Position numbers and translations under genes: made by a program
Notes under the pieces: model-generated
What the model was told of the DNA's origin: nothing
Seen by the model: only the letters and a program-made list of their open reading frames with translations
Database searches by the model: none
Virus record (IMG/VR): IMGVR_UViG_3300022188_000226
Coordinates: 1 to 64,000 of that record
Strand: one strand, 5' to 3'
DNA length: 64,000 nt
Source: a virus
Part shown: positions 1 to 64,000 of the stretch, piece by piece
Position numbering within the stretch: position 1 is the stretch's first letter
Layout: the number at the start of each line of letters is the position of its first letter

Positions 1-765
1 AGGGCTGGTTGGTGTAAGAGCTCTGGATTCGCAGGTACAAAGTTTGCTCTTGACTCAACACATAACGCTATTGAAGTTAAGCTAGGAGCAACAGTTAGTG
101 GAGTTAGTGATGGTTTTTATAGAATTATTCTAGAGCATAATGATGGTATTCCAATTGAGGCAGAAGTTGTGGCAGCAGATATAGAAACTAAAATTAGAGC
201 TATCGCTAACATGTTGGCTGATGATGACATTGGTTTTAAATTATCTTATATGAACGCATCAGTGGAATTTAAGGGTGGGCGTTTTTGGGTAGTTTCTGGT
301 TCTTTAGGGCAGTTTTATTCTGGTTCTAATAAGTCGTCTGTACAAGTAAGGTCGTCTGTCAACAGTTGTAGTGAGTTACTTGGTTTTAATCTAGATACTA
401 ATAGTGAAGACATAGATGGTCAGGGAATTAAAGAAGCTTTAGTACTGACAGATTATGTAGCTACTGCTAGTGGTGTTGGTCAGATTACAATTTCTTCTAA
501 TGTCGGGGCTCAGGTAAATGATTGTATGTTAATTACAGATAGAGTTAATTCAGAGTATTTTCAGATTGATAATATTATTGGTGGTACTATGATTGAATTC
601 GATAGTTCTAGGATTATTAATAATTACGAACAGTTAAAAACAAAGGTTCAGTTACTTAGAGAGCAAGATCCTGATGCAGCCCCAACACTTTGGTTTAATG
701 ATATAGACAAAATTCATAGACATGGGCTTAAAACTATGATTAATCAGATTGACTATAGTTCATAA
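1..765 (+). CDS. Virion-associated protein, 5' end outside window
   Basis: The frame is open from the first base, so this is the C-terminal ~254 residues of a longer protein. A GTG at 169 could be read as a start but has no good ribosome site, and the residues before it continue the same domain. The visible part starts with a beta-rich segment resembling the IN-type domains of flagellin and hook-associated proteins (pattern 'NAIEVKLG...DGFYRIIL...ADIETKIRAIAN'). The N-terminal part of the protein at 11699-13267 has the same layout. The end is hydrophilic with no membrane segment. A ribosome site (AAGGAAAA) and the next gene follow after 13 bases, so it is the first visible member of the structural operon. 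Tail or baseplate role is inferred from position and composition only. Confidence 0.6.
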   Translation, partial: RAGWCKSSGFAGTKFALDSTHNAIEVKLGATVSGVSDGFYRIILEHNDGIPIEAEVVAADIETKIRAIANMLADDDIGFKLSYMNASVEFKGGRFWVVSGSLGQFYSGSNKSSVQVRSSVNSCSELLGFNLDTNSEDIDGQGIKEALVLTDYVATASGVGQITISSNVGAQVNDCMLITDRVNSEYFQIDNIIGGTMIEFDSSRIINNYEQLKTKVQLLREQDPDAAPTLWFNDIDKIHRHGLKTMINQIDYSS

Positions 766-778
766 GGAAAAATAAATT

Positions 779-1276
779 ATGGCTCAGTATCTCCTTAGAA
801 ATATGCTTAATCCAGGAAAGGTTGTTGGTTGTAGTGTTACTTTTCGTCAATTAATTAATAAAGACGAAAAGGGAGAGACTGTGTGGCTTATAGAGGCGGT
901 AACTCCAGAACCACATAAAGATGGTACAGGGGATATACTTCCAGAGTATGTGCATTATACTGAGGATCAGAATTTAGATGTTGCTATTAATGAAGCTACT
1001 GAGAGGATAGCTGCTCAGGTTGATTGGGCCCCATTAACAAACGACTTAAGGCCACCATTTGTCGTAGATTATGAACCAAAAGCACCAATTGTTGGTATAT
1101 ATTCTGATGTTGTAGTTGTTATAAAAGATATTTTTCCTACAGGAGGAATTGATCCAGACAGTATAGAAGTTGTGATAAATAATATAGATGTAACTGATGA
1201 GATAAAATTGTTAGGGGACCCACTTCAATATAGTGTAATGTGGGGTCCTCCGATAAGAGTTTTTGATTACGAGTAG
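779..1276 (+). CDS. Small virion protein with C-terminal Ig-like fold
   Basis: A 165-residue protein starting at ATG, 13 bases after the previous stop, with an AAGGAAA ribosome site. Residues ~95-165 look like a bacterial Ig-like module ('SDVVVVIKDIFPTGGIDPDSIE', then a 'NNIDVTDEI' turn). A similar segment occurs near the C-terminus of the 934-aa protein at 3581-6385 ('GTGINIETLEILLNSRRIDV'). The Ig-like domain seems to stop part-way through its expected strands, so the gene may be short at its 3' end. Its end overlaps the longest possible start of the next gene. A tail or baseplate accessory role is inferred from the neighbourhood. Confidence 0.55.
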   Translation: MAQYLLRNMLNPGKVVGCSVTFRQLINKDEKGETVWLIEAVTPEPHKDGTGDILPEYVHYTEDQNLDVAINEATERIAAQVDWAPLTNDLRPPFVVDYEPKAPIVGIYSDVVVVIKDIFPTGGIDPDSIEVVINNIDVTDEIKLLGDPLQYSVMWGPPIRVFDYE

Positions 1277-1289
1277 GGGGAGGGGTTTT

Positions 1290-1673
1290 GTGATAAGGAA
1301 ATTGTGGAAAGAGTTATGTGTGGGTTTTGAGTATAGGTTTTTTACAGGGATACCATTTGAAGGCAGTTCTGATTTATATTCTTCTATGAATTCAGAAATA
1401 ATGCATTATGTACCTGCAGCAAATGAACTAATAGCGTTACGTATGGCTTCTGGTGCTAGAGTTTCCGGGTTTAAGTCTGGGGTGTTACTAGAGCCTTTAA
1501 AGATTAATAAGCTAGATATGGGTTTTAATATAGAATTTGAAATACCAATATTAATTATAACTGCGGTAAAGGATATTCCACTTAGAAAGGGGTTGTATAG
1601 CAATAGTAGTCTTTCAAAAGTGGTGGCTTGTATAGAGGAGGATAAGAAACCAGGTGTTTTTCTTTTGGGATAG
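1290..1673 (+). CDS. TPP-dependent decarboxylase-like protein, PYR-domain (alpha) half
   Basis: I chose the GTG at 1290 because a strong purine-rich ribosome site (GGGGGAGGGG) lies just upstream; a TTG at 1263 would overlap the previous gene and lacks one. The 127-aa product follows the N-terminal PYR domain of sulfopyruvate/phosphonopyruvate decarboxylases: 'FFTGIP' near residues 17-22, then 'VPAANELIALRMASGA' at 41-56, which in the family reads roughly VPAANEGxAVAxAAGA. Glu46 falls where the cofactor-activating glutamate lies. Next comes 'GVLLEPLKINKL' where the family has a QNSGxGN segment, so substrate or cofactor contacts have changed, then 'FEIPILIIT', matching the following beta strand. 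The next gene encodes the matching PP-type half, the usual order for two-subunit enzymes. Reaction and substrate are unknown, and activity is uncertain. Confidence 0.5.
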   Translation: MIRKLWKELCVGFEYRFFTGIPFEGSSDLYSSMNSEIMHYVPAANELIALRMASGARVSGFKSGVLLEPLKINKLDMGFNIEFEIPILIITAVKDIPLRKGLYSNSSLSKVVACIEEDKKPGVFLLG

Positions 1674-1681
1674 GAGTGGTT

Positions 1682-2314
1682 ATGCGAAGGTACACTGGAG
1701 TTAGAATACTAACTCAGGCGATTTTAGATTGTGATTTGGCTGTTTATATAGGTAAAGATGTATGTAAAGAAGCTTACCGATATAGACAACATGATAGTAA
1801 TTTGTATTTTTCTGATGAAGAGGAGGGACTAATAAGTTTTGCTTTAGGGATGGCTATTGGTACTGATAAACGCATATTTATATTTTGTGAAGACCAGTAT
1901 TTTATAAGAAATATGAGTGAGTTTATGCAAGCTGGTGTTAGTAAATGTAAAAATTTCGTTGTAGTGTTACTTGTTAGTGGCAGTTACACTAATGTTCCAA
2001 ACACTCCTTTAATATTTGATGAGGTTAATTCTCAGCACGGTATTTTGTATAATATGGGGTTTATGGTACATAATTATAGTAATTTTTTCAAACAGTATAG
2101 AAATCCAATTAAGCATATACGAGAGTTTTGGGCCAGAATTAGAGGACCTTTGGCAATATTATTATTTACAGATAACAGGAAGAAAGACTTTCAGGATATT
2201 GAGTTAAGTAAAGATATGATAGCGACAAAGGAGTTTATAAGAAATAAAGATATTAGTGGGTATAGTTATGTTCCACCATTTTCAATTGAAGGATTAGTTT
2301 TGGGGGGAGAATAA
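1682..2314 (+). CDS. TPP-dependent decarboxylase-like protein, PP-domain (beta) half
   Basis: The ATG at 1682 is preferred over GTG 1676 because TAGGAG ends five bases before it. The 210-aa protein resembles the C-terminal PP domain of sulfopyruvate decarboxylase beta subunits. 'FALGMAIGTDKRIFIF' (residues 53-68) matches the family's GLGLALAxPxRxVxVx segment. 'EDQYFIRNM' (70-78) sits where the metal-binding GDGSLLMNL lies, keeping the Asp but changing both glycines. 'NFVVVLLVSGSY' (91-102) sits where the family has N-x-x-x-x-x-LDN-G-x-Y, so the second metal ligand Asn is Ser99. The end has an alternating strand/helix pattern ('GPLAILLFTD'). With the preceding gene it makes a split TPP-enzyme pair, but the altered ligands suggest weak, changed or lost catalysis. 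It could serve as a structural or binding fold. Confidence 0.5.
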   Translation: MRRYTGVRILTQAILDCDLAVYIGKDVCKEAYRYRQHDSNLYFSDEEEGLISFALGMAIGTDKRIFIFCEDQYFIRNMSEFMQAGVSKCKNFVVVLLVSGSYTNVPNTPLIFDEVNSQHGILYNMGFMVHNYSNFFKQYRNPIKHIREFWARIRGPLAILLFTDNRKKDFQDIELSKDMIATKEFIRNKDISGYSYVPPFSIEGLVLGGE

Positions 2315-2317
2315 GGT

Positions 2318-3571
2318 ATGGCTTTTGAAAATATACGACTTAGAAAACAAAATTTTGCTGTAGTTGGGGGCTATTTCTGGACTGTAGACGATGATATAGA
2401 TAGCCTTATTGTAAAGACAGATGACGGTACACTTGCGTACTCATATCCATTAGATACTGTTATAGATAATGAAGTTATAAGTTTAGAATTTGACGGATAT
2501 AATATATGGACTCTTCAAAATATTGGTACAAACGCTGTTTCTATAAAGAGGTGGCATATAAATAATTATGTATGTACACTGAGAAGTACATTTGATTTTG
2601 TACCTGGTCCGTCACATAAGTATAGTGCTTATTGTTTTACAGTTGAGCATTACCACACAGAATTTTCTTCAAATGCGTCTGCTGGTTCTCAAATTCTAAG
2701 TATCCTTGAAACTGGTAAGATGGAGAGTGGGTTTACTTTAGTTCTAGGGCCAAACCATTTAGGACAGATGGAGGAGGTTAGTGTTAGTTCTGCCAGTGGA
2801 GGGTCAGCCCAGATAAATGGAAGTATTTTATATGAGTATAATGCGGGAGCACCTATATCTTTTTATAATAGAATATGGTTGTTTAATAATTATGATGGTA
2901 CTGATTTTAGTACTGGTGCTTTATACCATATAGACGCCTATACAGGGTCTGTTGTTACTAAATATCCAGGTGGGGCTTATAAAGACATTGGAGCGTGTAC
3001 ATTTTTTGACGTTCCGAAGTATATTTTTGATAGAGCGGTAGGTACTGGAGTTACAGATCCTAGATATAATTCTATATGTTATGTTAAGGGTAACAATATG
3101 TTGTTTCTTAATCCAGATGATTTAGTCAACAGTAACGGTTCAATGACTATGGATAATATTGAGGATGATCAGGCAACTAATATTCCAATATATGATCTAA
3201 CTATAGAAGGCACAAATGTTTACCGTTTGCAGTCGAAAGCTACTTATTACGGTTCAACTTCGGACTTTGTAGGTACATACAACTATCAGTTATCCTCGTT
3301 AAATCCGTTTATTACAAGTATTAGTTTGAGGGCAAACCCAGCAATATTACCAGCTAACGGGGTTAATCCATCGATCATTACAGCTATTGTTAAGGACCAG
3401 TTTAATTTGCCTGTTGAGCAACGTCAGGTATTCTTTACAGATGATGACCCTAATGGAGCTATTACATCATCACCAGTTAATACTAATGCAGATGGTATAG
3501 CTGTAACTACCTATATAGCAGGTACGTCTGCTAGAGAGGTAAGAATAACTGCCACAGCACAGCAGGCATAA
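2318..3571 (+). CDS. Virion protein with C-terminal invasin-like (Big_1) domain
   Basis: A 417-aa protein with ATG three bases after the previous stop and a GGGGGGAGAATAAGG leader. Residues 1 to ~330 form a beta-rich domain shared with the next protein: both have 'IKRW' near residue 80, an 'LYHIDAYT'/'LFKIDAYT' strand and a 'NMLF' motif. Residues ~335-417 fit a bacterial Ig-like group 1 (invasin/intimin) domain: 'SLRANPAILPANG', 'TAIVKDQFNLPV', 'GIAVTTYIAG', 'VRITATA'. No signal peptide or membrane segment is seen, as expected for a virion part. The pair with the downstream gene is a tandem duplication in which the second copy gained extra domains. A tail spike or fibre-like accessory role is inferred. 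Confidence 0.6.
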   Translation: MAFENIRLRKQNFAVVGGYFWTVDDDIDSLIVKTDDGTLAYSYPLDTVIDNEVISLEFDGYNIWTLQNIGTNAVSIKRWHINNYVCTLRSTFDFVPGPSHKYSAYCFTVEHYHTEFSSNASAGSQILSILETGKMESGFTLVLGPNHLGQMEEVSVSSASGGSAQINGSILYEYNAGAPISFYNRIWLFNNYDGTDFSTGALYHIDAYTGSVVTKYPGGAYKDIGACTFFDVPKYIFDRAVGTGVTDPRYNSICYVKGNNMLFLNPDDLVNSNGSMTMDNIEDDQATNIPIYDLTIEGTNVYRLQSKATYYGSTSDFVGTYNYQLSSLNPFITSISLRANPAILPANGVNPSIITAIVKDQFNLPVEQRQVFFTDDDPNGAITSSPVNTNADGIAVTTYIAGTSAREVRITATAQQA

Positions 3572-3580
3572 GGATAAAAG

Positions 3581-6385
3581 ATGGCTCACGAGAATGTAAT
3601 GTTACAACAAAGTAATTTTTGTATGGGGCCTCAAGCAGGTACAGTGTGTTCTATTGATACAACTAACCCGAAGACTGTATTAAGGGTTAAAAATATGACC
3701 GGAGCAACTATAATAGATTTAGAGTTGTCGTCTAATATACTGAACGACAATGTGCGTGTGGAGTATGTTGGCCCACCAACCTTGGACGGAGTACATGATG
3801 GGCTTACTTTTTTCACATTTGAGAAGGTCAGTGATTCATCTTGTATGATTAAGAGATGGGAAACACGTATTGCTTATAGAGAGCTTCTTCTAAAAGAGCA
3901 AGTTGTAAAGAGTACATCCGGAAACGAAAGATATAATGCCATAGATTTTGCTGTGGAATATTATTATAGGGCTTTTACAAGGTCAAACGAACAGTATAAT
4001 TATTTAGAAATGAATAGTGTGTTTAATGTTAAGAATAGCACAAGGCTTTTTTTCGGTCCAAGTACTGATACAGATAATATAGGAGCAACAGAGGTAGGTG
4101 TTGTTAGTCATATAATAGATCATATAGACGGTAAGAGAGTATATTTAACCGCTCCTCTTAAGTACCAGTATGTTATAGGGGATTTAATTACTTTTTACAG
4201 TAATATATATATCTATAGTTCTGAAGGGTATGCTGATGACCCAAACAAAGGTACTCTGTTTAAGATAGATGCTTATACGTGGGATACAAAGGAAATAGAT
4301 ACTAAAGCTATTTATAAGCGAGCTAACGCCTCTAGATGGTGTCCAATGGTTGGCGGTATAGCCACAATTATTGGACATAATATGTTGTTTGTTAGGCCAT
4401 ATGATGAGTATTTAAATTGGCGTTCTATGTTTTTAAATAATGTGATGTCTGACAATAATACAATATTTACAGTATATGATGTTGGATTTGATAACTATAG
4501 TATTTATAAGTTGCAAGGTATGACAACTTTGGTGGATGATACTAATAAAAAAACAACACATGATTGGGATAGTTACAATTTACAACCAGATAGTCTGTTA
4601 CCACATACTCAGTCAGTAGCTACTTGGTTAGACCAATCCATAATTACAGGGTATAATAAAAATGTGGATATATATGCCCAGGTTAGAGACCAGTTTTATG
4701 TTGGGCTAAGAGATGTTTACTTGACTTTTTATATGCTAGGTGATGGTGACGCGTTGTTTGACCCTTTAAGTGGTAATGTTGTTACAGATTTAAACGGAAA
4801 GGCTACTATAAATTACAGATCAGGTCAAACTTATAATGGACACACTGAGATAACAGCTAGAGCTACTGGGGGGTCAACATCAACAGGAAGTGCTTATGTG
4901 TGGACTTCTAATAATGTAATAAGTTATCCAGAAACAGAACCAATTAAAATACTATTGTGGGCGATATTTTATATTTCAGCTTATAATCCTAGTTTGAAAC
5001 AGATAATACAAATTTATAGTGTATTTAATCGAGAGGAAAATCCTCAGTGGAGAGCCCCGTTTTATACTTTAAGGGGTTCACATTATTTTACGTCGCCTGG
5101 AGGTAATTGGTCACCAACTAAAAAGCTTAAAGAGTATGAACCTGAGTATGTTGGTGGTGGTGGGAGTGTATTAGAGTATTTGCCTATGTTATACGAAGGT
5201 GAAGATCATTTAGATGCTCCGGCCTGTCTTTCCCCTGGTTATGGGTTCGAGTATCCATCCCCGTTTCCTGATGATTTCGAAGATGGGGAGTTTCTTTTCA
5301 GTAATAGAATTACAGTATTTGAAGAATTAAAGAGTAAGTTTTATACATTTGGTTTAACTTATTATTTATTATATAAAGGTAGTAGTGTGGGTCAAGTACC
5401 TTTTGCAGTTATAGTACAGCCAGATGAATCTGGAAATGGACAAATAAGTCAGTTGAAATTAAGTTTACATACACATTGGGTTGATGGTTTACCATATGAT
5501 GAGTTGTGGACATATTCTAATATAGATCAATTTGTTTTTGTTGAAGATGCAGTGCCTAAATTTTGGAGTTCAAAAAATCTTCCAGCTACAAATATTTGGG
5601 TCAGACTAAGACCATTTGCGTTTAGTTTGAATAATTCAACATTAAGAATGTGGGTTAGAGAAGACTCTTATTTGAGCGATACGGGGTATTGTGAAGTAAC
5701 TGATAGTATACAAATAGTTAATTTCGACGCCGGCGGTGGAATGTTAGGTATAGAAATTACATATAACCCAGTAGTAGATTTTAAATATGGTTCAACAGTT
5801 TATGTTAGAATAGAAGTATACGATATTGCACATGTTTCTAATTATATTTTTACAGAATATTGGTTTAGAATTGTTCCTGATTATAAGTCTCCTTACGTTA
5901 GTTATATGGTTCCAGACAATGGGGAAATAGATGTTTCAGTGGATAGTCATATTTATTTTGAATTGAAAGATGAAGGAACAGGTATAAACATAGAAACCTT
6001 AGAGATTTTATTAAATTCTAGACGCATTGATGTGAATTATTTAACCATTGAAGAAGTAAGTAGACGTCATTTTAAAATTACTTATATTTCACCAGAAGGT
6101 CTTTTTTATAATAAAGATTATAAGATAGCAGTCAAGGTGGAAGATACTTCATCAAGGAAAAACGCACTTAATACTTCGTGGGAATTTTATACAGTAGAGA
6201 GTACTGGTGTTCAGATGGTGTTACCAACTCCAGGTCCGTGTAAGGCGGGTATGAATAGGTTTGAGGATGTAAGTGTTGTAATTTTAGGGGATGGTAATGG
6301 AGTTGATAAGGACACTATTAGAATGCAAGTATTTAATAAAGATATACATTCTAGAATTACACCTATTATTTATAGGGTATCTTAG
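3581..6385 (+). CDS. Large virion protein with Big_1-like and Ig-like domains
   Basis: A 934-aa protein starting nine bases after its shorter paralogue. Residues 1 to ~345 repeat the paralogue's N-terminal domain. About 350-430 is a Big_1-like module ('DIYAQVRDQFYVGLRDV', 'NGKATINYRSG', 'TEITARATG'). About 440-740 is an unassigned beta-rich region. About 765-875 is an Ig-like domain ('SPYVSYMVPDNGEIDVSVD', 'GTGINIETLEILLNS'). The last ~50 residues look like the start of another Ig-like domain that stops early. The stop codon is inside TAGGAGA, a ribosome site that now precedes an inserted element rather than a start codon. Probably a tail or baseplate adhesin; exact role unknown. Confidence 0.6.
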   Translation: MAHENVMLQQSNFCMGPQAGTVCSIDTTNPKTVLRVKNMTGATIIDLELSSNILNDNVRVEYVGPPTLDGVHDGLTFFTFEKVSDSSCMIKRWETRIAYRELLLKEQVVKSTSGNERYNAIDFAVEYYYRAFTRSNEQYNYLEMNSVFNVKNSTRLFFGPSTDTDNIGATEVGVVSHIIDHIDGKRVYLTAPLKYQYVIGDLITFYSNIYIYSSEGYADDPNKGTLFKIDAYTWDTKEIDTKAIYKRANASRWCPMVGGIATIIGHNMLFVRPYDEYLNWRSMFLNNVMSDNNTIFTVYDVGFDNYSIYKLQGMTTLVDDTNKKTTHDWDSYNLQPDSLLPHTQSVATWLDQSIITGYNKNVDIYAQVRDQFYVGLRDVYLTFYMLGDGDALFDPLSGNVVTDLNGKATINYRSGQTYNGHTEITARATGGSTSTGSAYVWTSNNVISYPETEPIKILLWAIFYISAYNPSLKQIIQIYSVFNREENPQWRAPFYTLRGSHYFTSPGGNWSPTKKLKEYEPEYVGGGGSVLEYLPMLYEGEDHLDAPACLSPGYGFEYPSPFPDDFEDGEFLFSNRITVFEELKSKFYTFGLTYYLLYKGSSVGQVPFAVIVQPDESGNGQISQLKLSLHTHWVDGLPYDELWTYSNIDQFVFVEDAVPKFWSSKNLPATNIWVRLRPFAFSLNNSTLRMWVREDSYLSDTGYCEVTDSIQIVNFDAGGGMLGIEITYNPVVDFKYGSTVYVRIEVYDIAHVSNYIFTEYWFRIVPDYKSPYVSYMVPDNGEIDVSVDSHIYFELKDEGTGINIETLEILLNSRRIDVNYLTIEEVSRRHFKITYISPEGLFYNKDYKIAVKVEDTSSRKNALNTSWEFYTVESTGVQMVLPTPGPCKAGMNRFEDVSVVILGDGNGVDKDTIRMQVFNKDIHSRITPIIYRVS

Positions 6386-6392
6386 GAGACAA

Positions 6393-6545
6393 TTGTAACT
6401 TACCACGGGATAACTCCCGAAGCTTTTAAGTTTCAAGGTTACCAGATCATTAACGGGAGATAAAATTGTTAATAAACGATAGAAAAAAAATTAGGAACGA
6501 AAGAGTGACGCACCAGCTCTTTCCTCTTCGGACACAAATTAAAAG
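6393..6545 (+). ncRNA. Candidate structured RNA (IscB omega-RNA-like)
   Basis: This non-coding stretch has several local pairings visible by eye: CGGGA/TCCCG at 6406-6419, GTAAC 6395-6399 with GTTAC 6438-6442, ATTAAC 6449-6454 with GTTAAT 6468-6473, and a seven-base-pair GAAAGAG/CTCTTTC hairpin at 6499-6523. It lies exactly where IscB elements place their omega-RNA, between the left end and the ORF. No promoter is evident, so it would be made from the structural operon transcript. Covariation with other copies is needed to decide. Confidence 0.3.
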
Positions 6546-6875
6546 TTCTGTGATGGTAAAATAGTGGGTTTTGATCAAATAGTTTATTATAAAAAACATG
6601 TTTCAAAAGGAGATTACCAACAAACTAAAGGTGTTAGAAGTCAAATGAAAATACCAACAGGTAAACTATTTGGTTTGAGAAAGTTTGATTATATTCAAAC
6701 ATCTAAAGGAATTGGATTTGTAAAAGGTAAACGAAGCACTGGTTTTTTTTCATTAGCAAGTTTAGACGGTACTGTAATAAACTCGTCTGTTAATGTGAAG
6801 AAAAACTGTACTAGATTAACGGCAAGATCAACAACTTTAATTGAAAGGAGGATGGCACATTTTTCCACGGGGTGA
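6543..6875 (+). pseudogene. Truncated RRXRR/HNH (IscB-like) protein, C-terminal part only
   Basis: About 110 codons remain in frame (stop just upstream; a GTG at 6564 is the only start-like codon). The product matches the C-terminal domain I recall from RRXRR/HNH proteins: 'KGDYQQTKGVRS', 'KIPTGKLFGLRKFD', 'SKGIGFVKGKRSTGFFSL', 'INSSVNVKKNC'. Recognisable family residues continue upstream of the GTG ('DGKIVGFDQ'), so the ORF has lost its 5' part rather than starting here. The bridge helix, RuvC and HNH regions are absent, so no nuclease activity is expected. The ORF end overlaps the right-end hairpin. Confidence 0.5.
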
Positions 6876-6904
6876 GTCCACGTGGTTCTTCGTGCCTAGA
6901 TTTT

Positions 6905-7567
6905 ATGGCAGAACCTGAATTAATTTTTGCATTTAGTCACGATTCCGCTGGTGATACCCCTTGGGGGTTTAACGGTGGTAATGAAGAAAGTCCAAATAAG
7001 AATGGTTTTATGGGGATTACTCCAGCTACTGATTTGGTTGTGTTTACTGGTGGAGGAATATTAGGTTCTTTACCAACACCTACTACTATATCCGGGCATC
7101 GAGATGCCACAATTAGACCAGCAACAACCTCTTATGTTATTCCACAAACATATGTTGAAAAAGATCAGATGTATATTTGCCAACATGTTGGTTATAATAA
7201 TAATCGTTATGCTATGGCTGTACATATTAAAGGGCATATGACTTCAGATCTCTATTTAGAAGCTTGGGATGATAATACTTTTAGTACAACTAATCTTGAA
7301 ATATTGACAGGAACGCCTAATAGTTTGAGTGATAGTCTAATTAGTGCTATTAGGACTACTTATAGTGAACCACCTTGGTATCCAGGTTGGGACGGTACAA
7401 CTGATGGTGCTGCTTTTTTGAGGGGCGTAGAGCACCGTGTTGGTTTAAACAATACGTCTACTATAACAGATTCTACAGTTTATTATAATATTTATATCCG
7501 ATTACAGACAGATTGTAGTACGTTTCACGTGACTCCTGTTCTCGGTTTTAGGTATCTTTATACGTAA
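6905..7567 (+). CDS. Virion protein, unknown function
   Basis: I take ATG 6905 as the start (220 aa). An upstream in-frame GTG at 6872 lies inside the inserted element's end hairpin. The N-terminus is 'MAEPELIFAFSH'. The C-terminal half resembles the end of the 680-aa protein at 8059-10101: both have an 'L-x-AWDD-x-T-STT' motif followed by beta-strand residues ending in '(R/H)Y-x-YT'. No catalytic motif is seen. The gene lacks a convincing ribosome site of its own because the element appears to have separated it from TAGGAGA at 6383, so it may be poorly expressed. Structural role inferred from context. Confidence 0.55.
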   Translation: MAEPELIFAFSHDSAGDTPWGFNGGNEESPNKNGFMGITPATDLVVFTGGGILGSLPTPTTISGHRDATIRPATTSYVIPQTYVEKDQMYICQHVGYNNNRYAMAVHIKGHMTSDLYLEAWDDNTFSTTNLEILTGTPNSLSDSLISAIRTTYSEPPWYPGWDGTTDGAAFLRGVEHRVGLNNTSTITDSTVYYNIYIRLQTDCSTFHVTPVLGFRYLYT

Positions 7568-7580
7568 TAGGAGAAGGAAC

Positions 7581-8045
7581 ATGGATTTATCAACAAAAGA
7601 ATTGCCTAATTTCGATAGGTTAGATTGTACAGATGGTACAATATTAGGACGTTATAATAAGGTTAGCAGTGTTAATCCACATAAATGTAGATTTGTGGCT
7701 ACATACCCAGGCGATACTGAAATTAAGGGAATAGATTTATTTACAACTGGTTGGGAACAAATTCCAAATGGGCTAGTAAAGCTCAGATATGAATTAAGTA
7801 CAGGGCATATAATAGAAATTCCTAAGTTTAAAGCATATTTACCTATGATAGAAGTTAGTTTTGGTATGGATGGAAGTAAAGTTTTTCATTATATCAATGT
7901 AAATTGTTTGGCAGATAAGGAAGTTATCATTTACAAGATAGTATTGCGACAGGATCAGCTCTTGCCACAAAAGATAGGTGACGTAATTATGAGTAGAAAA
8001 TTAGTTTCTACAGAACGAAACAGTTCTTGGAAATATACTAGTTAG
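7581..8045 (+). CDS. Small virion protein, unknown function
   Basis: A 154-aa protein with ATG after a good TAGGAGAAGGAAC ribosome site, 13 bases downstream of the previous stop. It is mixed beta-rich sequence with three cysteines and no recognisable motif. It sits in the run of structural genes and is followed after 13 bases by a large discoidin-containing protein. Probably a tail or baseplate accessory; nothing more specific can be supported. Confidence 0.5.
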   Translation: MDLSTKELPNFDRLDCTDGTILGRYNKVSSVNPHKCRFVATYPGDTEIKGIDLFTTGWEQIPNGLVKLRYELSTGHIIEIPKFKAYLPMIEVSFGMDGSKVFHYINVNCLADKEVIIYKIVLRQDQLLPQKIGDVIMSRKLVSTERNSSWKYTS

Positions 8046-8058
8046 GGGGTGGTATGCT

Positions 8059-10101
8059 ATGGCTGTTGTTATTACATCAAAATTTTATCAAGAAAGTGAG
8101 TGGAAAGACATTTCTAAGATTGTCTTTACAAGTCCAAATATGGATAGTCCAGCCATAGCTGGAACTAGATCCCATATTCTTCCTGGAGAAGGTAATTTAG
8201 GAACTTGGTATGAGGACACCTCAGAGATGTTTCGTATAGAGGACCATCAATTTACTACTGAGTCAGATTTTTATAATTACCGTATGGTAGCGAAAGAAGA
8301 TACCGATTTGCAAGTTGGGGCAGGTTATATAGATGTAAAAAGAGTTAATTATAGTGGGTTTGATACATATGTAAAAGAGAACACTGGGGTGGAGATAATT
8401 GGGTATAGTGACGGTACTGGTTTTATTGTAGATCGTAAAACTAAACTGGAGTATACTCCACATCAGAAAAATTTGAACGAAATTCATAGTCGGGTAGACA
8501 AAAAGGTTACCGAGATTACACTCATAGAAAAAGCTACTTGTACTGATGGTTTTTCCACATCAGTCGGCGTTTTACGTGAAGAGTCTTATGCTAGAAATTA
8601 TGGTTGGTACACTCAGGTAATTTCTGAATTTTCACAATGTCATATAACATTTGAGTTTGAGGATACAACTAAAATTACTGCTGTAGAAATGAGTAGTGTG
8701 GAATTTGAATTTATCGAAAGGACTTGGGATTTTGCACCAACAGATTCTTGTTACGATATAGGAGTTCCAGATGGAGAAGCTGTAACAAACAAAGTTTATT
8801 TTATAGGTAATTATACAATACAGGGTAGTATAGACGACATTAGCTGGACTACTATATATACAGGGTCTAACACAACTAACTTAAGTAAATTTATTTATCT
8901 TAGTAATAATCAGTATTATAAATACTATAGATTAAACATCACTAATAATTCTAGTTTAAGCAGTGGGGTGTTTGACACTAGTTTTTACGGAGTTAGGAAG
9001 CTTAGATTTTATAATTATGAGTTTTCTACAGATGCTGGTAATGAGAGTATTGCGTTGTATGAATTTAATAATTTAGATGCTCCTAAAGTAGTCAGGATTA
9101 GTAACGCTTATCCACAAGAAGCCGCTATTCCAACAGTTACTAATGAAAGTACAGATAACAACGTGGAAGGGGCAATGATGTTAAGACATACTACTGTTTC
9201 TGGTGAACCAGTATCGTCTTCTTATTCTGTAAGTCTCAGCAGTTACGTAGATCCGTATGATTATATGATAACTGCAGTTTGTGTTTCTTCCACAGTAAGT
9301 GGTTTGGGTGAAGATTCTGTTGGTCAGACATATGCTAAGCAGGATAAAATAAACGTTGTTGTTGACGCAGCATTGGAATTTATGGATGTTGGTTTAGATA
9401 GCGAATATGTATTGTTTACAGCACAAGGATCCGCTGTGGTGCAAGTGGATACTGCTAATTGGGTAGGTGAGGATACTATTACTTATACTACAATTGCGTC
9501 AGGTACTGTTACTTCTGGTACTCAAACATACCCATTAACTGGCTATACAACACGTTATGTAGAGTCCTCTTTATATGCAAGGCGTGAAAATTTTAGATTA
9601 GTAATAGACGAGTACATAACCAACAGTGGTATTGTTGCTGAAAATGAGCCTCTATATGTTTGGGGGTATAATGATAGGTTTCTTGATTTAGATGTTAAGA
9701 ACGCAGTAGTTTTTGAAGTTACAACAGGTGAGGCTTATAACTGTAGATTAACTGCGTGGGATGATGTTACACACAGTACAACAATAAATGAATTAATACA
9801 AGGTGACCACGTTAGGTGTTCGGCTATGACCTATTGTTGTAATGATAGTAAGCTAAATCCAACAGAGTCTAAATCGCCTTTAAACTTAGTATACCCACCA
9901 GTGCATAATAGAATTTTTAAAGGTAATGTAGAGATTGGGGGAAATAGATATTATTATGGCGATTTTGATCTTGTATACAGATATCAATCTGATGTGTATG
10001 GAGATTATTTAATATTTAAACCAATGCTATATAATATTACTACTGATATTTCATACGGTATACATGATTATATTATAACATTACATTATTCATATACTTA
10101 A
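8059..10101 (+). CDS. Virion protein with discoidin-like (F5/8C) module
   Basis: A 680-aa protein starting at ATG 8059 with GGGGGTGG upstream. Around residues 215-320 it has features of an F5/8 type C domain: 'ITAVEMSSVEFEF', 'YTIQGSIDDISWTTIY', 'YKYYRLNITNNSS', and a closing 'RKLRFYNYE' strand. These folds commonly bind carbohydrates or surfaces. The C-terminal ~150 residues carry an 'L-x-AWDD' module shared with the protein at 6905-7567. The remaining regions are beta-rich and unassigned. Proposed role is a receptor-binding or decorating tail protein; the domain call is from motif pattern only. Confidence 0.55.
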   Translation: MAVVITSKFYQESEWKDISKIVFTSPNMDSPAIAGTRSHILPGEGNLGTWYEDTSEMFRIEDHQFTTESDFYNYRMVAKEDTDLQVGAGYIDVKRVNYSGFDTYVKENTGVEIIGYSDGTGFIVDRKTKLEYTPHQKNLNEIHSRVDKKVTEITLIEKATCTDGFSTSVGVLREESYARNYGWYTQVISEFSQCHITFEFEDTTKITAVEMSSVEFEFIERTWDFAPTDSCYDIGVPDGEAVTNKVYFIGNYTIQGSIDDISWTTIYTGSNTTNLSKFIYLSNNQYYKYYRLNITNNSSLSSGVFDTSFYGVRKLRFYNYEFSTDAGNESIALYEFNNLDAPKVVRISNAYPQEAAIPTVTNESTDNNVEGAMMLRHTTVSGEPVSSSYSVSLSSYVDPYDYMITAVCVSSTVSGLGEDSVGQTYAKQDKINVVVDAALEFMDVGLDSEYVLFTAQGSAVVQVDTANWVGEDTITYTTIASGTVTSGTQTYPLTGYTTRYVESSLYARRENFRLVIDEYITNSGIVAENEPLYVWGYNDRFLDLDVKNAVVFEVTTGEAYNCRLTAWDDVTHSTTINELIQGDHVRCSAMTYCCNDSKLNPTESKSPLNLVYPPVHNRIFKGNVEIGGNRYYYGDFDLVYRYQSDVYGDYLIFKPMLYNITTDISYGIHDYIITLHYSYT

Positions 10102-10117
10102 TTGGAGAGAATAGCTT

Positions 10118-11680
10118 GTGCCAGATGATACTAGTCATGTATGGGTTGATACAACATTTATACCACCAGTGGATGAAGAGTTAGATGTTCCAGTACAGGT
10201 ACATCTTGCTAATAGTGAAAATATTGGAAGTTACTCTATGCCTGTTATTTACTCTCAACATGAGCTTAGATATGCAGCAAATGATGTATTAGTAGCATAT
10301 TTTAATGAGTTAACTTCTATTAGTGGTTTAGAAAATGTTGCTGGTGAATATTTTGCTTTTTATCTCCCTATGATTTCAGGGGTTGAGGTTGCACTAACAG
10401 AGTTTACTGCGGGACAAAAAGATTTGGAGTTTGGGGTTGATGCTCCTGTTATCTACACAACCGGATTTAATTCTGTTTCTGGGACATTAAACGAATTAGT
10501 TGTTTTTACTGGGGGTAAAGAATTTCTGGCAGTAGACAACATTCCGGCTTATTGTAGAACATCAGTCTCTGTAAGTGGAATAATGGAATGGTGGGTTAAC
10601 CACACTAATTTTAGTGGTAACTTAACAAATAGTGGTATACCTATTCCGTTTCATTTAGGAGAGTATAGTTATCAGACAAGGTATAGTACTGGTTCTACAG
10701 CAACTTCTGGGTTTTTAGATAATATTGTTGATATAAGTTTTGCTGGTTGGGTAGGTTTTCCAATGTTAGCGGATGTCTGTTCGTCGGATGAAGGTTATAC
10801 ATTTGGGTATACAAGTGAAGTTACAGCCATTAGCGGTGCAGTAGATGTTAATTATACAGATACGGTTTGCTCGTTATTAACTACAAGTGGCATAGACACA
10901 GATATATATTGTGCTCTTACGGACTACGCACATGTTGGTGGTGAAGTTGAAACAATTAAAGGAAAATTAGGGTTTTTATATGAAGATGTTTATTCAACAA
11001 TAGAAAATGAAGTTGCTTTAAAATTAAATATAGACCTACTTTCATTAAAGATATCTAATTTTTCACTAAATGAGGGGGAGTTTGTAACTAGTTCTGGCTT
11101 TATATCTGTGGATGTAACTGATGACGAATGTCCAGTATCTGTTTCAGGAACTTATTTTATGGTTGATAATGTTAGGGTTCTTGTAACGTTTTCTGGAATA
11201 AAAGATGGGTATAGAATGTATTACAACCCAGAGGATGACTTTGGTTCTATAGAAGGGCCAACTACTTTCACAGTTCATGCAGAAAACGAGTGTGCTGCTG
11301 TTTTAGAAATGGATTATTATCTAACCTTTGGTTATATAGTAGAGTATGAAAATAATCCTACTGTTGGTATGGATTATGGTTTTTATAATAAAGTAGCTGT
11401 AAGAGTGACTGCTGAAAATTATGCGAGTTGCCCAAAAGTTGGGTCGTTAGCATGGGATTTTAAAAGTGTAGGGCTTAAAAATAATGATTTAGGAGCTAGC
11501 ATTGTAGGAAGGTTTTATGCTTGTGGTGATGAAAATTTGTCAGCTGAAATTTATCCGCACAGTACTGCTTACTTTTACAGTAAAAAGTTTACTGTTGTGG
11601 TTAAAGCTAAAGATTTTGCTGGTAATGAAATGGAGCCTTTCGTTTTGAGTTATAAAATCGAGAATAAGCCTGAAAATTGA
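10118..11680 (+). CDS. Virion protein with Ig-like segments
   Basis: A 520-aa protein starting at GTG 10118 preceded by TTGGAGAGAA. The sequence is rich in Ser, Gly, Thr and Val with alternating beta strands. A segment near residues 330-400 ('GFISVDVTDDECPVSVSGT', 'GIKDGYRMYY') and the C-terminal 100 residues ('FTVVVKAKDFAGNEM') look like bacterial Ig-like folds. The recurrent 'SG' pairs ('TSGI', 'VSGT', 'ISGV') also occur in the neighbouring structural genes. No enzymatic motif is visible. Probable tail or fibre component. Confidence 0.55.
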   Translation: MPDDTSHVWVDTTFIPPVDEELDVPVQVHLANSENIGSYSMPVIYSQHELRYAANDVLVAYFNELTSISGLENVAGEYFAFYLPMISGVEVALTEFTAGQKDLEFGVDAPVIYTTGFNSVSGTLNELVVFTGGKEFLAVDNIPAYCRTSVSVSGIMEWWVNHTNFSGNLTNSGIPIPFHLGEYSYQTRYSTGSTATSGFLDNIVDISFAGWVGFPMLADVCSSDEGYTFGYTSEVTAISGAVDVNYTDTVCSLLTTSGIDTDIYCALTDYAHVGGEVETIKGKLGFLYEDVYSTIENEVALKLNIDLLSLKISNFSLNEGEFVTSSGFISVDVTDDECPVSVSGTYFMVDNVRVLVTFSGIKDGYRMYYNPEDDFGSIEGPTTFTVHAENECAAVLEMDYYLTFGYIVEYENNPTVGMDYGFYNKVAVRVTAENYASCPKVGSLAWDFKSVGLKNNDLGASIVGRFYACGDENLSAEIYPHSTAYFYSKKFTVVVKAKDFAGNEMEPFVLSYKIENKPEN

Positions 11681-11698
11681 TACTAGGAGGTAAATTTT

Positions 11699-13267
11699 AT
11701 GAGTGCTGTAACGAGATGGGTAGAATATGCTGTTGACGCTGCAGGAATTGCAGGAACAGGTGGGGGTACCCAAGAAGGAACCGGTATCCGTGGTTATTCA
11801 TTGGCAACTGGTGCTACAGATAAGTCTAAATTTCAAATTGGAGCCGGGAATAATCGATTACACTTAGGTATAAATGGGGATTCGGCTTATATTACTTTAG
11901 CAAGTGGTATTGACCTTGACCCACGTTTTATCGCGAAAGATATTAGTGAAAAGTTGCATAATTTAGGTAAGAATGACCCTTCTTACGACCAATCACAATG
12001 TGTTTGGGAAAATAATAGGTTGAAGTTGTATTCAGGAAGTTTAGGTTCAAGTTCGTCTGTAACAGTTACTAGTGGTACTAATACTGCACATACTGAACTT
12101 GGTTGGGGGTCTAAAACAGAAGTTGGGGGGACTAATAATAACCCAGCAACTGGCTCTCTTAATCAGTATAACGGTGGATTGACCGTGTCAGGTACGTATA
12201 GTGGATTTTTTGATGAAGTTTATACAGTTGTTATTCATAATGGTTGGACAATTAACACTCCTGTTAAAGGAGGGTCTAATTCTTATACAGGTACTATTTC
12301 TACAGGTGGTATTTTTAATCATACTTCTGATATTACGTATACTATATATACCGATACTACAAATGGTACGACTATGGGTGGTGGATCTGGAAACGTTCCT
12401 AAGATGTCTTGGATATCAACTGGTAATGCAGATAATAGTGGTCAGGATGTAGAGTTACTTTATCCGAATTATTGGTATAAGTTGGGGACTAAAGGAACTA
12501 TGGTTAAGTTTACTGATGCCGTGTTTAGTCATAACCAGTCACCAAACAGTGCGTGGACAATTGATTGTGTGTTCCCACAGACAACACATGGTTCGAATTC
12601 TCAGGGGTCTGACGGAGATGCTAGATATGTTTGGGGGAGTACACGTGGGGATGATTCTGGAAATAATCCAATTGTAACAAGTAATTCGACTTTCACACAG
12701 CTTGGTAGTAGGGGTTTATATATTAAAGCTACTGGGGCTAATATGTACAAAGCCGGTGATCAATTTAAAATAGTGTGTACCCCACCACAGCCTAAATCAT
12801 ACGAGATCACTAATTTGAATTATGGAAATGTGACGGTTTCAACAGAAGCTGCTGTTAAGTCAGTAATTTTTGAAATAATGTCGGGTGCTATTGAAATGAG
12901 CACTGTAAAGTTCGGTTTACAGAGTCATGGTTCTTTCGAGCACCATAATGAAAATAATTCAGATACTTTTTTTAGATTTGGAACAGTGGGGCCTGGGCAG
13001 TCAGCTGGCTCATTTCCTGTTGATGGGTTGGAGTGGCACGCGAACACACAGTCTTCAGATATCGCAAATGATATTCCGCCAACATATTTACATGCAACAA
13101 AAGCAAATTTAGATGTTGTTTCAGATGCTGATGATTCTGAAGTAATAGGTTCAAGTAGTTTTATGGGAATGGTTTCAGACCCCATTTTCTTGAATATAAA
13201 ACTCGGTGCTAGTGAGGTCGGGGCTAATAGTACAATAAATTATCGCATCTTTTTTGATTATTCGTGA
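11699..13267 (+). CDS. Virion protein with hook-protein-like N-terminal module
   Basis: A 522-aa protein with a strong AGGAGG ribosome site and ATG 11699. Residues ~40-150 have a flagellin-IN-like pattern: 'NRLHLGINGDSAYITLASG', then 'RFIAKDISEKLHNL', then 'NRLKLYSGSLGSSSSV', then 'TELGWGS'. The first gene of the window shows the same order. The rest is Gly/Ser/Thr-rich and beta-rich, ending in a compact domain. It is the last member of this structural block; the next gene is a homing endonuclease after a 115-base gap. Tail structural role inferred. Confidence 0.55.
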   Translation: MSAVTRWVEYAVDAAGIAGTGGGTQEGTGIRGYSLATGATDKSKFQIGAGNNRLHLGINGDSAYITLASGIDLDPRFIAKDISEKLHNLGKNDPSYDQSQCVWENNRLKLYSGSLGSSSSVTVTSGTNTAHTELGWGSKTEVGGTNNNPATGSLNQYNGGLTVSGTYSGFFDEVYTVVIHNGWTINTPVKGGSNSYTGTISTGGIFNHTSDITYTIYTDTTNGTTMGGGSGNVPKMSWISTGNADNSGQDVELLYPNYWYKLGTKGTMVKFTDAVFSHNQSPNSAWTIDCVFPQTTHGSNSQGSDGDARYVWGSTRGDDSGNNPIVTSNSTFTQLGSRGLYIKATGANMYKAGDQFKIVCTPPQPKSYEITNLNYGNVTVSTEAAVKSVIFEIMSGAIEMSTVKFGLQSHGSFEHHNENNSDTFFRFGTVGPGQSAGSFPVDGLEWHANTQSSDIANDIPPTYLHATKANLDVVSDADDSEVIGSSSFMGMVSDPIFLNIKLGASEVGANSTINYRIFFDYS

Positions 13268-13382
13268 TATTTCAGGTACTTACGTCCAAAACAAATACTA
13301 TACTCAATAGTTGATAAACTAACCTCAGTTTAAGTAGGGAGTACATATACGTATTTCCATAAACAATTAGGAGGTAATTTAT

Positions 13383-14201
13383 ATGAAGAGACTAGGATGG
13401 TTGGACGGGAAGAAAGACGAGGTAGTTAAATTATATGATTCTGGCAAAACTCAAGCTGAAGTAGCAAAACACTTCAAGGTTTCACAAGCGGCTATTAGCA
13501 CTCGTCTGAGGAAGTGGGGGCTGAGTAACCCTGACGGAAACCGATTTAAAAGATTTGATAATATAGATAAGGAGACTGTTAGACGTCTGTATTGGGATGA
13601 GGAAATGCATCCTGTACGGATAGCAGAAAAATATGGTTGTCATAAACAAGTCATAGTTAACCGTATGAAAGATTGGGGTATCCCTTTGAGAACTAAAAGC
13701 CAAGCTCGTATGGGTGAGTTAAATCCTATTTACGGTGTAGGACATACTAATGGGGCTAAAAAGAAAATGTCAGAGGCTTTTGAAAATGGAAGAGTTATAG
13801 GGTTTAACACACATTGGGGAATTGGTAGTTTTTATGAGACACCAAACCAAGGTGATGTTTGGATGCGATCTGGTTGGGAAACTGTTACAGCAGATTATTT
13901 AACTACTCAAGGTAAAGATTGGTATTATGAGTATGAGTGGATTAAGTTAGCGGAGTCTTTTCGTTACTTACCGGATTTTTATTTACCTGAATATAATTTA
14001 TATATTGAAGTTAAGGGTAGAGTAAAAGAAAAGGATATAAAGATAAAAGATATAATGTTAGCTTCTGGTTATAAATTTTTATTTTGGGATGGAGAAGAGC
14101 TATTAAAACGCGGAATTATAAGTAATTCGGGAAAGACTGATATAAATAAAAAATATGTCAATGAGCCTGATTTTGTAGAAAATTGGGAAAGTTATAAGTA
14201 A
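13383..14201 (+). CDS. Free-standing homing endonuclease, Vsr/PD-(D/E)XK-like with HTH and NUMOD3
   Basis: A 272-aa protein with an excellent AGGAGG ribosome site. Residues ~10-46 form a helix-turn-helix ('TQAEVAKHFKVSQAAI'), and ~62-98 a second one ('HPVRIAEKYGCHKQVI'). About 110-135 matches the NUMOD3 DNA-binding repeat ('GELNPIYGVGHT' then 'KKMSEAF'). The catalytic part at ~160-230 has Glu166 ('GWETVTADYL'), Asp198 ('YLPDFYLPE') and Glu209-Val-Lys211 ('YIEVKG'), the core of Vsr-like PD-(D/E)XK nucleases. Such genes are site-specific nucleases that spread between related phages. It lies between unrelated structural genes, with no intron evident, so it is an intergenic invader. Confidence 0.75.
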   Translation: MKRLGWLDGKKDEVVKLYDSGKTQAEVAKHFKVSQAAISTRLRKWGLSNPDGNRFKRFDNIDKETVRRLYWDEEMHPVRIAEKYGCHKQVIVNRMKDWGIPLRTKSQARMGELNPIYGVGHTNGAKKKMSEAFENGRVIGFNTHWGIGSFYETPNQGDVWMRSGWETVTADYLTTQGKDWYYEYEWIKLAESFRYLPDFYLPEYNLYIEVKGRVKEKDIKIKDIMLASGYKFLFWDGEELLKRGIISNSGKTDINKKYVNEPDFVENWESYK

Positions 14202-14223
14202 CTAAAAGGAAAAGGGGGATATT

Positions 14224-14439
14224 ATGCCGTTGTATGATTTGGTTTGTGATAGTTGCGGGCATGTAGAGGAGTGTTTACTAAAATTAGACGAACAAGAGCC
14301 GGTGTGTGACAAGTGTGGACTCCGTATGCGGAAAGCCATGTCAGCTCCGGCTTTTCATTTGAAGGGCAAGGGTTGGTTTAAAGTTGACCGTTATGGACTA
14401 AAAGAACCTAAAAAAGGAGGGGGTAAAAATAATGCGTAG
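14224..14439 (+). CDS. FmdB-type zinc-ribbon protein
   Basis: A 71-aa protein with AAAAGGGGG before ATG. It has the two-knuckle zinc ribbon of FmdB-family proteins, Cys8-x2-Cys11 and Cys29-x2-Cys32, followed by the typical 'APAFHLKGKGWF' segment at residues ~46-57. A basic Lys/Gly tail follows. Family members are small and are linked to transcription regulation without firm biochemistry; phage copies often lie near structural genes. The end overlaps the next start by eight bases, so the two are translationally coupled. Confidence 0.75.
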   Translation: MPLYDLVCDSCGHVEECLLKLDEQEPVCDKCGLRMRKAMSAPAFHLKGKGWFKVDRYGLKEPKKGGGKNNA

Positions 14440-14746
14440 AGGATTCAGAGGGTGGGAAGTAGAATATGTAGATGGTACTAGTATTAATGAGGAACAGGCT
14501 GAATGGCAAGATGTTCCTAAGATTGATATTGTTAGGCTGACTCTACATTATGATGGGCGTAGATGGGATATTAGTAATAAAGAAGTTTATTACCAAAAGA
14601 AACATGCTTCCGTTATACCAAATATAACTGATAGCTTTCGTATTGAATCGCGTTCTGTTGGTTATTACGAAGGTAACAGTAAAATTCTGTACACAGTAAA
14701 TGAGTATACTGGTAGAATGCAGATGGAGGTTAAGGAGGTGGTTTAA
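14432..14746 (+). CDS. Small phage protein, unknown function
   Basis: A 104-aa protein whose ATG overlaps the previous gene by eight bases and whose stop overlaps the next start (TAATG). AAAGGAGGGGG supplies the ribosome site. The sequence is basic and rich in charged and aromatic residues ('WDISNKEVYYQKKHAS', 'YVDGTSINEEQAEW') with no motif I recognise. It may be a chaperone or connector for the 1853-aa protein that follows, but this is only positional inference. Confidence 0.5.
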   Translation: MRRGFRGWEVEYVDGTSINEEQAEWQDVPKIDIVRLTLHYDGRRWDISNKEVYYQKKHASVIPNITDSFRIESRSVGYYEGNSKILYTVNEYTGRMQMEVKEVV

Positions 14747-17700
14747 TGGCTATTGATCCTTGGGAGCTTATATTGGAGTGGTGGCAGAATTATCAGGCAG
14801 ATCCGCGTGCTGATGCCGAAAATATTGAATCAGGTTTAAGAAAACAACAAACAGCATCAAAAAGTTCGTTTAGCAGCACTGATCCGGCAGTGACTAGTAG
14901 TTTACAGACTGCTTCGTGTCAGTACTGGGTTAAAGGGTTGCCAAATGTTTGTGCACATTGGGACAGTACTAATATGGTTTGCGGATACAGGAATTCGTCG
15001 GACGATATTCAGTCAAGTGATATACCAACTGGTAGTGCTACCGGAGGTTGTGACGGGTTAGGTAGACGTCAGTGGTGTAACAGGTATAAAGCTCCGGTAG
15101 ACCAAGCAACTGGTGAAACTATTAATTATGATCATGAAAAGTATGCGTGTATATTACCGTGTATAGAACGATCAGGATCAGGGCGTACTATACATCACGA
15201 AAAAGGTATACAAACAGTTCCTTGGGCCCCAAATGAAATTGCTGGGTATAATCCAGATGATAAGAATGTAGGTCAATGTGACAATAATGGTATGGGTAGG
15301 GGTAAGGAGGGATTTACTCAAGATTTTATTGAAAATTTACAACTGCTTCCACCAATATGTAAACATTATAAACCACACATGATGGGTTTTGGTGCTGTAG
15401 ACCCAAGACCTTACCACGGTAATCCCCCATCTTCTATATGGAATGATGGACAGACTTATATTCCTAGGACACCGAAAAAACTACATGATGGTTCTATAGC
15501 AGACCCACTAGTTATGATGAATAAGCGTCTGCCTTTTTCGTTTCAAGTATATAATCAAAGATCACAGTTTCAAAAATGTGCTTTTTGGGATGCTGATTTT
15601 GGTGGGGCATTTAGATTCGGTGATTATGGGGCAGATCCGTCATATTTTCAGATACAGATTAATCAAAAGGCAGAGTCTTACTGTTTGTTACGTCGTGAGG
15701 GTAATATTTCAGTAAAGGATTACACAGATATTGATCCAGATACTACTAATATTCCTTGGGTATTACAAGATGTGTGGACAAAAGGCGGTACAGTTGTTTG
15801 TAATGGGGCTAAACCAGAATGTCCGTGTTACACTGGAAGTTGGGTATTTTGTAGGGATAGAAATATGCAAGATGGTATGCGTATTTCTGCAGATCAGCTT
15901 TTTGAATTAAGATTTTGGGCATCTGATTGGTCTTCTCAAGAAGAGTATGATAAGTTTTACGAAGAAAAGCCTGGTATTACACATGAAGGTTTTAGTGACG
16001 TAACAACAGCGGATATATACACATTTACTAAATGGGTACAAGACGAATTAACTGATGAAGTAAGTGCCAGTGACAGTGTAATGAGAGGCAGCAAACACCA
16101 TATGTGCATGCCAGCTCCGTTACATATGCGTGAGTATGATCATGCCGCTTATACGAGTATTGAACCTGTTATTTATCCTAAGCATGATTATTACTCAGGT
16201 ACAACTACTAAATCAGAAGTTGCTTATCCTACGTTGGTACGTGAGTTAGCATCTTCAGATAATATTTTTCCAAATATATTAGTAATACATCCTTACGCGT
16301 CAATGGATTCCTGGAATATGACAGTTTGTAATCAAGAAGATTATGTTGAATTTAGTTATCATAATCATAATCTTATGCACGATAAGCCTAAAATTTCTGT
16401 AGTAGGGCAGTGTGTACGTAATAGTAGGATGTGGGCAATAAACGTATCTCATGAAGGTGTTTTGGACTGTTTAGAAACATATAGTGTGCTTAATACTATG
16501 AGGGTTAATACTAGAGCACAACTTATTCCAGATGCACAATATGAATTTTTTTGTAGAGGTGTTGAAAAATTAATTGTTAAAGCAGACTCTGGTGGTTCTG
16601 CTGGCATTGTAGAGGGCCAAACAAATGAATATGGGTTTTTTATGTTGGAAGGTCTTGAACTGATAGCTAATGGTGATAATGAAATATTTATTATATGTGA
16701 GTTTGAAGGTGGTGATTACCCATTATTTGTTTATAGGTATAGAAGGGTTAAAAGTAAGTATTTTGGAGCATTAATAACACAAAATGAGTTTAGTCATAAA
16801 TATGTCGGAAGTATTTGGGAAAATACAACACCAAAGATGTTTAGTCCGTCATGTACCGTTTACGGTTCGGTAAGTTCTATTAACGGTGAAGTAGCTTCTG
16901 TTATTTCTTGTTATTCTTTTTTTAGGCCTGATCCCCTTTTGGGGGATCAGCATTATTATTCTTACAGTTTTAATGCTTATTCAGAAGAAGAAGAGGATCT
17001 TGACCAATGGGTACAGGTGGGGCCAACAGGGTATATTTGGGCTGAGCTTCCAGACATTAATATTTCTTACTTGTTTGGTTTTGAAGTTATAGAAGCTTTT
17101 ATGGAGCCAAAAAATTCTGGTACTGAGGAGAGTCCAAAATGGCCAAGTTCTTGTGGTGGGTTTGAGAATGAAAGCAATATTGCTATAGAATTAGAAGTTG
17201 TTGAGACTAAAAGAAAACAAATACCACCAAGTGGTATTTTATTAGAATATAAGAAGGGCGGTAAGCATCGTCCAAGAGCTTTTTTTAATAAAGATTGGCG
17301 ATTGAGGATTAAATACAAATTCGTGAAACTAGAATCCTCACAAGCTTTGGCTCATAATGCTGAAGATTATTGGCCTATATGGAACGCATATGGGGGAATA
17401 CACTTTGTAAATTCACCTTATGACATAATATTTGATGTTGGTAGTGCTGACTTTACAATTACTGGACTAGGCGGTATGGCTTCTAGAGGTACAGCTGCTG
17501 TAATGGCTCTTGTAGTAGATCAAAAAGATGGTAGGTTGCAAGCTGTTGCTGCTTCAAAGATGTTACTGACTGGTATGAGGTTCACATGTAGAAGCATTGA
17601 CATTCTTTACTCGTATATGGCGTCAGCCACTGTGTATGATTTGGAGCCTGCATTTGGGTTTTTTACATGGAGAGGTTCTCCACAGGTTAATCCGTCAACG

Positions 17701-20307
17701 AGTCAAGGGAGATCTCACGTTACTCAAGCACCATGTGGTGACCATGAGTGTGGTAGAATTGGGCCAATGTGGTTTCCGTTTAATGTTTGTACATCTGATA
17801 ATTTTTATAATGTCCTTAATGGGGCTGGTCAATGCACTATGCCAGTATCTGAGGGGGATGCTTCTGTTAAAGTTATGGGAAATGGGGCTTGGCGTTATTG
17901 TATGGCTAACGAGTTTAAGTCTTGGATAACCCCTGGCGGTAATTGGGCCGCTGCTTGTGGTACAGGGTTTTATTATCATTATAGTCAAGCTAACACTTCT
18001 ACTATGCAGTTTATAGGTTGGGCAAAAAAGAAGGGTAAGATTGAGAAGGATTATTATCTTATGTATGATTGGGCTTTGCCTCCGTTTGGTAATACTGGTA
18101 GAAACATGGTCGAGCGATGGTTATTTAGAGATTATGCAAGTTTTTCTGATTTCAGTGGTCCGAAACCAAAAATATCAACTGAATATGTGCCTTTAGTTTT
18201 AGACAGAGAGGACTTTATAGACGATTTAGACGCTTTTACTTACCCTGGGATTAGTTCACACCCTGAGCTACATGAACCTTTCTCTCACAGATCAATATTG
18301 TCTACATTAACAGCTAAATGGATAAATGAAGAGTTAGTACAAAACGAAAGACATAGGTTTGAAGATATCATTGAGGTAGAGACTCATTCTGGTTGTATGT
18401 ATCCATGGCCTAATCTTATAGGATACGGGGTAGCAAGATATAAGTTTAAGTATGAAAATTTGGCATGGGCTTGGCCTGAATATTGGAAGTCTATAGAAAG
18501 GGGAGTAGGAACTGATAAATTTAAATGGCTAGAGTTGTCTGCTCCAAGATATCTGATTGATGGAATTAAAAAAAGGCATAGGCTTATTACTGATGAAGGT
18601 TTACATACTATTGCATTTAAAGCCCCTATAGTAGGAAATCAAAGTGGTGGTAGTGATGGGTATGGAGATAACAGTAATGCTTTAGATTCTCCAGATAATT
18701 TGGCTGGTATTTGTTTAGATGGGCCATATTGGAGATATTTTAAATTAGAATATGAAGATTATACATCTGGTTATATTGAGTGGGTAGATGAAAGTGCTTC
18801 AGGAGAAGATGATGGTTCTGGGGGGTCAGGGTTTGAGGAGGGGAACTATAACATTTATGAGGAGGCTAATAATGGGACAGGTTCTGAAGTTGAGGAGAGT
18901 GAAATCTCAAAGTGGGTACATGATTTTGATACTTTATTTGATTCTGATGCTTCTACAGGACTAGTTGCTGATAGAAAAGTAGCAGCAGGGTCTGGTTTTA
19001 GTCGTTTTAATAGAGGTTTAATTGCAAAAATACCTAAGAATAGACTAAATCAACTTCCTATGACAGAATCAAATATGGGTGTTGGGCAACTCATTGATGG
19101 TGATCTTTCTTTTGATACACCTTACGGAAATTCTGCTATTTTCGTTTGGGGGGCTAACGATTTGAAATCTTCAGCAACTAGATTAGTTATTGTTGGTGTC
19201 TGGGGAACTGGTGGAAATCTTAGTGAGGAAAATTTAGTTAATTTATGTAAACCGTCTGTATCTTTTATGGAAAAAGAAGGCGGTGAAATGAAGAACGTGT
19301 ATTCCAGAGGAGGACGTTCTGGCTGGTGTTTATCTTCTACAGGTGATAAGAAGGAGACATATACTCTTGAAGCTGAGTTTAGTAAATATCCAGATAGGTT
19401 ACTGCATCCTTCAGATTATCACGAATTAACACTTTCACCAGTAGCTACTGAGTTTATGCAAATAACTAGCGTTACGTTGTATGGGTCTAATTATACTACT
19501 CAGACTGAAGAAGTAGTAAAAGTTTGGGAACAAAAGTTCTATGTATCTACTTTAGATATAGGGGGTGCAGCTAACGCAGACGGGCCTGATACAAAAAATT
19601 ATAGGGATTATGCGAGAGATGGTAGAAGAGCCGGTCAGTATTTACCAGTAGAAGATGGTGATTTGTGGAATACTGGAGCTCCTGGTAATGCTGTTTCCAA
19701 AATGGTTATGATCTCGGCAGGAAAATATTATGGGGTAGATGAGGATGAAAAGATACCAGTTACTTTAGGAAATTTAAAGACAGTAGAAGCAGACGAGCAG
19801 AAATTGTTATATGAAGAGGCTGTAGAGTTAGATGGACATGCTGAACTTTTTTTTGACCCAGTATTACCTCCAAATATAGCATATTTTATTAAGGACGTTT
19901 TAAATATTTCTGATAGTTTAGAGATTAATGCGTGTAAATTAAAATATGATATAGTAGATTGGAAACATAATATACATAAATGCCGTTTTCTTCAAAATGG
20001 CGAATTTTTCTCACCAGGTGGTCATTATTTTAAATGGTCAGACTCATATTTTAAAAGTAGGTGTTATATTTCCGGGCCAATAGAAACAGTATATACTCCG
20101 GTTTGGGTGCACCATAGACATGGAGGGCCAGACGGTGGCTCAAAAACTGAGAGTATTCCTAGTGTAGGGGACTCTTATGCTGGGGTAGTTAGGCTAGATT
20201 ATTATGAAGGACGGTTGTGGCAGCTTGGGGTTTTAGGTTTTAGTGAAACAGGTCAACCAACAGATGTTTTAACGGGGGCTAAAAACCAGGTTTACGAAAG
20301 GAGTTAA
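14746..20307 (+). CDS. Giant cysteine-rich virion protein (1853 aa)
   Basis: The start overlaps the previous stop, with AAGGAGG upstream. The first ~420 residues are unusually rich in Cys, Trp and aromatic residues and contain recurring short motifs ('CQYWVKG', 'KCAFWDADF', 'CPCYTGSWVFC'), suggesting small metal- or disulphide-stabilised modules. The middle is beta-rich and unassigned. An acidic Gly/Ser/Glu linker lies near residues 1345-1390 ('SGEDDGSGGSGFEEG'). No transmembrane segment, protease or lysozyme motif is visible. It begins the run of giant proteins and is directly followed by another Cys-rich small protein. A tail or adsorption role is inferred from size and neighbours. Confidence 0.6.
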   Translation: MAIDPWELILEWWQNYQADPRADAENIESGLRKQQTASKSSFSSTDPAVTSSLQTASCQYWVKGLPNVCAHWDSTNMVCGYRNSSDDIQSSDIPTGSATGGCDGLGRRQWCNRYKAPVDQATGETINYDHEKYACILPCIERSGSGRTIHHEKGIQTVPWAPNEIAGYNPDDKNVGQCDNNGMGRGKEGFTQDFIENLQLLPPICKHYKPHMMGFGAVDPRPYHGNPPSSIWNDGQTYIPRTPKKLHDGSIADPLVMMNKRLPFSFQVYNQRSQFQKCAFWDADFGGAFRFGDYGADPSYFQIQINQKAESYCLLRREGNISVKDYTDIDPDTTNIPWVLQDVWTKGGTVVCNGAKPECPCYTGSWVFCRDRNMQDGMRISADQLFELRFWASDWSSQEEYDKFYEEKPGITHEGFSDVTTADIYTFTKWVQDELTDEVSASDSVMRGSKHHMCMPAPLHMREYDHAAYTSIEPVIYPKHDYYSGTTTKSEVAYPTLVRELASSDNIFPNILVIHPYASMDSWNMTVCNQEDYVEFSYHNHNLMHDKPKISVVGQCVRNSRMWAINVSHEGVLDCLETYSVLNTMRVNTRAQLIPDAQYEFFCRGVEKLIVKADSGGSAGIVEGQTNEYGFFMLEGLELIANGDNEIFIICEFEGGDYPLFVYRYRRVKSKYFGALITQNEFSHKYVGSIWENTTPKMFSPSCTVYGSVSSINGEVASVISCYSFFRPDPLLGDQHYYSYSFNAYSEEEEDLDQWVQVGPTGYIWAELPDINISYLFGFEVIEAFMEPKNSGTEESPKWPSSCGGFENESNIAIELEVVETKRKQIPPSGILLEYKKGGKHRPRAFFNKDWRLRIKYKFVKLESSQALAHNAEDYWPIWNAYGGIHFVNSPYDIIFDVGSADFTITGLGGMASRGTAAVMALVVDQKDGRLQAVAASKMLLTGMRFTCRSIDILYSYMASATVYDLEPAFGFFTWRGSPQVNPSTSQGRSHVTQAPCGDHECGRIGPMWFPFNVCTSDNFYNVLNGAGQCTMPVSEGDASVKVMGNGAWRYCMANEFKSWITPGGNWAAACGTGFYYHYSQANTSTMQFIGWAKKKGKIEKDYYLMYDWALPPFGNTGRNMVERWLFRDYASFSDFSGPKPKISTEYVPLVLDREDFIDDLDAFTYPGISSHPELHEPFSHRSILSTLTAKWINEELVQNERHRFEDIIEVETHSGCMYPWPNLIGYGVARYKFKYENLAWAWPEYWKSIERGVGTDKFKWLELSAPRYLIDGIKKRHRLITDEGLHTIAFKAPIVGNQSGGSDGYGDNSNALDSPDNLAGICLDGPYWRYFKLEYEDYTSGYIEWVDESASGEDDGSGGSGFEEGNYNIYEEANNGTGSEVEESEISKWVHDFDTLFDSDASTGLVADRKVAAGSGFSRFNRGLIAKIPKNRLNQLPMTESNMGVGQLIDGDLSFDTPYGNSAIFVWGANDLKSSATRLVIVGVWGTGGNLSEENLVNLCKPSVSFMEKEGGEMKNVYSRGGRSGWCLSSTGDKKETYTLEAEFSKYPDRLLHPSDYHELTLSPVATEFMQITSVTLYGSNYTTQTEEVVKVWEQKFYVSTLDIGGAANADGPDTKNYRDYARDGRRAGQYLPVEDGDLWNTGAPGNAVSKMVMISAGKYYGVDEDEKIPVTLGNLKTVEADEQKLLYEEAVELDGHAELFFDPVLPPNIAYFIKDVLNISDSLEINACKLKYDIVDWKHNIHKCRFLQNGEFFSPGGHYFKWSDSYFKSRCYISGPIETVYTPVWVHHRHGGPDGGSKTESIPSVGDSYAGVVRLDYYEGRLWQLGVLGFSETGQPTDVLTGAKNQVYERS

Positions 20308-20308
20308 T

Positions 20309-20716
20309 ATGTTGGAAAATTTTTTAGGTGTAGTTAAATGTGAATTATGTCAGGGTCAGTTGATTGCTGATCCAAAAAGTACCATGGAGGATTATGTTAT
20401 AACCACGAATACTAATGTTACAAATATATTTGAAAATATAGACGTGTTACTAAATAAGTATATAGTCTATACATGTATGTCTTGTGGTAATAAAGTAAAA
20501 TATACATATAAGGAATTAGAAAAGAGTTTTAGAAAGACGTTAACAGAAAAACTTTTAGTGTTAGTAGCGAAAGGGGTAATTGTTGGTACAGAAGTTACTA
20601 TGGAACAATATTTTATATATTGTGGTAAATGTCCAGGGTTTGATGGGTGTGGTGGGTGTCCAATATCGGTATTTGATGAATGTAAGGTAAAGAGGTTTCC
20701 AGTAAATGAGTTATAA
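20309..20716 (+). CDS. Small cysteine-cluster protein
   Basis: A 135-aa protein with AAAGGAG before ATG. It has two spaced CxxC pairs ('CELC', 'CMSC') consistent with a zinc ribbon split by an insertion. Near the C-terminus is a dense cluster, 'CGKCPGFDGCGGCP' plus one more Cys, which could bind a second metal or an Fe-S centre. The stop overlaps the start of the 3008-aa gene. The 3008-aa product also carries a Cys-rich patch near residue 180, so the small protein may help fold or cap it. Function unknown. Confidence 0.55.
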   Translation: MLENFLGVVKCELCQGQLIADPKSTMEDYVITTNTNVTNIFENIDVLLNKYIVYTCMSCGNKVKYTYKELEKSFRKTLTEKLLVLVAKGVIVGTEVTMEQYFIYCGKCPGFDGCGGCPISVFDECKVKRFPVNEL

Positions 20717-23700
20717 TCTTCTAAATCATGGTGGTAAAATAACCACAGCTAATAATTGCGTGCACGACTCAAATATAGGCTATGAGGTAGATTTATCTAA
20801 TAATGGTGATGTAGACGAGTGGTTATACTATGATGGTATTCATACATATGGTTGTTGGAATAATTATTTGTTTGGTACATTGTATGATGATCATGTCGTT
20901 ATAGGTAGATATGACCCTTTTCGTCCTGTGGAAGCAGAAGATTACTATTTTGTAAAGATAGTTATGAAACTTGTTTTAAAGGAAAGAGTAAGTTCACGAG
21001 CATACCCATCTAATGGTAGAATTATGTGGAGAACTTTAAGTGATCCTATATGGTCGGATAACAAACAGTATGATTTTGAACTGTATAATGATGAGGAGTG
21101 GCATACTTATTACTTAAATATGGGTGAGGTCCAATGGTGGCAAGGAGATATCAATGACTTAAGAATCTATCCAATATTGGAAAATGGTATAGCTGGTGAT
21201 GACTTTTATATTAGAACAATAGAGATTTTATCAGTTAATACTTATAAGTGTTTAAATTATAGTTGTAGTTATTTTTCTCAATATGAACATAATTGTCCTG
21301 GTATTGGTGAACGAGGTTATTGTAAATCAAAGGATTTGGATGCATTAGTTAGAGAAGGGACTAGATTTGAGTTTGCTGGAGATATACTCTATACAATAGA
21401 GGAGGGCGTAAATGATATTCTCTATGTAAACATTAATGAATATGGGTTTGAAAATATAATTCTCAGTCCTATGCAGAATGTTTCTGGTAAATCTTTGGTT
21501 ATTGCATTGACTAAGGAAATTTCCAAGCTAGATGTCGGTGGTTATGCAGAATGTGATGTAGATTACACTGATCGTGGAGCAATTATAATTTATGCTGGTA
21601 ACTATGTAGATGATAGTACAGTTCGTATAAATGATTCTCAATTGGCAAGGGAGTTACAGTTCAGAGATTATTATGGTAACGATGTTTCTGTGAAGCATGT
21701 AGGTAGAAATCCTGCTACTGGATTTAGGCCTCTTTCTTCTTTTAAGATTAAGACTCACCAAATCTATGGTTTATTAGACACAAGCACAGGTTCCGATTTT
21801 TATTTTAATCCTTTTATACCCAGTGTTGAAGGTGGTCGAAGGGATTGGCTGGCTACTGGTTTAGGAGAACCATCTAAAGATGTTAGGGGGTCTAGTACAG
21901 ACGATTCAGGTATTCTGAGTAGATCATATGACTATGTAGAAAATAATAACAAAACTATTATAGATTTTAATCACCCATTCAATGCTAGTGGAAGAATTAC
22001 TAAAATATATGCTGGAGTAACGTTGGATAATGTTGGGGGTAGTTTCCAGAATCGTGGAACTTTTGATTTAAAAAGAATAGTGCACCAAATGTCTGATGCT
22101 AAAATAATGTTTTTTAGACCTCTTAAGAACGGAAATTTTAGAGTATTACCGATGGAAATTCCTATAAATAACAGAGACCGTGATTTAGGTAATATATACT
22201 CTGCTACTCAGGAGTATGTAGAGCTGGATTGTGATGTATTTATTAATAAAGGGGATCTTATAGGTGTTTATAACGCCAACGTTTACAGAAGTAAGTCAAT
22301 TTCTGGGAGTGAGATTGATGCTCTTTACTACCAGGTAACAGGTAAAGCTGCTGGTAATATATCTGTACGTCAACCTCATGGTAACGGGCAATCTGGTTTA
22401 TTATTGTATGCTAGAGGAGATTTTCAACAAAATCGTTTGGTTTTGGATATAGATTTAGGTAAAAGAGTTAATATAAAAAATATTTATACTAAAGGTGTTG
22501 CTGTAGAAGAACGTTTGGAATATAATATAGCCAGATGTTTGGATGTAAATTGGAGTGTAGATTTGTTTGATGAAGATCATACAACAGGCTATATACACAT
22601 CACTGACCCTTTAATACTACGTTATTTTAATCATCCTAATATTTATTATGGTAAGGAATGTTTGACAGACGGTATAAAAACTGTTCCAGATGGATTGGCT
22701 GCAGATGGGTTTTCAATAATTGGGGGAAATCATTATAACTCACTTTCGGGTGCTATGCATAAAAAGGATGGTGGTACTAATGTAATTTTGTCCGGACCAA
22801 AATATTTTTCAGTTAATGGTGATTGTGAGTGGGTAGGAGTATATCTTCATGCTGGTAAAATAAGTCCATTTTCTGGTAGGGATTTTAGTAGTGACCCAAT
22901 AGCTTTAACTTTACATTTTCCATATCAAGTGGAAAAGTTGATGCATAAATCTCGTATTTACTTTAAGGAAAGATTTAATTTTAGAAGTTTTGCTGTATCT
23001 CATTATAGGGGGGAGTTTTATACAAACGGGACTGCAGATGATGTAAGATATGATTTACTTCCATGTAGAAGTCAATCAGATTTACCTGAAGGTGTAGAGC
23101 CTACTCCATGGCAGCAGATATCGTTGGATGGGTTAGTATATTCTCCAGAATTTTTAGAAAGATGGGATAAACTAAATTTATATTTAGCACAGAACCCTTC
23201 CATAGGTCATTCTATAACTGAAAGTACTGGTGTTTTAGAGAATAATTATGATAGTGATTTTGCTTATTGGGATAAGGAGGGCGGTCTTCAGTATTATGAG
23301 ACTGGTATAATTATAAATAATAAGCAGTTTGAGCAGGCTACTCGACTAGACTGGACTATTATTGAGCATGAATGGACTCCAATAAGAACTAAAGGTTATA
23401 GACTCTATTGTGATTTTCATGAGTCTACTAAAATATGTGAGTTTGAGATATTTTGTTTTGTAGAGAATATACGGTCTAGTATGGAAGGTACTGTAAATAT
23501 AGATTATTCAGCTTATGAAGAAAATTGGTGGACTGGTCAAAATTTTACAGAAATTGATGGTATTCGTACATTTATAGGGGATACTCCACAGTATGCACGT
23601 ATTACTATAACCCCTATTACTGAAATAAAGTTTTCAGATATTGTTTTGGAAGTTAGTTATGAAGATGTTTATATGGGAGAAAAGGGTTGTCAACATATGG

Positions 23701-26700
23701 TTTTACCGGTTGATGTGCAACGTGGTAAAACTAGTATTTCCCAGAAAATTGATTTTAAGAATATATATGGTTTGCCATACGATCTGTATGTAGACGTGGA
23801 AAGTAATTCTATAGTAAATGATGGGGTTATATTTTATAGTATTTTGAATAACGAAGAGTCTATTGATAATCCAGTAATCGGTCCAGATGCTTATTATAGA
23901 AAACACAGTGATTACAGAATAGCTAATGATAATAAGAATGTTGCTATAAATTGTCCAGTGTATGCACTTAAAAACTTATTAGACGGAGCTGATGCTTGGT
24001 ACTCACATGACAGAGAATACTCGTGGAAGTATTGGGGTAAGATTACTGAAGGTAATAATCTTAATTTCAGTAACTTGCCTAATTCGGCAATAACTACAAT
24101 TAATGTACCAGTATTTACTAGAAGTAAGTGGTGGAAAATAGGGTTTTTTGACCCACGTATAGTAATGACTGTAAGAGAGGTACATGTATTTTATCGGGAT
24201 GAAGAAATACCTGATGTTACTTTTTATCATCACAAGAATCAGAACGTTATAACTGGTGCAAATACAGATATTGCACCGCATTTACAAGATGGGATAGTTG
24301 ATGGGAGTTATTACATATTAAAAGGGGACAACTATATAGGTTTTGAACTTCCAGAGGTGCAGGAGGTTGATCGAATAGTATTATATCATGATTTTAAAAA
24401 TGACTATGAAAATAGTCATGATATTGCTGGAATAGACGTTGATACTAGCCTGTGTATACATGGTGAAGGAGATCATTATCAAACAGATTCTATTGTTGAC
24501 GAAAGTTATTACGAGCACACCATTCAAGTAGTCGGTAGTGGTATATACACAGATGAAAGGTATACTGATATATATTATGATTTTACACAAGATTTTTCAG
24601 ACTGTGTGAACACAGTAGAACTATTTGACGGTCCTGATATAGATACTAGTAGATGGACAGATTTAGTTGGTGCAAGTATAGAGAGTGGTGAACTCAATAT
24701 TACTAATTCTGGTGTTGTCGGCGAAGTAACCACTGTGCCATATTACTATGGAGATTTTGATGTTACTGTAGACTTGAGTATTGATGGTGAATTTGAAGAT
24801 AATCCTGGTTGGGGTTGTTGTTTGGAAGCAAGGACAGACGATAATAGATATATTAGAGTTGAACGTAGTTACATGTTTTTACATGGTCAAGGTGTTTTTG
24901 GTTATGTAAACTCACTTTTAGGTACAGATTTAATGGGATATGCACAAACTGATGTCGAAGTGGGAATACAACTTAGACTGTGTAGAACTGATGAGGGAAC
25001 ATCTGCTTATGCAATTGTAGACGGTTTTCAACATTTTTTAGGGGATACTACGGTTTTGGGTACAGATGCTATAAAATTTAGGCTTTTGTCAAATCTTTCA
25101 CCGTTAGCCATGAGTGTAACTGTTGGTAAATTTGATAATTTTACTATAGATAATTCAGACGCAGATTGGGGGGTAAACCCCGATTATAGTTCTTCATTTA
25201 CTTGTACAAGTGGCTTACCCACATCAGTTTCGGGTGGGTGGGGGTACTATTATAATGTAGGTACAGGAAATTTTGCTTCCGGTGCTGGTTATAAAATTCC
25301 AAGAATAAATGAAGTTCAAGCATATCCTATGGATCAAGATTTTGAATTTACATTTAAATTTATGTTTCAAGGTGAATCTTTTATGGATTATCTTGATAAT
25401 TCAAGTGATTCTTATGGAGTATCAGTCGGTTTACTTGGGTATAAGGTTCAATGGCCTTCAGGCAAGCGTAGGTTGAAGCCTTATTTTACAGGAGTACAAG
25501 TAGTGTTACGAAGGGATAATATAGGTATAGCTACACAGAATACATATTGTCAAAGTTCTTCTTCGTATACAGCACTCAATACGGGGGGCTGCCCTTACTA
25601 TTGTAAGTTTACTGGTAATGGGGAAGGTCAGTATGTCTTGGCTGTATGGACAGATAATTATGACGGTGTTGATATTGTAGCAACAACTACTCTGAATACT
25701 ACACTTACATGGGAAGCCGATAAAGTCGGTGTTGGTTCAGGTTATTATAAAGATTATTATTTTGATAGGGTTGGTAGATGTAAGGGTTGGGTAGCAGATT
25801 TTGATTTTACTTGTCATAAAAAGTCTTTACATCAAAAATTTGGTTCTGCAATAAAATTTAGTAATTTTCCAGGTGAACACTTATGTGTAAAGTATGAAAA
25901 CAGTTCTTTGTGTAACATAACTAAAGAGGGGTTTGCTTTCGATACTAAAAGGTTTACTATAGATTTTCATATAAAATTCAATTCATTACCGACTGTTACA
26001 GGTGATTACGTTTGGCTAATTGGTTCTTGGCACAAAGATCAGCTATTAAGCGGTATTGTGTTTCCACTAACTCCTTCTTCTTGGATTTTATACTTACAGA
26101 AGGTGTCTAGTGGTTATAAGTTAAAATTTAAAGTTAATTGTGATGAATATGTGACCAGTATATTTGATAAATCGTGGTCACCAGATTTACATAGATGGTA
26201 TCATATTATGTTGGTAAGGGGGCCTTCTAGTTTGACTAATGTAGATTATTGTGTGATGATTAAAGATGGTCATGGGATTTCTTGGCATGATGATACTTGG
26301 GGAGATAATATAAGTTGGTCTGGTACAGATGTTACTATCGGAAAAGGTTTAGATGGCTGGCTTGAGGAAATAAGGGTATCTGCAGATTATGAAAAAGGTG
26401 GGGGTAGGGTGGATAGTTTAGGTTCTTATTATGAATATCATCTTAAAACTGTACCAACTAAAAGGTATGAACGTTATTACACTATATCTCTTTATGATAG
26501 TTCAGATAATGTATATTACGGAAAGAACATGGATGTAGATGTTATGTTTGATAATACATACAGTTACCACGAGCTCTTTAGCACTTGGAGTGAGTCATAT
26601 TATACGGTTTTTGCAGTAGATTTTGGTCAACGACACTACCTTGATATAGTTAGAAGTTTTCCGGTAGATAGTTCTTATCAGTTCACTAAGACCTCTAATA

Positions 26701-29700
26701 TACTATATTCTAATAAAGATACGGTAGATCCAGTAGAGGCTTTTTCTCTTACAGAGGAAGAACAGGAATTAAGTACAGGGTTTAACGGGCAGAATCATAA
26801 TTATCCTCATAATTTTATAAGTTATGATACAACAAAAGCTACTTCTTACATTATAGATGATACTTTTTATCAGATGGTTAATCCTAATGTTGGTCAAGAA
26901 TACGCTAGAGCTGATTTCAAACCATACTTTAAAGGGAATTTTGATGTACAGATAGATTTTGATTTGGGTGCCGATAGTCCTTCTGGAGGAGGTACATGGC
27001 AATTACAATTACAGTTTGAAGTTATAGATAATTCTAATTTTGCAGTTATGGTAGAGAGGTCTTTTAGAGATAATTCGGATCAGTATGCTTTTTGGGTTAA
27101 GGACAATAACAGTTCATGGGCCAAGAAGTCCATTGCTTATTACCAACATCAACGAGGTTCTTTACGGTTAATTAGAGAAAACCAGATTTTTAAAGCATAT
27201 TATAAAGAGAAAAATGCTACTAAATGGTCAGACTTAGGGTTTTGGCAGATGAGAAATACTTTCAACCCTGAAACTACTCTTAAGTTATATACAATTAGTG
27301 ATGCTCCTTTATACCCTAAAATAGAAAATTGGTGGGATAATTTTATTGTCAATTTTGGAGAGCCTTTGTATAGTACTTACACAGATACAAGATGGGCTAA
27401 AATAAAGATGTTGAATGGTGATGGGGTATCTCGTATTATAAAGAATGCGGGGTTTTATCCTAGTATATACGAGCAGAATAATGAAATAGGGCAGTATAAT
27501 TGTATTTGGGAATCATTGGGCACGGCTATTACAAGTTATGCAGGTGACGATAATCTAGCTTTAGGAGTTACTTGTTCTGGGTCATCTTATGTTGGTGTAA
27601 TGACTCCAGATAAGGCAGTTAATGGCGTAACAACAGAAGGGGATTTTAGTCAATGTTGGGGTTCAGAGGAAGAAAGTACCCCTTGGATTACACTGCATTT
27701 AACTGAGTTAGAGCAAATATATAGGATTAGAATACATCACGGATATGAAGATAAGAATACACTTAATATAATTTTTGATTATAAAGTTCAAGTTTCTACA
27801 GATAATGAAACTTTTACGACTATATTTAATATAGAATCTAATACGATGTCCATAAGGACTCATGATTTGATTTATCCTGTTTGGGCTAAGCAGATAAGAA
27901 TATATGTAACTAATTACAGGGCTATTAATCGATATGTTTGGACGGGGGAAGAAAGAGGTTTTCAGTTCTGGAAGGGGGCAATTCTTAGAGAAATTGAGGT
28001 GTATAAATATTATGGGTTTACAGTTATAAATAGTGAAGATACCCCAGTAATTGCTATAGACCTGAAACAACAGTTTTTTATAGAAGGGCATTCTCTTATA
28101 GGTATTGACGCACATCAAAATGGAGACGGTAGTTATAGTGCATGCTGGAGTAATAATAGTAGTAATTTTACATATTGTAATAGTGACTTATCAGATCCAA
28201 AAAAAGTTGAATTTCGTCCTTGGGGTAGTACTCCTAAATATGATAAGTGGGTGGCTATAAAGAGGAATACGGCTTCAAAGTACCCAGAAACTTCTCCAGA
28301 TATACCTGATTACTTAAAGCATGTTATTATTAAAGGAGCTGAAGATGAGGATGGTACAGCACCTAATCCTTTTGAATATCCATGGTTTTGGGAATCTACT
28401 GTCAGCCAGTTAAGCTATGATTATAGTATGTTAGCCTCTAATCCATCCGGTGGTTTTGGGCATTCTCTTTCTAGATCTTTAAAAATAGAATATCCAGCAA
28501 CTACAGAAGCAGAGCATATATATTTTATTGAAGGTGACGTGTTTGGAAAGGATGAGGTGTGTTCTTGTAGAGATGGTTTTGGATTCCATATATGGATTGA
28601 TGACATAAATAATATAGACTATGATTTTGGTTATATCTATTTTGGAGGGTTTGATTACACTACGGAACGAAATTCGGTTGTTCATAGTTGGAACTGGTCT
28701 ACTATCAGTGGTACGCTACAAAATGGATGGAATAATCTAAACCTTACGTTTTTGTATGCAGATGAAATATCTTATACAGAGTTGTCTAATACGTATGGTG
28801 ATGATTCTAGAAGACTTTGGACAATTGATTGGGGAAAAATAGGTCTTGTGTTTAGAGGTAAGGGTAATCCAATTACAATGTGTATTGATGGTAGTTATAT
28901 AGAAAGAAATCATTTTGAACATGGGTGTTTCCAAGACTATGGGCTGTATTTGCATGCTAATGATATTATGAAAATCCAGGTTGGGGCAATGGATTTTCAT
29001 TCTGGTACTATAGAGTTTTTTATTAGGCCAGATTGGGACTGGGATGGTAGGGATGCATATGGCGAATTTAAGTATAGAACTTTATTTCATTTAGGAAATG
29101 TCGCAAATGATATGTTGGGGGCTGCTATAGGCCCACGAGGAATTGAAGTTTATTATGGGAATTTATTAAGTGATTTGCATATGTTTGGTGTAACAGGAAT
29201 GAATACTAAGGTTATAGACACTGTTACACATTTAGCGTTTGTGTTTTCTAATGACGGGTCCGGTATAGCCTCAGACAATAGCACAATTAGAGTGTATATT
29301 AATAATTATCTAGTGGCCAAAGAAACTAAACCCTGGAAAGTAAGTGACGATAAACATTTTAACTTTATTTTCGGTGGACAGGGGGTATTGGTTGTTAAAT
29401 CTAAAGGATACTCTCCAGTGAGTTCTGCAGTTGACGGTGTACTTAGTCGTTTAAGAATTCATAATTACTGTAAGACTGATTTTTCAGATTCGTTGGGAAA
29501 TAGCGAATCTCTAAATGATAGATATTTAGATGACCCCAGCCAATTTGTAGAAATTTCTAAAGATAATGTAACCTTTCATAAGGTAGGAAGTGTCGAGTTA
29601 CCATTTTTCTATGAAGAGGTTTCTAACGGAGAATCAATACCTGTATGGGTTCGTTTTAATCTTCCTAAGCATCTTTCAGGAGTAGAGAAAAGAACAGCTA

Positions 29701-29732
29701 AGATTTTAGGTAACTGGGATATAGGAGTTTAG
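20706..29732 (+). CDS. Giant adhesin-like virion protein (3008 aa) with LamG and F5/8C modules
   Basis: A single open frame of 3008 codons starting inside the previous gene. Visible modules: an N-terminal carbohydrate-binding-like beta domain (~1-180) closed by a Cys-rich patch; concanavalin-like segments at ~1300-1485 and ~2050-2220; a LamG-like domain at ~1720-1900 ('RFTIDFHIKFNSLP', 'RWYHIMLVRGP'); a clear F5/8C domain at ~2280-2430 ('DKAVNGVTTEGDFSQCWGS', 'YKVQVSTDNETF'); and a C-terminal LamG-like domain at ~2740-2920 ('SGTIEFFIRPDWDWDG', 'THLAFVFSNDG'). There is no signal peptide. Such modules bind glycans or surfaces, so a long adsorption fibre or tail needle is likely. Regions between modules remain unassigned. 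Confidence 0.7.
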   Translation: MSYNLLNHGGKITTANNCVHDSNIGYEVDLSNNGDVDEWLYYDGIHTYGCWNNYLFGTLYDDHVVIGRYDPFRPVEAEDYYFVKIVMKLVLKERVSSRAYPSNGRIMWRTLSDPIWSDNKQYDFELYNDEEWHTYYLNMGEVQWWQGDINDLRIYPILENGIAGDDFYIRTIEILSVNTYKCLNYSCSYFSQYEHNCPGIGERGYCKSKDLDALVREGTRFEFAGDILYTIEEGVNDILYVNINEYGFENIILSPMQNVSGKSLVIALTKEISKLDVGGYAECDVDYTDRGAIIIYAGNYVDDSTVRINDSQLARELQFRDYYGNDVSVKHVGRNPATGFRPLSSFKIKTHQIYGLLDTSTGSDFYFNPFIPSVEGGRRDWLATGLGEPSKDVRGSSTDDSGILSRSYDYVENNNKTIIDFNHPFNASGRITKIYAGVTLDNVGGSFQNRGTFDLKRIVHQMSDAKIMFFRPLKNGNFRVLPMEIPINNRDRDLGNIYSATQEYVELDCDVFINKGDLIGVYNANVYRSKSISGSEIDALYYQVTGKAAGNISVRQPHGNGQSGLLLYARGDFQQNRLVLDIDLGKRVNIKNIYTKGVAVEERLEYNIARCLDVNWSVDLFDEDHTTGYIHITDPLILRYFNHPNIYYGKECLTDGIKTVPDGLAADGFSIIGGNHYNSLSGAMHKKDGGTNVILSGPKYFSVNGDCEWVGVYLHAGKISPFSGRDFSSDPIALTLHFPYQVEKLMHKSRIYFKERFNFRSFAVSHYRGEFYTNGTADDVRYDLLPCRSQSDLPEGVEPTPWQQISLDGLVYSPEFLERWDKLNLYLAQNPSIGHSITESTGVLENNYDSDFAYWDKEGGLQYYETGIIINNKQFEQATRLDWTIIEHEWTPIRTKGYRLYCDFHESTKICEFEIFCFVENIRSSMEGTVNIDYSAYEENWWTGQNFTEIDGIRTFIGDTPQYARITITPITEIKFSDIVLEVSYEDVYMGEKGCQHMVLPVDVQRGKTSISQKIDFKNIYGLPYDLYVDVESNSIVNDGVIFYSILNNEESIDNPVIGPDAYYRKHSDYRIANDNKNVAINCPVYALKNLLDGADAWYSHDREYSWKYWGKITEGNNLNFSNLPNSAITTINVPVFTRSKWWKIGFFDPRIVMTVREVHVFYRDEEIPDVTFYHHKNQNVITGANTDIAPHLQDGIVDGSYYILKGDNYIGFELPEVQEVDRIVLYHDFKNDYENSHDIAGIDVDTSLCIHGEGDHYQTDSIVDESYYEHTIQVVGSGIYTDERYTDIYYDFTQDFSDCVNTVELFDGPDIDTSRWTDLVGASIESGELNITNSGVVGEVTTVPYYYGDFDVTVDLSIDGEFEDNPGWGCCLEARTDDNRYIRVERSYMFLHGQGVFGYVNSLLGTDLMGYAQTDVEVGIQLRLCRTDEGTSAYAIVDGFQHFLGDTTVLGTDAIKFRLLSNLSPLAMSVTVGKFDNFTIDNSDADWGVNPDYSSSFTCTSGLPTSVSGGWGYYYNVGTGNFASGAGYKIPRINEVQAYPMDQDFEFTFKFMFQGESFMDYLDNSSDSYGVSVGLLGYKVQWPSGKRRLKPYFTGVQVVLRRDNIGIATQNTYCQSSSSYTALNTGGCPYYCKFTGNGEGQYVLAVWTDNYDGVDIVATTTLNTTLTWEADKVGVGSGYYKDYYFDRVGRCKGWVADFDFTCHKKSLHQKFGSAIKFSNFPGEHLCVKYENSSLCNITKEGFAFDTKRFTIDFHIKFNSLPTVTGDYVWLIGSWHKDQLLSGIVFPLTPSSWILYLQKVSSGYKLKFKVNCDEYVTSIFDKSWSPDLHRWYHIMLVRGPSSLTNVDYCVMIKDGHGISWHDDTWGDNISWSGTDVTIGKGLDGWLEEIRVSADYEKGGGRVDSLGSYYEYHLKTVPTKRYERYYTISLYDSSDNVYYGKNMDVDVMFDNTYSYHELFSTWSESYYTVFAVDFGQRHYLDIVRSFPVDSSYQFTKTSNILYSNKDTVDPVEAFSLTEEEQELSTGFNGQNHNYPHNFISYDTTKATSYIIDDTFYQMVNPNVGQEYARADFKPYFKGNFDVQIDFDLGADSPSGGGTWQLQLQFEVIDNSNFAVMVERSFRDNSDQYAFWVKDNNSSWAKKSIAYYQHQRGSLRLIRENQIFKAYYKEKNATKWSDLGFWQMRNTFNPETTLKLYTISDAPLYPKIENWWDNFIVNFGEPLYSTYTDTRWAKIKMLNGDGVSRIIKNAGFYPSIYEQNNEIGQYNCIWESLGTAITSYAGDDNLALGVTCSGSSYVGVMTPDKAVNGVTTEGDFSQCWGSEEESTPWITLHLTELEQIYRIRIHHGYEDKNTLNIIFDYKVQVSTDNETFTTIFNIESNTMSIRTHDLIYPVWAKQIRIYVTNYRAINRYVWTGEERGFQFWKGAILREIEVYKYYGFTVINSEDTPVIAIDLKQQFFIEGHSLIGIDAHQNGDGSYSACWSNNSSNFTYCNSDLSDPKKVEFRPWGSTPKYDKWVAIKRNTASKYPETSPDIPDYLKHVIIKGAEDEDGTAPNPFEYPWFWESTVSQLSYDYSMLASNPSGGFGHSLSRSLKIEYPATTEAEHIYFIEGDVFGKDEVCSCRDGFGFHIWIDDINNIDYDFGYIYFGGFDYTTERNSVVHSWNWSTISGTLQNGWNNLNLTFLYADEISYTELSNTYGDDSRRLWTIDWGKIGLVFRGKGNPITMCIDGSYIERNHFEHGCFQDYGLYLHANDIMKIQVGAMDFHSGTIEFFIRPDWDWDGRDAYGEFKYRTLFHLGNVANDMLGAAIGPRGIEVYYGNLLSDLHMFGVTGMNTKVIDTVTHLAFVFSNDGSGIASDNSTIRVYINNYLVAKETKPWKVSDDKHFNFIFGGQGVLVVKSKGYSPVSSAVDGVLSRLRIHNYCKTDFSDSLGNSESLNDRYLDDPSQFVEISKDNVTFHKVGSVELPFFYEEVSNGESIPVWVRFNLPKHLSGVEKRTAKILGNWDIGV

Positions 29733-29733
29733 T

Positions 29734-32700
29734 ATGGAATATAATCTTTTGTCTGGGGCTATATGCACTGTTAATTTAACAGAAGGTAATGTTGATATGC
29801 CTTGGAACTCTTTACGAGATATTGTTGAGTATAAGGGTGTATCCACGTTTGAGCTTAATGAGAATGACACGCTTGTTCTTGATTTTGATCTAGGCAAACG
29901 TATTAATATTGATCGTGTAGAATATGAGTTTGAAACGCCTTACGTAGAATCATTCGCTGTTGCTTCGGGAATAAAGTTTTCCTGCAAAAATGAGTCATTT
30001 GATACTGAATATGTATCGCTTGTTACTTTCATATCTACAGAAGACAATAAATATTGTGCTACAGTTTCAGGTATATGGGCTCCTCGTTATATAAGAGCAG
30101 AACATAATATGTCTGCTACTTATGGCGTAACCACGATTACTGGTTTAGCTTGTGGTTTTCAAGTCGTGAATAATGAGGATGTGGTTAATTTTGGTGAAAC
30201 AGGAGAACTAGACCAAGTTAGTGTAGAGGTTGCTAGAGGCGGTTATACTGATATTAAATCTATACCTATATTTAATAGTGGTGCTAAACTTGCAGATGCT
30301 TTAATTAATATTGAGCCTACTTTTACAGGGCTAGATGATGTTATTTCTGTGTCTAATAGTCCAAATGGTCCGTGGGCATATCCACTAGATTCTGATATAA
30401 ATGTATTTAAATATGATACTTTTAGTTATGGTAAGTATACAACAACTCAATCTCCTTATAGTAATATACAAATTACTTGTTGGGAAGATAGAAATGGGAA
30501 TTCTACTTCTAAATACGAATCTGGTACCTATTTGACACGTATATTTCGTGATGATTCTAATGATGGTATGCGTTTAGTTATAGATAGGATTACACCACAG
30601 GTGGGCAGGATAGCTGTAGATAGAGACGATATAACAGAAACTATAGAAGTACGTTCTACTAATACACCACCCAAAGATTATGCTGTATTCAGAGAATTGT
30701 ACTCTTGGGGCACATCAACTATATATTATGGATATAGAGATAGGTGGTCTTTAACTAATGAACTGAAAAAAGAGTCTAACAATTCGATTTTTACGACTAG
30801 TGGGTATAACACATTAGATCGTTATCAGATAATCCAAGATTCTGATACTGAAAGGTGGGTAGGTTGGGCTACGACGTACGGTACGAGTTATCGAGCTAAA
30901 GCAGAACTAATGTTATTTAATGTATCTGGTAGTATAGAAAAAACTAAAAGACTATGTTACCAGTCCGCTAATGGTGCTTATAAAATAAATGTTTCTTGGC
31001 AAGAAATAAAACTTGATTGTGAGGGGGGTATATGGGTTTACCTTTTTTGTCAGGGGTATTCTTCTAGTTATTGGGTAAATAAGACAGGGTATTATTTAGC
31101 ACATTTTGACAATGATTTAAATGAGACATTCAAATGGTTTAACCAATCAAAGCAAATACAAGATTTGGACGTTGATTATGCATTTTTTAGTGTATGGTAT
31201 ACTAGACCCGAGTTTAACACTATATATAAGTTAGCTGTTAATGGTGCTACTTTAGTGAATTATGTTAATGCTTCCGGAGGAATAACACATGATTTACAGG
31301 GTATAGCCGTATTACCTAATCAACAGGGTATATGGTTTGGTAATGATGGAAGTTTGCATAGATTGTCAGATAGTGGTTTGTTGTTGTCTGAGTTTACTAT
31401 AGAAGGTGTTGCTGGTGGTCATATTAACGGTATAGCTTTGGATGGTGATGGCAGTGAACGATTATGGATACTTGATGGGTCTACATTAGGTTTGTTTTGG
31501 ATTACCGGTAGTAAGAAAGGTACGTATGACTTTCGGGTAACTTTGAATTATCCACTTAAGTTGGAGGCAACTAGGGCTGGTTGTTGGGTATATTGTATTG
31601 ATTTAGAGTTTCCAGGTAAAACGTATATAAAATTTATTTCCAAAGAAAATAGACGAGAAGAATCCTCGTATAGTCCTGTAGGTGCATCGAGACCTGGACC
31701 TTTAGAGCTAACTTATGAGCATTCTACTTATATAGAAAAATTACCTTTAAGTATAGACGAACATTGGTCATGGTTAGAATGGAAAAAGGTCGCTATAGAA
31801 GGATATTTATCCCCAGAAGACCGTTATTACCAAGCTTTAATAACCCTTAGAAGACAAGAACCTGTGGATAAGTATGATTTTGTAACAGATATAGATAAAA
31901 ATTATTTTACAAGAGATCAATTTAATCAAGATGATTCTAAACCAGATGAGTTATTGTGGTCTGATTGGAGAGATAAGGACATAGATGATGGATTAAGTAG
32001 GGTGTATGTAGATACTACTAACAAAGAGCTTATAATGGTGCCTGACTGGAGCGGTACAAAAAATTCGTATATAAAAACCTCTAGTAGGGTTGTTACAGCT
32101 AAAAACAGTAATAATAAAATAGAGGTTAGAGTTAGTTACAGGTTCGGTGAGGGTAATACTGGTTTAGCAACCGGTCGAAATGAATATCTCTATCTTTATG
32201 GGTATGCTATGGATGAAAATAAGGATGGTAATTGTATAGGTGCTCGCTTATATATACCATCAGATCCAAGTACTGTCCAGTGTGAATGTAGTGCAAAGGT
32301 TAGTTCGTATAGTACTGGTGGGTGGTATACTAATTTTTTGGGGTATGGTCAGTATGATTACTATGAAGGAACATTGAGGATATATGCTGATACCTCTGTT
32401 AGTCTTCGTGGTCAAGTGGCGAAGGGTACAAGTACCTCATTTGTTGGAGGTACTAGTTACTACTGGGAGAGTAACGGGACTCGTTGGTATTGGGAAATAG
32501 TTACAAATAAAAACAGTAGTATTGTAGCAATAACAGACTTTTGGATACGTCAAGGAGATAACTATTTTTATATAGAAGGTCCGAAAATTACTTCTATGGA
32601 CACACAGGAGTTAGTCAAGGTTGCGGGAATATACCCTAATTCATACAAGAACGCATACTTGAAAACAAAGGCCCCTAATGACGCTGAACTAAATTCTAAT

Positions 32701-32745
32701 TATGAAACAGACCTTAAAGTTAGATGGAGGACACCTGTTTACTAA
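29734..32745 (+). CDS. Adhesin-like virion protein with F5/8C-like, propeller-like and LamG-like parts
   Basis: A 1003-aa protein one base after the giant gene, with TAGGAG in the upstream coding end. The N-terminus has a discoidin-like run ('DFDLGKRINIDRVEYEFE', 'APRYIRAEHNM'). The phrase 'DLGKRINI' also occurs in the 3008-aa protein as 'DLGKRVNI', showing shared ancestry. Residues ~470-600 repeat NHL/propeller-like strands ('GIAVLPNQQGIWFGND', 'GIALDGDGSERLWILD'). The last ~280 residues look concanavalin-like. Role in surface binding is inferred from domain content. The stop overlaps the next ATG (TAATG). Confidence 0.6.
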   Translation: MEYNLLSGAICTVNLTEGNVDMPWNSLRDIVEYKGVSTFELNENDTLVLDFDLGKRINIDRVEYEFETPYVESFAVASGIKFSCKNESFDTEYVSLVTFISTEDNKYCATVSGIWAPRYIRAEHNMSATYGVTTITGLACGFQVVNNEDVVNFGETGELDQVSVEVARGGYTDIKSIPIFNSGAKLADALINIEPTFTGLDDVISVSNSPNGPWAYPLDSDINVFKYDTFSYGKYTTTQSPYSNIQITCWEDRNGNSTSKYESGTYLTRIFRDDSNDGMRLVIDRITPQVGRIAVDRDDITETIEVRSTNTPPKDYAVFRELYSWGTSTIYYGYRDRWSLTNELKKESNNSIFTTSGYNTLDRYQIIQDSDTERWVGWATTYGTSYRAKAELMLFNVSGSIEKTKRLCYQSANGAYKINVSWQEIKLDCEGGIWVYLFCQGYSSSYWVNKTGYYLAHFDNDLNETFKWFNQSKQIQDLDVDYAFFSVWYTRPEFNTIYKLAVNGATLVNYVNASGGITHDLQGIAVLPNQQGIWFGNDGSLHRLSDSGLLLSEFTIEGVAGGHINGIALDGDGSERLWILDGSTLGLFWITGSKKGTYDFRVTLNYPLKLEATRAGCWVYCIDLEFPGKTYIKFISKENRREESSYSPVGASRPGPLELTYEHSTYIEKLPLSIDEHWSWLEWKKVAIEGYLSPEDRYYQALITLRRQEPVDKYDFVTDIDKNYFTRDQFNQDDSKPDELLWSDWRDKDIDDGLSRVYVDTTNKELIMVPDWSGTKNSYIKTSSRVVTAKNSNNKIEVRVSYRFGEGNTGLATGRNEYLYLYGYAMDENKDGNCIGARLYIPSDPSTVQCECSAKVSSYSTGGWYTNFLGYGQYDYYEGTLRIYADTSVSLRGQVAKGTSTSFVGGTSYYWESNGTRWYWEIVTNKNSSIVAITDFWIRQGDNYFYIEGPKITSMDTQELVKVAGIYPNSYKNAYLKTKAPNDAELNSNYETDLKVRWRTPVY

Positions 32746-34859
32746 TGGCTGATTATGCACAATCTATAAATTCAAATGATTTCTTATATCAACGCAAGGT
32801 ATATTTTACTAATCCTTATGTTGTGTTTAAGGCCTCTTTAGTAGTTAAATTGACGTTGACTAATGACAATTTTAATTTTGATTTATCTCAAGATGATGGT
32901 TCGGATTTTAGACTAGTTGATGGTGTAGCTACTTTAAGAATGTGGAAAGTCCATTGGTCAAAAACAGATAGACATGCTGTGTTGTTTTTTAAGTTACAGA
33001 ATGTAGGTGGCGGTGCTTCTGTATCATATAAAGCTTATTGGGGTAATAAAACTATATCTGCAAATTCAGAGCCAGAAACTCTAGATGTATTGTTTTACGA
33101 AGATTTTAATAATTCTCCACTTGACAGTTCTAAATGGGAAGGTAGTATAGCTAATGGTGTTTCAACATATGGTTATTTGCTAAAGTATGGTAGTAGTTTT
33201 CGGGTTACAACTAAAGGTTCTCCTTTAGAGGGTAAATCAAGTTGGACAATTGAAGCTGGTTTATATTGCGATTGGGATACGGACGGTGCTTGGGCTATTA
33301 GTGATTATGCAATGGTGTTTGAGTTCAGAGGTACAGAAAACGACATGGTTGTAAATGTAATGTCTAATACCAGTATTGAGCATCAAATTATACAACCTGG
33401 TGGGGAAACTTACGAATATAGTGATAAGACTCATGGCGGTTTAGAAGGTAGGTCACAGAATGATGTTTTTATCTCATATTATGAACCAAATGATACACTG
33501 GAGATAAGGTTTTTAAATAGAAAAACTTTTGGTGATGTTTCACATGTTATAAGTAGAAAAGTAGAGGGGGATACAAGACCAACTAAATTAAAAATTGGGG
33601 GTGCCGTGCATATTGAGGCTCCTAAGCCTTCTTATATAGATTGGTTAGTTATAAGAGAAGGTAGTGATACTGGTTTAGGGGAGTTAGATGGGAATGAATT
33701 ATATATACCATATGAGAATGTACCACATCAAACTCAGGATTACAAAAAATATGGGCCTGATATAACAAACGCTATGTGTCACCATGAATCTACTTTTGGA
33801 GGAGATCCTTATTTATTATCAAATAATATACATGATGATGATTTAAATGTGTGGGTAAGCGGTATTGACGCTGTTACAGTATTGGGGGGGATAAGTTTAA
33901 CTATAGATATGATGGGACAATCTAAAACCAGTGTAGTAGATCGTTCGTTCAAACATTATGATTCAGGCCACGAATATTATTATAATGCTTCGAAGTTGTC
34001 TGATTTAAATTTGGATAGATTGGGTAGAGATTTCTGGCATTGTAAAGCTACTAGTGGTTGGGCAGCTATAAGATTTCCAGAATCAAGAACTATAGGGTCT
34101 TTTAAAATTAAATTTAATGAAGCTGGAGGGACAGGCCCAAAGAATTATATATTTTTAGGTAGTAATTTTTACCCTGGAACTTATATGGAGCTTTCCAAGG
34201 AGCTTGATAGTGGTACGTTTAATAATACATTAGAATGGCAGTCTAGAAAGATAAAAGTCCCAACTCGATTCAAGTATTATATACTTGATATTAAAGACAC
34301 TTATGGTAATGGAGATATAAGGCTTCAGGAATGGCGTATGTCAGATGCTATTGGTAATGATACATTGGTTTATCCTGTACAATTAAGGCTACACCCAGGT
34401 ACATATGGGAGTTATATGGATAATTTTCCTAAGGAAATTATGTTTGAAGGATCCTTAGATGGGGTTAACTGGGTAACTCTTATACCGTGGGTATACACGT
34501 ATACACCTTATGTTGAGCATTATAAGGGTTATGAACACTGGCAAAGGTATTCTTTTGTAAACATACAAGGATTCTGGTTATTTCGTCTTAGATGCCAAGG
34601 TAATTGGGGGGCTTCTAATGGGAGGATTATTATAGGTGGGTGGTCCATTCATGAGTTAGCTGAAGAAGCTTATACTTATAGGATTTTAGGCGGAACTTCT
34701 AATAAAATACAACAGATATGGGCACAAGAGGGTACTGTTTTTGGTGATTCACATAAGATGTTTTATGTGGCTAATGAAAAAATAAATACAATAATTGAAG
34801 GGGCTACACTTAGTACTAAAGATTTACCAGACTATTACGAGGATTTTAATGTGGTATAG
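32745..34859 (+). CDS. Virion protein with DUF2341-like, concanavalin-like and F5/8C-like domains
   Basis: I chose ATG 32745, overlapping the previous stop as TAATG; an ATG at 32724 would need a 22-base overlap and lacks a ribosome site. The 704-aa product begins with a DUF2341-like domain ('YQRKVYFTNPYVVFKASLVV', 'DGSDFRLVDG', 'VSYKAYWGNKT'). A concanavalin-like module follows ('FYEDFNNSPLDSSKWEG'), then a discoidin-like module around residues 420-540 ('RFPESRTIGSFKIKFNEAGG', 'YYILDIKDTYGNG'). The C-terminal part has another F5/8C-like strand set ('EIMFEGSLDGVNWVTLIPW'). This is a typical surface-binding architecture, so part of the adsorption apparatus by inference. Confidence 0.6.
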   Translation: MADYAQSINSNDFLYQRKVYFTNPYVVFKASLVVKLTLTNDNFNFDLSQDDGSDFRLVDGVATLRMWKVHWSKTDRHAVLFFKLQNVGGGASVSYKAYWGNKTISANSEPETLDVLFYEDFNNSPLDSSKWEGSIANGVSTYGYLLKYGSSFRVTTKGSPLEGKSSWTIEAGLYCDWDTDGAWAISDYAMVFEFRGTENDMVVNVMSNTSIEHQIIQPGGETYEYSDKTHGGLEGRSQNDVFISYYEPNDTLEIRFLNRKTFGDVSHVISRKVEGDTRPTKLKIGGAVHIEAPKPSYIDWLVIREGSDTGLGELDGNELYIPYENVPHQTQDYKKYGPDITNAMCHHESTFGGDPYLLSNNIHDDDLNVWVSGIDAVTVLGGISLTIDMMGQSKTSVVDRSFKHYDSGHEYYYNASKLSDLNLDRLGRDFWHCKATSGWAAIRFPESRTIGSFKIKFNEAGGTGPKNYIFLGSNFYPGTYMELSKELDSGTFNNTLEWQSRKIKVPTRFKYYILDIKDTYGNGDIRLQEWRMSDAIGNDTLVYPVQLRLHPGTYGSYMDNFPKEIMFEGSLDGVNWVTLIPWVYTYTPYVEHYKGYEHWQRYSFVNIQGFWLFRLRCQGNWGASNGRIIIGGWSIHELAEEAYTYRILGGTSNKIQQIWAQEGTVFGDSHKMFYVANEKINTIIEGATLSTKDLPDYYEDFNVV

Positions 34860-34871
34860 GGGAAGTATAAT

Positions 34872-37800
34872 ATGGCAGTTTCAAGTTGGGTAGAGTCGGT
34901 TGAATTTGTAGATACAACTATTGCAGGGACATCTACGTCAAGAAGCATTAATTTAACAAAAGGGCAGAACTACGAAAACTGTATACCATTTTTCACAATT
35001 TATGGTAGTCAGGATTATTGGGACTGCAAGCTTACTGATGTTTATTTTTCTGGTACTACTGAATCTGGTATAATAAACTTTAGACGTTGGGATATTCGAA
35101 ATGCTAACGTGGTTAATGTGAAATGTTATATTGTAGAGTTTAATCCAGAACAAGTTAGGGTGCAACAAGGTTCGTTTAATATATCTTCATCAACAACACA
35201 TACGGTAACTTTGGGTACTACACTTAGTGGTACTGATAGAGCAGCAATGACTTTTGGTTGGAGGGCTAACGATGGTCAACAATATCCACAAAGGGTTTTT
35301 GTTCGTGGCCGTGTTACTGGTACCAGCTCCATAGATTTTTATAGAAATAGTTCTTCAAGCAGTTGTGATGGTCATTGGTTTTTATTTGAAGATTTGGGGG
35401 ATAATTTTAGAGTTATTCATAAATCAGGCTCATTCTCTGGTTCTGGTCAAACTACAACTATAGATGGCGGTAGAACTATAGACCTTTTTAGATCATTTTT
35501 ATTAGGTTCTTATGCTTCAAGTAGCACTAATGCTGGTTATGCAGATCGCTGGGCTACAAGGCAGTTTTTTTATTCAGATGGGTCAATGAGGTGGGATAAA
35601 ACTAGTTCTAGCTATAATACTATTTATTGGGCCAGTCAAATATTCGAGTTTGTGGATAAAACTAAGGTGTACGTACCGTTTGACCACTATCGTGATGGTT
35701 GGACTTCACCTGCTATAATAAATAGGAATGTTGGTGGCACTTCTACTAGAGTACCATGGAAAGTCAATCTTGATACTAGTTCGGTGGTTGTTGGTTGTAT
35801 GCAAGGAATAACAAGAGGAATAACTACAAATGATACTGGCCAGATAAATGAACTCATGACTGGAGCCTGGTTGACTGCTAGTGGTACTATAACTAAAGCT
35901 AAAACAACAGGAAGTTACACTACTTACCCAAGCTACATAGTAGCAGTGGATTGGGCTGGTATAGATATAGATATTGGTACAGCTGATCCTGTGGATATTA
36001 TACCTGAAGGTAATGAGCCCAATCAATCTTTTGTAAGGACAGTTGAGAATTTTAGATTTACTCTTGAAGACCATGTGGGTGCTAGAGTTTTATCTAAAGG
36101 ACAGAATTGGAGAAATTGTGTTCCTTTTGTGTCTTGTAGAGGTACGTCTGGTGACCATGTCAGAGAACACATGGCTAAGGTAAAAATCTTAGAACCAGGT
36201 ATAGTATACTTTAAAAGGGGAGATCTTACAGGGCAGAATTATATTGATGTAAGTATTGTTGAATTTTGGCCTGATCAGGTAAAGGTTCAACATATAGATA
36301 GATATACACAGCTTACTCAGACAATTAACCAGCCTATAGAAGAGGTATCTTCTTTAGATAGGTGTTTTATAAGATCTACTATTTTTAATCCACATAATGT
36401 CCAATATGGTAGGGAGGGGTTTGCAAGAGTAAGGTTTACTTCAACATCAAATGTTGAAATATACAGAGGTGGTTCTGGATATGAAGTAGATGTATCATTT
36501 TTTGTTATAGAGGATTTAGGAGATAATTTTAGAACTGCTCACACTACTCCAAGTTCTTTTTCTGGTCAGACATATAAATGGTATAATATGAGCCGTCTTT
36601 GGATGTACCATAATTCATTTTTGAATGCCAGTTATACGACTAGTGCTTCTAGTGGTTATCCATCAGCAAATTTTATAAGATCTTACAAGAAGTATGAATT
36701 TTTTCCAGCATACTCTGATAAGAGTAGTACTTCTTCTTACACTATATACCCTACGTATACAGTTGTTGTTTTTTTGGATAATCGTAGACATTGTGCACAA
36801 TACACCCCTACCATGTCAACAAACAATCCACAGTTATATTATTATTCTTCATCTTTTATAGGGCATGAACACGCTATTTCTTTATTTCATACTACTAATA
36901 ATAGTACTGGTAGGTGTAACACTAGTGATGTTGCTGGAGTATCAGAAGCGTTCTTTACAGCTAGAATAACAGATTATGAGACTAGAGAGATAGAAATAAC
37001 AAAACAAGGTACTAGTTATACTAGTTATGGTACTTTTTCTTTTATAGATTGGATAGGGGCACATTATCAAGATGAGATTAACATTCTTCCAAGTGTGCCT
37101 ACAAGATCTAAACCATTAGTATCTATAGAGCGTTATTATAGTGATTCTACTGATGCTCACCACGTGGTTTGTTTAACAAAAGGCCAAGATATTAGTCAAT
37201 GCGTACCATTTGTTGTGAACGCAGCTGGTCGTACAGATAATGAGTTTCCAGGTTTATTTAAAGCTGTTTATAGGTTTGACAACTCAGATATGTTTATAAT
37301 TCGTTTTGGTTACAGTCAGCAAATTAATAGAGATTTAACAATGTGGATACTAGAATTTGATCCAAGTGTTAAAGTACAATATGGTTTTGTAGATATGACT
37401 GGAACTTCTAAACAGGTTACAATTGAGGAAGTAAATATGGATAGGACTTTCTTACATTTTTATGGTTATGGGTGTTCTGGCGAAGATTACCCAAGGTCCC
37501 ATCTTATTTGTGGCAGAATTAAAGACTCTACGACATTAGAGTTTTATAGATACTATTCTTCTGAGTCTTCAGGTATTTCTTGGTATGTTGTAGAGTGTGC
37601 TGATCAAGGTGAAGATAGTTATTGGAGAGTTCAGAGTGACTATAGAACAAGTCTTGGAGGTTCTAGTAGTGTATATTCCTATTTAAGTAAATTACCATAT
37701 GTGGATAGAACCATGTTCTTGGCTTCTTATACTTCTACTGCACCTGGTGTAGGCCCGAGTTATAATTTTTATAGAGGCTATAACAGACAAGATGAAGTTA

Positions 37801-38498
37801 TACAATTTAACAAGCATAACAGTTCTAGTTACGATATGCAAAATTTAGCAGTACAGGCTATAGAATTTAGTAAAGATATGGCGGTTAAAGGGTTTAAGGT
37901 GGTGTCTGACTTCTTTTATATGAGCACAACTAACCCTGTAACATTCGAGCTTAAACAGTTTGAGAGCGAAAAGTTTCAGATATATAGGTCTATAGCTATG
38001 AACATGAATTCACAAAACATGACTCGTTGTGACACCATAGACGAGAATGGTATTAGGGAAAGTTTTCACCACTATGAATTTATAGATGATGGTGATGGGT
38101 ACTCTGACAGCATACAGGCTACTAAGAGTCACTCTTCTTATACACAGGCTAACTATATTTATGCTATTCAGTTTCCTGAATTTAATAAATATTATTTTGA
38201 AGGTTACACATCAGAACGAGGTGTTCATGTACCTAGAATAGTACGTGCATATAGGGCTGATACACATAAACTAGTTGATACGATAATGTCGGTTAGTGGT
38301 ACAGGTTACTTCTGGGTGGAAACTCCTTACGAAGGGGAACATTACATAATATGTGAGGATGACGAAGCTGGTTTTGATTATAATGATTTAATTTATAGTA
38401 GAGTTTATCCTACAGTTATATCAGGAAGTTTTGCTTATTTAGAAGGAGACGTAACTACTTCAGGTTTGTCTATAGGTGTACCGTTAGGACTTCAATAG
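34872..38498 (+). CDS. Virion protein of three ~370-aa tandem repeats plus a shared C-terminal module
   Basis: A 1208-aa protein with AGGGGAAGT before ATG. Three long repeats begin near residues 25, 406 and 764, each opening with 'L(T/S)KGQ(N/D)...(N/Q)C(I/V)PF' and continuing through a 'V(K/R)VQ' strand, a 'DRxxx' turn and a 'FxxxEDLGDNFR'-type strand. The spacing points to ancestral triplication. The last ~90 residues ('YYFEGYTSERGVHV', 'GYFWVETPYEGEHYIICEDD') recur at the end of the 778-aa protein at 43541-45877, so both probably end in the same docking or capping domain. Receptor-binding or fibre role is inferred. Confidence 0.6.
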   Translation: MAVSSWVESVEFVDTTIAGTSTSRSINLTKGQNYENCIPFFTIYGSQDYWDCKLTDVYFSGTTESGIINFRRWDIRNANVVNVKCYIVEFNPEQVRVQQGSFNISSSTTHTVTLGTTLSGTDRAAMTFGWRANDGQQYPQRVFVRGRVTGTSSIDFYRNSSSSSCDGHWFLFEDLGDNFRVIHKSGSFSGSGQTTTIDGGRTIDLFRSFLLGSYASSSTNAGYADRWATRQFFYSDGSMRWDKTSSSYNTIYWASQIFEFVDKTKVYVPFDHYRDGWTSPAIINRNVGGTSTRVPWKVNLDTSSVVVGCMQGITRGITTNDTGQINELMTGAWLTASGTITKAKTTGSYTTYPSYIVAVDWAGIDIDIGTADPVDIIPEGNEPNQSFVRTVENFRFTLEDHVGARVLSKGQNWRNCVPFVSCRGTSGDHVREHMAKVKILEPGIVYFKRGDLTGQNYIDVSIVEFWPDQVKVQHIDRYTQLTQTINQPIEEVSSLDRCFIRSTIFNPHNVQYGREGFARVRFTSTSNVEIYRGGSGYEVDVSFFVIEDLGDNFRTAHTTPSSFSGQTYKWYNMSRLWMYHNSFLNASYTTSASSGYPSANFIRSYKKYEFFPAYSDKSSTSSYTIYPTYTVVVFLDNRRHCAQYTPTMSTNNPQLYYYSSSFIGHEHAISLFHTTNNSTGRCNTSDVAGVSEAFFTARITDYETREIEITKQGTSYTSYGTFSFIDWIGAHYQDEINILPSVPTRSKPLVSIERYYSDSTDAHHVVCLTKGQDISQCVPFVVNAAGRTDNEFPGLFKAVYRFDNSDMFIIRFGYSQQINRDLTMWILEFDPSVKVQYGFVDMTGTSKQVTIEEVNMDRTFLHFYGYGCSGEDYPRSHLICGRIKDSTTLEFYRYYSSESSGISWYVVECADQGEDSYWRVQSDYRTSLGGSSSVYSYLSKLPYVDRTMFLASYTSTAPGVGPSYNFYRGYNRQDEVIQFNKHNSSSYDMQNLAVQAIEFSKDMAVKGFKVVSDFFYMSTTNPVTFELKQFESEKFQIYRSIAMNMNSQNMTRCDTIDENGIRESFHHYEFIDDGDGYSDSIQATKSHSSYTQANYIYAIQFPEFNKYYFEGYTSERGVHVPRIVRAYRADTHKLVDTIMSVSGTGYFWVETPYEGEHYIICEDDEAGFDYNDLIYSRVYPTVISGSFAYLEGDVTTSGLSIGVPLGLQ

Positions 38499-38511
38499 AG
38501 GGGAATAATAA

Positions 38512-41500
38512 ATGATAGCAGCATATATTAGTGCAACTCAATTTAGGGTTGAGGAGGATCTTACTGCCGAATTTCTGCCCGGCCGAAGAATTAAAGCTGA
38601 TTGTGGTGGAGATGGCTATAAGTATTCTACAGTAACCAGTAGATCTTATTCTAATCCATATACTACAGTTACTATAGCAGAAGGAGAACTTACATCTAAC
38701 TTAATTGATGTACTGTATGGTATCGTTAATGTTGGGTCAGAAGGTTCTTTCCCGAAACATACTCATGACAGTTCTGAGGGGCAAGGTGGAGTAATATCTT
38801 TTGACGACCTTGCAGATAATGATATAGATTTTTTACAGTTGATAGACACACCATCATCATATGAGTCTAATAAGGTACTTGAAACCACTGGTTCTGGTAT
38901 AGTTTTTTCAGATAAGCTAGATAATTTTCTACAATTGACGGATACTCCTACAACCTATTCTGGGGCTGAAGGAAAATACATTATTGCTACAACTTCAGGT
39001 CTTGAATTTACAACAATTTCTGGTGGTTCTGGTTCCTCAGATGTTGAATCTTTTCTGGATTTAAACGATACACCAACAACTTATTCTGGAACTGAAGGGC
39101 AGGTCGCTACATCCACTGGCTCTGGCATAGTTTTTTCAAATATAGATGTTACAAATGTTCCTCTAGTAACAGGAGCACAAGGAATTAAAGTTGAATATAA
39201 ATCAGATAATGAAGTGTATTTTAATCCAGGATACGTTCATTTAAAAGATAGCAACTACGACACTTATGTACTAGATCAGAGAATCAGTATACAGAATACA
39301 GGCCTGGAAGCGAGCACATGGTATTTCATATATGTGGAAGAACCTGGAGTTGGTAATTTACTATCAGCTGAAAATTTTACATTTTCCAGTATAGTTCCTA
39401 CTTTAGACTATGTAAATCAAGGTTACTATAACGGATTTAAGAGGTGTGTAGGGTTTGTAGTAACAGACAGTGGTTCTGATATTATAAGGTTTGAACAAAA
39501 CGGTAGTGACTACTGGTTTGTTCCTAAAATACAAGATTTTTCTTGGGCACTTGTGTCAGATTCAATAGATGTTGCTTGTACTTCACCGTTTGGCGACTTA
39601 ATTGTACATACACGTGTTCGTGGTAGAAACGATAGTGCTACTCATACTACTTTTTTTATTGGTACTCCAGGATTAAATAACCAGACAGAACTTATTTATT
39701 CTAACCAGGATTCCAATATATTTGCAACCAGTTACCAAAGTATTCTAACAGATAGTTCTAAGCAAATCCGTATAACTGCAAATTATTATGATATTAAATT
39801 TAATTTGAATACTGCTGGTTTCCAGATGCCGAACTATATTTATGGTACCACAAATATTGTTGATAATGATTTCACTACAATTAGCGGAGTAGAATCGTCG
39901 TTCATAGCAGACACTCTGGTAAAAGAGTGGAATTTTACTACCGCCAGCGGATTTGACGAGACTTTCACATGGGATGGTGATGAAGATGATATTCTTTATT
40001 TTGAAACTATAAATGCTAATATCCCAGCTGGTTCCAATATTTGTATGCAGTTTAATAATGATATTACAAGTAATTATGGTAAGGCTTTGTTGTCCCAAGA
40101 TGGGACAGATGTTAATGCTTTCGAAACTTTTGCAGATACACATATTATTATTACCAATAGTGTTGGAATTGAGAGTAGTAAAATGACCATGTGGCTAAAG
40201 AATACTGGCCAGAAGAGAATGGGCATTACTCAGTTTGCTACAAGAAGGACTGATTACTCTGGTAAGTGGCACACAGGTACTGTGTCTCATTTTTGGGATA
40301 ATACCACTTCAAAGATTACATCTATTAAAATCTGGTCTGGGAATAATGATGTTACCGGTACTTTTAGATTGTATAAACGTGGTAAGGTGCAGCTCCCACT
40401 GCCCTCAGGAGCAGGCAGTGGTACGTCTGCTGTACAATCATTTTTGGACCTTACTGATACTCCAACAACTTATTCTGGAACTGAAGGGCAGGTTGCTACA
40501 TCTACTGGGTCTGGTATAGCTTTTACGGGTCTTTCTGGTTATGTTCCGTGGGATTTCGGTGATGGTACAATATCAGGTACTGGAGACATCTACTGTAATG
40601 ACCTTCATACAGCGAGTGGCACAGTATATATTGGTGATCTAAAACTTTCTTCCACCGATGGAGAAAATCTGTTGGTGAACGACGATCCTATAGCAGCTGA
40701 AGCACAATCTTTCTTGGACCTTACTGACACATCAACAACCTATTCTGGATCGGCAGGTCGATATTTAACAACAGCATCCAACGGAATAGAATTCTCAGAT
40801 GTTTTAGCACCATCATTTGCTGCAAAAGGAACTCAATCAATAAAAGTTGAATACAAGGACACTGATGAAGTATATTTAAATCAAGGAGTAGTACATATAA
40901 ATGACGCTTCTGTTGATGGTTATTATAAAATTTCATCTCGTTTAACAAAACAACTTACTTCTCTATCGGCCAGCGTTTGGTATTATATTTATATAAAAAA
41001 ACCAGTCACTGGGAATGAAATAACCGTTAGTGAAATAGAGTATTCAATATCTGTCCCAGAAAAAAGTCTAACAAAATTAGGATATTATCATACAACAAAC
41101 ACTGGTTGGAGGTGCATCGGTGTATTTAAAAGTGATGCTACGTCTGATGTAGAAGAATTTCATAGCCAAAATAATTTATTTATATATTCACAATCAGTCG
41201 GCCTATATGGGGCTGGTATAACAACTACATCTTTTTTTGATATTACAACAAAAGTCCCGTTTAATGAGATTTCTGTAGTATGTACATTTGATTGTGACGT
41301 TGGTGCTTCTAGCTATCCGTGGGTATATTGGAGGCCAAAAGGAACTTCTAGTACTAACTGGATTTTTAGACCATCAGTAGACGGGAGAGACACAGTAGGG
41401 CTTACTGTATATATAGACATTGATAAAAAATTCCAAATACAGTTTACAGAACAACCGGTTCAGTGGATTAATATATTTGAAAACGGATTTTATTTACCGG

Positions 41501-42759
41501 ATGAATTGTATACTGGTCCAGTTTCTTCAATACAAGAAGATGTAGTACATACTTTCACAGAATTAACGGATACTCCAACAACTTATTCTGGCGTGGAAGG
41601 AAAATATTTAAGAACAACAGCTTCAGGTGTAGATTTTGTATCACTTACTAATTTAACGGAAGTTAATGTGATTGGTATACAATCAATAAAAGTTGAATAT
41701 AAAGATGTCGATGAAATTTCTTTAGGTCGAGGAGTAGTTCATATAGATAACGGGCTAATTGAAGATTATTATAAAATTTCCTCACGTATAACAAAACAAC
41801 TTACATCACTTTTAGCAAGTACTTGGTATTATATTTATATAAAACAAACAATTTCTGGGAATGAAATAACTATAAACGAAATAGAATACTCAACATCTGT
41901 CCCAGAAAAAAGTCTAACAAAATTAGGATATTATCATACAACAAACACTGGTTGGAGATGCGTAGGTTTTATACTTTCTAATTCTTCTAATAACATACAT
42001 ATGTTTTCTAACTCTGCAAATAAATATAACTATCACCCATCAATAGCAGATAAGGAATGGACACTAGAAGCCAATAACGACCCTGTTATTACACTTACAG
42101 TTCCTTTTGGTAATATAGAAACAGAAGCTTTTTATCTTGCTCGTTCTAATGATGATACGAATGGTGATTGGTTTTTATATAATTCAATCGTTGGTACTGA
42201 TAATGCTACTTATGTATCAGCATCACATAACACGTATTTTAGATATTTAAGTACTATTACAACTTATCCATGTGATTCTAATAAACAAATTAGTTTGAAG
42301 TATAGTGTTTCTAATGAGATAGGTTATAAAGTATATACTAGGGGGTTTATTACACCTGATTTTATTTACAATGGTCCAGGTAAAATAGGTGGTACTTCTG
42401 ATGTTCAAATTTTTACGGATTTAACGGATACACCAACAACTTATTCTGGAACTGAAGGGCAGGTTGCTACATCTACTGGGTCTGGTATAGCTTTTACGGG
42501 TCTTTCTGGTTATGTTCCGTGGGATTTCGGTGATGGTACAATATCAGGTACTGGAGACATCTACTGTAATGACCTTCATACAGCGAGTGGCACAGTATAT
42601 ATTGGTGATCTAAAACTTTCTTCCGCCGGTGGAAATATGCTTGTAGATGATGAGCCTATGGCATTTTCTAAAGATAATATTATTTTAACCTCACCAAACG
42701 GCAGTAAGTTTAAAATTAAAGTGGATGATAGTGGTAATTTAAGTACAGAGGCTATTTAA
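38512..42759 (+). CDS. Tail fibre with 'DLTDTPTTYSG' repeats
   Basis: A 1415-aa protein with AGGGGAATAATAA before ATG. The tail-fibre repeat 'FLDLTDTPTTYSG...' or a close variant occurs near residues 106, 141, 181, 643, 735, 1016 and 1303. It is known from fibres of large myoviruses, usually followed by a 'G...GIxF' strand. Between these lie three copies of a larger module opening 'IKVEYKxxDEV(Y/S)' near residues 224, 775 and 1056, each containing 'YYIYI' and 'RC(V/I)GF' strands. Residues ~643-710 and ~1303-1370 are encoded by a perfect 192-bp duplication. The stop overlaps the next start. This is the best fibre candidate in the window. Confidence 0.7.
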   Translation: MIAAYISATQFRVEEDLTAEFLPGRRIKADCGGDGYKYSTVTSRSYSNPYTTVTIAEGELTSNLIDVLYGIVNVGSEGSFPKHTHDSSEGQGGVISFDDLADNDIDFLQLIDTPSSYESNKVLETTGSGIVFSDKLDNFLQLTDTPTTYSGAEGKYIIATTSGLEFTTISGGSGSSDVESFLDLNDTPTTYSGTEGQVATSTGSGIVFSNIDVTNVPLVTGAQGIKVEYKSDNEVYFNPGYVHLKDSNYDTYVLDQRISIQNTGLEASTWYFIYVEEPGVGNLLSAENFTFSSIVPTLDYVNQGYYNGFKRCVGFVVTDSGSDIIRFEQNGSDYWFVPKIQDFSWALVSDSIDVACTSPFGDLIVHTRVRGRNDSATHTTFFIGTPGLNNQTELIYSNQDSNIFATSYQSILTDSSKQIRITANYYDIKFNLNTAGFQMPNYIYGTTNIVDNDFTTISGVESSFIADTLVKEWNFTTASGFDETFTWDGDEDDILYFETINANIPAGSNICMQFNNDITSNYGKALLSQDGTDVNAFETFADTHIIITNSVGIESSKMTMWLKNTGQKRMGITQFATRRTDYSGKWHTGTVSHFWDNTTSKITSIKIWSGNNDVTGTFRLYKRGKVQLPLPSGAGSGTSAVQSFLDLTDTPTTYSGTEGQVATSTGSGIAFTGLSGYVPWDFGDGTISGTGDIYCNDLHTASGTVYIGDLKLSSTDGENLLVNDDPIAAEAQSFLDLTDTSTTYSGSAGRYLTTASNGIEFSDVLAPSFAAKGTQSIKVEYKDTDEVYLNQGVVHINDASVDGYYKISSRLTKQLTSLSASVWYYIYIKKPVTGNEITVSEIEYSISVPEKSLTKLGYYHTTNTGWRCIGVFKSDATSDVEEFHSQNNLFIYSQSVGLYGAGITTTSFFDITTKVPFNEISVVCTFDCDVGASSYPWVYWRPKGTSSTNWIFRPSVDGRDTVGLTVYIDIDKKFQIQFTEQPVQWINIFENGFYLPDELYTGPVSSIQEDVVHTFTELTDTPTTYSGVEGKYLRTTASGVDFVSLTNLTEVNVIGIQSIKVEYKDVDEISLGRGVVHIDNGLIEDYYKISSRITKQLTSLLASTWYYIYIKQTISGNEITINEIEYSTSVPEKSLTKLGYYHTTNTGWRCVGFILSNSSNNIHMFSNSANKYNYHPSIADKEWTLEANNDPVITLTVPFGNIETEAFYLARSNDDTNGDWFLYNSIVGTDNATYVSASHNTYFRYLSTITTYPCDSNKQISLKYSVSNEIGYKVYTRGFITPDFIYNGPGKIGGTSDVQIFTDLTDTPTTYSGTEGQVATSTGSGIAFTGLSGYVPWDFGDGTISGTGDIYCNDLHTASGTVYIGDLKLSSAGGNMLVDDEPMAFSKDNIILTSPNGSKFKIKVDDSGNLSTEAI
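40462..40653 (+). repeat. 192-bp direct repeat, copy 1
   Basis: Identical by eye to 42433-42624 inside the same fibre gene, starting at CCAACAACTT and ending at ACTTTCTTCC. It encodes the fibre repeat plus 'GYVPWDFGDGTISGTGD' and following residues. A shorter related copy lies near 39070. Perfect identity at DNA level implies a recent duplication or gene conversion. Confidence 0.85.
42433..42624 (+). repeat. 192-bp direct repeat, copy 2
   Basis: Second copy of the 40462-40653 repeat, in the same reading frame near the C-terminus of the fibre. Flanking bases differ at once on both sides, so the duplicated block is sharply bounded. Confidence 0.85.
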
Positions 42760-43532
42760 TGTCAAACGCGTGGTATGATATAGGTAGTTGGCAGTGGACG
42801 GATAATAACGATGATCAGTGGGGGTTTTCCACTGGTCTTGCAGCGGAAGGTCTAGTTCAAATATGGACAGACAATAAATACGTCTATGCAGCCACTTCTA
42901 GTGGTTTAGCAATAGTTGATATAGAATTAGAGCAGCAGATATCTTTTGCAACTAATCGAGAAGGTTACACTACAGTATGGACAGATGATGAGAAGATTTT
43001 AGTTGGGAGTTCTAGGGGTATAAAGGTTATGGACAAGGAAAATGTTGGACCAGAAGAAGTTTTTTTGTATTTACAGGATTACGCAAGAACACCCGATATT
43101 ACCAGTGAAGACGTTAGATACATACACGGCAATGAAAACAAATTGATTTGTTGTACTGCTGAAGGTGTTGATGTTTTTTGGAGAAACTCTACAGGTTATA
43201 GAGTATACACAGAATTGTCGGGGGCTAAGAAATGTTTTGCAACTCCTAATAATTATTTTTATTACACTGTATCAGGTACATCTGTTTCTGGTACACCACC
43301 ATGGTATATATGCAGATTAAATGATGTTACAAGTAATTGGAATGAGCCAGATGTAACATACACAACCGGTAGTGGGTTCTTGGTAGATGCTGCTTGTCTA
43401 AATGATTTTTATGTAACAGAACACACTTCTATTAGTGGTATGAACAATACATTGTTTGTAGCCACAGATGCTGGTGTTTATGTATATGATGAGGGTGCAG
43501 ACCGATACGCGGTCTACACTACTGTTTCTTAG
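42759..43532 (+). CDS. Beta-propeller-like virion protein
   Basis: A 257-aa protein whose ATG overlaps the fibre stop (TAATG). It has several blade-like strands of the 'x-VYAATSSGLAIVDIE', 'KILVGSSRGIKVMDKE', 'NTLFVATDAGVYVYDE' kind, spaced about 45 residues apart, as in sensor-type propeller repeats. No catalytic motif and no signal peptide are seen. It lies between the fibre and the DUF2341/LamG protein and probably belongs to the same fibre or tip assembly. The fold call is moderate; the role is inferred. Confidence 0.55.
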   Translation: MSNAWYDIGSWQWTDNNDDQWGFSTGLAAEGLVQIWTDNKYVYAATSSGLAIVDIELEQQISFATNREGYTTVWTDDEKILVGSSRGIKVMDKENVGPEEVFLYLQDYARTPDITSEDVRYIHGNENKLICCTAEGVDVFWRNSTGYRVYTELSGAKKCFATPNNYFYYTVSGTSVSGTPPWYICRLNDVTSNWNEPDVTYTTGSGFLVDAACLNDFYVTEHTSISGMNNTLFVATDAGVYVYDEGADRYAVYTTVS

Positions 43533-43540
43533 GAGGTTAT

Positions 43541-45877
43541 ATGGCTTGGCTCTCAAATTTTAGTAACAGATTAAAATTAACAATACCTGCAGACGGTGTT
43601 GATAGTAGTCTTACAGATTTTCCAGTAATGATAAACCTTTCTTCTTCTTCAGGAAAAACTGGAGCTGATGTCACACCTGTTTTCGATGAATTAGGAGACG
43701 ATCATCAAAAAAGATTTGCTATTACAGAAAATGACGGTACAACTCAATGTTATATAGAAATAGAATATTGGGATGCTACGGAGGAGAGAGCTATTTTATG
43801 GACGAAAATTCCTACTATTTATTCTTCTGTTGATACAGATATTTATTTTTACTGGGATTCAGCTGCTAGTGGGAATACTGCTTACGTTGGAGATACCGGA
43901 GATACTCCAGCACAAAATGTTTGGGATGATAATTTTAAACTTGTAATGCATATGGCACAAGATCCTTCAGGAGGTTCAGGATGTATGAAAGATTCTACTA
44001 TTAATTCTAATCATGGGACTCCTGGTGGTGGCATGGTTTCTGCTGATTTGGTTGATGGTAAAGTTGGGAAAGCTATTGATTTCGACCCAACAGACGATTA
44101 TATCAATATTGGTGCACTTAATACACTTAATGGTCAGACAAGTGTCACTTGGGAAGCGGTTGCTAAAAATAATGCTGATTCTGCTGATCGAGTAATAGCT
44201 GGGAGATGGGCTGCTGATAGTCAATTTCAATTATGGATGGATTCAGGAAACAATAAATGGCAGGGTATAGTTAGAGATGGTGTAGGCGGTGAGTTGAAGC
44301 TGGAGCCTGGACTGGTTGGACCATCTGGTGTTTATCAATATATTGTAATGATTTTAAATGGCCAAAATTTAAATCTGTATGTTGATGTCGTTAATGGTGG
44401 CTCTATAAACAGCACAGCATTTACTACACTAAATTCTGGGTCAAGTGGAGATATTTATGTTGGTGCTGATCAAGACGATGAGCATCATTTTAATGATGCT
44501 ATAGATGAAGTCCGCATTTCCAATACAGCCCGCTCAGTTGACTGGATAAAAGCAACTTACTATAGTAATTGGGATGATTTCATAGTATTTCAACAAGAAG
44601 TAGAAACAAATTGGCTTTCTGACTGGGCAAAAAGAATAAAATTAACAATTGATAAAGATAAAATTGATAGTGTTTTGGTTGATTTTCCTATAAATATAAC
44701 GCTGTCTTCAGATACTGGAATAACAAACACCGATGTTACAGATGTTTTTACAACAATTAGTGGTAGTTCTAAAAAAATAGCCATAACAACAAGTGATGGT
44801 ATAACACAGTGTCCAGTTGAAATAGAAAGATGGGATGAAGGGGTAGAACAAGCAAATTTATGGACAAAAGTTCCAATAGTTGATTCCAATGAAAACACTG
44901 TTTTGTATTTGTATTATGACAGTTCAAAAAGTGATAATGATTCTTATGTGGGAGATACGGGGAGTACTCCAGCACAAAATGTTTGGGATGATAATTTCAA
45001 GCTTGTGATGCACATGTCCCAGGACCCAAATGGAGATGTTGCCGACGCAATAAAAGATTCTACTAGTGGTGTTAATCATGGAACTCCAGCTGGAGGTATG
45101 ACTTCAGTTGATATAGTTGATGGTAAAATTGGTAAGGCTATAGATTTTGACGGTAATGATGATTCCATAGCTACAACTGCGAGTGTTGCTTTTAACGGGG
45201 TGGCTACCATCGATATGTGTATAAAGTTAACTCAGCCAGCATCAATCAGAGGAATAAGCATGAGTTTAACTAATGTTTTTTATACACATAGTGCTAATGA
45301 TTTTATTTATTTTCATGGTACTAGCGATTATTTCAGAATATCAATAACAACAGTAGAGTGTCAGTTGTCCATAGTGTATGATGGTGATACAAGCACAAGT
45401 AGAGTGTGTTGTAATGGGGTGTTTTATGACATAACCCAACAACCAGGACCTACTCACGATATCAGTGCTTGGAGTGGTTATATAACTGGGCATATAAATA
45501 GTAATATTACTAATATGAGTGGTACAATAGATGAGGTTCGTCAGTCTGATATTGTAAGATCAGATGCATGGATAAAAGCAACTTATCACAGTAATTGGGA
45601 TGAACTAGTCAGTTTCGGTGCCGAACAAGAAATGCCAACACATTACTACTATGGATATATTACAGAGGGTGGTGCCCCTGTTAGTAGGACGGTTAGTTTA
45701 TATAATAGAAGTACTGGGGAACTAGTATCTAACACAATTTCCAATGTTAGTACGGGTTATTATTATTTGACCACACCAATGAGTGGGGAGCATTTTATAG
45801 TAGCTATAGATGATGATGCTGGAAAAGATTACAACGCATTGATACTTGATAAATTATTGCCGCGGGGAATAGAATAA
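43541..45877 (+). CDS. Virion adhesin with two DUF2341-LamG units
   Basis: A 778-aa protein with AGGAGG before ATG. It has two tandem units, each a DUF2341-like domain ('RLKLTIPADGVDSSLTDFPV' and 'RIKLTIDKDKIDSVLVDFPI') followed by a LamG-like domain. Both units contain 'AQNVWDDNFKLVMHM' and later 'VDGK(V/I)GKAIDFD'. The duplication is still visible in DNA (a near-identical block at 43905 and 44966). Both units end with 'IDEVR'-'WIKATY(Y/H)SNWD'. The last ~85 residues match the C-terminal module of the protein at 34872-38498. This is a known adhesin/lectin-like combination; glycan binding is inferred. Confidence 0.65.
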   Translation: MAWLSNFSNRLKLTIPADGVDSSLTDFPVMINLSSSSGKTGADVTPVFDELGDDHQKRFAITENDGTTQCYIEIEYWDATEERAILWTKIPTIYSSVDTDIYFYWDSAASGNTAYVGDTGDTPAQNVWDDNFKLVMHMAQDPSGGSGCMKDSTINSNHGTPGGGMVSADLVDGKVGKAIDFDPTDDYINIGALNTLNGQTSVTWEAVAKNNADSADRVIAGRWAADSQFQLWMDSGNNKWQGIVRDGVGGELKLEPGLVGPSGVYQYIVMILNGQNLNLYVDVVNGGSINSTAFTTLNSGSSGDIYVGADQDDEHHFNDAIDEVRISNTARSVDWIKATYYSNWDDFIVFQQEVETNWLSDWAKRIKLTIDKDKIDSVLVDFPINITLSSDTGITNTDVTDVFTTISGSSKKIAITTSDGITQCPVEIERWDEGVEQANLWTKVPIVDSNENTVLYLYYDSSKSDNDSYVGDTGSTPAQNVWDDNFKLVMHMSQDPNGDVADAIKDSTSGVNHGTPAGGMTSVDIVDGKIGKAIDFDGNDDSIATTASVAFNGVATIDMCIKLTQPASIRGISMSLTNVFYTHSANDFIYFHGTSDYFRISITTVECQLSIVYDGDTSTSRVCCNGVFYDITQQPGPTHDISAWSGYITGHINSNITNMSGTIDEVRQSDIVRSDAWIKATYHSNWDELVSFGAEQEMPTHYYYGYITEGGAPVSRTVSLYNRSTGELVSNTISNVSTGYYYLTTPMSGEHFIVAIDDDAGKDYNALILDKLLPRGIE

Positions 45878-46197
45878 TGCCAAATAATTTTAATTTTACT
45901 GAGACAGGATACGATCCTTCCAATTATAATTTCAATTTTGGGTACACTGTACCTACTTTAAGGATTTTGGCTGGTGCAAGTAAGAATTTTTCTTCCATAT
46001 GGGCAGACCCAACAGCTAATATTGAAACAGCGAGAATGTATATAGGGTCAAGAGGACCAGGAGCAGCCTTTTCTGTAGTGGCTTTGGCAAACGGAGTGCT
46101 AGTGGATAGTTATACAATAGATAAGGAAGGAGAACATGGAGAACTTTTAGATAGTGAAGATATAGTAGACATTAATGTAAGCATAGCAGGACTATAA
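45877..46197 (+). CDS. Small virion protein related to N-terminus of the next gene
   Basis: A 106-aa protein with TAATG overlaps at both ends. Its first 30 residues ('NFNFTETGYDPSNYNFNF') match the style of the downstream 1394-aa protein ('PFNFSKSGYSSPSS'), suggesting a common docking peptide. The rest is a compact beta-rich region without motif. Function unknown. Confidence 0.5.
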   Translation: MPNNFNFTETGYDPSNYNFNFGYTVPTLRILAGASKNFSSIWADPTANIETARMYIGSRGPGAAFSVVALANGVLVDSYTIDKEGEHGELLDSEDIVDINVSIAGL

Positions 46198-49100
46198 TGA
46201 GTAATGAGTACTTACCACCAATAGGAACAAGACTACCTTTTAATTTTTCTAAAAGTGGATATTCATCTCCTAGTAGTACTTCTACACACTTTAATTTTAC
46301 TCCACAAGGTAATTTTGGTGTTTTAAAGGCTGCAGTTAATGTATTACAACCGTACTGGTATGAAACTTATACTTATTCTAAAGAATGTCCTAAATATGTA
46401 ATAGGGTATGGCCCTGGTGGTATACAAATTATCAAGGGGCGTTGTATATTTGGTGGTATCAGGGATCTTCAAGGTATAATTATAGGTCAACCTAAGGGCT
46501 ATACAGAAGGGAGTTTACCTGCTTACATAAACAGTGTAATAGCTTCCGGTGTAGGTAATTTGTCTTCTCGTTGTCTGGCTGTAAAACCACAAGATTTGAC
46601 AGCTTATATAGATAAACACGGTCCTGAAGATTTGGGTGGTGAGATTATTCCAGAAAAGTGGAAGGATACTGGTAGTTTACCTGTGTTTGTAGGAGCTCAT
46701 GCTCCTAGAGATATCGCAGCGTGGATAGATGTACATTGTCCAGGCGATCTTGGCGGTGTTTTAGAAGGTATAAAACGTAAAAGTAGTGGTAATTTGGGAA
46801 TGACTTTGGGTGGTACACATACCCCTGTTAGTTTGAGAATGACACTAGAGGATACCCATTTTCCAGAAAATGTACGTGCGTCAATTAAAGCGTGGCAGAA
46901 AGATTTTGTTACTCTTAGTGCTTTTTTAGATGGTTTTAAAAATCGTAGTAGTCAGTTGTTTCCTGCTATGGTTGGGATACATGATCCGATTAATCTTAGT
47001 TCATCAATACGTATGTGGGGTGGTGGTTCTACAGACTTACTTGGGTCATTGAAGTCGTGGGTATCGAGTGACTTGGGAGCACAAATAGATGAGCATCAAT
47101 GGGTAGGGCTTAAAGCTAAGATTGGTGGTTCTGGTAAGGGTAGAGAGGATTTTCCTGCCATACTTATTGTGGATAAGTACAAGGGGTTTAAAGTTCTAAG
47201 TGGTTATATAGATACGCATTGCCCAACAGACCTTAGTTTAAGTATTACAGGGGTTAAGTCGTCTTCTAAAGATTTGGGCGGTTTAATGCATAGTTGGCAC
47301 GAAAGGTGTTTTGGTGGTTTAATCGATACACACGGACCAAGGAATCTTGGTTCAGTTATTCGTGGTTGGTTTTCAGATGTAAATAATTTGGGAGCTGCTA
47401 TTAAAGTGTGGCGTTCTGGTACTAAAGACCTTGGTAGTTATATAGATATGCATTTACCAGTGGATTTAGGTTCAGACGTTGGTATGCATGCTCCATCTAA
47501 CCTTTTTGCGTCTGCAGATAGTCATAAGTATGAAGAGTTGTGGATTATATTACGTACATGGCATCGCGGTATTCAAGTTGACTTACATTCGTACATTAGA
47601 GGTTGGCAAGACGGAAACATTTCTGCTACATTAGGTGCTCATAATCCTAGAGATCTTAGGGTGTACATGAGAGCTTGGCAACGTGAAGTTTTTTTAGATT
47701 TTCCTGCCAATATTTATGGTTGGCAACAAGGTCAAGATATTAGAGCAGAAATTGATGCTCATTCTCCAAGGGATATCAAATTTATAATTAGAGGTTGGAA
47801 GCGTGAAGCTCAGAAAGATCTTTCTGCCGCATTTTGGGGTTGGGAACAAAGAGGTTTGTCTGCTTATTTATTTCCACACCCATACCACGATTTACTAGCA
47901 GTAATTAGACCATGGTACCGTGGTTTAAGTGGTGCTCTTGCCGCTCAGTTAAGGGTATGGCAGGATGGTAATCTGTCTGCCATCTCTGCTGGTCACGTGT
48001 GGGGAGTGTTGACAGCAAAAGTATTACCTCACCCACCACCACCATTACCAGCAACTATTCGTGGATGGCAACGAGATTTACAACAAAATTTACTAGCAAA
48101 TACTTATGGTTGGGGTAAGGGGGATATTAGTGGTACTGTAGGGGCTCACCAGTGGAATATGTTGACTGTTATAATGAAAGGAGTATTCCTTGGTGCAGAG
48201 AGGGATATTACTGGTAGTATGTATGGCTGGGATCGTGGAAACCTTGGCGTTATAATTGATAAGCATAGTCCTAGAGACTTGGGTATATTATTAAAAGGCG
48301 TGGTTTTAGGAGTAACTACAGACCTTTCTGCTAATTTCTGGGGTTGGGAAGAGAGGTGTTTGGGTGTAACCACAAAAGGCGGGCATTTACCTAGAAATCT
48401 TATTGCACACGTACGTATATGTCAAAGGGATTACCTAGATTTGTCTTCTAATATGCATGGTTGGGCTGAGATTGATCTTGGGGCTATTGCAAGTGGACAT
48501 TTACCAGGAGAAATACCTGCTACGATCAGGTCTTGGTATAGGGGAAACACCAAGGATTTGGTTGGGCTAATTTACGGTTGGCAAGATGGAGATTTGGGGG
48601 GTATTATAGGCGGGCATTCACCTGAAAATTTAAGGGGTATCATTAAGGTTTCTGAGAGAACGTTCCGGTTATTTCCAGCTAGTATCTGGGGTTGGAAAAC
48701 TAAAGATCTTAGTATGACTTTAGGAGGTACACATGCCCCTGTCGATTTACAGGCTTACGTAGATGTAGCACAGCGTAAAACTAGATTACTTAATGCCCTT
48801 ATACGTGGTTGGCAGCGGTTAGACTTGTCGGCTTTTATTAATGTTGTACATCTATATGATTTATCAGCAGTGTTGCAATCTATACCACCAAAAAATTTGC
48901 CGGCGTATTTAAAAGTACGGCCACAAAGCACACTTTCAGCCAATACTTACGGTTGGGGAATGCTTAATTTAGGTGCAGTAATCATTAGAATTTATGATGT
49001 AGCTCTACCTGCTAAAATTCATGGCAGAGATGATATGTTTAGTAATCTTCAGGCAAAATTGAGAGGTGTAGGTACTTCTGTAGTAAGAAACCTCACTTCT

Positions 49101-50381
49101 TTTGTAAGAAACATGCATTATCGTACTTTATCAGCTTGTTTAAGAGCTACATACCTTGCTAGTATACAGGCTTATTTACGTGCAATACAGCCTAGAGACC
49201 TTAACGCTAAAATACATGCTTGGCATACTAGAGATTTACAGGGTATATTAAATGGTTGTGATTACCCATGGAATCTAACTGCAGCGATTTGCCCTACAGG
49301 TGGGTGGGATTTACTGACAGCTAATATTTTTCCTAAAACAGCTATTGCTATTTACACTAATCTTAAAGCCAGTGTACACCCATGGGAAATTCGACATTTA
49401 ATGTCAAGTATTACAGGAGCAAATGCTCCATTCCTTAGAGCTATAATAACCCCTTTGGGTTATTCAAGTGCTTTACACGCAAGTATTAGACCTAAGATGA
49501 TTAGGTTGACTACTGTCATAGATATACCTACTATGAATCATAAGGATTTATCTGCTATTATTAACTATCCTTGTTTTAAAACTGGTTGGAGTGACCTTGG
49601 TACTTATATTTGTCCAATATTTAAGAGTGATTTGTATGCTTACATTAAAGCTATTAGGTATAATTATAAGCCTGCCTTGCTTGGAGCCAAAACTGGGTAT
49701 ACAGACTCAATTTCAGAGGTTGACAAATTGAAATTATGTATTACCATATACCCAAACGAAGTTATTTCTGAAGATAAACTTAAGGTATATTTTACTATAT
49801 TTAGTGCTGGTAATTTATTAAGTGCATATATAAAAAGTATTATGATGCACAAACAACTCACAGCCACTATTGTTGCTGAAGGTATAGATCATTTTGTATA
49901 TCCAACACTTGTTAAGAATAGAGAAGTTGTTATACATAAAACATACGAAGGTGTTTTTAAACAGTTTGAATATGTAGAATTTGCTTTTAAGTCAATAGTT
50001 GAGGATTATTACTACAGCTCGGACGGAAATTATGTTTGGAAGAAAGATAGAGTTGATAGGTGGGTGTTGGATGTTAAATCATATCTCCCAACCGATACAT
50101 CTTTAAGATTGAAGAGAAGATTACATAAAGCTACTACACTTTATGACTTTAGAAAATTTCCATCGGTTGATGCTGCAATGAAGTATGCTATAGCTTATGT
50201 AACTGAGCATCCTTATGGTAATTTAGGGGCCACAATATATAACAAAAGCAGGTATGAGGGTTTAACTAGTACTATTAATCCAAAATATGTACATAGCACT
50301 TTGACAGGTTTAGGTGCAAATATTATTCCAGAAGATTTTACAATAATTCTTAGTGCAGGGGATGGAATTTTAAAAATTTAA
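46197..50381 (+). CDS. Giant protein of several dozen short GW / HxP repeats (1394 aa)
   Basis: The start overlaps the previous stop. From about residue 80 to 1000 the protein is an array of ~20-25-residue units of two alternating kinds: '(D/N)LxAxIxGW(x)' and 'DLGxxIDxHxPxDL'. Examples are 'DLGSYIDMHLPVDLGSD', 'DLHSYIRGWQDGNISATL' and 'DLSAAFWGWEQRGLSAYL'. Spacing and the polar-hydrophobic alternation suggest a beta-solenoid or stacked hairpins. A non-repeat C-terminal domain (~1180-1394) with Tyr/Trp-rich strands follows. There is no signal peptide. I do not recognise the repeat family. It is the last structural gene before the replication block; a fibre shaft or tape-like role is only a guess. 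Confidence 0.55.
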   Translation: MSNEYLPPIGTRLPFNFSKSGYSSPSSTSTHFNFTPQGNFGVLKAAVNVLQPYWYETYTYSKECPKYVIGYGPGGIQIIKGRCIFGGIRDLQGIIIGQPKGYTEGSLPAYINSVIASGVGNLSSRCLAVKPQDLTAYIDKHGPEDLGGEIIPEKWKDTGSLPVFVGAHAPRDIAAWIDVHCPGDLGGVLEGIKRKSSGNLGMTLGGTHTPVSLRMTLEDTHFPENVRASIKAWQKDFVTLSAFLDGFKNRSSQLFPAMVGIHDPINLSSSIRMWGGGSTDLLGSLKSWVSSDLGAQIDEHQWVGLKAKIGGSGKGREDFPAILIVDKYKGFKVLSGYIDTHCPTDLSLSITGVKSSSKDLGGLMHSWHERCFGGLIDTHGPRNLGSVIRGWFSDVNNLGAAIKVWRSGTKDLGSYIDMHLPVDLGSDVGMHAPSNLFASADSHKYEELWIILRTWHRGIQVDLHSYIRGWQDGNISATLGAHNPRDLRVYMRAWQREVFLDFPANIYGWQQGQDIRAEIDAHSPRDIKFIIRGWKREAQKDLSAAFWGWEQRGLSAYLFPHPYHDLLAVIRPWYRGLSGALAAQLRVWQDGNLSAISAGHVWGVLTAKVLPHPPPPLPATIRGWQRDLQQNLLANTYGWGKGDISGTVGAHQWNMLTVIMKGVFLGAERDITGSMYGWDRGNLGVIIDKHSPRDLGILLKGVVLGVTTDLSANFWGWEERCLGVTTKGGHLPRNLIAHVRICQRDYLDLSSNMHGWAEIDLGAIASGHLPGEIPATIRSWYRGNTKDLVGLIYGWQDGDLGGIIGGHSPENLRGIIKVSERTFRLFPASIWGWKTKDLSMTLGGTHAPVDLQAYVDVAQRKTRLLNALIRGWQRLDLSAFINVVHLYDLSAVLQSIPPKNLPAYLKVRPQSTLSANTYGWGMLNLGAVIIRIYDVALPAKIHGRDDMFSNLQAKLRGVGTSVVRNLTSFVRNMHYRTLSACLRATYLASIQAYLRAIQPRDLNAKIHAWHTRDLQGILNGCDYPWNLTAAICPTGGWDLLTANIFPKTAIAIYTNLKASVHPWEIRHLMSSITGANAPFLRAIITPLGYSSALHASIRPKMIRLTTVIDIPTMNHKDLSAIINYPCFKTGWSDLGTYICPIFKSDLYAYIKAIRYNYKPALLGAKTGYTDSISEVDKLKLCITIYPNEVISEDKLKVYFTIFSAGNLLSAYIKSIMMHKQLTATIVAEGIDHFVYPTLVKNREVVIHKTYEGVFKQFEYVEFAFKSIVEDYYYSSDGNYVWKKDRVDRWVLDVKSYLPTDTSLRLKRRLHKATTLYDFRKFPSVDAAMKYAIAYVTEHPYGNLGATIYNKSRYEGLTSTINPKYVHSTLTGLGANIIPEDFTIILSAGDGILKI

Positions 50382-50391
50382 AAAAAAATAC

Positions 50392-50419
50392 TTGACAAAT
50401 AGAAATGATGTATTATATT
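50392..50419 (+). promoter_or_regulatory. Sigma70-like promoter before tnpB and the replication genes
   Basis: TTGACA at 50392-50397, a 16-base spacer and TATATT at 50414-50419, in the 171-base gap after the last structural gene. It probably drives tnpB and the coupled replication genes. A GTTAATAACTC...GAGTATTAAC inverted repeat (50495-50534) lies in the leader and may be the element's left-end hairpin. An AGGTACCT palindrome (50433-50440) lies just after the likely transcription start. Confidence 0.65.
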
Positions 50420-50552
50420 ATTATACAGGAAAAGGTACCTGCAAATAAACTGGTCATTGTAGGGTAGATAGACATTTATATACGGAAGAGGTAAGTTAAT
50501 AACTCACGATTAGTGTTTATAGTTGAGTATTAACAAATTATATTTAATATTT

Positions 50553-51656
50553 ATGATTATAAGAGAACTAAAATTACGATTAACAACCAAGCAGAAAAGA
50601 TTACTTAATCAGTGGCTATTCAATTTGACTGGGGTGTATAACTGGGCGATTAGAAAAATTGAATTAAACGCCCAAAATGGGGTTTATTTTAGTAAATTTG
50701 ATTTTGCTAACAGTTTACCGAAGCATAGCAGAACACTTGAAGTTCCATCCCATACTGTCCAGGGTATTTTGAATCAAGCTTATACAACGTGGCAACGGTG
50801 TTTCAAAAAGATTTCTAAACAGCCTAAATTAAAATCTGTTAGGAATAAATTGAATTCGATTCCGTTTCCAGATCCAATTCCTTCAAATAGATTAAAAGAT
50901 AGACTTATTAGAATTCCAAGATTAGGCTGGGTGAAATTTTATAAACAAAAGCTTCCTGATGGTATAATTAAGAATGCCAGGATTATCAAAAGAGCTTCTG
51001 GCTGGTACCTTCAGTTAACCATAGATACAAATTATAAGTTTCCAGTGAAGAAAACTAGTGCCAAGGTTGGAATTGATACTGGTTTCAAATATCTAGCAGT
51101 TCTTTCTGACGGTATAAAAATCAGTAACAAACGGCACCTCGTTAAAGGTCAGAAACGTTTAGCTCAAGCTCAGCGTGGTAAACGAAAGAAACTAACTGCC
51201 CGTTTACACGAACGAATTAAATTTAGACGAAGAGACCATAATCATAAGGTTTCTAGATATATTGTGGAAGATTATTCGGAGATTTACATTACAAATGATA
51301 ACTTAAAAGGACAGTCTAAAATCTTCGGAAAGTCTATTTCAGACGCAGGTATTTCCCAATTAAGGCAATTCATTATCTACAAGAGTGACATTCACAGTAG
51401 GAAATGTTCCTTAGTTGATTCAAAATACACCACCATGACTTGCTCGATTTGCGGAGCCAAAACTGGCCCCTCAGGATTGAGCAAGCTTGTTGTAAGGAAC
51501 TGGGAATGCAGTGCTTGTGGGGCACAGCTCGATCGCGATCTTAACGCGGCTAAAGTAATTCTCTATTCCGGGCTGGGATACAGCCTCGATAACGTTAAAA
51601 CTCACGCCTGTAAAGGGCCGGAGAACTTTAAACTGGAATCATCGGGAGGTGTTTGA
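50553..51656 (+). CDS. tnpB: TnpB (IS200/IS605 type) with altered RuvC-II catalytic site
   Basis: I take ATG 50553 (367 aa); the N-terminus 'MIIRELKLRLTTKQKRLL' matches the family and the remnant at 59297. TnpB is the RNA-guided nuclease of IS200/IS605 elements. RuvC-I Asp175 is present ('KVGIDTGFKYLAVLSDG'), as are a Cys4 zinc ribbon (Cys297, Cys300, Cys319, Cys322) and RuvC-III Asp329 ('DRDLNAAKVI'). In the RuvC-II strand the family reads about 'DLIVVEDLNVKG', whereas here it is 'SEIYITNDNLKG', putting Thr247 where the catalytic Glu should be. Spacing to Asp329 (82) fits that alignment. Glu239 and Glu243 are near but out of register. The stop overlaps the clamp start (TGATG). Probably nuclease-dead, perhaps an RNA-guided binder; decay is the alternative. 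Confidence 0.75.
   Translation: MIIRELKLRLTTKQKRLLNQWLFNLTGVYNWAIRKIELNAQNGVYFSKFDFANSLPKHSRTLEVPSHTVQGILNQAYTTWQRCFKKISKQPKLKSVRNKLNSIPFPDPIPSNRLKDRLIRIPRLGWVKFYKQKLPDGIIKNARIIKRASGWYLQLTIDTNYKFPVKKTSAKVGIDTGFKYLAVLSDGIKISNKRHLVKGQKRLAQAQRGKRKKLTARLHERIKFRRRDHNHKVSRYIVEDYSEIYITNDNLKGQSKIFGKSISDAGISQLRQFIIYKSDIHSRKCSLVDSKYTTMTCSICGAKTGPSGLSKLVVRNWECSACGAQLDRDLNAAKVILYSGLGYSLDNVKTHACKGPENFKLESSGGV
51540..51656 (+). ncRNA. Candidate omega-RNA scaffold at the tnpB 3' end
   Basis: TnpB guide RNAs normally come from the 3' end of tnpB. Here the last ~115 bases include a hairpin GGCTG/CAGCC (51571-51585) inside a longer TTCCGG/CCGGAG pairing (51566-51571 with 51618-51623). The stretch is richer in G+C than the gene body. 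The guide would read into the clamp gene start, but the right boundary cannot be fixed from one copy, and this tail differs from the other two copies in the window. Confidence 0.3.
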
Positions 51657-52798
51657 TGGGTATCAATTTTACTATAAGTACTGACTCGCTTCAGCGAGCT
51701 ATTAAAGTTTTAAGCGTTGTTGTAAGAGCCAACGCTGTAGATGCAACTGGACGTATTTTGATTGAAGCGACTGAGAATAAAGTCGATTTAATTGCAAACA
51801 ATGGTATTACTGCAATAATTTTTAGTGCTGATAAGGTTAAGGTAACTGAACCAGGCACAACTTCTATAGCATTCAGCAAAATTAGATCTTTTGCCATGTC
51901 TTTTAAACAGTGGGACGGAGAGACTGGAGCAAGAGAATTCGGATTTACATCTGATGAGCGTATAATTAAGGTTTCAGTTAGCAACATTTATGAGAATGGT
52001 AAATCCTCAAAAGGCAATCTAAAACTCCCAGTGTTTAATCCTGCACTTGTTTCAAAACCATCAGCTTTTGGAAAACCTGAATTTGTTATGAATTCTTCTA
52101 TATTCAGGGCTGCCACAAGTAAAGTTTTGTATGCTATTAATCCGCAAGTAGATGTAAATTACATAGCTTTACAAGGTATGAATATGAATTTTGATGAAGA
52201 TCATATTTATTTTGTTGGTTGTGATGGTGTGGCTTTGTCTGAGTATCAAGTAAATAATGTAACGGATAAAATTGATGGGTCAGTTAATCTTCAATATGAT
52301 TTCTTTATGGGGCTTAGACGCTTATTAAATGAGAACATGCAGTCGTTTTGGGAAATTACCGGTAACAGAGTAGCTGTTAAATTTGACGATATTGTTTTTA
52401 TCGGTCGTACTATTATAGGGCATGAATATCCTGAATATAGAGCATCGTTGGATAATTATACAGATTATTTGAACTTAAGTAAGGAATTTCTTATGACAAC
52501 ATTGGCTCCATTCATGGATGTTCTTGAGCCTGAAGATCATTTTAGGTTGACTATGGAAATTAAAGATAAAACTTTGAAGTTCTTTAATGATTTTGCAAAT
52601 ATAGAAACAGAGCAGAATATTCAGGGTGGTTTAGACTTCTCAATTGATATAAATGGTAAGCTTTTGATTCAATCAGTAGATGCTATTAGGGATGATAATG
52701 TGTTATTTAAATTTTCAGACGGAGAGAAACCAATCATATTTGATTCCAGTACGTTTAACGATCAGAAATCTCTTATACAGCCACTTATTAAGAGGTAA
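51656..52798 (+). CDS. dnaN: DNA polymerase sliding clamp (beta clamp)
   Basis: A 380-aa protein starting at ATG 51656 (TGATG overlap with tnpB; GGAGGT five bases upstream lies inside tnpB). Length and pattern fit bacterial DnaN: three similar domains, with 'LSVVVRANAVDATGRILIEA' near the start, 'YIALQGMNMNFDEDHIYFVG' in the middle and a hydrophobic C-terminal strand. The clamp encircles DNA and tethers the polymerase; phages carry it to serve their own replisome. Translation is probably coupled to tnpB. The next gene starts two bases after the stop. Confidence 0.8.
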   Translation: MGINFTISTDSLQRAIKVLSVVVRANAVDATGRILIEATENKVDLIANNGITAIIFSADKVKVTEPGTTSIAFSKIRSFAMSFKQWDGETGAREFGFTSDERIIKVSVSNIYENGKSSKGNLKLPVFNPALVSKPSAFGKPEFVMNSSIFRAATSKVLYAINPQVDVNYIALQGMNMNFDEDHIYFVGCDGVALSEYQVNNVTDKIDGSVNLQYDFFMGLRRLLNENMQSFWEITGNRVAVKFDDIVFIGRTIIGHEYPEYRASLDNYTDYLNLSKEFLMTTLAPFMDVLEPEDHFRLTMEIKDKTLKFFNDFANIETEQNIQGGLDFSIDINGKLLIQSVDAIRDDNVLFKFSDGEKPIIFDSSTFNDQKSLIQPLIKR

Positions 52799-52799
52799 T

Positions 52800-53405
52800 A
52801 TGGAAAATGACTTAAAAGAACAAATTCGTAAAGCATTAACTCTACAAGACCAAACTACTATTTTTTATAGTGGGGTTGAACACGATTTAGAAGAAGCTTG
52901 TGCTGCTTTTTTAAAGTTTAAGGGATATAGGGTTATAAATCCTACGGATTATAAGTATAACATTCGTAATATAACTGATCTTGCTAGCTTTTTCTACGCT
53001 ATGCTAGATTCTAGGCACCCTGAGTACATAAATGTGTACAGAAATTTGGGCCGTGACAGAAAAATAGCTTCTTTATTCGTTAGAAACAGAATGGAAACCA
53101 CAGGTAACAGTAAAGAAATAGCTCTTAAAGAGTGTGCTGCTATCATCGATACTGTTTTCAAATACGAAAAGAAATTTAAGTTTAGAACTGACATATATTT
53201 TGGTATGTTCGGACAAGCTAATCTTAGTTGGGTTACAAGAAGGGCTGTTGAGTTAATGAACAAGAAGATGGATGACGCACGTAGAGAAAGAAGTCGAAAA
53301 GACGTAGAACGTATTGAGCATGAACAACAAGCAGAATATGATTTAGGGTTTAATAACATTGATTCTATTCTTGAACGTATAGAGGGGGAGGAGAATGGCG
53401 AATAA
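52800..53405 (+). CDS. Unknown replication-operon protein
   Basis: A 201-aa protein. ATG 52800 follows the clamp stop by one base, with AGAGG upstream; an upstream in-frame extension would run inside the clamp gene. It is charged and mostly helical, with a Glu/Arg-rich C-terminal coiled region ('RRERSRKDVERIEHEQQAE'). No motif I recognise. The end overlaps recA by eleven bases, so it is probably made together with the recombination genes, and may be a mediator or loader by position only. Confidence 0.55.
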   Translation: MENDLKEQIRKALTLQDQTTIFYSGVEHDLEEACAAFLKFKGYRVINPTDYKYNIRNITDLASFFYAMLDSRHPEYINVYRNLGRDRKIASLFVRNRMETTGNSKEIALKECAAIIDTVFKYEKKFKFRTDIYFGMFGQANLSWVTRRAVELMNKKMDDARRERSRKDVERIEHEQQAEYDLGFNNIDSILERIEGEENGE

Positions 53406-54510
53406 GAAACAGAGTAAGTCTGTCAAAGGAGATGTCAAAAAAGAAAGCAAGAAAGATGTCAAGGAAGATTCAGCAGAAGCTGCGTTTGAACTTGCTAAAA
53501 AAGCAGTGGAAAAGAAATACGGTGAGGTAGTTTCTACTTTGGCAGAACATGGAGACATGGATATTCCTACTGTCAGTACAGGGTGTCTTAGTCTTGATCT
53601 CGCTCTTGGTTGCGGAGGTATGGGATTAGGTAGGGTTTATGAAATTTATGGGCCAAGTAGTAGTGGTAAGAGTACATTAGGTGTAAATGTCGTGATTCAG
53701 GCCCAGAGAAGAGGTATGCGGTGTTGTTATGTCGACGCTGAACATGCTGTGGACCCGAAACTATTTCGTGCCTATGGAGTTGATACTAAGAATTTACAAT
53801 TAGTGCAGGGTTATGATGGTGAGGAAAACCTTGATATCTTGGAGAGATTTATTAAGACTGACGCGTTTAGTGTAGCTGTTGTCGACAGTGTCAGTGCTCT
53901 TATACCACGCGTTGAAGCAGAATCAGATATTGATAAAGATCAGGTTGCTTTACAAGCCAGACTTATGAGTAAAGCTTTACGTAAAATTACTCCTATTGCA
54001 AACCAAACTCAGACATTACTTATATTTATTAATCAGCTTAGGATGAAGATTGGGGCTTATGGTAATCCAGAAACTACAACTGGTGGGGAGGCTCTGGCGT
54101 TTTACTCTACAGGTAGGATTTCTGTACGTGGTCCAGAGGCTAAGAGTAGGCGACTTATTGATGATGTAACTGGTGAGGTATTTGGACATAGGGCAGAATT
54201 CGAGATTGTTAAGAATAAATTGGCTGCACCTTTCAAAAAATCAGCGGTGAAGCTTATTTATGGTGAAGGTTATGACGCTGCTTGGGAAGTACTTGATATA
54301 GCAACAGGGCTTGGTATTATTGATAAAAAGGGTGCTTGGTATAAATACGAAGGGGAGAACGTTGCACAGGGTGAGACAAATGCAGTAGTTTTTTTAAAAG
54401 ACCCAGATAATGCTAAGGTATATAAAGTTATTAGGGATAATGTGATTAATCAAATTGGTTTAAAGGATGTCTATGAGCGTCATGGCCACAAAGGTCCACT
54501 CTATTCTTAA
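53395..54510 (+). CDS. recA: RecA/UvsX-type recombinase
   Basis: A 371-aa protein with GGGGGAGGAG before ATG. After a charged Lys-rich N-terminus it follows the RecA core: Walker A 'GPSSSGKST' at 86-94, 'VDAEHAVDP', Walker B 'VAVVDSVSAL', and the 'FINQLR' strand with the L2-type 'GNPETTTGGEALAFYS' segment. RecA coats single-stranded DNA for strand exchange. It is closer to bacterial RecA than to T4 UvsX. The C-terminus is overlapped by the next gene. Confidence 0.9.
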   Translation: MANKKQSKSVKGDVKKESKKDVKEDSAEAAFELAKKAVEKKYGEVVSTLAEHGDMDIPTVSTGCLSLDLALGCGGMGLGRVYEIYGPSSSGKSTLGVNVVIQAQRRGMRCCYVDAEHAVDPKLFRAYGVDTKNLQLVQGYDGEENLDILERFIKTDAFSVAVVDSVSALIPRVEAESDIDKDQVALQARLMSKALRKITPIANQTQTLLIFINQLRMKIGAYGNPETTTGGEALAFYSTGRISVRGPEAKSRRLIDDVTGEVFGHRAEFEIVKNKLAAPFKKSAVKLIYGEGYDAAWEVLDIATGLGIIDKKGAWYKYEGENVAQGETNAVVFLKDPDNAKVYKVIRDNVINQIGLKDVYERHGHKGPLYS

Positions 54511-54835
54511 CAATATGTTTCCGGCAAACCCGCATAAGAGGGTGTTCCTTGAACATTATGTTAAGTATAAGGGAAGTCGTCTGTTCTTTGACTTTTATAT
54601 AAAAGAGTTGAGTGTGTTTATAGAAGTACAGGGAAGACAACATGTGCAATTTGTGAAGCATTTTCATGGGACTATTGACTCTTTTTATAAACAAAAGATA
54701 AGAGACAATTTTAAGATAGAATATGTACAAGAGCACAACCAGTGCCTTGTTAGAATATATGATACAGAAGAAGTTACAGAAGAATTAGTACGTGAAAAAA
54801 TAACTAAAGCTATGGAGATGTGTTTTTATGAGTGA
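54473..54835 (+). CDS. Small PD-(D/E)XK nuclease (Vsr-like)
   Basis: I chose ATG 54473 because AAAGGA lies five bases upstream; ATG 54467 and 54482 are alternatives. It overlaps the end of recA. The 120-aa product has the Vsr-type nuclease core: Asp40 ('LFFDFYI') and Glu51-Val-Gln53-Gly ('VFIEVQGRQH'), with Gln in place of the usual Lys, then helical segments and a 'LVRIYD' strand. Small phage nucleases of this type act in DNA repair or recombination; no more exact role can be given. The stop overlaps the next start. Confidence 0.65.
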   Translation: MSVMATKVHSILNNMFPANPHKRVFLEHYVKYKGSRLFFDFYIKELSVFIEVQGRQHVQFVKHFHGTIDSFYKQKIRDNFKIEYVQEHNQCLVRIYDTEEVTEELVREKITKAMEMCFYE

Positions 54836-55148
54836 ACTTCTTATAAGTATACCTAAAGAAGAACGTGAGGATGGTAGAACTCCTGACTCTATTAAGTATA
54901 AAAAAGATTGTCCAGATTTTGTTTGTTTGGAGGATGGTACTATTACAAAAGAATATAAGTATTGTAATTTAAGTTTACAGTGTCGTCAAGTTGATATTGT
55001 AAAAAACTGTGAGACGTTTCCTATGGAAGCTAATTATTTACCAGTTTATGATGCTGATGGACGTCTTCGTTCTCACGAGTTATTTTGTACGGGAATGCAT
55101 GATATTCGTTCTTATGTGGAAAGACTTGAAGACGACAAAGTGTCTTAG
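54828..55148 (+). CDS. Small unknown protein with scattered cysteines
   Basis: A 106-aa protein starting eight bases inside the previous gene. It has five Cys residues ('DCPDFVC', 'KYCN', 'QCRQ', 'FCTG') not arranged as clear CxxC pairs. It is hydrophilic, with no membrane segment. The position between the PD-(D/E)XK nuclease and the helicase loader position suggests a replication accessory. Function unknown. Confidence 0.5.
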   Translation: MSELLISIPKEEREDGRTPDSIKYKKDCPDFVCLEDGTITKEYKYCNLSLQCRQVDIVKNCETFPMEANYLPVYDADGRLRSHELFCTGMHDIRSYVERLEDDKVS

Positions 55149-55156
55149 GAGATTAT

Positions 55157-55621
55157 ATGAATCCTGATGTGTTATCATTTCAGAATATAAAAATCAATCA
55201 TGATCTATTGAATGAGGTTTGGAAGTTTGACCCACGAACCTTAGATACTTTAAAGGGAGCGAAACTAAGTTCATACGCTATGGCTTTGGCTCAATATCTT
55301 ATTTACTTTACATATCAATGTAATCTATCTAAGGCAGAAATACATAGGCTGAACACGTTTATAGAGAGAACTATTTCTTTAACGTTATCTGCTGACCCGT
55401 CATTATTGAAAGAATATAAAACAAAGAAGGCAGCTGCCGAATATCTAGTGTCTATTGATATGAAACTAATGGAGGCTCAAAGCAAGCTAGAGGCCCTAAA
55501 AAAGGAGATAATGCAAACAGAGGGTATGGATAAGGTAATAAGTGAGTTAATAGCCACAATCAAGCGTGAGCTCACTAGAAGGGAAAATGAATTGTATCAA
55601 GTAAGGATGGAGCGTAGATAA
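55157..55621 (+). CDS. Unknown helical protein before the helicase
   Basis: A 154-aa protein with TAGGAG before ATG, ending in an overlap with the helicase start (TAATG). Predicted mostly helical, with a Lys/Glu-rich C-terminal stretch ('MEAQSKLEALKKEIMQ') likely to form a coiled coil. Helicase loaders and primosome organisers often sit here in phages, but no ATPase motif is visible, so this is only a positional guess. Confidence 0.5.
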   Translation: MNPDVLSFQNIKINHDLLNEVWKFDPRTLDTLKGAKLSSYAMALAQYLIYFTYQCNLSKAEIHRLNTFIERTISLTLSADPSLLKEYKTKKAAAEYLVSIDMKLMEAQSKLEALKKEIMQTEGMDKVISELIATIKRELTRRENELYQVRMERR

Positions 55622-57039
55622 TGGATCAAGATATTAAAATGCGAGAGTTGTTTTGTAGGCCAGCGGATGAGAGAGCCCTGCTTGCTTATTGTATGCACGA
55701 TCTAACGAGTTATTTTGCAGTTTGTGCTAGGCTTGATGCTAATGATTTTTTGTATAGTCAGCATGAAACTATGATGTTGTTACTTCATTCATTGTCAACT
55801 AAAGGATCGGAAAAATTCGATACTCATTTGATAATGTCAGAGGCGTCTGCACAGGGTATATTAGAAGATATTGGAGGAGCTAAGTATGTTCAAACTATAT
55901 CTAATATGAATGTATCGGCACAGAATTTTGAAATACATTTGAATGCTGTAGTTGAGGCGACTACTAAATATAAATTATACAGGTTGTTAAGTGAGCAAAC
56001 GGTTAATCTAGGAGATAATGCTAAAGATGGGTTATCAAGTGCAGATTTACTAAGCTCTGTGGAAGCTGAGATTATGGATTTGTCAATGAGTGGATTTAAT
56101 ATAGATGAACCTATTAATTTGGCAGAAGGTTTGGATGAGTTTCTTGACAAACTTAAAGATAATAAGATAGATTTAAGTGGGTTGTCGACTGGTTACCCAG
56201 TTCTTGATAAACAGATAGATGGTATGATAGCAGGTACGTTGTTAGTGGTAGCAGCTCGCAAAAAGATGGGAAAGAGTGCTTTGTTAACTAATATAGCTAC
56301 TCATGTAGCATACAATCTAAACACACCAGTACTTTATGTTGATACAGAGCTGTCATTTGCTGAATGGAGGACTAGAGCATTAGCTAATTTGTCGGGTGTT
56401 AAGGAACGTAGCATTAAACATGGTGGTTACGATGATTTTACTTATAACAAACTTAAGAAGTGTTCTAAAATTGTAGGTAATGGTAAGTTGTTTCATGAGT
56501 TTATGCCAGGTTATTCTGTAGATAAATTAGTAGCTCTGTATAAAAAATATAGATATAAAGAGAAAATTGGTTTAATAGTATTTGATTATTTAAAAGAGCC
56601 TGATAGCACATCAATTGATAGGCAGCGTAAGGAGTATCAGGTACTAGGTGATGTTACTACTAAACTTAAGGATTTGGCCGGCCAGTTAGATATACCAGCT
56701 ATTACAGCTGTCCAATTGAACAGAAGTAATGATGTTGCGGATAGTGATAGAATTGCTCGTTATGCTGACGTTGTATGTCATTGGGCACAGCGTGACGACG
56801 AAGAAAGAGATGAGGGTGGGGATGTAAGTGGTACCCATAAACTCATCATTAGAGACACAAGACGTGGTGGTGCTACGAGTGAACACGGTATAGGTTATAT
56901 GTTCTTTAAAGAGACTTTAAATATACGAGAAGTACCAATTGATAGGCAATATTTTACTAATTTCGAACGAATTGTAAATGAAGATAGTGCAGGAGAGCCT
57001 TGTGATTACGAAGGGTATGAAAACGAAAAGTTATCTTAG
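55621..57039 (+). CDS. dnaB: DnaB-type replicative helicase
   Basis: A 472-aa protein. Residues ~1-110 resemble the DnaB N-terminal domain ('DERALLAYCMHD'). The RecA-like C-terminal half starts with 'LSGLSTGYPVLDKQI' and has Walker A 'ARKKMGKS' at 212-219, 'VLYVDTELSFAEWRTR', Walker B 'IGLIVFDYLK' around 317-324 and a sensor strand 'IPAITAVQLNR'. It unwinds DNA at the fork, probably with the primase encoded next. Start and stop overlap its neighbours. Confidence 0.85.
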   Translation: MDQDIKMRELFCRPADERALLAYCMHDLTSYFAVCARLDANDFLYSQHETMMLLLHSLSTKGSEKFDTHLIMSEASAQGILEDIGGAKYVQTISNMNVSAQNFEIHLNAVVEATTKYKLYRLLSEQTVNLGDNAKDGLSSADLLSSVEAEIMDLSMSGFNIDEPINLAEGLDEFLDKLKDNKIDLSGLSTGYPVLDKQIDGMIAGTLLVVAARKKMGKSALLTNIATHVAYNLNTPVLYVDTELSFAEWRTRALANLSGVKERSIKHGGYDDFTYNKLKKCSKIVGNGKLFHEFMPGYSVDKLVALYKKYRYKEKIGLIVFDYLKEPDSTSIDRQRKEYQVLGDVTTKLKDLAGQLDIPAITAVQLNRSNDVADSDRIARYADVVCHWAQRDDEERDEGGDVSGTHKLIIRDTRRGGATSEHGIGYMFFKETLNIREVPIDRQYFTNFERIVNEDSAGEPCDYEGYENEKLS

Positions 57040-58066
57040 ATATAAAGACAAAAAATTAGAGAATCTCAAGGAGAGACTTGATTATCTAAAGCACTCGGTA
57101 GACCCACAATATCTATTAAAAGAGTTAGGGTTTGAGTATACTAGAGAAACTTCTAAAGAGCTACGTAGTAGATGTATTATTCATGGTGGTGATAATAAAA
57201 CTGCGTTTAGATTTAATAAAGATACTCGTACATGGGTGTGCTTTACTCATAAGTGTCATGAAGAGCACGGTAACGATTTGATTGGGCTTATAAGGGCTGT
57301 GACAGGTCGTGATTTTCTACAATCTGTTGAGTTCTTAAAGCAGTTTACTCCAGATCTTGATGATATAGACTACGTAAAAGCTAAAAGAAAGAGAGAGATA
57401 GATGATTTTATTAAGTCTCATGACCAAGTAAATGTAAAACCCAAGGCTGTTAATGAAAGTTCTCTTGAGAGTTTTAGAAGCATGGGAGCTAATTATTTTA
57501 TTGGTCAAGGGTTTAAAAAAGAAACTATGGATTATTTTGAAGTGGGGCATGGTTGGACTGATACACACGGTGTTACTAGAGCAGTAATCCCTATTAGGGA
57601 TGAACGTGGTGAGTTAGTTGCTTACAGTCTCAGGGATATAAGAGAGGGTGTTGATGATGATTTTAAATATATTTTAACTCCAGGATTTAATAAACAAGGT
57701 AATCTTTATAACCTAAATAACGCTCAAGAATACGGCGATAAATTACCTATTATTGTAGTAGAAGGGTTTAAAAGTGTATGGAGATTACATGAATACGGTA
57801 TAAAGAATGTAGTAGCTACAATGGGGGCAGGAATAACTGAAGGACAGCAATTCTTGTTGTGTATGTACGCTATGAAGGGGGCAGTAACACTCTTTGATAA
57901 TGATAGGGCTGGAGTTGAGGGCACTATATCAGCATGTAAAGATCTTTCAGGAAAGCTCGACACACGACCTGTGTTTATTCAAGAAGTAGATGAGAATGGT
58001 AAGGGTTTAGACCCAGCAGATTTAACTAAAGAACAAGTATATGAATACTTGGAAACATATTTTTAA
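57002..58066 (+). CDS. DNA primase with zinc finger and TOPRIM domain
   Basis: I prefer GTG 57002 (AGGAGAG five bases upstream; 354 aa). ATG 56978 is possible but has no ribosome site. Residues ~58-85 form a CHC2-like zinc finger (Cys58, His61, Cys80, Cys85). The TOPRIM core follows: Glu254 in 'IIVVEGFKSV', then 'LFDNDRAG' with Asp299 and Asp301. It makes RNA primers for lagging-strand synthesis alongside the helicase. It overlaps the helicase end. Confidence 0.8.
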   Translation: MITKGMKTKSYLRYKDKKLENLKERLDYLKHSVDPQYLLKELGFEYTRETSKELRSRCIIHGGDNKTAFRFNKDTRTWVCFTHKCHEEHGNDLIGLIRAVTGRDFLQSVEFLKQFTPDLDDIDYVKAKRKREIDDFIKSHDQVNVKPKAVNESSLESFRSMGANYFIGQGFKKETMDYFEVGHGWTDTHGVTRAVIPIRDERGELVAYSLRDIREGVDDDFKYILTPGFNKQGNLYNLNNAQEYGDKLPIIVVEGFKSVWRLHEYGIKNVVATMGAGITEGQQFLLCMYAMKGAVTLFDNDRAGVEGTISACKDLSGKLDTRPVFIQEVDENGKGLDPADLTKEQVYEYLETYF

Positions 58067-58078
58067 GGAGGAAGTTTT

Positions 58079-58396
58079 ATGGAAGGTGAAAATTTTGTAA
58101 GTTTAAAAGGTAGCATTCAGTGGCCGGAGCTAAGAACTGTTGGCGAGAACAATACGTCTTTATTTAAGGGTAAACTGGCAATTCCTTTTGGTCAAGATAA
58201 GTCTCAGTATCTTAAAATAGCAGCATGGAACAGTATTGCAGAGGGTTTAGGTGCTCTACCAAAAGATGCTTTTATTCATATTCACGGTCATATAGAAGAA
58301 CGTTCGTATGACGGGAATTGTAAACACTGCAAGGGAGTTGAAAAAAAGTACTGGACTGAAGTTATTGTAGATAATTTTTCTCCACTGGAGGCGTAA
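58079..58396 (+). CDS. ssb: Single-stranded DNA-binding protein (OB-fold)
   Basis: A 105-aa protein with AAGGAGGAAG before ATG. It follows the SSB pattern of five strands: 'VSLKGSIQWPELRTVG', 'LFKGKLAIPFG', 'YLKIAAWNSIAEGL', 'FIHIHGHIEERSYDG', 'WTEVIVDNFSPLE'. Inside it is a CKHC pair absent from typical SSBs that could bind zinc. The usual acidic C-terminal tip is weak. It protects ssDNA during replication and recombination; its position next to primase and helicase supports this. Confidence 0.7.
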   Translation: MEGENFVSLKGSIQWPELRTVGENNTSLFKGKLAIPFGQDKSQYLKIAAWNSIAEGLGALPKDAFIHIHGHIEERSYDGNCKHCKGVEKKYWTEVIVDNFSPLEA

Positions 58397-58791
58397 TGAC
58401 AGAAAAAGCTAAATTAGAAGAAAAATTTATTAGGGGTACACCACCACCAGTTTTAATGCCAGCAAAGAATTACATCTTTAAGATTACAAACGAGCATTTC
58501 GTGATTGAGTTACCACGTTCTGGTACTTATCACGATATAGCCCCAGAGTTTTTCAATGAAGATGCAGGCTCGTTTAATATATTCGATGAAGAAAGTAAGA
58601 TTTTGTACATGCCGGCAATTACTAAAGTACTGTTTGCGGCAGCTAAGTACCCTGATTTGGAGTTTAATCAGTTTTTTACACCTTATTCGATTAAGATCGA
58701 TAATGATAAGGTACTCATTTCTGGAATGATTATTGATATGGTACTTCCAATAAAAGATGAAGAAAAGACTGAAAAGGAGGTTACTGAATAA
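58396..58791 (+). CDS. Unknown small protein
   Basis: A 131-aa protein overlapping the SSB stop (TAATG). Acidic, beta-rich middle, Lys/Glu-rich C-terminal end ('EEKTEKEVTE'). No motif recognised. The next gene starts directly after its stop with AAGGAGG upstream. It probably belongs to the replication operon. Confidence 0.5.
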   Translation: MTEKAKLEEKFIRGTPPPVLMPAKNYIFKITNEHFVIELPRSGTYHDIAPEFFNEDAGSFNIFDEESKILYMPAITKVLFAAAKYPDLEFNQFFTPYSIKIDNDKVLISGMIIDMVLPIKDEEKTEKEVTE

Positions 58792-59154
58792 ATGGAATGT
58801 CTTAATTGTCAAGGAACTGATGTTATGACTTTTTTTAATGAGATTATTACTTGTTCTCATTGTAAAGAAGACAACGATGTTTCGTATAATGTATGTCAAA
58901 CTTGTGGTTTGATTTGGAAAGCTGTGAATGATAAACCTATATCAGAGTCTGTTTTCACAGATACTGATCTTGGCGAGGTGTTAGGGGATTCTCTAGATAA
59001 ATTTATGGAGAATATTAGTCATGAAACAGCTTCTACTGGTACTATGAATGAGATAGTTCATAAGTGTTTGCGGTGTGAAACTATAGCGTATGAGGTGGCC
59101 CCACGTCTTTACCGTTGCCCAGAATGCAGGTTCGAGTGGGAGGTTATTACATAG
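58792..59154 (+). CDS. Multi-zinc-ribbon protein
   Basis: A 120-aa protein starting at ATG 58792, right after the previous stop, with AAAAGGAGG. It has five CxxC pairs (CLNC, CSHC, CQTC, CLRC, CPEC), which can form two or three zinc ribbons. Such proteins are frequent in phage early regions as transcription or replication cofactors, but no family is recognised. The tnpB derivative follows. Confidence 0.55.
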   Translation: MECLNCQGTDVMTFFNEIITCSHCKEDNDVSYNVCQTCGLIWKAVNDKPISESVFTDTDLGEVLGDSLDKFMENISHETASTGTMNEIVHKCLRCETIAYEVAPRLYRCPECRFEWEVIT

Positions 59155-59237
59155 TAATCTTTCATTACTAATTATTAACATATCTTAATGAACAGATTTA
59201 GAGCCGCAATCCTCAGAGGGTTTCCGGGGTTAGGCTC

Positions 59238-59265
59238 TTGACAAGTTAGATTTAATACTTATTAT
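59238..59265 (+). promoter_or_regulatory. Sigma70-like promoter in the tnpB derivative
   Basis: TTGACA at 59238-59243, a 16-base spacer and TATTAT at 59260-59265. It follows the 59200-59238 hairpin and could start transcription near 59272, producing the remnant RNA and reading into the Hef-like gene. Confidence 0.6.
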
Positions 59266-59296
59266 TAAAATAGATATTAAATTTACAGGATAATTT

Positions 59297-59524
59297 ATGA
59301 TAACAAGAGAATTAAAATTACGATTAACGACCAAACAGAAAAATTTACTAAATCAATAGTTATTTAATTTGACTGGAACGTATAACTGGGAATGCAGTGC
59401 TTGTGGGGCACAGCTCGATCGCGATCTTAATGGAGCTAGAAATATCTTCGTAAGATCTTTGGGAGATTCACTTGCACTGAAGAGAATGTTAACTTCCTCA
59501 GTGTGCATTGTTAATAATTGTTAA
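59297..59524 (+). pseudogene. tnpB: tnpB remnant, N-terminus fused to C-terminus
   Basis: From ATG 59297 the frame gives 'MITRELKLRLTTKQKNLLNQ', then an amber stop where the intact gene has Trp, then 'LFNLTGTYNWECSACGAQLD' and a tail ending '...SSVCIVNNC'. The frame is kept across the deletion. It lacks RuvC-I and RuvC-II, so it cannot be a nuclease. The last part overlaps the conserved right-end block and may be kept as RNA. Confidence 0.65.
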
Positions 59525-59532
59525 CGAAAAAG
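59412..59532 (+). ncRNA. Candidate solo omega-RNA block, copy 1
   Basis: A 121-base block that aligns without gaps to 60699-60819 with nine differences by my count. It contains a stem: TGCAC-TGA on the 5' side and TCAG-TG-TGCA on the 3' side, around an ATGTTAA loop. The outermost pair is T-A here and C-G in the other copy, a compensatory change. TnpB scaffolds end at the element's right end, and the next ~20 bases (after position 59532) would be the guide. Expression is untested. Confidence 0.45.
59412..59532 (+). repeat. 121-bp direct repeat flanking the Hef-like gene, left copy
   Basis: Pairs with 60699-60819: 112 of 121 positions match by hand alignment, no gaps, eight of nine differences being transitions. 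It runs from AGCTCGATCG to GTTAACGAAAAAG. The first ~20 bases also match the intact tnpB. Confidence 0.8.
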
Positions 59533-59545
59533 AATTGGAAAAATT

Positions 59546-60481
59546 ATGACAGAAAATGATATTAAGAATTTAAAAGAAATAAGAGAATTTTTAGAAAAAA
59601 ACAATATTAAGTATAGTATTGAATTGGACAATTTTTGTTTGTTTTATGATGAGTGGCCAGAAAAAAGAAGATATGAAATAGAGTATGTGCGGGCATTAGA
59701 TTTTCCTATAGAGTATCCAAAATATGATATAGGGGGAGTGAATAAGAATTACTTTTTTAATAAATCTATAGAAGCAGAGGAAAATAACTCGTTTAAGATG
59801 TGGATCAAAGATTTTGAGTGGGATGATGATAGGAAGAGACCTATATTGAAGTCACAAATACTTCATGCTTATGGGATTACACCTTATAAATTCTATGCTC
59901 GTGAGTGTATTGTCAAAGAGGTAGGCACCAAAGAAGGAAGGGAATTCGAGGTTGAGAATTGTTTTTATGGAAAAAGAGGGGCAAGTCTAAGTCTTGGTTT
60001 GTATTTGAAGAAGGATAAAAATGGTTTTAAAAAAGACACACTTCTTATGTTGTATACATTCGGCATGAATTTTTTTGGAAAAAGTAAAAACATGTTAGAA
60101 GTATTGCGAGTAGGTACTTTGAAAAAATCCTATGTTACTGGCGGTGCTTCTAAGTTGCTTAAACATTTTATTAAGAACTATGAAACAATTAAGATTGGTA
60201 AGCGTGATGTTGAAGTTTCTGTTTTAAAATTTTATAGCGATTATGACCATAATTTGGGGTCTAGTATGCAGGGGATAGGGTTTAAATTTCATAATTATTC
60301 CAAGGGGGGTTTTATGAATTATTGGGCCGAGAGTGGGGAAGTGCGGCATAGACAGCCAATGAAGCATAAGTGGGTGATGGCACAAATAGCTGATGGAAAA
60401 TGTAGAAGTATTCCTAATGCAGGAGTTAAGACCTTCTTACTGGATGTTTCAACTTATAAAAAAGAAGTCGGTATAACTTAA
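59546..60481 (+). CDS. Hef-like (homing-endonuclease-associated, GNAT-like) protein
   Basis: A 311-aa protein from ATG 59546, fourteen bases after the tnpB remnant block. The C-terminal half fits the family often annotated in phages as Hef-like homing endonuclease: 'ASLSLGLYLKKD', 'LLMLYTFGMNFFGK', 'EVLRVGT', 'VTGGASKLLKHFIKNY', 'FYSDYDHNLGSSMQGIGF', then 'RHRQPMKHKW'. The N-terminal ~110 residues are unassigned and no classical nuclease residues are certain. It is flanked by direct repeats (59412-59532 and 60699-60819), suggesting it travelled with the tnpB derivatives. Biochemical activity unknown. Confidence 0.6.
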   Translation: MTENDIKNLKEIREFLEKNNIKYSIELDNFCLFYDEWPEKRRYEIEYVRALDFPIEYPKYDIGGVNKNYFFNKSIEAEENNSFKMWIKDFEWDDDRKRPILKSQILHAYGITPYKFYARECIVKEVGTKEGREFEVENCFYGKRGASLSLGLYLKKDKNGFKKDTLLMLYTFGMNFFGKSKNMLEVLRVGTLKKSYVTGGASKLLKHFIKNYETIKIGKRDVEVSVLKFYSDYDHNLGSSMQGIGFKFHNYSKGGFMNYWAESGEVRHRQPMKHKWVMAQIADGKCRSIPNAGVKTFLLDVSTYKKEVGIT

Positions 60482-60631
60482 AATAATGTCTAAAAAATTA
60501 ACATATTATTTATAGAAAGATCAGAAAGTCAATAATCACTATCCTAAAGGAGTAGTAGTTTTACGCCAGTTATATAAAAAGGTTTTTTGTAATTAATAGG
60601 TAAGAAAACCTCAAATATTTTAAATTAACAC

Positions 60632-60660
60632 TTGACAAAAGCTTTTGCATGTATTATATT
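60632..60660 (+). promoter_or_regulatory. Sigma70-like promoter with palindrome in the spacer
   Basis: TTGACA at 60632-60637, a 17-base spacer and TATATT at 60655-60660, near consensus. A perfect 12-base palindrome CAAAAGCTTTTG (60636-60647) overlaps the -35 end and spacer and could be an operator. Transcription would start near 60667, just before the hairpin and right-end block, and continue into dnaJ. Confidence 0.7.
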
Positions 60661-60666
60661 ATAATT

Positions 60667-60819
60667 AATAAACTTTAACAAAGTCTAAAGTTATTTAAAG
60701 CTCGATCGTGATCTTAATGGAGCTAGAAATATCTTCGTAAGATCTTTGGGATATTCACCCGCACTGAAGAAAATGTTAACTTCTTCAGCGTGCGTTGTTA
60801 ATGATTGTTAACGAAAAAG
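60667..60819 (+). ncRNA. Candidate solo omega-RNA, copy 2
   Basis: From the predicted start near 60667 the RNA would have a 5' hairpin (60671-60692) and then the 121-base block 60699-60819, about 93% identical to 59412-59532. The core stem is CGCAC-TGAA / TTCAG-CG-TGCG. It has no coding frame left from a start codon, so conservation here argues for an RNA role. If it works like a TnpB guide, the guide begins about position 60820, over the dnaJ leader. Confidence 0.45.
60699..60819 (+). repeat. 121-bp direct repeat flanking the Hef-like gene, right copy
   Basis: Right copy of the repeat above. Together they enclose the Hef-like gene and its promoterless flanks (about 1.2 kb between copies), so recombination between them would delete that gene. 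Confidence 0.8.
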
Positions 60820-60834
60820 GATCGGTGATTTAAA

Positions 60835-61614
60835 GTGGGGCATTATAAAACGTTGGGTGTTAGTTCTCAAGCTACGCAAGAAGAAATAAAAAAAGCTTAT
60901 CGTAATCTTTCTAAAGAACACCACCCAGATGTTGGTGGTAATGAAGAAATATTTAAGAGTGTGTCTGAGGCTTATTCGACTCTATCAGATGTTGAAAAAC
61001 GTAGACAGTATGATAATCCTAATCCTTTTGATGGTATGTCTGGCGGTATGGGAGGGTTTCCGTTTGGTTTTCAAAGGCCTCGCCAACAGAAGCCTGACCT
61101 AAATGCACCAAAGGACGGACATTTTATAGGCGTAGAAGTGGAGTTACCTCTTAAGCACTATGTTTTTGGTGGTAAATTTAAAATTAATTTAAATTATCAT
61201 GAAGACTGTGCTGATTGTGGGGGTAAGGGTTTCAGTACTGGTACTGAATGTGATGTTTGTAATGGGGAAGGGTATGTACAACAAGTAGAAAGGAGGCCTG
61301 GTTTTATGTCCTCTGCAACACGTCCTTGTCATAAATGTGGGGGGCTGGGTCAAGTTTCTACTAATAAATGTGAGACATGCTCAGGAACTGGAAATCATTC
61401 AGTTATAGATAAAGAATTTATTTTTGATATCCCTAAAGGGTCAGGAATAGGTGCTAAAATAATACTTAGTGGTGTAGGTAGGGTTGGTATAAATGGTGGA
61501 CGGAACGGAGATATTGGTATAATGATAACTAATATAAAACAACCAGTGTTAAATAAACTATCCCCTGATAAAGTAGACATACTAAAAGACTTATTAGAAG
61601 AACTAGACGCTTAA
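60835..61614 (+). CDS. dnaJ: DnaJ-type co-chaperone
   Basis: A 259-aa protein from GTG 60835; the ribosome site is weak (GGTGA five bases upstream, AAAGGA further off). Residues 1-62 form a J domain with the HPD motif at His30-Pro31-Asp32. A short Gly/Phe region follows (~65-82), then four CxxCxGxG zinc motifs at ~125-186 ('CADCGGKG', 'CDVCNGEG', 'CHKCGGLG', 'CETCSGTG'). The C-terminal substrate domain is shortened compared with bacterial DnaJ (~375 aa). It would recruit host DnaK to phage replication or folding targets. The reduced tnpB derivative lies directly upstream. Confidence 0.85.
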   Translation: MGHYKTLGVSSQATQEEIKKAYRNLSKEHHPDVGGNEEIFKSVSEAYSTLSDVEKRRQYDNPNPFDGMSGGMGGFPFGFQRPRQQKPDLNAPKDGHFIGVEVELPLKHYVFGGKFKINLNYHEDCADCGGKGFSTGTECDVCNGEGYVQQVERRPGFMSSATRPCHKCGGLGQVSTNKCETCSGTGNHSVIDKEFIFDIPKGSGIGAKIILSGVGRVGINGGRNGDIGIMITNIKQPVLNKLSPDKVDILKDLLEELDA

Positions 61615-61659
61615 TTAGTCATACGTCTTCTGATAAATAATTTCAGGGGGTACTTGACA

Positions 61660-62184
61660 ATGATACAAAGAGTGCTTAGTTTAGATATAGCAACAACTAC
61701 TGGTTGGGCGTTTAATTTTGTTCAGACGATAGATAAGTTTGAGTATGGGTTGATAAAAACTAATTCTAAACATAGTGAAGGAAGAAGGTTGGCTTATTTT
61801 AGGAAAGAGTTAATAAAGCTTATCTCGAAATTTAACCCAACACATGTTGTTATAGAGGATATTTATTCCGGTATAAATGTAAAAACCATGAAGTTACTGG
61901 CTAAATACGCAGGGGTTGCTCAAGAATGTTGTGCGTCGTTTGCAAACATAGACCCATATATAATTCATACTAGTACAGTAAAGGCTTATTTTAAAGCTAA
62001 AAATAAAAGACAGTTATTTGATTTTGCAATTACTCTTTTAGATTGGGATACAAATGTAATAAGTTTTAAAAAACATAATGATATTGTGGATTCAATTTGT
62101 CAATTAATTTGTTATTGTGATAAAGTATTGGGTGTAAAAAAATGTAGAGAAGAAAAAGATTATGGGTATTTATATAAGTTATAG
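61660..62184 (+). CDS. ruvC: RuvC-like Holliday junction resolvase
   Basis: I chose ATG 61660, with AGGGGG nine bases upstream; a TTG at 61654 is in frame but too close to it. The 174-aa product has the RuvC fold residues: Asp9 ('LSLDIATTTGW'), Glu66 ('VVIEDIYSG'), and His139, Asp141 and Asp144 ('KHNDIVDSIC'). It resolves four-way junctions made during phage recombination and replication. The length is that of bacterial RuvC. Confidence 0.75.
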   Translation: MIQRVLSLDIATTTGWAFNFVQTIDKFEYGLIKTNSKHSEGRRLAYFRKELIKLISKFNPTHVVIEDIYSGINVKTMKLLAKYAGVAQECCASFANIDPYIIHTSTVKAYFKAKNKRQLFDFAITLLDWDTNVISFKKHNDIVDSICQLICYCDKVLGVKKCREEKDYGYLYKL

Positions 62185-62218
62185 AGAAATTAAAGTTAAC
62201 ATTTATGTGGGGTATTAA

Positions 62219-63385
62219 ATGGCAAAAAATATTAAGCTTAGTGCTACAAGAATTAGTACATTTCTGTCATGTAAGCAGAAATACTGGTTCAATTATTATG
62301 AGAAGTTACCTAAACTTTCTAATCCAGCGTTTAAATTAGGTTTAGCCGTTCATGAATCACTCGAATTAGCAGGAAATATTTGGATGGAGAAAGAAAAGTT
62401 TAGTAAAGCAGATATCAAAAAAGTTATGGCGGAGTACGATAGGATATCTATTAGAGAAGGTATAGAAGAGTATTCTTCTCATCTAGAAGGTAAAGAGTTA
62501 GTTAAGAAAAGATTAAATAATTTTATTTCTGGCGAAAAACTTATAGGTTTAGAGACTAAATTTGGATTTTGGGGTAAGGACGCTGGACCACAAGTCACAA
62601 GTAAGTATGGTGTGCCACTAATAGGGGCAATTGATAAAGTCGAGAAGTATGATGAAGATACTGTACTTATAGTAGACTATAAAACTTCTAAGACCGCACC
62701 GACACCTATTCAGATGAAAAGTGATATGCAGCTTTCAATTTATGATTTGGTAGCACGTCAAGTATGGCCTGGATATAAAAGGGTTGTGTTGGCTTTAGAT
62801 TTATTGAAATCAGATGTTTTATATACATATAGAACTGACAAACAACGTGAAGAGTTTGAAGTTTATATTAAGGTTATCTATGATGAAATGTTAGCTTTTA
62901 CAGAAGAGGAAGCAGCTGCTTCGTTGAATATGTTTTGTCCGTGGTGTTCTTATAAAGATTATTGTTCTACTTATCAGAAAGCTTGTAAAAAATCTGACTA
63001 TAAATTCTTACCAACTGTTGGTTATACGGATAATCAGTTGATTGAGGAGTGGGATAGTGTTAAATCTACCAAGAAAATTTTGGAGAACAGGGAGCGTGAG
63101 CTTGGAATGATCATGATGGAAAAAATTAGACGCACGTCAAATAATTTAAGGGGAGACAAGAAAGAAATTTATGTACGACAGAACGCAAGAATAAATTATG
63201 ATCTCAGTACAGTGGCAGAGAAAGTTCCAACAGAGGATTTTCCAAGTCTTGTTAATATAAACAAAAGAGCTGTGGATGTATATTTGAATCTTAATCCAGC
63301 AGTAAAGGATGACATTATTGAAACAACTATTACAAATTATACATCTCCGTTTTTGGCTGGAAGGGATATAAAGAAAAGCAAATAA
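62219..63385 (+). CDS. Cas4/RecB-like PD-(D/E)XK nuclease with Fe-S cysteines
   Basis: A 388-aa protein from ATG 62219. It has Cys18 ('FLSCKQKYWF'), His45 ('LGLAVHESLEL'), Asp139 ('GAIDKVE'), Asp153-x-Lys155 ('IVDYKTSK'), a Gln171-x3-Tyr175 motif, and Cys240-x2-Cys243-x5-Cys249 ('FCPWCSYKDYC'). The four cysteines fit the Fe-S cluster of Cas4/AddB-type exonucleases. It probably processes DNA ends for RecA. The C-terminal ~130 residues are an unassigned extension. Confidence 0.8.
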   Translation: MAKNIKLSATRISTFLSCKQKYWFNYYEKLPKLSNPAFKLGLAVHESLELAGNIWMEKEKFSKADIKKVMAEYDRISIREGIEEYSSHLEGKELVKKRLNNFISGEKLIGLETKFGFWGKDAGPQVTSKYGVPLIGAIDKVEKYDEDTVLIVDYKTSKTAPTPIQMKSDMQLSIYDLVARQVWPGYKRVVLALDLLKSDVLYTYRTDKQREEFEVYIKVIYDEMLAFTEEEAAASLNMFCPWCSYKDYCSTYQKACKKSDYKFLPTVGYTDNQLIEEWDSVKSTKKILENRERELGMIMMEKIRRTSNNLRGDKKEIYVRQNARINYDLSTVAEKVPTEDFPSLVNINKRAVDVYLNLNPAVKDDIIETTITNYTSPFLAGRDIKKSK

Positions 63386-63428
63386 TAACTGCAATACAAT
63401 TTTTTTAAAAGAAGTAAAGGAGAAGGGA

Positions 63429-64000
63429 ATGACAAAAAAGAATAAGAAACCTGCCACAAAATTTTCACAACCAGTCCCCAAGAACAAGATTAAAGTATTA
63501 GCATACTGTGACTCCCCTACTTGTGCAACAGGTTTTGGAACAGTGTCACGTAATATTTTATTAGGTCTGTATTCTACTGGGCGTTATGATATTGACGTTC
63601 TTGGTATTAATTACTGGGGAGATCCACATAATCTTCCGTTCAGAATTTGGCCTACTGGTATTAACAGTGAACGAGATCCTTATGGTAGAAAGAAAGTATT
63701 TAAAATGATTCAGCAGATGGATTTTGATATTATATTTTTTTTGCAGGATACTTTTATTTTAGATTTTTTACCTGAGCTTCAGAAGTCTCTTGTAGATCGT
63801 GGGAAGCCTTTTAAATCTATAGTTTATTATCCAGTGGACGGTGTGCCTAAAGAACAGTGGCTTCATAATGTAAATGCTTGTGATTTTCCTGTGGCGTATT
63901 CTGAATTTGGTAAAGCTGAGAGCATGCGTGTACTGCCTATAATGAAAGAGCCTCTGGTTGTCCCTCATGGAGCTAATACTAAAGATTTTTTTGTTGCAGA
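63429..64000 (+). CDS. Glycosyltransferase (GT4/GT-B-like), 3' end outside window
   Basis: The first 190 codons are visible, from ATG 63429 with AAAGGAGAAGGGA upstream. After a short basic N-terminus the sequence reads 'KIKVLAYCDSPTCATGFG', then 'VSRNILLGLYSTGRYD', later 'DIIFFLQDTF', 'KSIVYYPVDGVP' and 'VVPHGANTKDFF'. This matches the N-terminal Rossmann half of GT-B glycosyltransferases, where 'PHG(A/V)' precedes the nucleotide-sugar domain. It might modify phage DNA, virion or host glycans; the acceptor cannot be told from this part. Confidence 0.7.
   Translation, partial: MTKKNKKPATKFSQPVPKNKIKVLAYCDSPTCATGFGTVSRNILLGLYSTGRYDIDVLGINYWGDPHNLPFRIWPTGINSERDPYGRKKVFKMIQQMDFDIIFFLQDTFILDFLPELQKSLVDRGKPFKSIVYYPVDGVPKEQWLHNVNACDFPVAYSEFGKAESMRVLPIMKEPLVVPHGANTKDFFVA

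Follow-up and report, generated by a model that had tools for sequence, protein, structure and literature searches.

The closest described counterpart of the genes reported here is RhiEF of Bacillus subtilis ATCC 6633 (PDB 9IZ3/9IZ4), a heteromeric phosphonopyruvate decarboxylase of a phosphonate pathway that holds TPP at its subunit interface and whose PYR and PP domains are encoded by separate, adjacent genes (PMC12141560). ComDE (TIGR03845/TIGR03846), of the coenzyme M pathway, is likewise split into alpha and beta subunits, and so is AzcB/AzcC, a TPP-dependent alpha-imino acid decarboxylase (PDB 9u8q-9u8s) with separate PYR and PP proteins. Viral TPP-fold proteins include acetolactate-synthase-like (Hyperionvirus, ChoanoV1) and transketolase-like (Campylobacter phages) forms; those of Hyperionvirus and ChoanoV1 were the only convincing viral fold matches that we recovered (E = 2-3e-4) and are full-length enzymes, and no split pair in a tail module was present among the viral predicted structures searched. 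The literature covered by our search, from which subscription papers were mostly absent, contained neither a phage pair of the RhiEF/ComDE type nor a TPP-enzyme fold in a tail module.

Here we describe two phage genes, gpA and gpB, which resemble RhiEF in being separate, adjacent PYR and PP genes, but differ from it in that the GDG motif and the Asn ligand have mostly been lost, the NSG motif has been lost in all members, no PEP mutase accompanies them, and they are located in a tail operon. The protein family itself is thus a known one, and what is new is its setting and fate in phages. The window, that is the whole stretch of DNA that was analysed, corresponds to the initial 64 kb of an IMG/VR virus record of 116,257 bp, and its left end cuts a gene of the tail module (Table 1).

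Table 1. Features of the window at and around the gpA/gpB pair
Feature	Position	Strand	Basis
up1, tail-module neighbour on the upstream side, truncated at its 5' end by the record	1..765	+	22 IMG/VR loci, 32-63% identity
up2, small conserved neighbour; before the pair in some phages, after it in others	779..1276	+	gene-order map
gpA, PYR-domain (alpha-subunit-like) protein, 127 aa, RhiE/ComD homologue	1290..1673	+	Pfam, profile, AF2/Foldseek
Codon of gpA Glu46 (within PAANE), at the TPP-activating glutamate position	1425..1427	+	15-orthologue alignment
gpB, PP-domain (beta-subunit-like) protein, RhiF/ComE homologue	1676..2314	+	sulfopy_beta, profile, AF2/Foldseek
gpB EDQ, aligned with the GDG metal/pyrophosphate motif	1889..1897	+	orthologue alignment
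gpB Ser, aligned with the metal-ligand Asn	1976..1978	+	orthologue alignment
Big_1 (Ig-like) domain protein, tail-fibre-like, directly 3' of the pair	2318..3571	+	PF02369 E=1.5e-12
Second long Big_1/Big_5-like protein, tail module	3581..6385	+	weak PF02369 and PF13205 matches

Homology of gpA and gpB to split TPP enzymes

Taken singly, gpA matched the Pfam model TPP_enzyme_N at E = 0.008 and gpB the NCBIfam model sulfopy_beta at E = 1.1e-5; this single-sequence evidence for a TPP-enzyme pair is modest, and it is the comparison across the family that is decisive. Profiles built from 15 phage orthologues matched RhiE (PDB 9iz3_A; E = 2e-12) for gpA and RhiF (PDB 9iz3_B; E = 1.1e-9) for gpB, and RhiEF was the best match of both proteins in sequence as well as in fold, at an identity of about 12-21%. 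The sulfopy_beta model was matched by 14 of the 15 gpB orthologues, at best with E = 1.3e-21 over the full length, and a phosphonopyruvate decarboxylase model by 13 of the 15 gpA proteins. AlphaFold (AF2) models of both proteins, built from six-sequence alignments, were compared with the PDB using Foldseek, and again the top matches were 9iz3_A for gpA (E = 1.5e-6, probability 1.00, TM 0.79 on the query) and 9iz3_B for gpB (E = 4.4e-8, probability 1.00, TM 0.58; pLDDT 76.5). The score of the gpA model overstates how secure it is, since the mean pLDDT of 87.7 belongs to the top model only and the other four lie at 42-55; the fold that it predicts is nevertheless in agreement with the sequence evidence. 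Hence the original prediction, which had taken the two genes for the PYR and PP halves of a sulfopyruvate/phosphonopyruvate decarboxylase and had looked to profile searches and structural models of each protein for a match to the TPP-enzyme fold, is supported on both counts. gpA and gpB are accordingly members of the TPP-enzyme fold superfamily, representing respectively the PYR and the PP half of split TPP-decarboxylase homologues. The possibility that the two genes are a recent duplication of one another was rejected because the PYR and PP profiles share no significant match, and no second TPP-enzyme copy beyond the pair was found in 20 phage records, which may be fragments.

By curated cut-offs, by the cofactor motif of the window and by pathway context, the pair lies outside both PPDC and ComDE. 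The ComDE models were matched by 11 of the 15 gpA and 14 of the 15 gpB proteins (best gpA E for the alpha model, 1.1e-11), with scores that stayed far below the cut-offs, at best 77.3 against 221.5 bits for beta and 37.8 against 147.95 bits for alpha. None of the 20 records passed the TIGR03297 cut-off of 312.5 bits (best 86.6; gpB of phage L019, 82.8), a model built on single-chain enzymes whose cut-off split subunits could hardly reach in any case. Significant profile matches to AzcB/AzcC were in the range E = 0.0024-0.0036, and this system is biosynthetic, non-viral and equipped with cofactor motifs, unlike the phage pair. PEP mutase (PF13714), a companion gene envisaged in the original prediction, was searched for and found in 0 of the 20 phage records, and ComA (PF02679), which the coenzyme M pathway of ComDE would lead one to look for, likewise in 0 of these 20 possibly fragmentary records. 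The phage of the window encodes a DegT aminotransferase, along with Asp/Glu racemase and sulfotransferase genes, about 60-80 kb from the pair. Nothing links the sugar or cell-surface type genes of this phage to gpA or gpB.

As regards gene boundaries, gpA starts with GTG at 1290, with GGGGGAGGGG just before it. The gpB product would have 212 aa from GTG 1676 or 210 aa from ATG 1682; the latter is the likelier start, because it is preceded by AGGAG and because the relatives begin with MKRY. Around the pair, the stretch showed no promoter or terminator signals that exceeded chance.

The tail module and its phages

Single-sequence searches of IMG/VR with gpA, gpB and up2 returned no relatives, and the family was reached through the Big_1 neighbour (two related phages), then through alignments and then through up1 (22 loci), itself a protein that matched no known family. 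Profile searches placed the pair in 15 distinct phages, with the near-identical L025 and L026 counted once. Among cultured phages no relative of the window's gpA/gpB, up1 or Big_1 protein was found, and genome contigs scanned with gpB and with up1 gave no match; the gpB of L019 had a single tblastn match, at 28% identity, in MT836947, an unannotated 8.2-kb record labelled 'Bacteriophage sp.'.

In all 15 phages gpA and gpB are adjacent, in constant order, between up1 and the first Big_1 gene, which is kept in every pair-bearing phage; the gene order is either up1-up2-A-B-Big_1 or up1-A-B-up2-Big_1. In a relative, G002 (IMGVR_UViG_3300035698_007036, corresponding to L038/L039), an 8,048-aa ORF at 32474-56620 that matches a tape-measure PHROG (E = 5e-14) heads the up1/Big_1 gene row upstream of the pair, and this marks the row as a tail-tip module. 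The location of the pair within a tail gene cluster, as originally proposed from the window, is thereby borne out, and it holds for all 15 phages. In one phage, L029, up1 is doubled (9734-10777 and 11815-12792) and the two copies flank the gpA/gpB pair, which is perhaps a trace of insertion or movement of the pair.

A tree of up1 and Big_1 separates the clade of the 15 pair-bearing phages from a sister clade of five pairless phages by one fully supported branch, such that the distribution of the pair amounts to one gain or one loss on this tree. In the pairless phages the slot is either empty or occupied by a gene that, judged by eye, is LAGLIDADG-like; such genes lie between up1 and up2 in L031 (10948-11448), L034 (10771-11694) and L035 (4096-5028). 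We considered whether these genes, of 167, 308 and 311 aa respectively, are copies of the pair that have fused or diverged, and rejected this, as none of them is matched by the family profiles; on inspection by eye we read them as LAGLIDADG-type, homing-endonuclease-like genes.

Tail length usually scales with the length of the tape-measure protein. If this holds for G002, its tail would exceed 1 micrometre, and the uncultured phage group that bears the pair is predicted to have very long tails. The predicted tail of G002 would then be longer than that of P74-26, which at nearly 1 micrometre has been described as the longest known (PMC10034513). In G010 (L040/L041), the apparent tape-measure position (5319-31006) is covered by two long overlapping open frames, 4,534 and 4,056 aa in length and out of frame with each other, which looks like a frameshift, a sequencing error or a split gene.

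Other features of these phages were observed in passing. Sulfotransferase-like and Asp/Glu-racemase genes (L002 15171-16492) are situated within a large sugar-type cluster. Apparent inteins, recognized by eye, interrupt two glycosyltransferases, a DNA polymerase and a ribonucleotide reductase in the phage of the window (L002 429-2981 and 3632-7228; L003 5663-10102 and 11423-16258). Three near-identical tandem-repeat genes, one of them much shorter (L004 6692-8083, 10352-11755 and 17181-17558), share the repeat unit 'LDNPNAYGTS...SVAISG(N/D)KCIVGA', with repeat-number variation or recombination between copies as possible causes of the difference. TnpB-like (IS200/IS605) genes were seen, also by eye, at 50523-51656 of the window, at L002 10885-12256 and at L012 6606-7865.

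Cofactor site and selection

The gpA of the window has Glu46, and its gpB has EDQ instead of GDG and Ser instead of Asn, the Ser being residue 99 counted from ATG 1682 and residue 101 counted from GTG 1676. The original reading of these two replacements was therefore correct; its statement that the activating glutamate is kept holds for the window but not for the family, in which this position is E in only 10 of the 15 gpA proteins, D in two, while I, A and G occur once each. An intact GDG is present only in the gpB of L019 and GEG in those of L009 and L033, the other 12 displaying xDx; at the metal-ligand Asn position these same three have N, 10 others have S or T, L006 has Cys and L023 has Glu. 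In 12 of the 15 phages neither of the GDG glycines nor the Asn survives, and in all 12 a single Asp (Asp73) is invariant. Among these degenerate members the conservation of the Glu position is at the 47th percentile and that of the GDG glycines at the 69th and 20th, against the 97th for Asp73 and the 98th for Tyr104, which is located three residues past the Asn position. The NSG motif of the alpha subunits of RhiE and the cellular enzymes was absent, by eye, from every gpA.

By the usual criteria, then, 12 of the 15 cofactor sites are degenerate with respect to TPP, yet they have not been erased outright: an acidic residue, a small and polar one and a tyrosine are still there. These retained Asp, Ser/Thr and Tyr residues could represent a structural helix cap or a remodelled metal or ligand site; the presence of Asp73 in all degenerate members, with the Asn mostly replaced by Ser or Thr, suggests that a metal or cofactor site may persist. 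At the other end of the range, L019 retains Glu, GDG, DN and SGG-like residues and L009 and L033 retain Glu, GEG and DNG, and since their cofactor motifs are near-complete the ancestor, and perhaps these three members too, could be active. In the tree of gpA and gpB a grouping of these three as one clade has a p-AU of 0.135, so both single and repeated loss of the motif are compatible with the data; if the motif cannot be regained, the tail-gene tree requires at least two losses.

The dN/dS ratios were obtained from L012 versus L020, the sole degenerate pair of phages with unsaturated dS, the others being saturated or near-identical, and were 0.30 for gpA, 0.22 for gpB, 0.22 for Big_1 and 0.08 for up1. 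The values for gpA and gpB indicate that both are maintained under purifying selection. Neither gene has an interrupted reading frame in any of the 15 phages, and C10, G20, P42, G55 and F79 of gpA and D20, G26, G58, S89, N93 and P158 of gpB are invariant throughout. In 104 of 105 comparisons gpA and gpB were each less identical than Big_1, and such faster divergence of the pair than of the neighbouring tail genes is compatible with host interaction no less than with a structural role. The gpA and gpB tree and the tail-gene tree agree in their main clades, as is expected under vertical inheritance.

Possible roles of the pair

The lack of PEP mutase and ComA in the 20 records, together with the degeneration of the motifs in 12 of the 15 phages, makes an ordinary phosphonate or sulfonate enzyme unlikely, and the loss in most members of the residues that hold vitamin B1 suggests re-use for another job. 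Of the options originally set out, we find reuse of the fold, in binding or in a structural capacity, the most fitting; the others were that the pair may be a virion-carried enzyme or one with an altered cofactor. The explanation that we consider best, and to which we give about even credence, is that gpA and gpB, as the two subunits of a branch of RhiEF/ComDE-type proteins peculiar to phages, form a non-catalytic, tail-linked heteromer derived from a captured split TPP enzyme. An ancestral phage would have captured a two-gene decarboxylase-like enzyme between its tail genes; gpA and gpB would continue to associate, probably in an alpha2beta2 heterotetramer, since the TPP-enzyme fold is built in this way; and in most lineages the cofactor chemistry would have been lost and the assembly kept. 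The pair would then act late in infection as a non-catalytic module produced together with the tail proteins, and its former cofactor pocket, with Asp73 and Ser/Thr, possibly binds a small ligand or a metal. This presumed co-production and pairing into a heteromer suggest a tail-tip, assembly or adhesion role, the likeliest job being that of a part of, or an assembly factor for, the adjoining tail tip/adhesion apparatus. The specific reading that the pair is a tail component or assembly module, in which the catalytic interface of a two-subunit TPP enzyme became a binding or structural heteromer along a series from near-intact to degenerate members, is put forward tentatively and could well be wrong. 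A position among tail genes is no proof of a tail role, given that some pairless phages have homing-endonuclease-like genes in this very slot.

That slot, along with the occurrence of the pair on either side of up2 and its rapid divergence relative to Big_1, would also be in keeping with an accessory insert at a site of mobile genes, encoding a late, host-directed pseudoenzyme whose binding target is a host protein or metabolite and which serves as a decoy, in counter-defence, or to regulate a TPP enzyme or the 2-oxoacid pool of the host. We regard this as rather unlikely, given that all 15 sampled members of the clade have the pair, as two genes in constant order, with no sign of a promoter of its own. 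A working late-phase enzyme, using TPP or an altered cofactor to decarboxylate or ligate a 2-oxoacid, with its place in the tail operon incidental and its product, for example, a building block for the phage's own glycan or nucleotide-sugar genes, would account for the near-complete motifs of L019, L009 and L033, and the window phage carries DegT aminotransferase, Asp/Glu-racemase and sulfotransferase genes; Asp73 is moreover kept in all degenerate members, where Ser or Thr could substitute for Asn as a metal ligand. Against it stand the loss of the GDG glycines and Asn in 12 of 15 members and of the Glu in 5 of 15, the lack of NSG in every gpA, the missing PEP mutase and ComA, and the distance of about 60 kb to the glycan genes, such that this too seems unlikely to us. 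The loss of motifs in several lineages and the high divergence might even be taken to mean that an auxiliary metabolic enzyme, captured once, is decaying as a passenger under relaxed selection; with both frames open in every phage, a dN/dS of 0.2-0.3 at unsaturated dS and residues invariant in all 15 gpA and gpB proteins, we consider this very improbable.

Should the non-catalytic heteromer prove to be structural or host-binding, the pair would clearly exemplify the recruitment of a two-subunit metabolic enzyme into an operon of virion genes, and its near-intact intermediates would let the loss of catalysis be reconstructed. If the near-intact members are instead active, they would represent a TPP enzyme placed under the control of a tail operon, and hence an unexpected form of phage metabolism.

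Follow-up and report, generated by a model that had tools for sequence, protein, structure and literature searches.

A well-known viral shaft built from short repeats is the triple beta-spiral, found in the adenovirus fibre and reovirus sigma1, in which three identical chains intertwine as a homotrimer. Each of its repeats spans 15 residues (positions a to o), of which c, e, g, k and m are hydrophobic and the turn position j is usually a proline or glycine (PMC3150272). Two further classes invite comparison with the gene described here: the beta-solenoids, and the phage tail-fibre or receptor-binding proteins that carry LamG (concanavalin A-like) domains. The gene lies at 46197..50381 of a 64,000-nucleotide stretch (the window), which comprises positions 1 to 64,000 of IMG/VR virus record IMGVR_UViG_3300022188_000226 (116,257 bases in all); every window feature given below is on the forward strand.

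Repeat units and their order

The open reading frame at 46197..50381 is uninterrupted and encodes a protein of 1394 aa consisting almost entirely of degenerate repeats, just where a reading of the sequence alone had placed a giant repeat protein. Its periodicity is detectable without any trained model, with self-similarity peaking at a lag of 39 residues (z 4.4) and again at 12 (z 3.9). A unit profile trained on this protein recognised 81 units in it, compared with a mean of 5.35 and a maximum of 12 in composition-preserving shuffles, and also found 873 units in 47 relatives outside its training. The unit, x-[DN]-L-[GSP]-A-x-I-x-G-[W/H/hydrophobic]-x-x, measures 12 to 15 residues: spacings are 12 residues in 60% of cases and 13 to 15 for most others (15 in 17%), and hydrophobic residues occupy position 3 in 100% of units, position 5 in 72% and position 7 in 95%. 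The unit scan thus revises the sequence-only reading, which had proposed units of about 20-25 residues falling into two motifs, 'GW' and 'HxP'; both belong to a single unit type that carries W or H at position 10.

As delimited by unit scan, consensus and spacing, the main array covers residues 89-1163 (46461..49685), and further units, supported by the unit scan and an alignment of C-termini, close the protein at residues 1341-1394 (50217..50381). The non-repeat parts are residues 1-88 and a domain at residues 1238-1336. No DNA-level tandem repeat was found in the gene, indicating that the repeats are old and have been kept at the protein level, and ruling out a recent tandem expansion of the DNA.

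The units had also been described as alternating, and this holds in part: W and H units are neighbours more often than expected (23 compared with 15.1 in shuffled orders, P = 0.008), but in the central part of the array they follow a pattern of three. Between residues 461 and 900, the same unit type recurs at lag 3 in 81% of cases and at lag 1 in 21%, and the lag analysis delimits a three-unit super-repeat of 39 residues (12+12+15) at residues 461-898 (47577..48890). A strong super-period of this kind, present in the window protein and in two relatives (L181 and L017), would suit a monomeric beta-solenoid with three or four strands per coil, which would act as a rigid scaffold in the virion or bind the host surface instead of forming an intertwined trimeric shaft. 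So would the single beta-strand per unit predicted for a 691-aa relative, which was modelled at full length with AlphaFold from 26 sequences; its pLDDT of 38.7, however, makes the roughly one short strand per unit a hint of secondary structure only, and no repeat fold can be claimed from it. Five close relatives (L061, L064, L066, L067 and L040) show a period of four units instead, so that the period may reflect duplication history rather than coil geometry, and we dropped the constant three-strand coil as proof of a triangular solenoid. Since super-periods of three and of four units both occur, we retain the solenoid and the trimeric fibre as readings, while regarding the solenoid as unlikely. 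The earlier suggestion of a solenoid or fibre fold is therefore plausible as far as the predicted strands go, but the low-confidence model does not bear it out.

A family in uncultured phages

The repeat protein is a member of an undescribed phage protein family. Searching viral contigs with the window protein as a single query returned no relative, but degenerate DNA patterns spanning two units recovered repeat proteins in about 26 contigs, and subsequent profile searches enlarged the set to 59 distinct members from IMG/VR contigs of up to 298 kb. At least four recognisable units are present in 57 of these, the remaining two being short fragments; a DNA pattern with 15-residue spacing yielded no clear additional members.

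Members begin in one of three ways ('PFxFxxxGYxxPDF', 'QWVxxNxxQW' or 'YNRxxYNSALYNAG'), the first being the type of the window protein and most relatives. In the window protein this motif occupies residues 1-40 ('LPFNFSKSGYSSP...FNF'; 46197..46316). In related loci, a small number of other upstream-block genes also start with it; three of these matches, all N-terminal, reach E < 0.001. This sharing suggests that the segment may dock the repeat protein to the tail.

Towards the other end lies the non-repeat domain of about 100 aa (residues 1238-1336; 49908..50204), which was found in all 48 members tested. In an AlphaFold model of this domain from 48 sequences, six beta-strands and one helix form a confidently predicted core (window residues about 1240-1340), with block means mostly between 70 and 91. 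Foldseek returned nothing at E of 0.001 or better from PDB or BFVD, and the best VIA-align Z score, 5.4, falls in a range common for unrelated folds; matches to profilin, CapZ and LptE-like structures share only a common arrangement of β-sheet plus helix, and we did not count them as relationships. Beyond the domain, four members (L161, L163, L166 and L018) carry a long extension with LamG matches, and others end in a few further units.

Most of the family are proteins of about 23 units (683 aa), whereas the window protein and L181 each have more than 70 units. L181, found through its neighbouring clamp gene, has a frame of 1359 residues in which 71 units were recognised; its alignment with the window protein spans 1350 residues, with 47% identity and five gaps, so the giant length is conserved and not a one-off. 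In BLASTP alignments with the shorter relatives both ends match, leaving residues of about 130-800 (roughly 46584..48596) as extra array specific to this lineage and shared with L181. Against the nearest relative, L179, the C-terminal 311 aa of the window protein give dN 0.069 and dS 0.458 (dN/dS about 0.15), and the L046/L053 pair gives 0.13; judged by these substitution ratios, the family is under purifying selection. Conserved length and low dN/dS together mark the array as a functional protein, and the L181 alignment and dN/dS rule out an assembly artefact or a decaying repeat.

As the sequence-only reading had anticipated, the repeat appears to belong to no named family: Pfam, PHROGs and PDB gave no significant match for the window protein, so that the strong hit to a named repeat family that would have contradicted this reading did not turn up, and relatives were likewise negative. 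Pfam returned nothing for the window protein even at E up to 10 and nothing relevant for eight relatives; the best PHROGs match, to a family of unknown function, was sub-significant (E 0.01), as were those of relatives including L181; and PDB sequences yielded none for the window protein or the C-terminal domain profile and only matches at E > 0.3 for the family and repeat profiles. Nothing significant for the repeat protein emerged from 50,697 phage records. Because BLAST masks low-complexity sequence, the C-terminal domain is the cleaner test against cultured phages, and tblastn with this domain and four relatives also found nothing significant there. In GTDB genomes, where sensitivity was limited, an alignment query of one subgroup located no related locus, and a three-unit pattern hit six unrelated stretches of mostly low-complexity sequence. 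A literature search on the repeat motif strings found no paper. The gene is thus conserved in large uncultured phages yet blank in standard annotation, which we attribute to a unit that is short and degenerate and absent from the cultured phage collection searched.

One candidate from outside these phages was rejected. A Treponema MAG contig (L072, WQSW01000026.1) bears at 6261-6703 of its reverse strand an acidic frame of 1006 aa containing 12-mers of the 'DLSADISIDDSV' type in tandem; this frame matched the DNA pattern by composition and did not match the family unit profile.

Gene neighbourhood and probable function

From 14432 to 50381 the genes share one orientation and are nearly gapless, and the repeat gene comes last. 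Pfam domains in this block include F5/8C, DUF2341 and LamG, and one neighbour matches a tail-protein PHROG (E 9e-17). At 43541..45877 is a gene for which Pfam gives two matches each to DUF2341 and LamG-type domains, and which probably encodes a lectin-like tail protein; directly before the repeat gene is a 106-aa gene (45877..46197) that overlaps it by one base and whose N-terminus weakly resembles the N-terminal motif of the repeat protein (E 0.91). The structural region also holds a 3008-aa protein (20706-29732), in which an F5/8 type C (galactose-binding-like) domain lies close to the C-terminal part, and a homing-endonuclease-like gene (13383-14201) with HTH, NUMOD3 and endonuclease matches.

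Downstream, a pattern scan identified a sigma-70-like promoter candidate (50392..50419; 11 of 12 matches), whose sequence also occurs in L179. Next comes a module with genes for a sliding clamp, RecA, DnaB and a DnaG-like protein; its clamp-like gene, at 51653..52798 (Pfam DNA_pol3_beta), is the one that follows the repeat gene in relatives and that served as synteny anchor. In the window, a TnpB-like gene (OrfB_IS605, Cas12f1-like TNB; 50523-51656) separates the repeat gene from the clamp gene; L179, with a clamp 97% identical, has a short uninterrupted spacer there, and the insertion accordingly looks recent.

Relatives keep the same order of structural block, repeat gene and clamp module. 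The repeat protein was present in all 25 clamp-anchored loci with at least 3 kb of upstream DNA, seven of them on contigs that the repeat searches had missed (L181, L185, L191, L198, L200, L207 and L218). Clamp loci with less than 3 kb upstream often lack it, as is expected where 1-2 kb of extra genes intervene. Given this fixed synteny, the repeat gene behaves as a core gene of the phage group and can serve as its marker.

Three observations in related loci concern other genes. At genome position 64-84 kb (L002), a run of open reading frames resembles glycosyltransferase and sugar-metabolism genes when the first residues are compared by eye. A ribonucleotide reductase large-subunit frame (L003:8423-13255, genome position about 92-97 kb) reaches 1611 aa, far exceeding the family profile, and possibly contains an intein or a fusion. 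Finally, adjacent frames of 463 and 467 aa (L004:692-2080 and L004:4352-5752) have near-identical starts ('MSYKISGS/NIGTDSRILVFDETTGTITGN') and, by that likeness, are apparently a tandem gene duplication.

The constant proximity of the repeat gene to the clamp, RecA and DnaB module raises the question of whether its product acts outside the virion, either within the cell or secreted during infection, for instance in connection with replication. We consider this improbable: The one-base overlap ties the gene to the upstream structural block, promoter-like sequence precedes the clamp gene, and LamG domains are fused to the repeat protein in four relatives. The gene sits within the structural block, at its last position and in conserved synteny, and our preferred reading is that its product is probably a shaft of β-strands belonging to a tail fibre or adhesin, encoded at the end of a tail-fibre gene block and, in that case, located in the virion. 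With every unit, a long shaft would gain a single short beta-strand (L-x-A-x-I) plus a turn; the N-terminal motif would attach this shaft to the tail, while the C-terminal part and LamG-type lectin domains, either fused or encoded upstream, would present the host-binding surface. The number of units would then set the reach of the fibre, from about 23 in most relatives to more than 70 in the lineage of the window. The neighbouring lectin-like domains suggest that the repeat protein may itself take part in receptor binding.

Comparison with known shafts

The array resembles the triple beta-spiral in its short, putative strand-turn units repeated in tandem, in the variable number of these units and in the alternation of hydrophobic residues, where L3, A5 and I7 recall positions c, e and g of the spiral (PMC3150272). 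A triple beta-spiral shaft of the adenovirus or reovirus type is nevertheless very improbable, since the modal unit is 12 residues rather than 15 and the agreement ends with the first three hydrophobic positions. When c, e and g are set on L3, A5 and I7, the equivalent of the turn position j is position 10, where W or H takes the place of the usual proline or glycine (P or G in 3%); the equivalents of k and m are hydrophobic in only 20% and 12% of units, so that the second hydrophobic pair is absent.

With beta-solenoids the array shares putative strand-turn units in tandem and, possibly, a coil formed by three strands over about 39 residues, but it has no Pfam match, and the super-period is three units in some close relatives and four in others. 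In genomic setting the gene resembles those for the LamG tail-fibre and receptor-binding proteins of phages, which share with this locus a block of giant proteins with carbohydrate-binding-type domains and a long repetitive shaft, the LamG domains being fused to the repeat protein in four relatives; the repeat unit and C-terminal domain, however, match none of the Pfam or PHROGs models of that class.

Building on the tail-fibre reading, we tentatively propose that the [DN]-L-x-A-x-I-x-G unit could represent a β-fibre architecture without a solved example, forming a length-adjustable receptor-binding shaft of large uncultured phages in which the number of units is fixed within a lineage and differs about threefold between lineages. 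A shaft whose length persists over deep divergence, and which is still about three times as long in one lineage, would suit the study of how fibre length is set in phages. If the fold is new, it would add one more entry to the short list of viral β-fibres.
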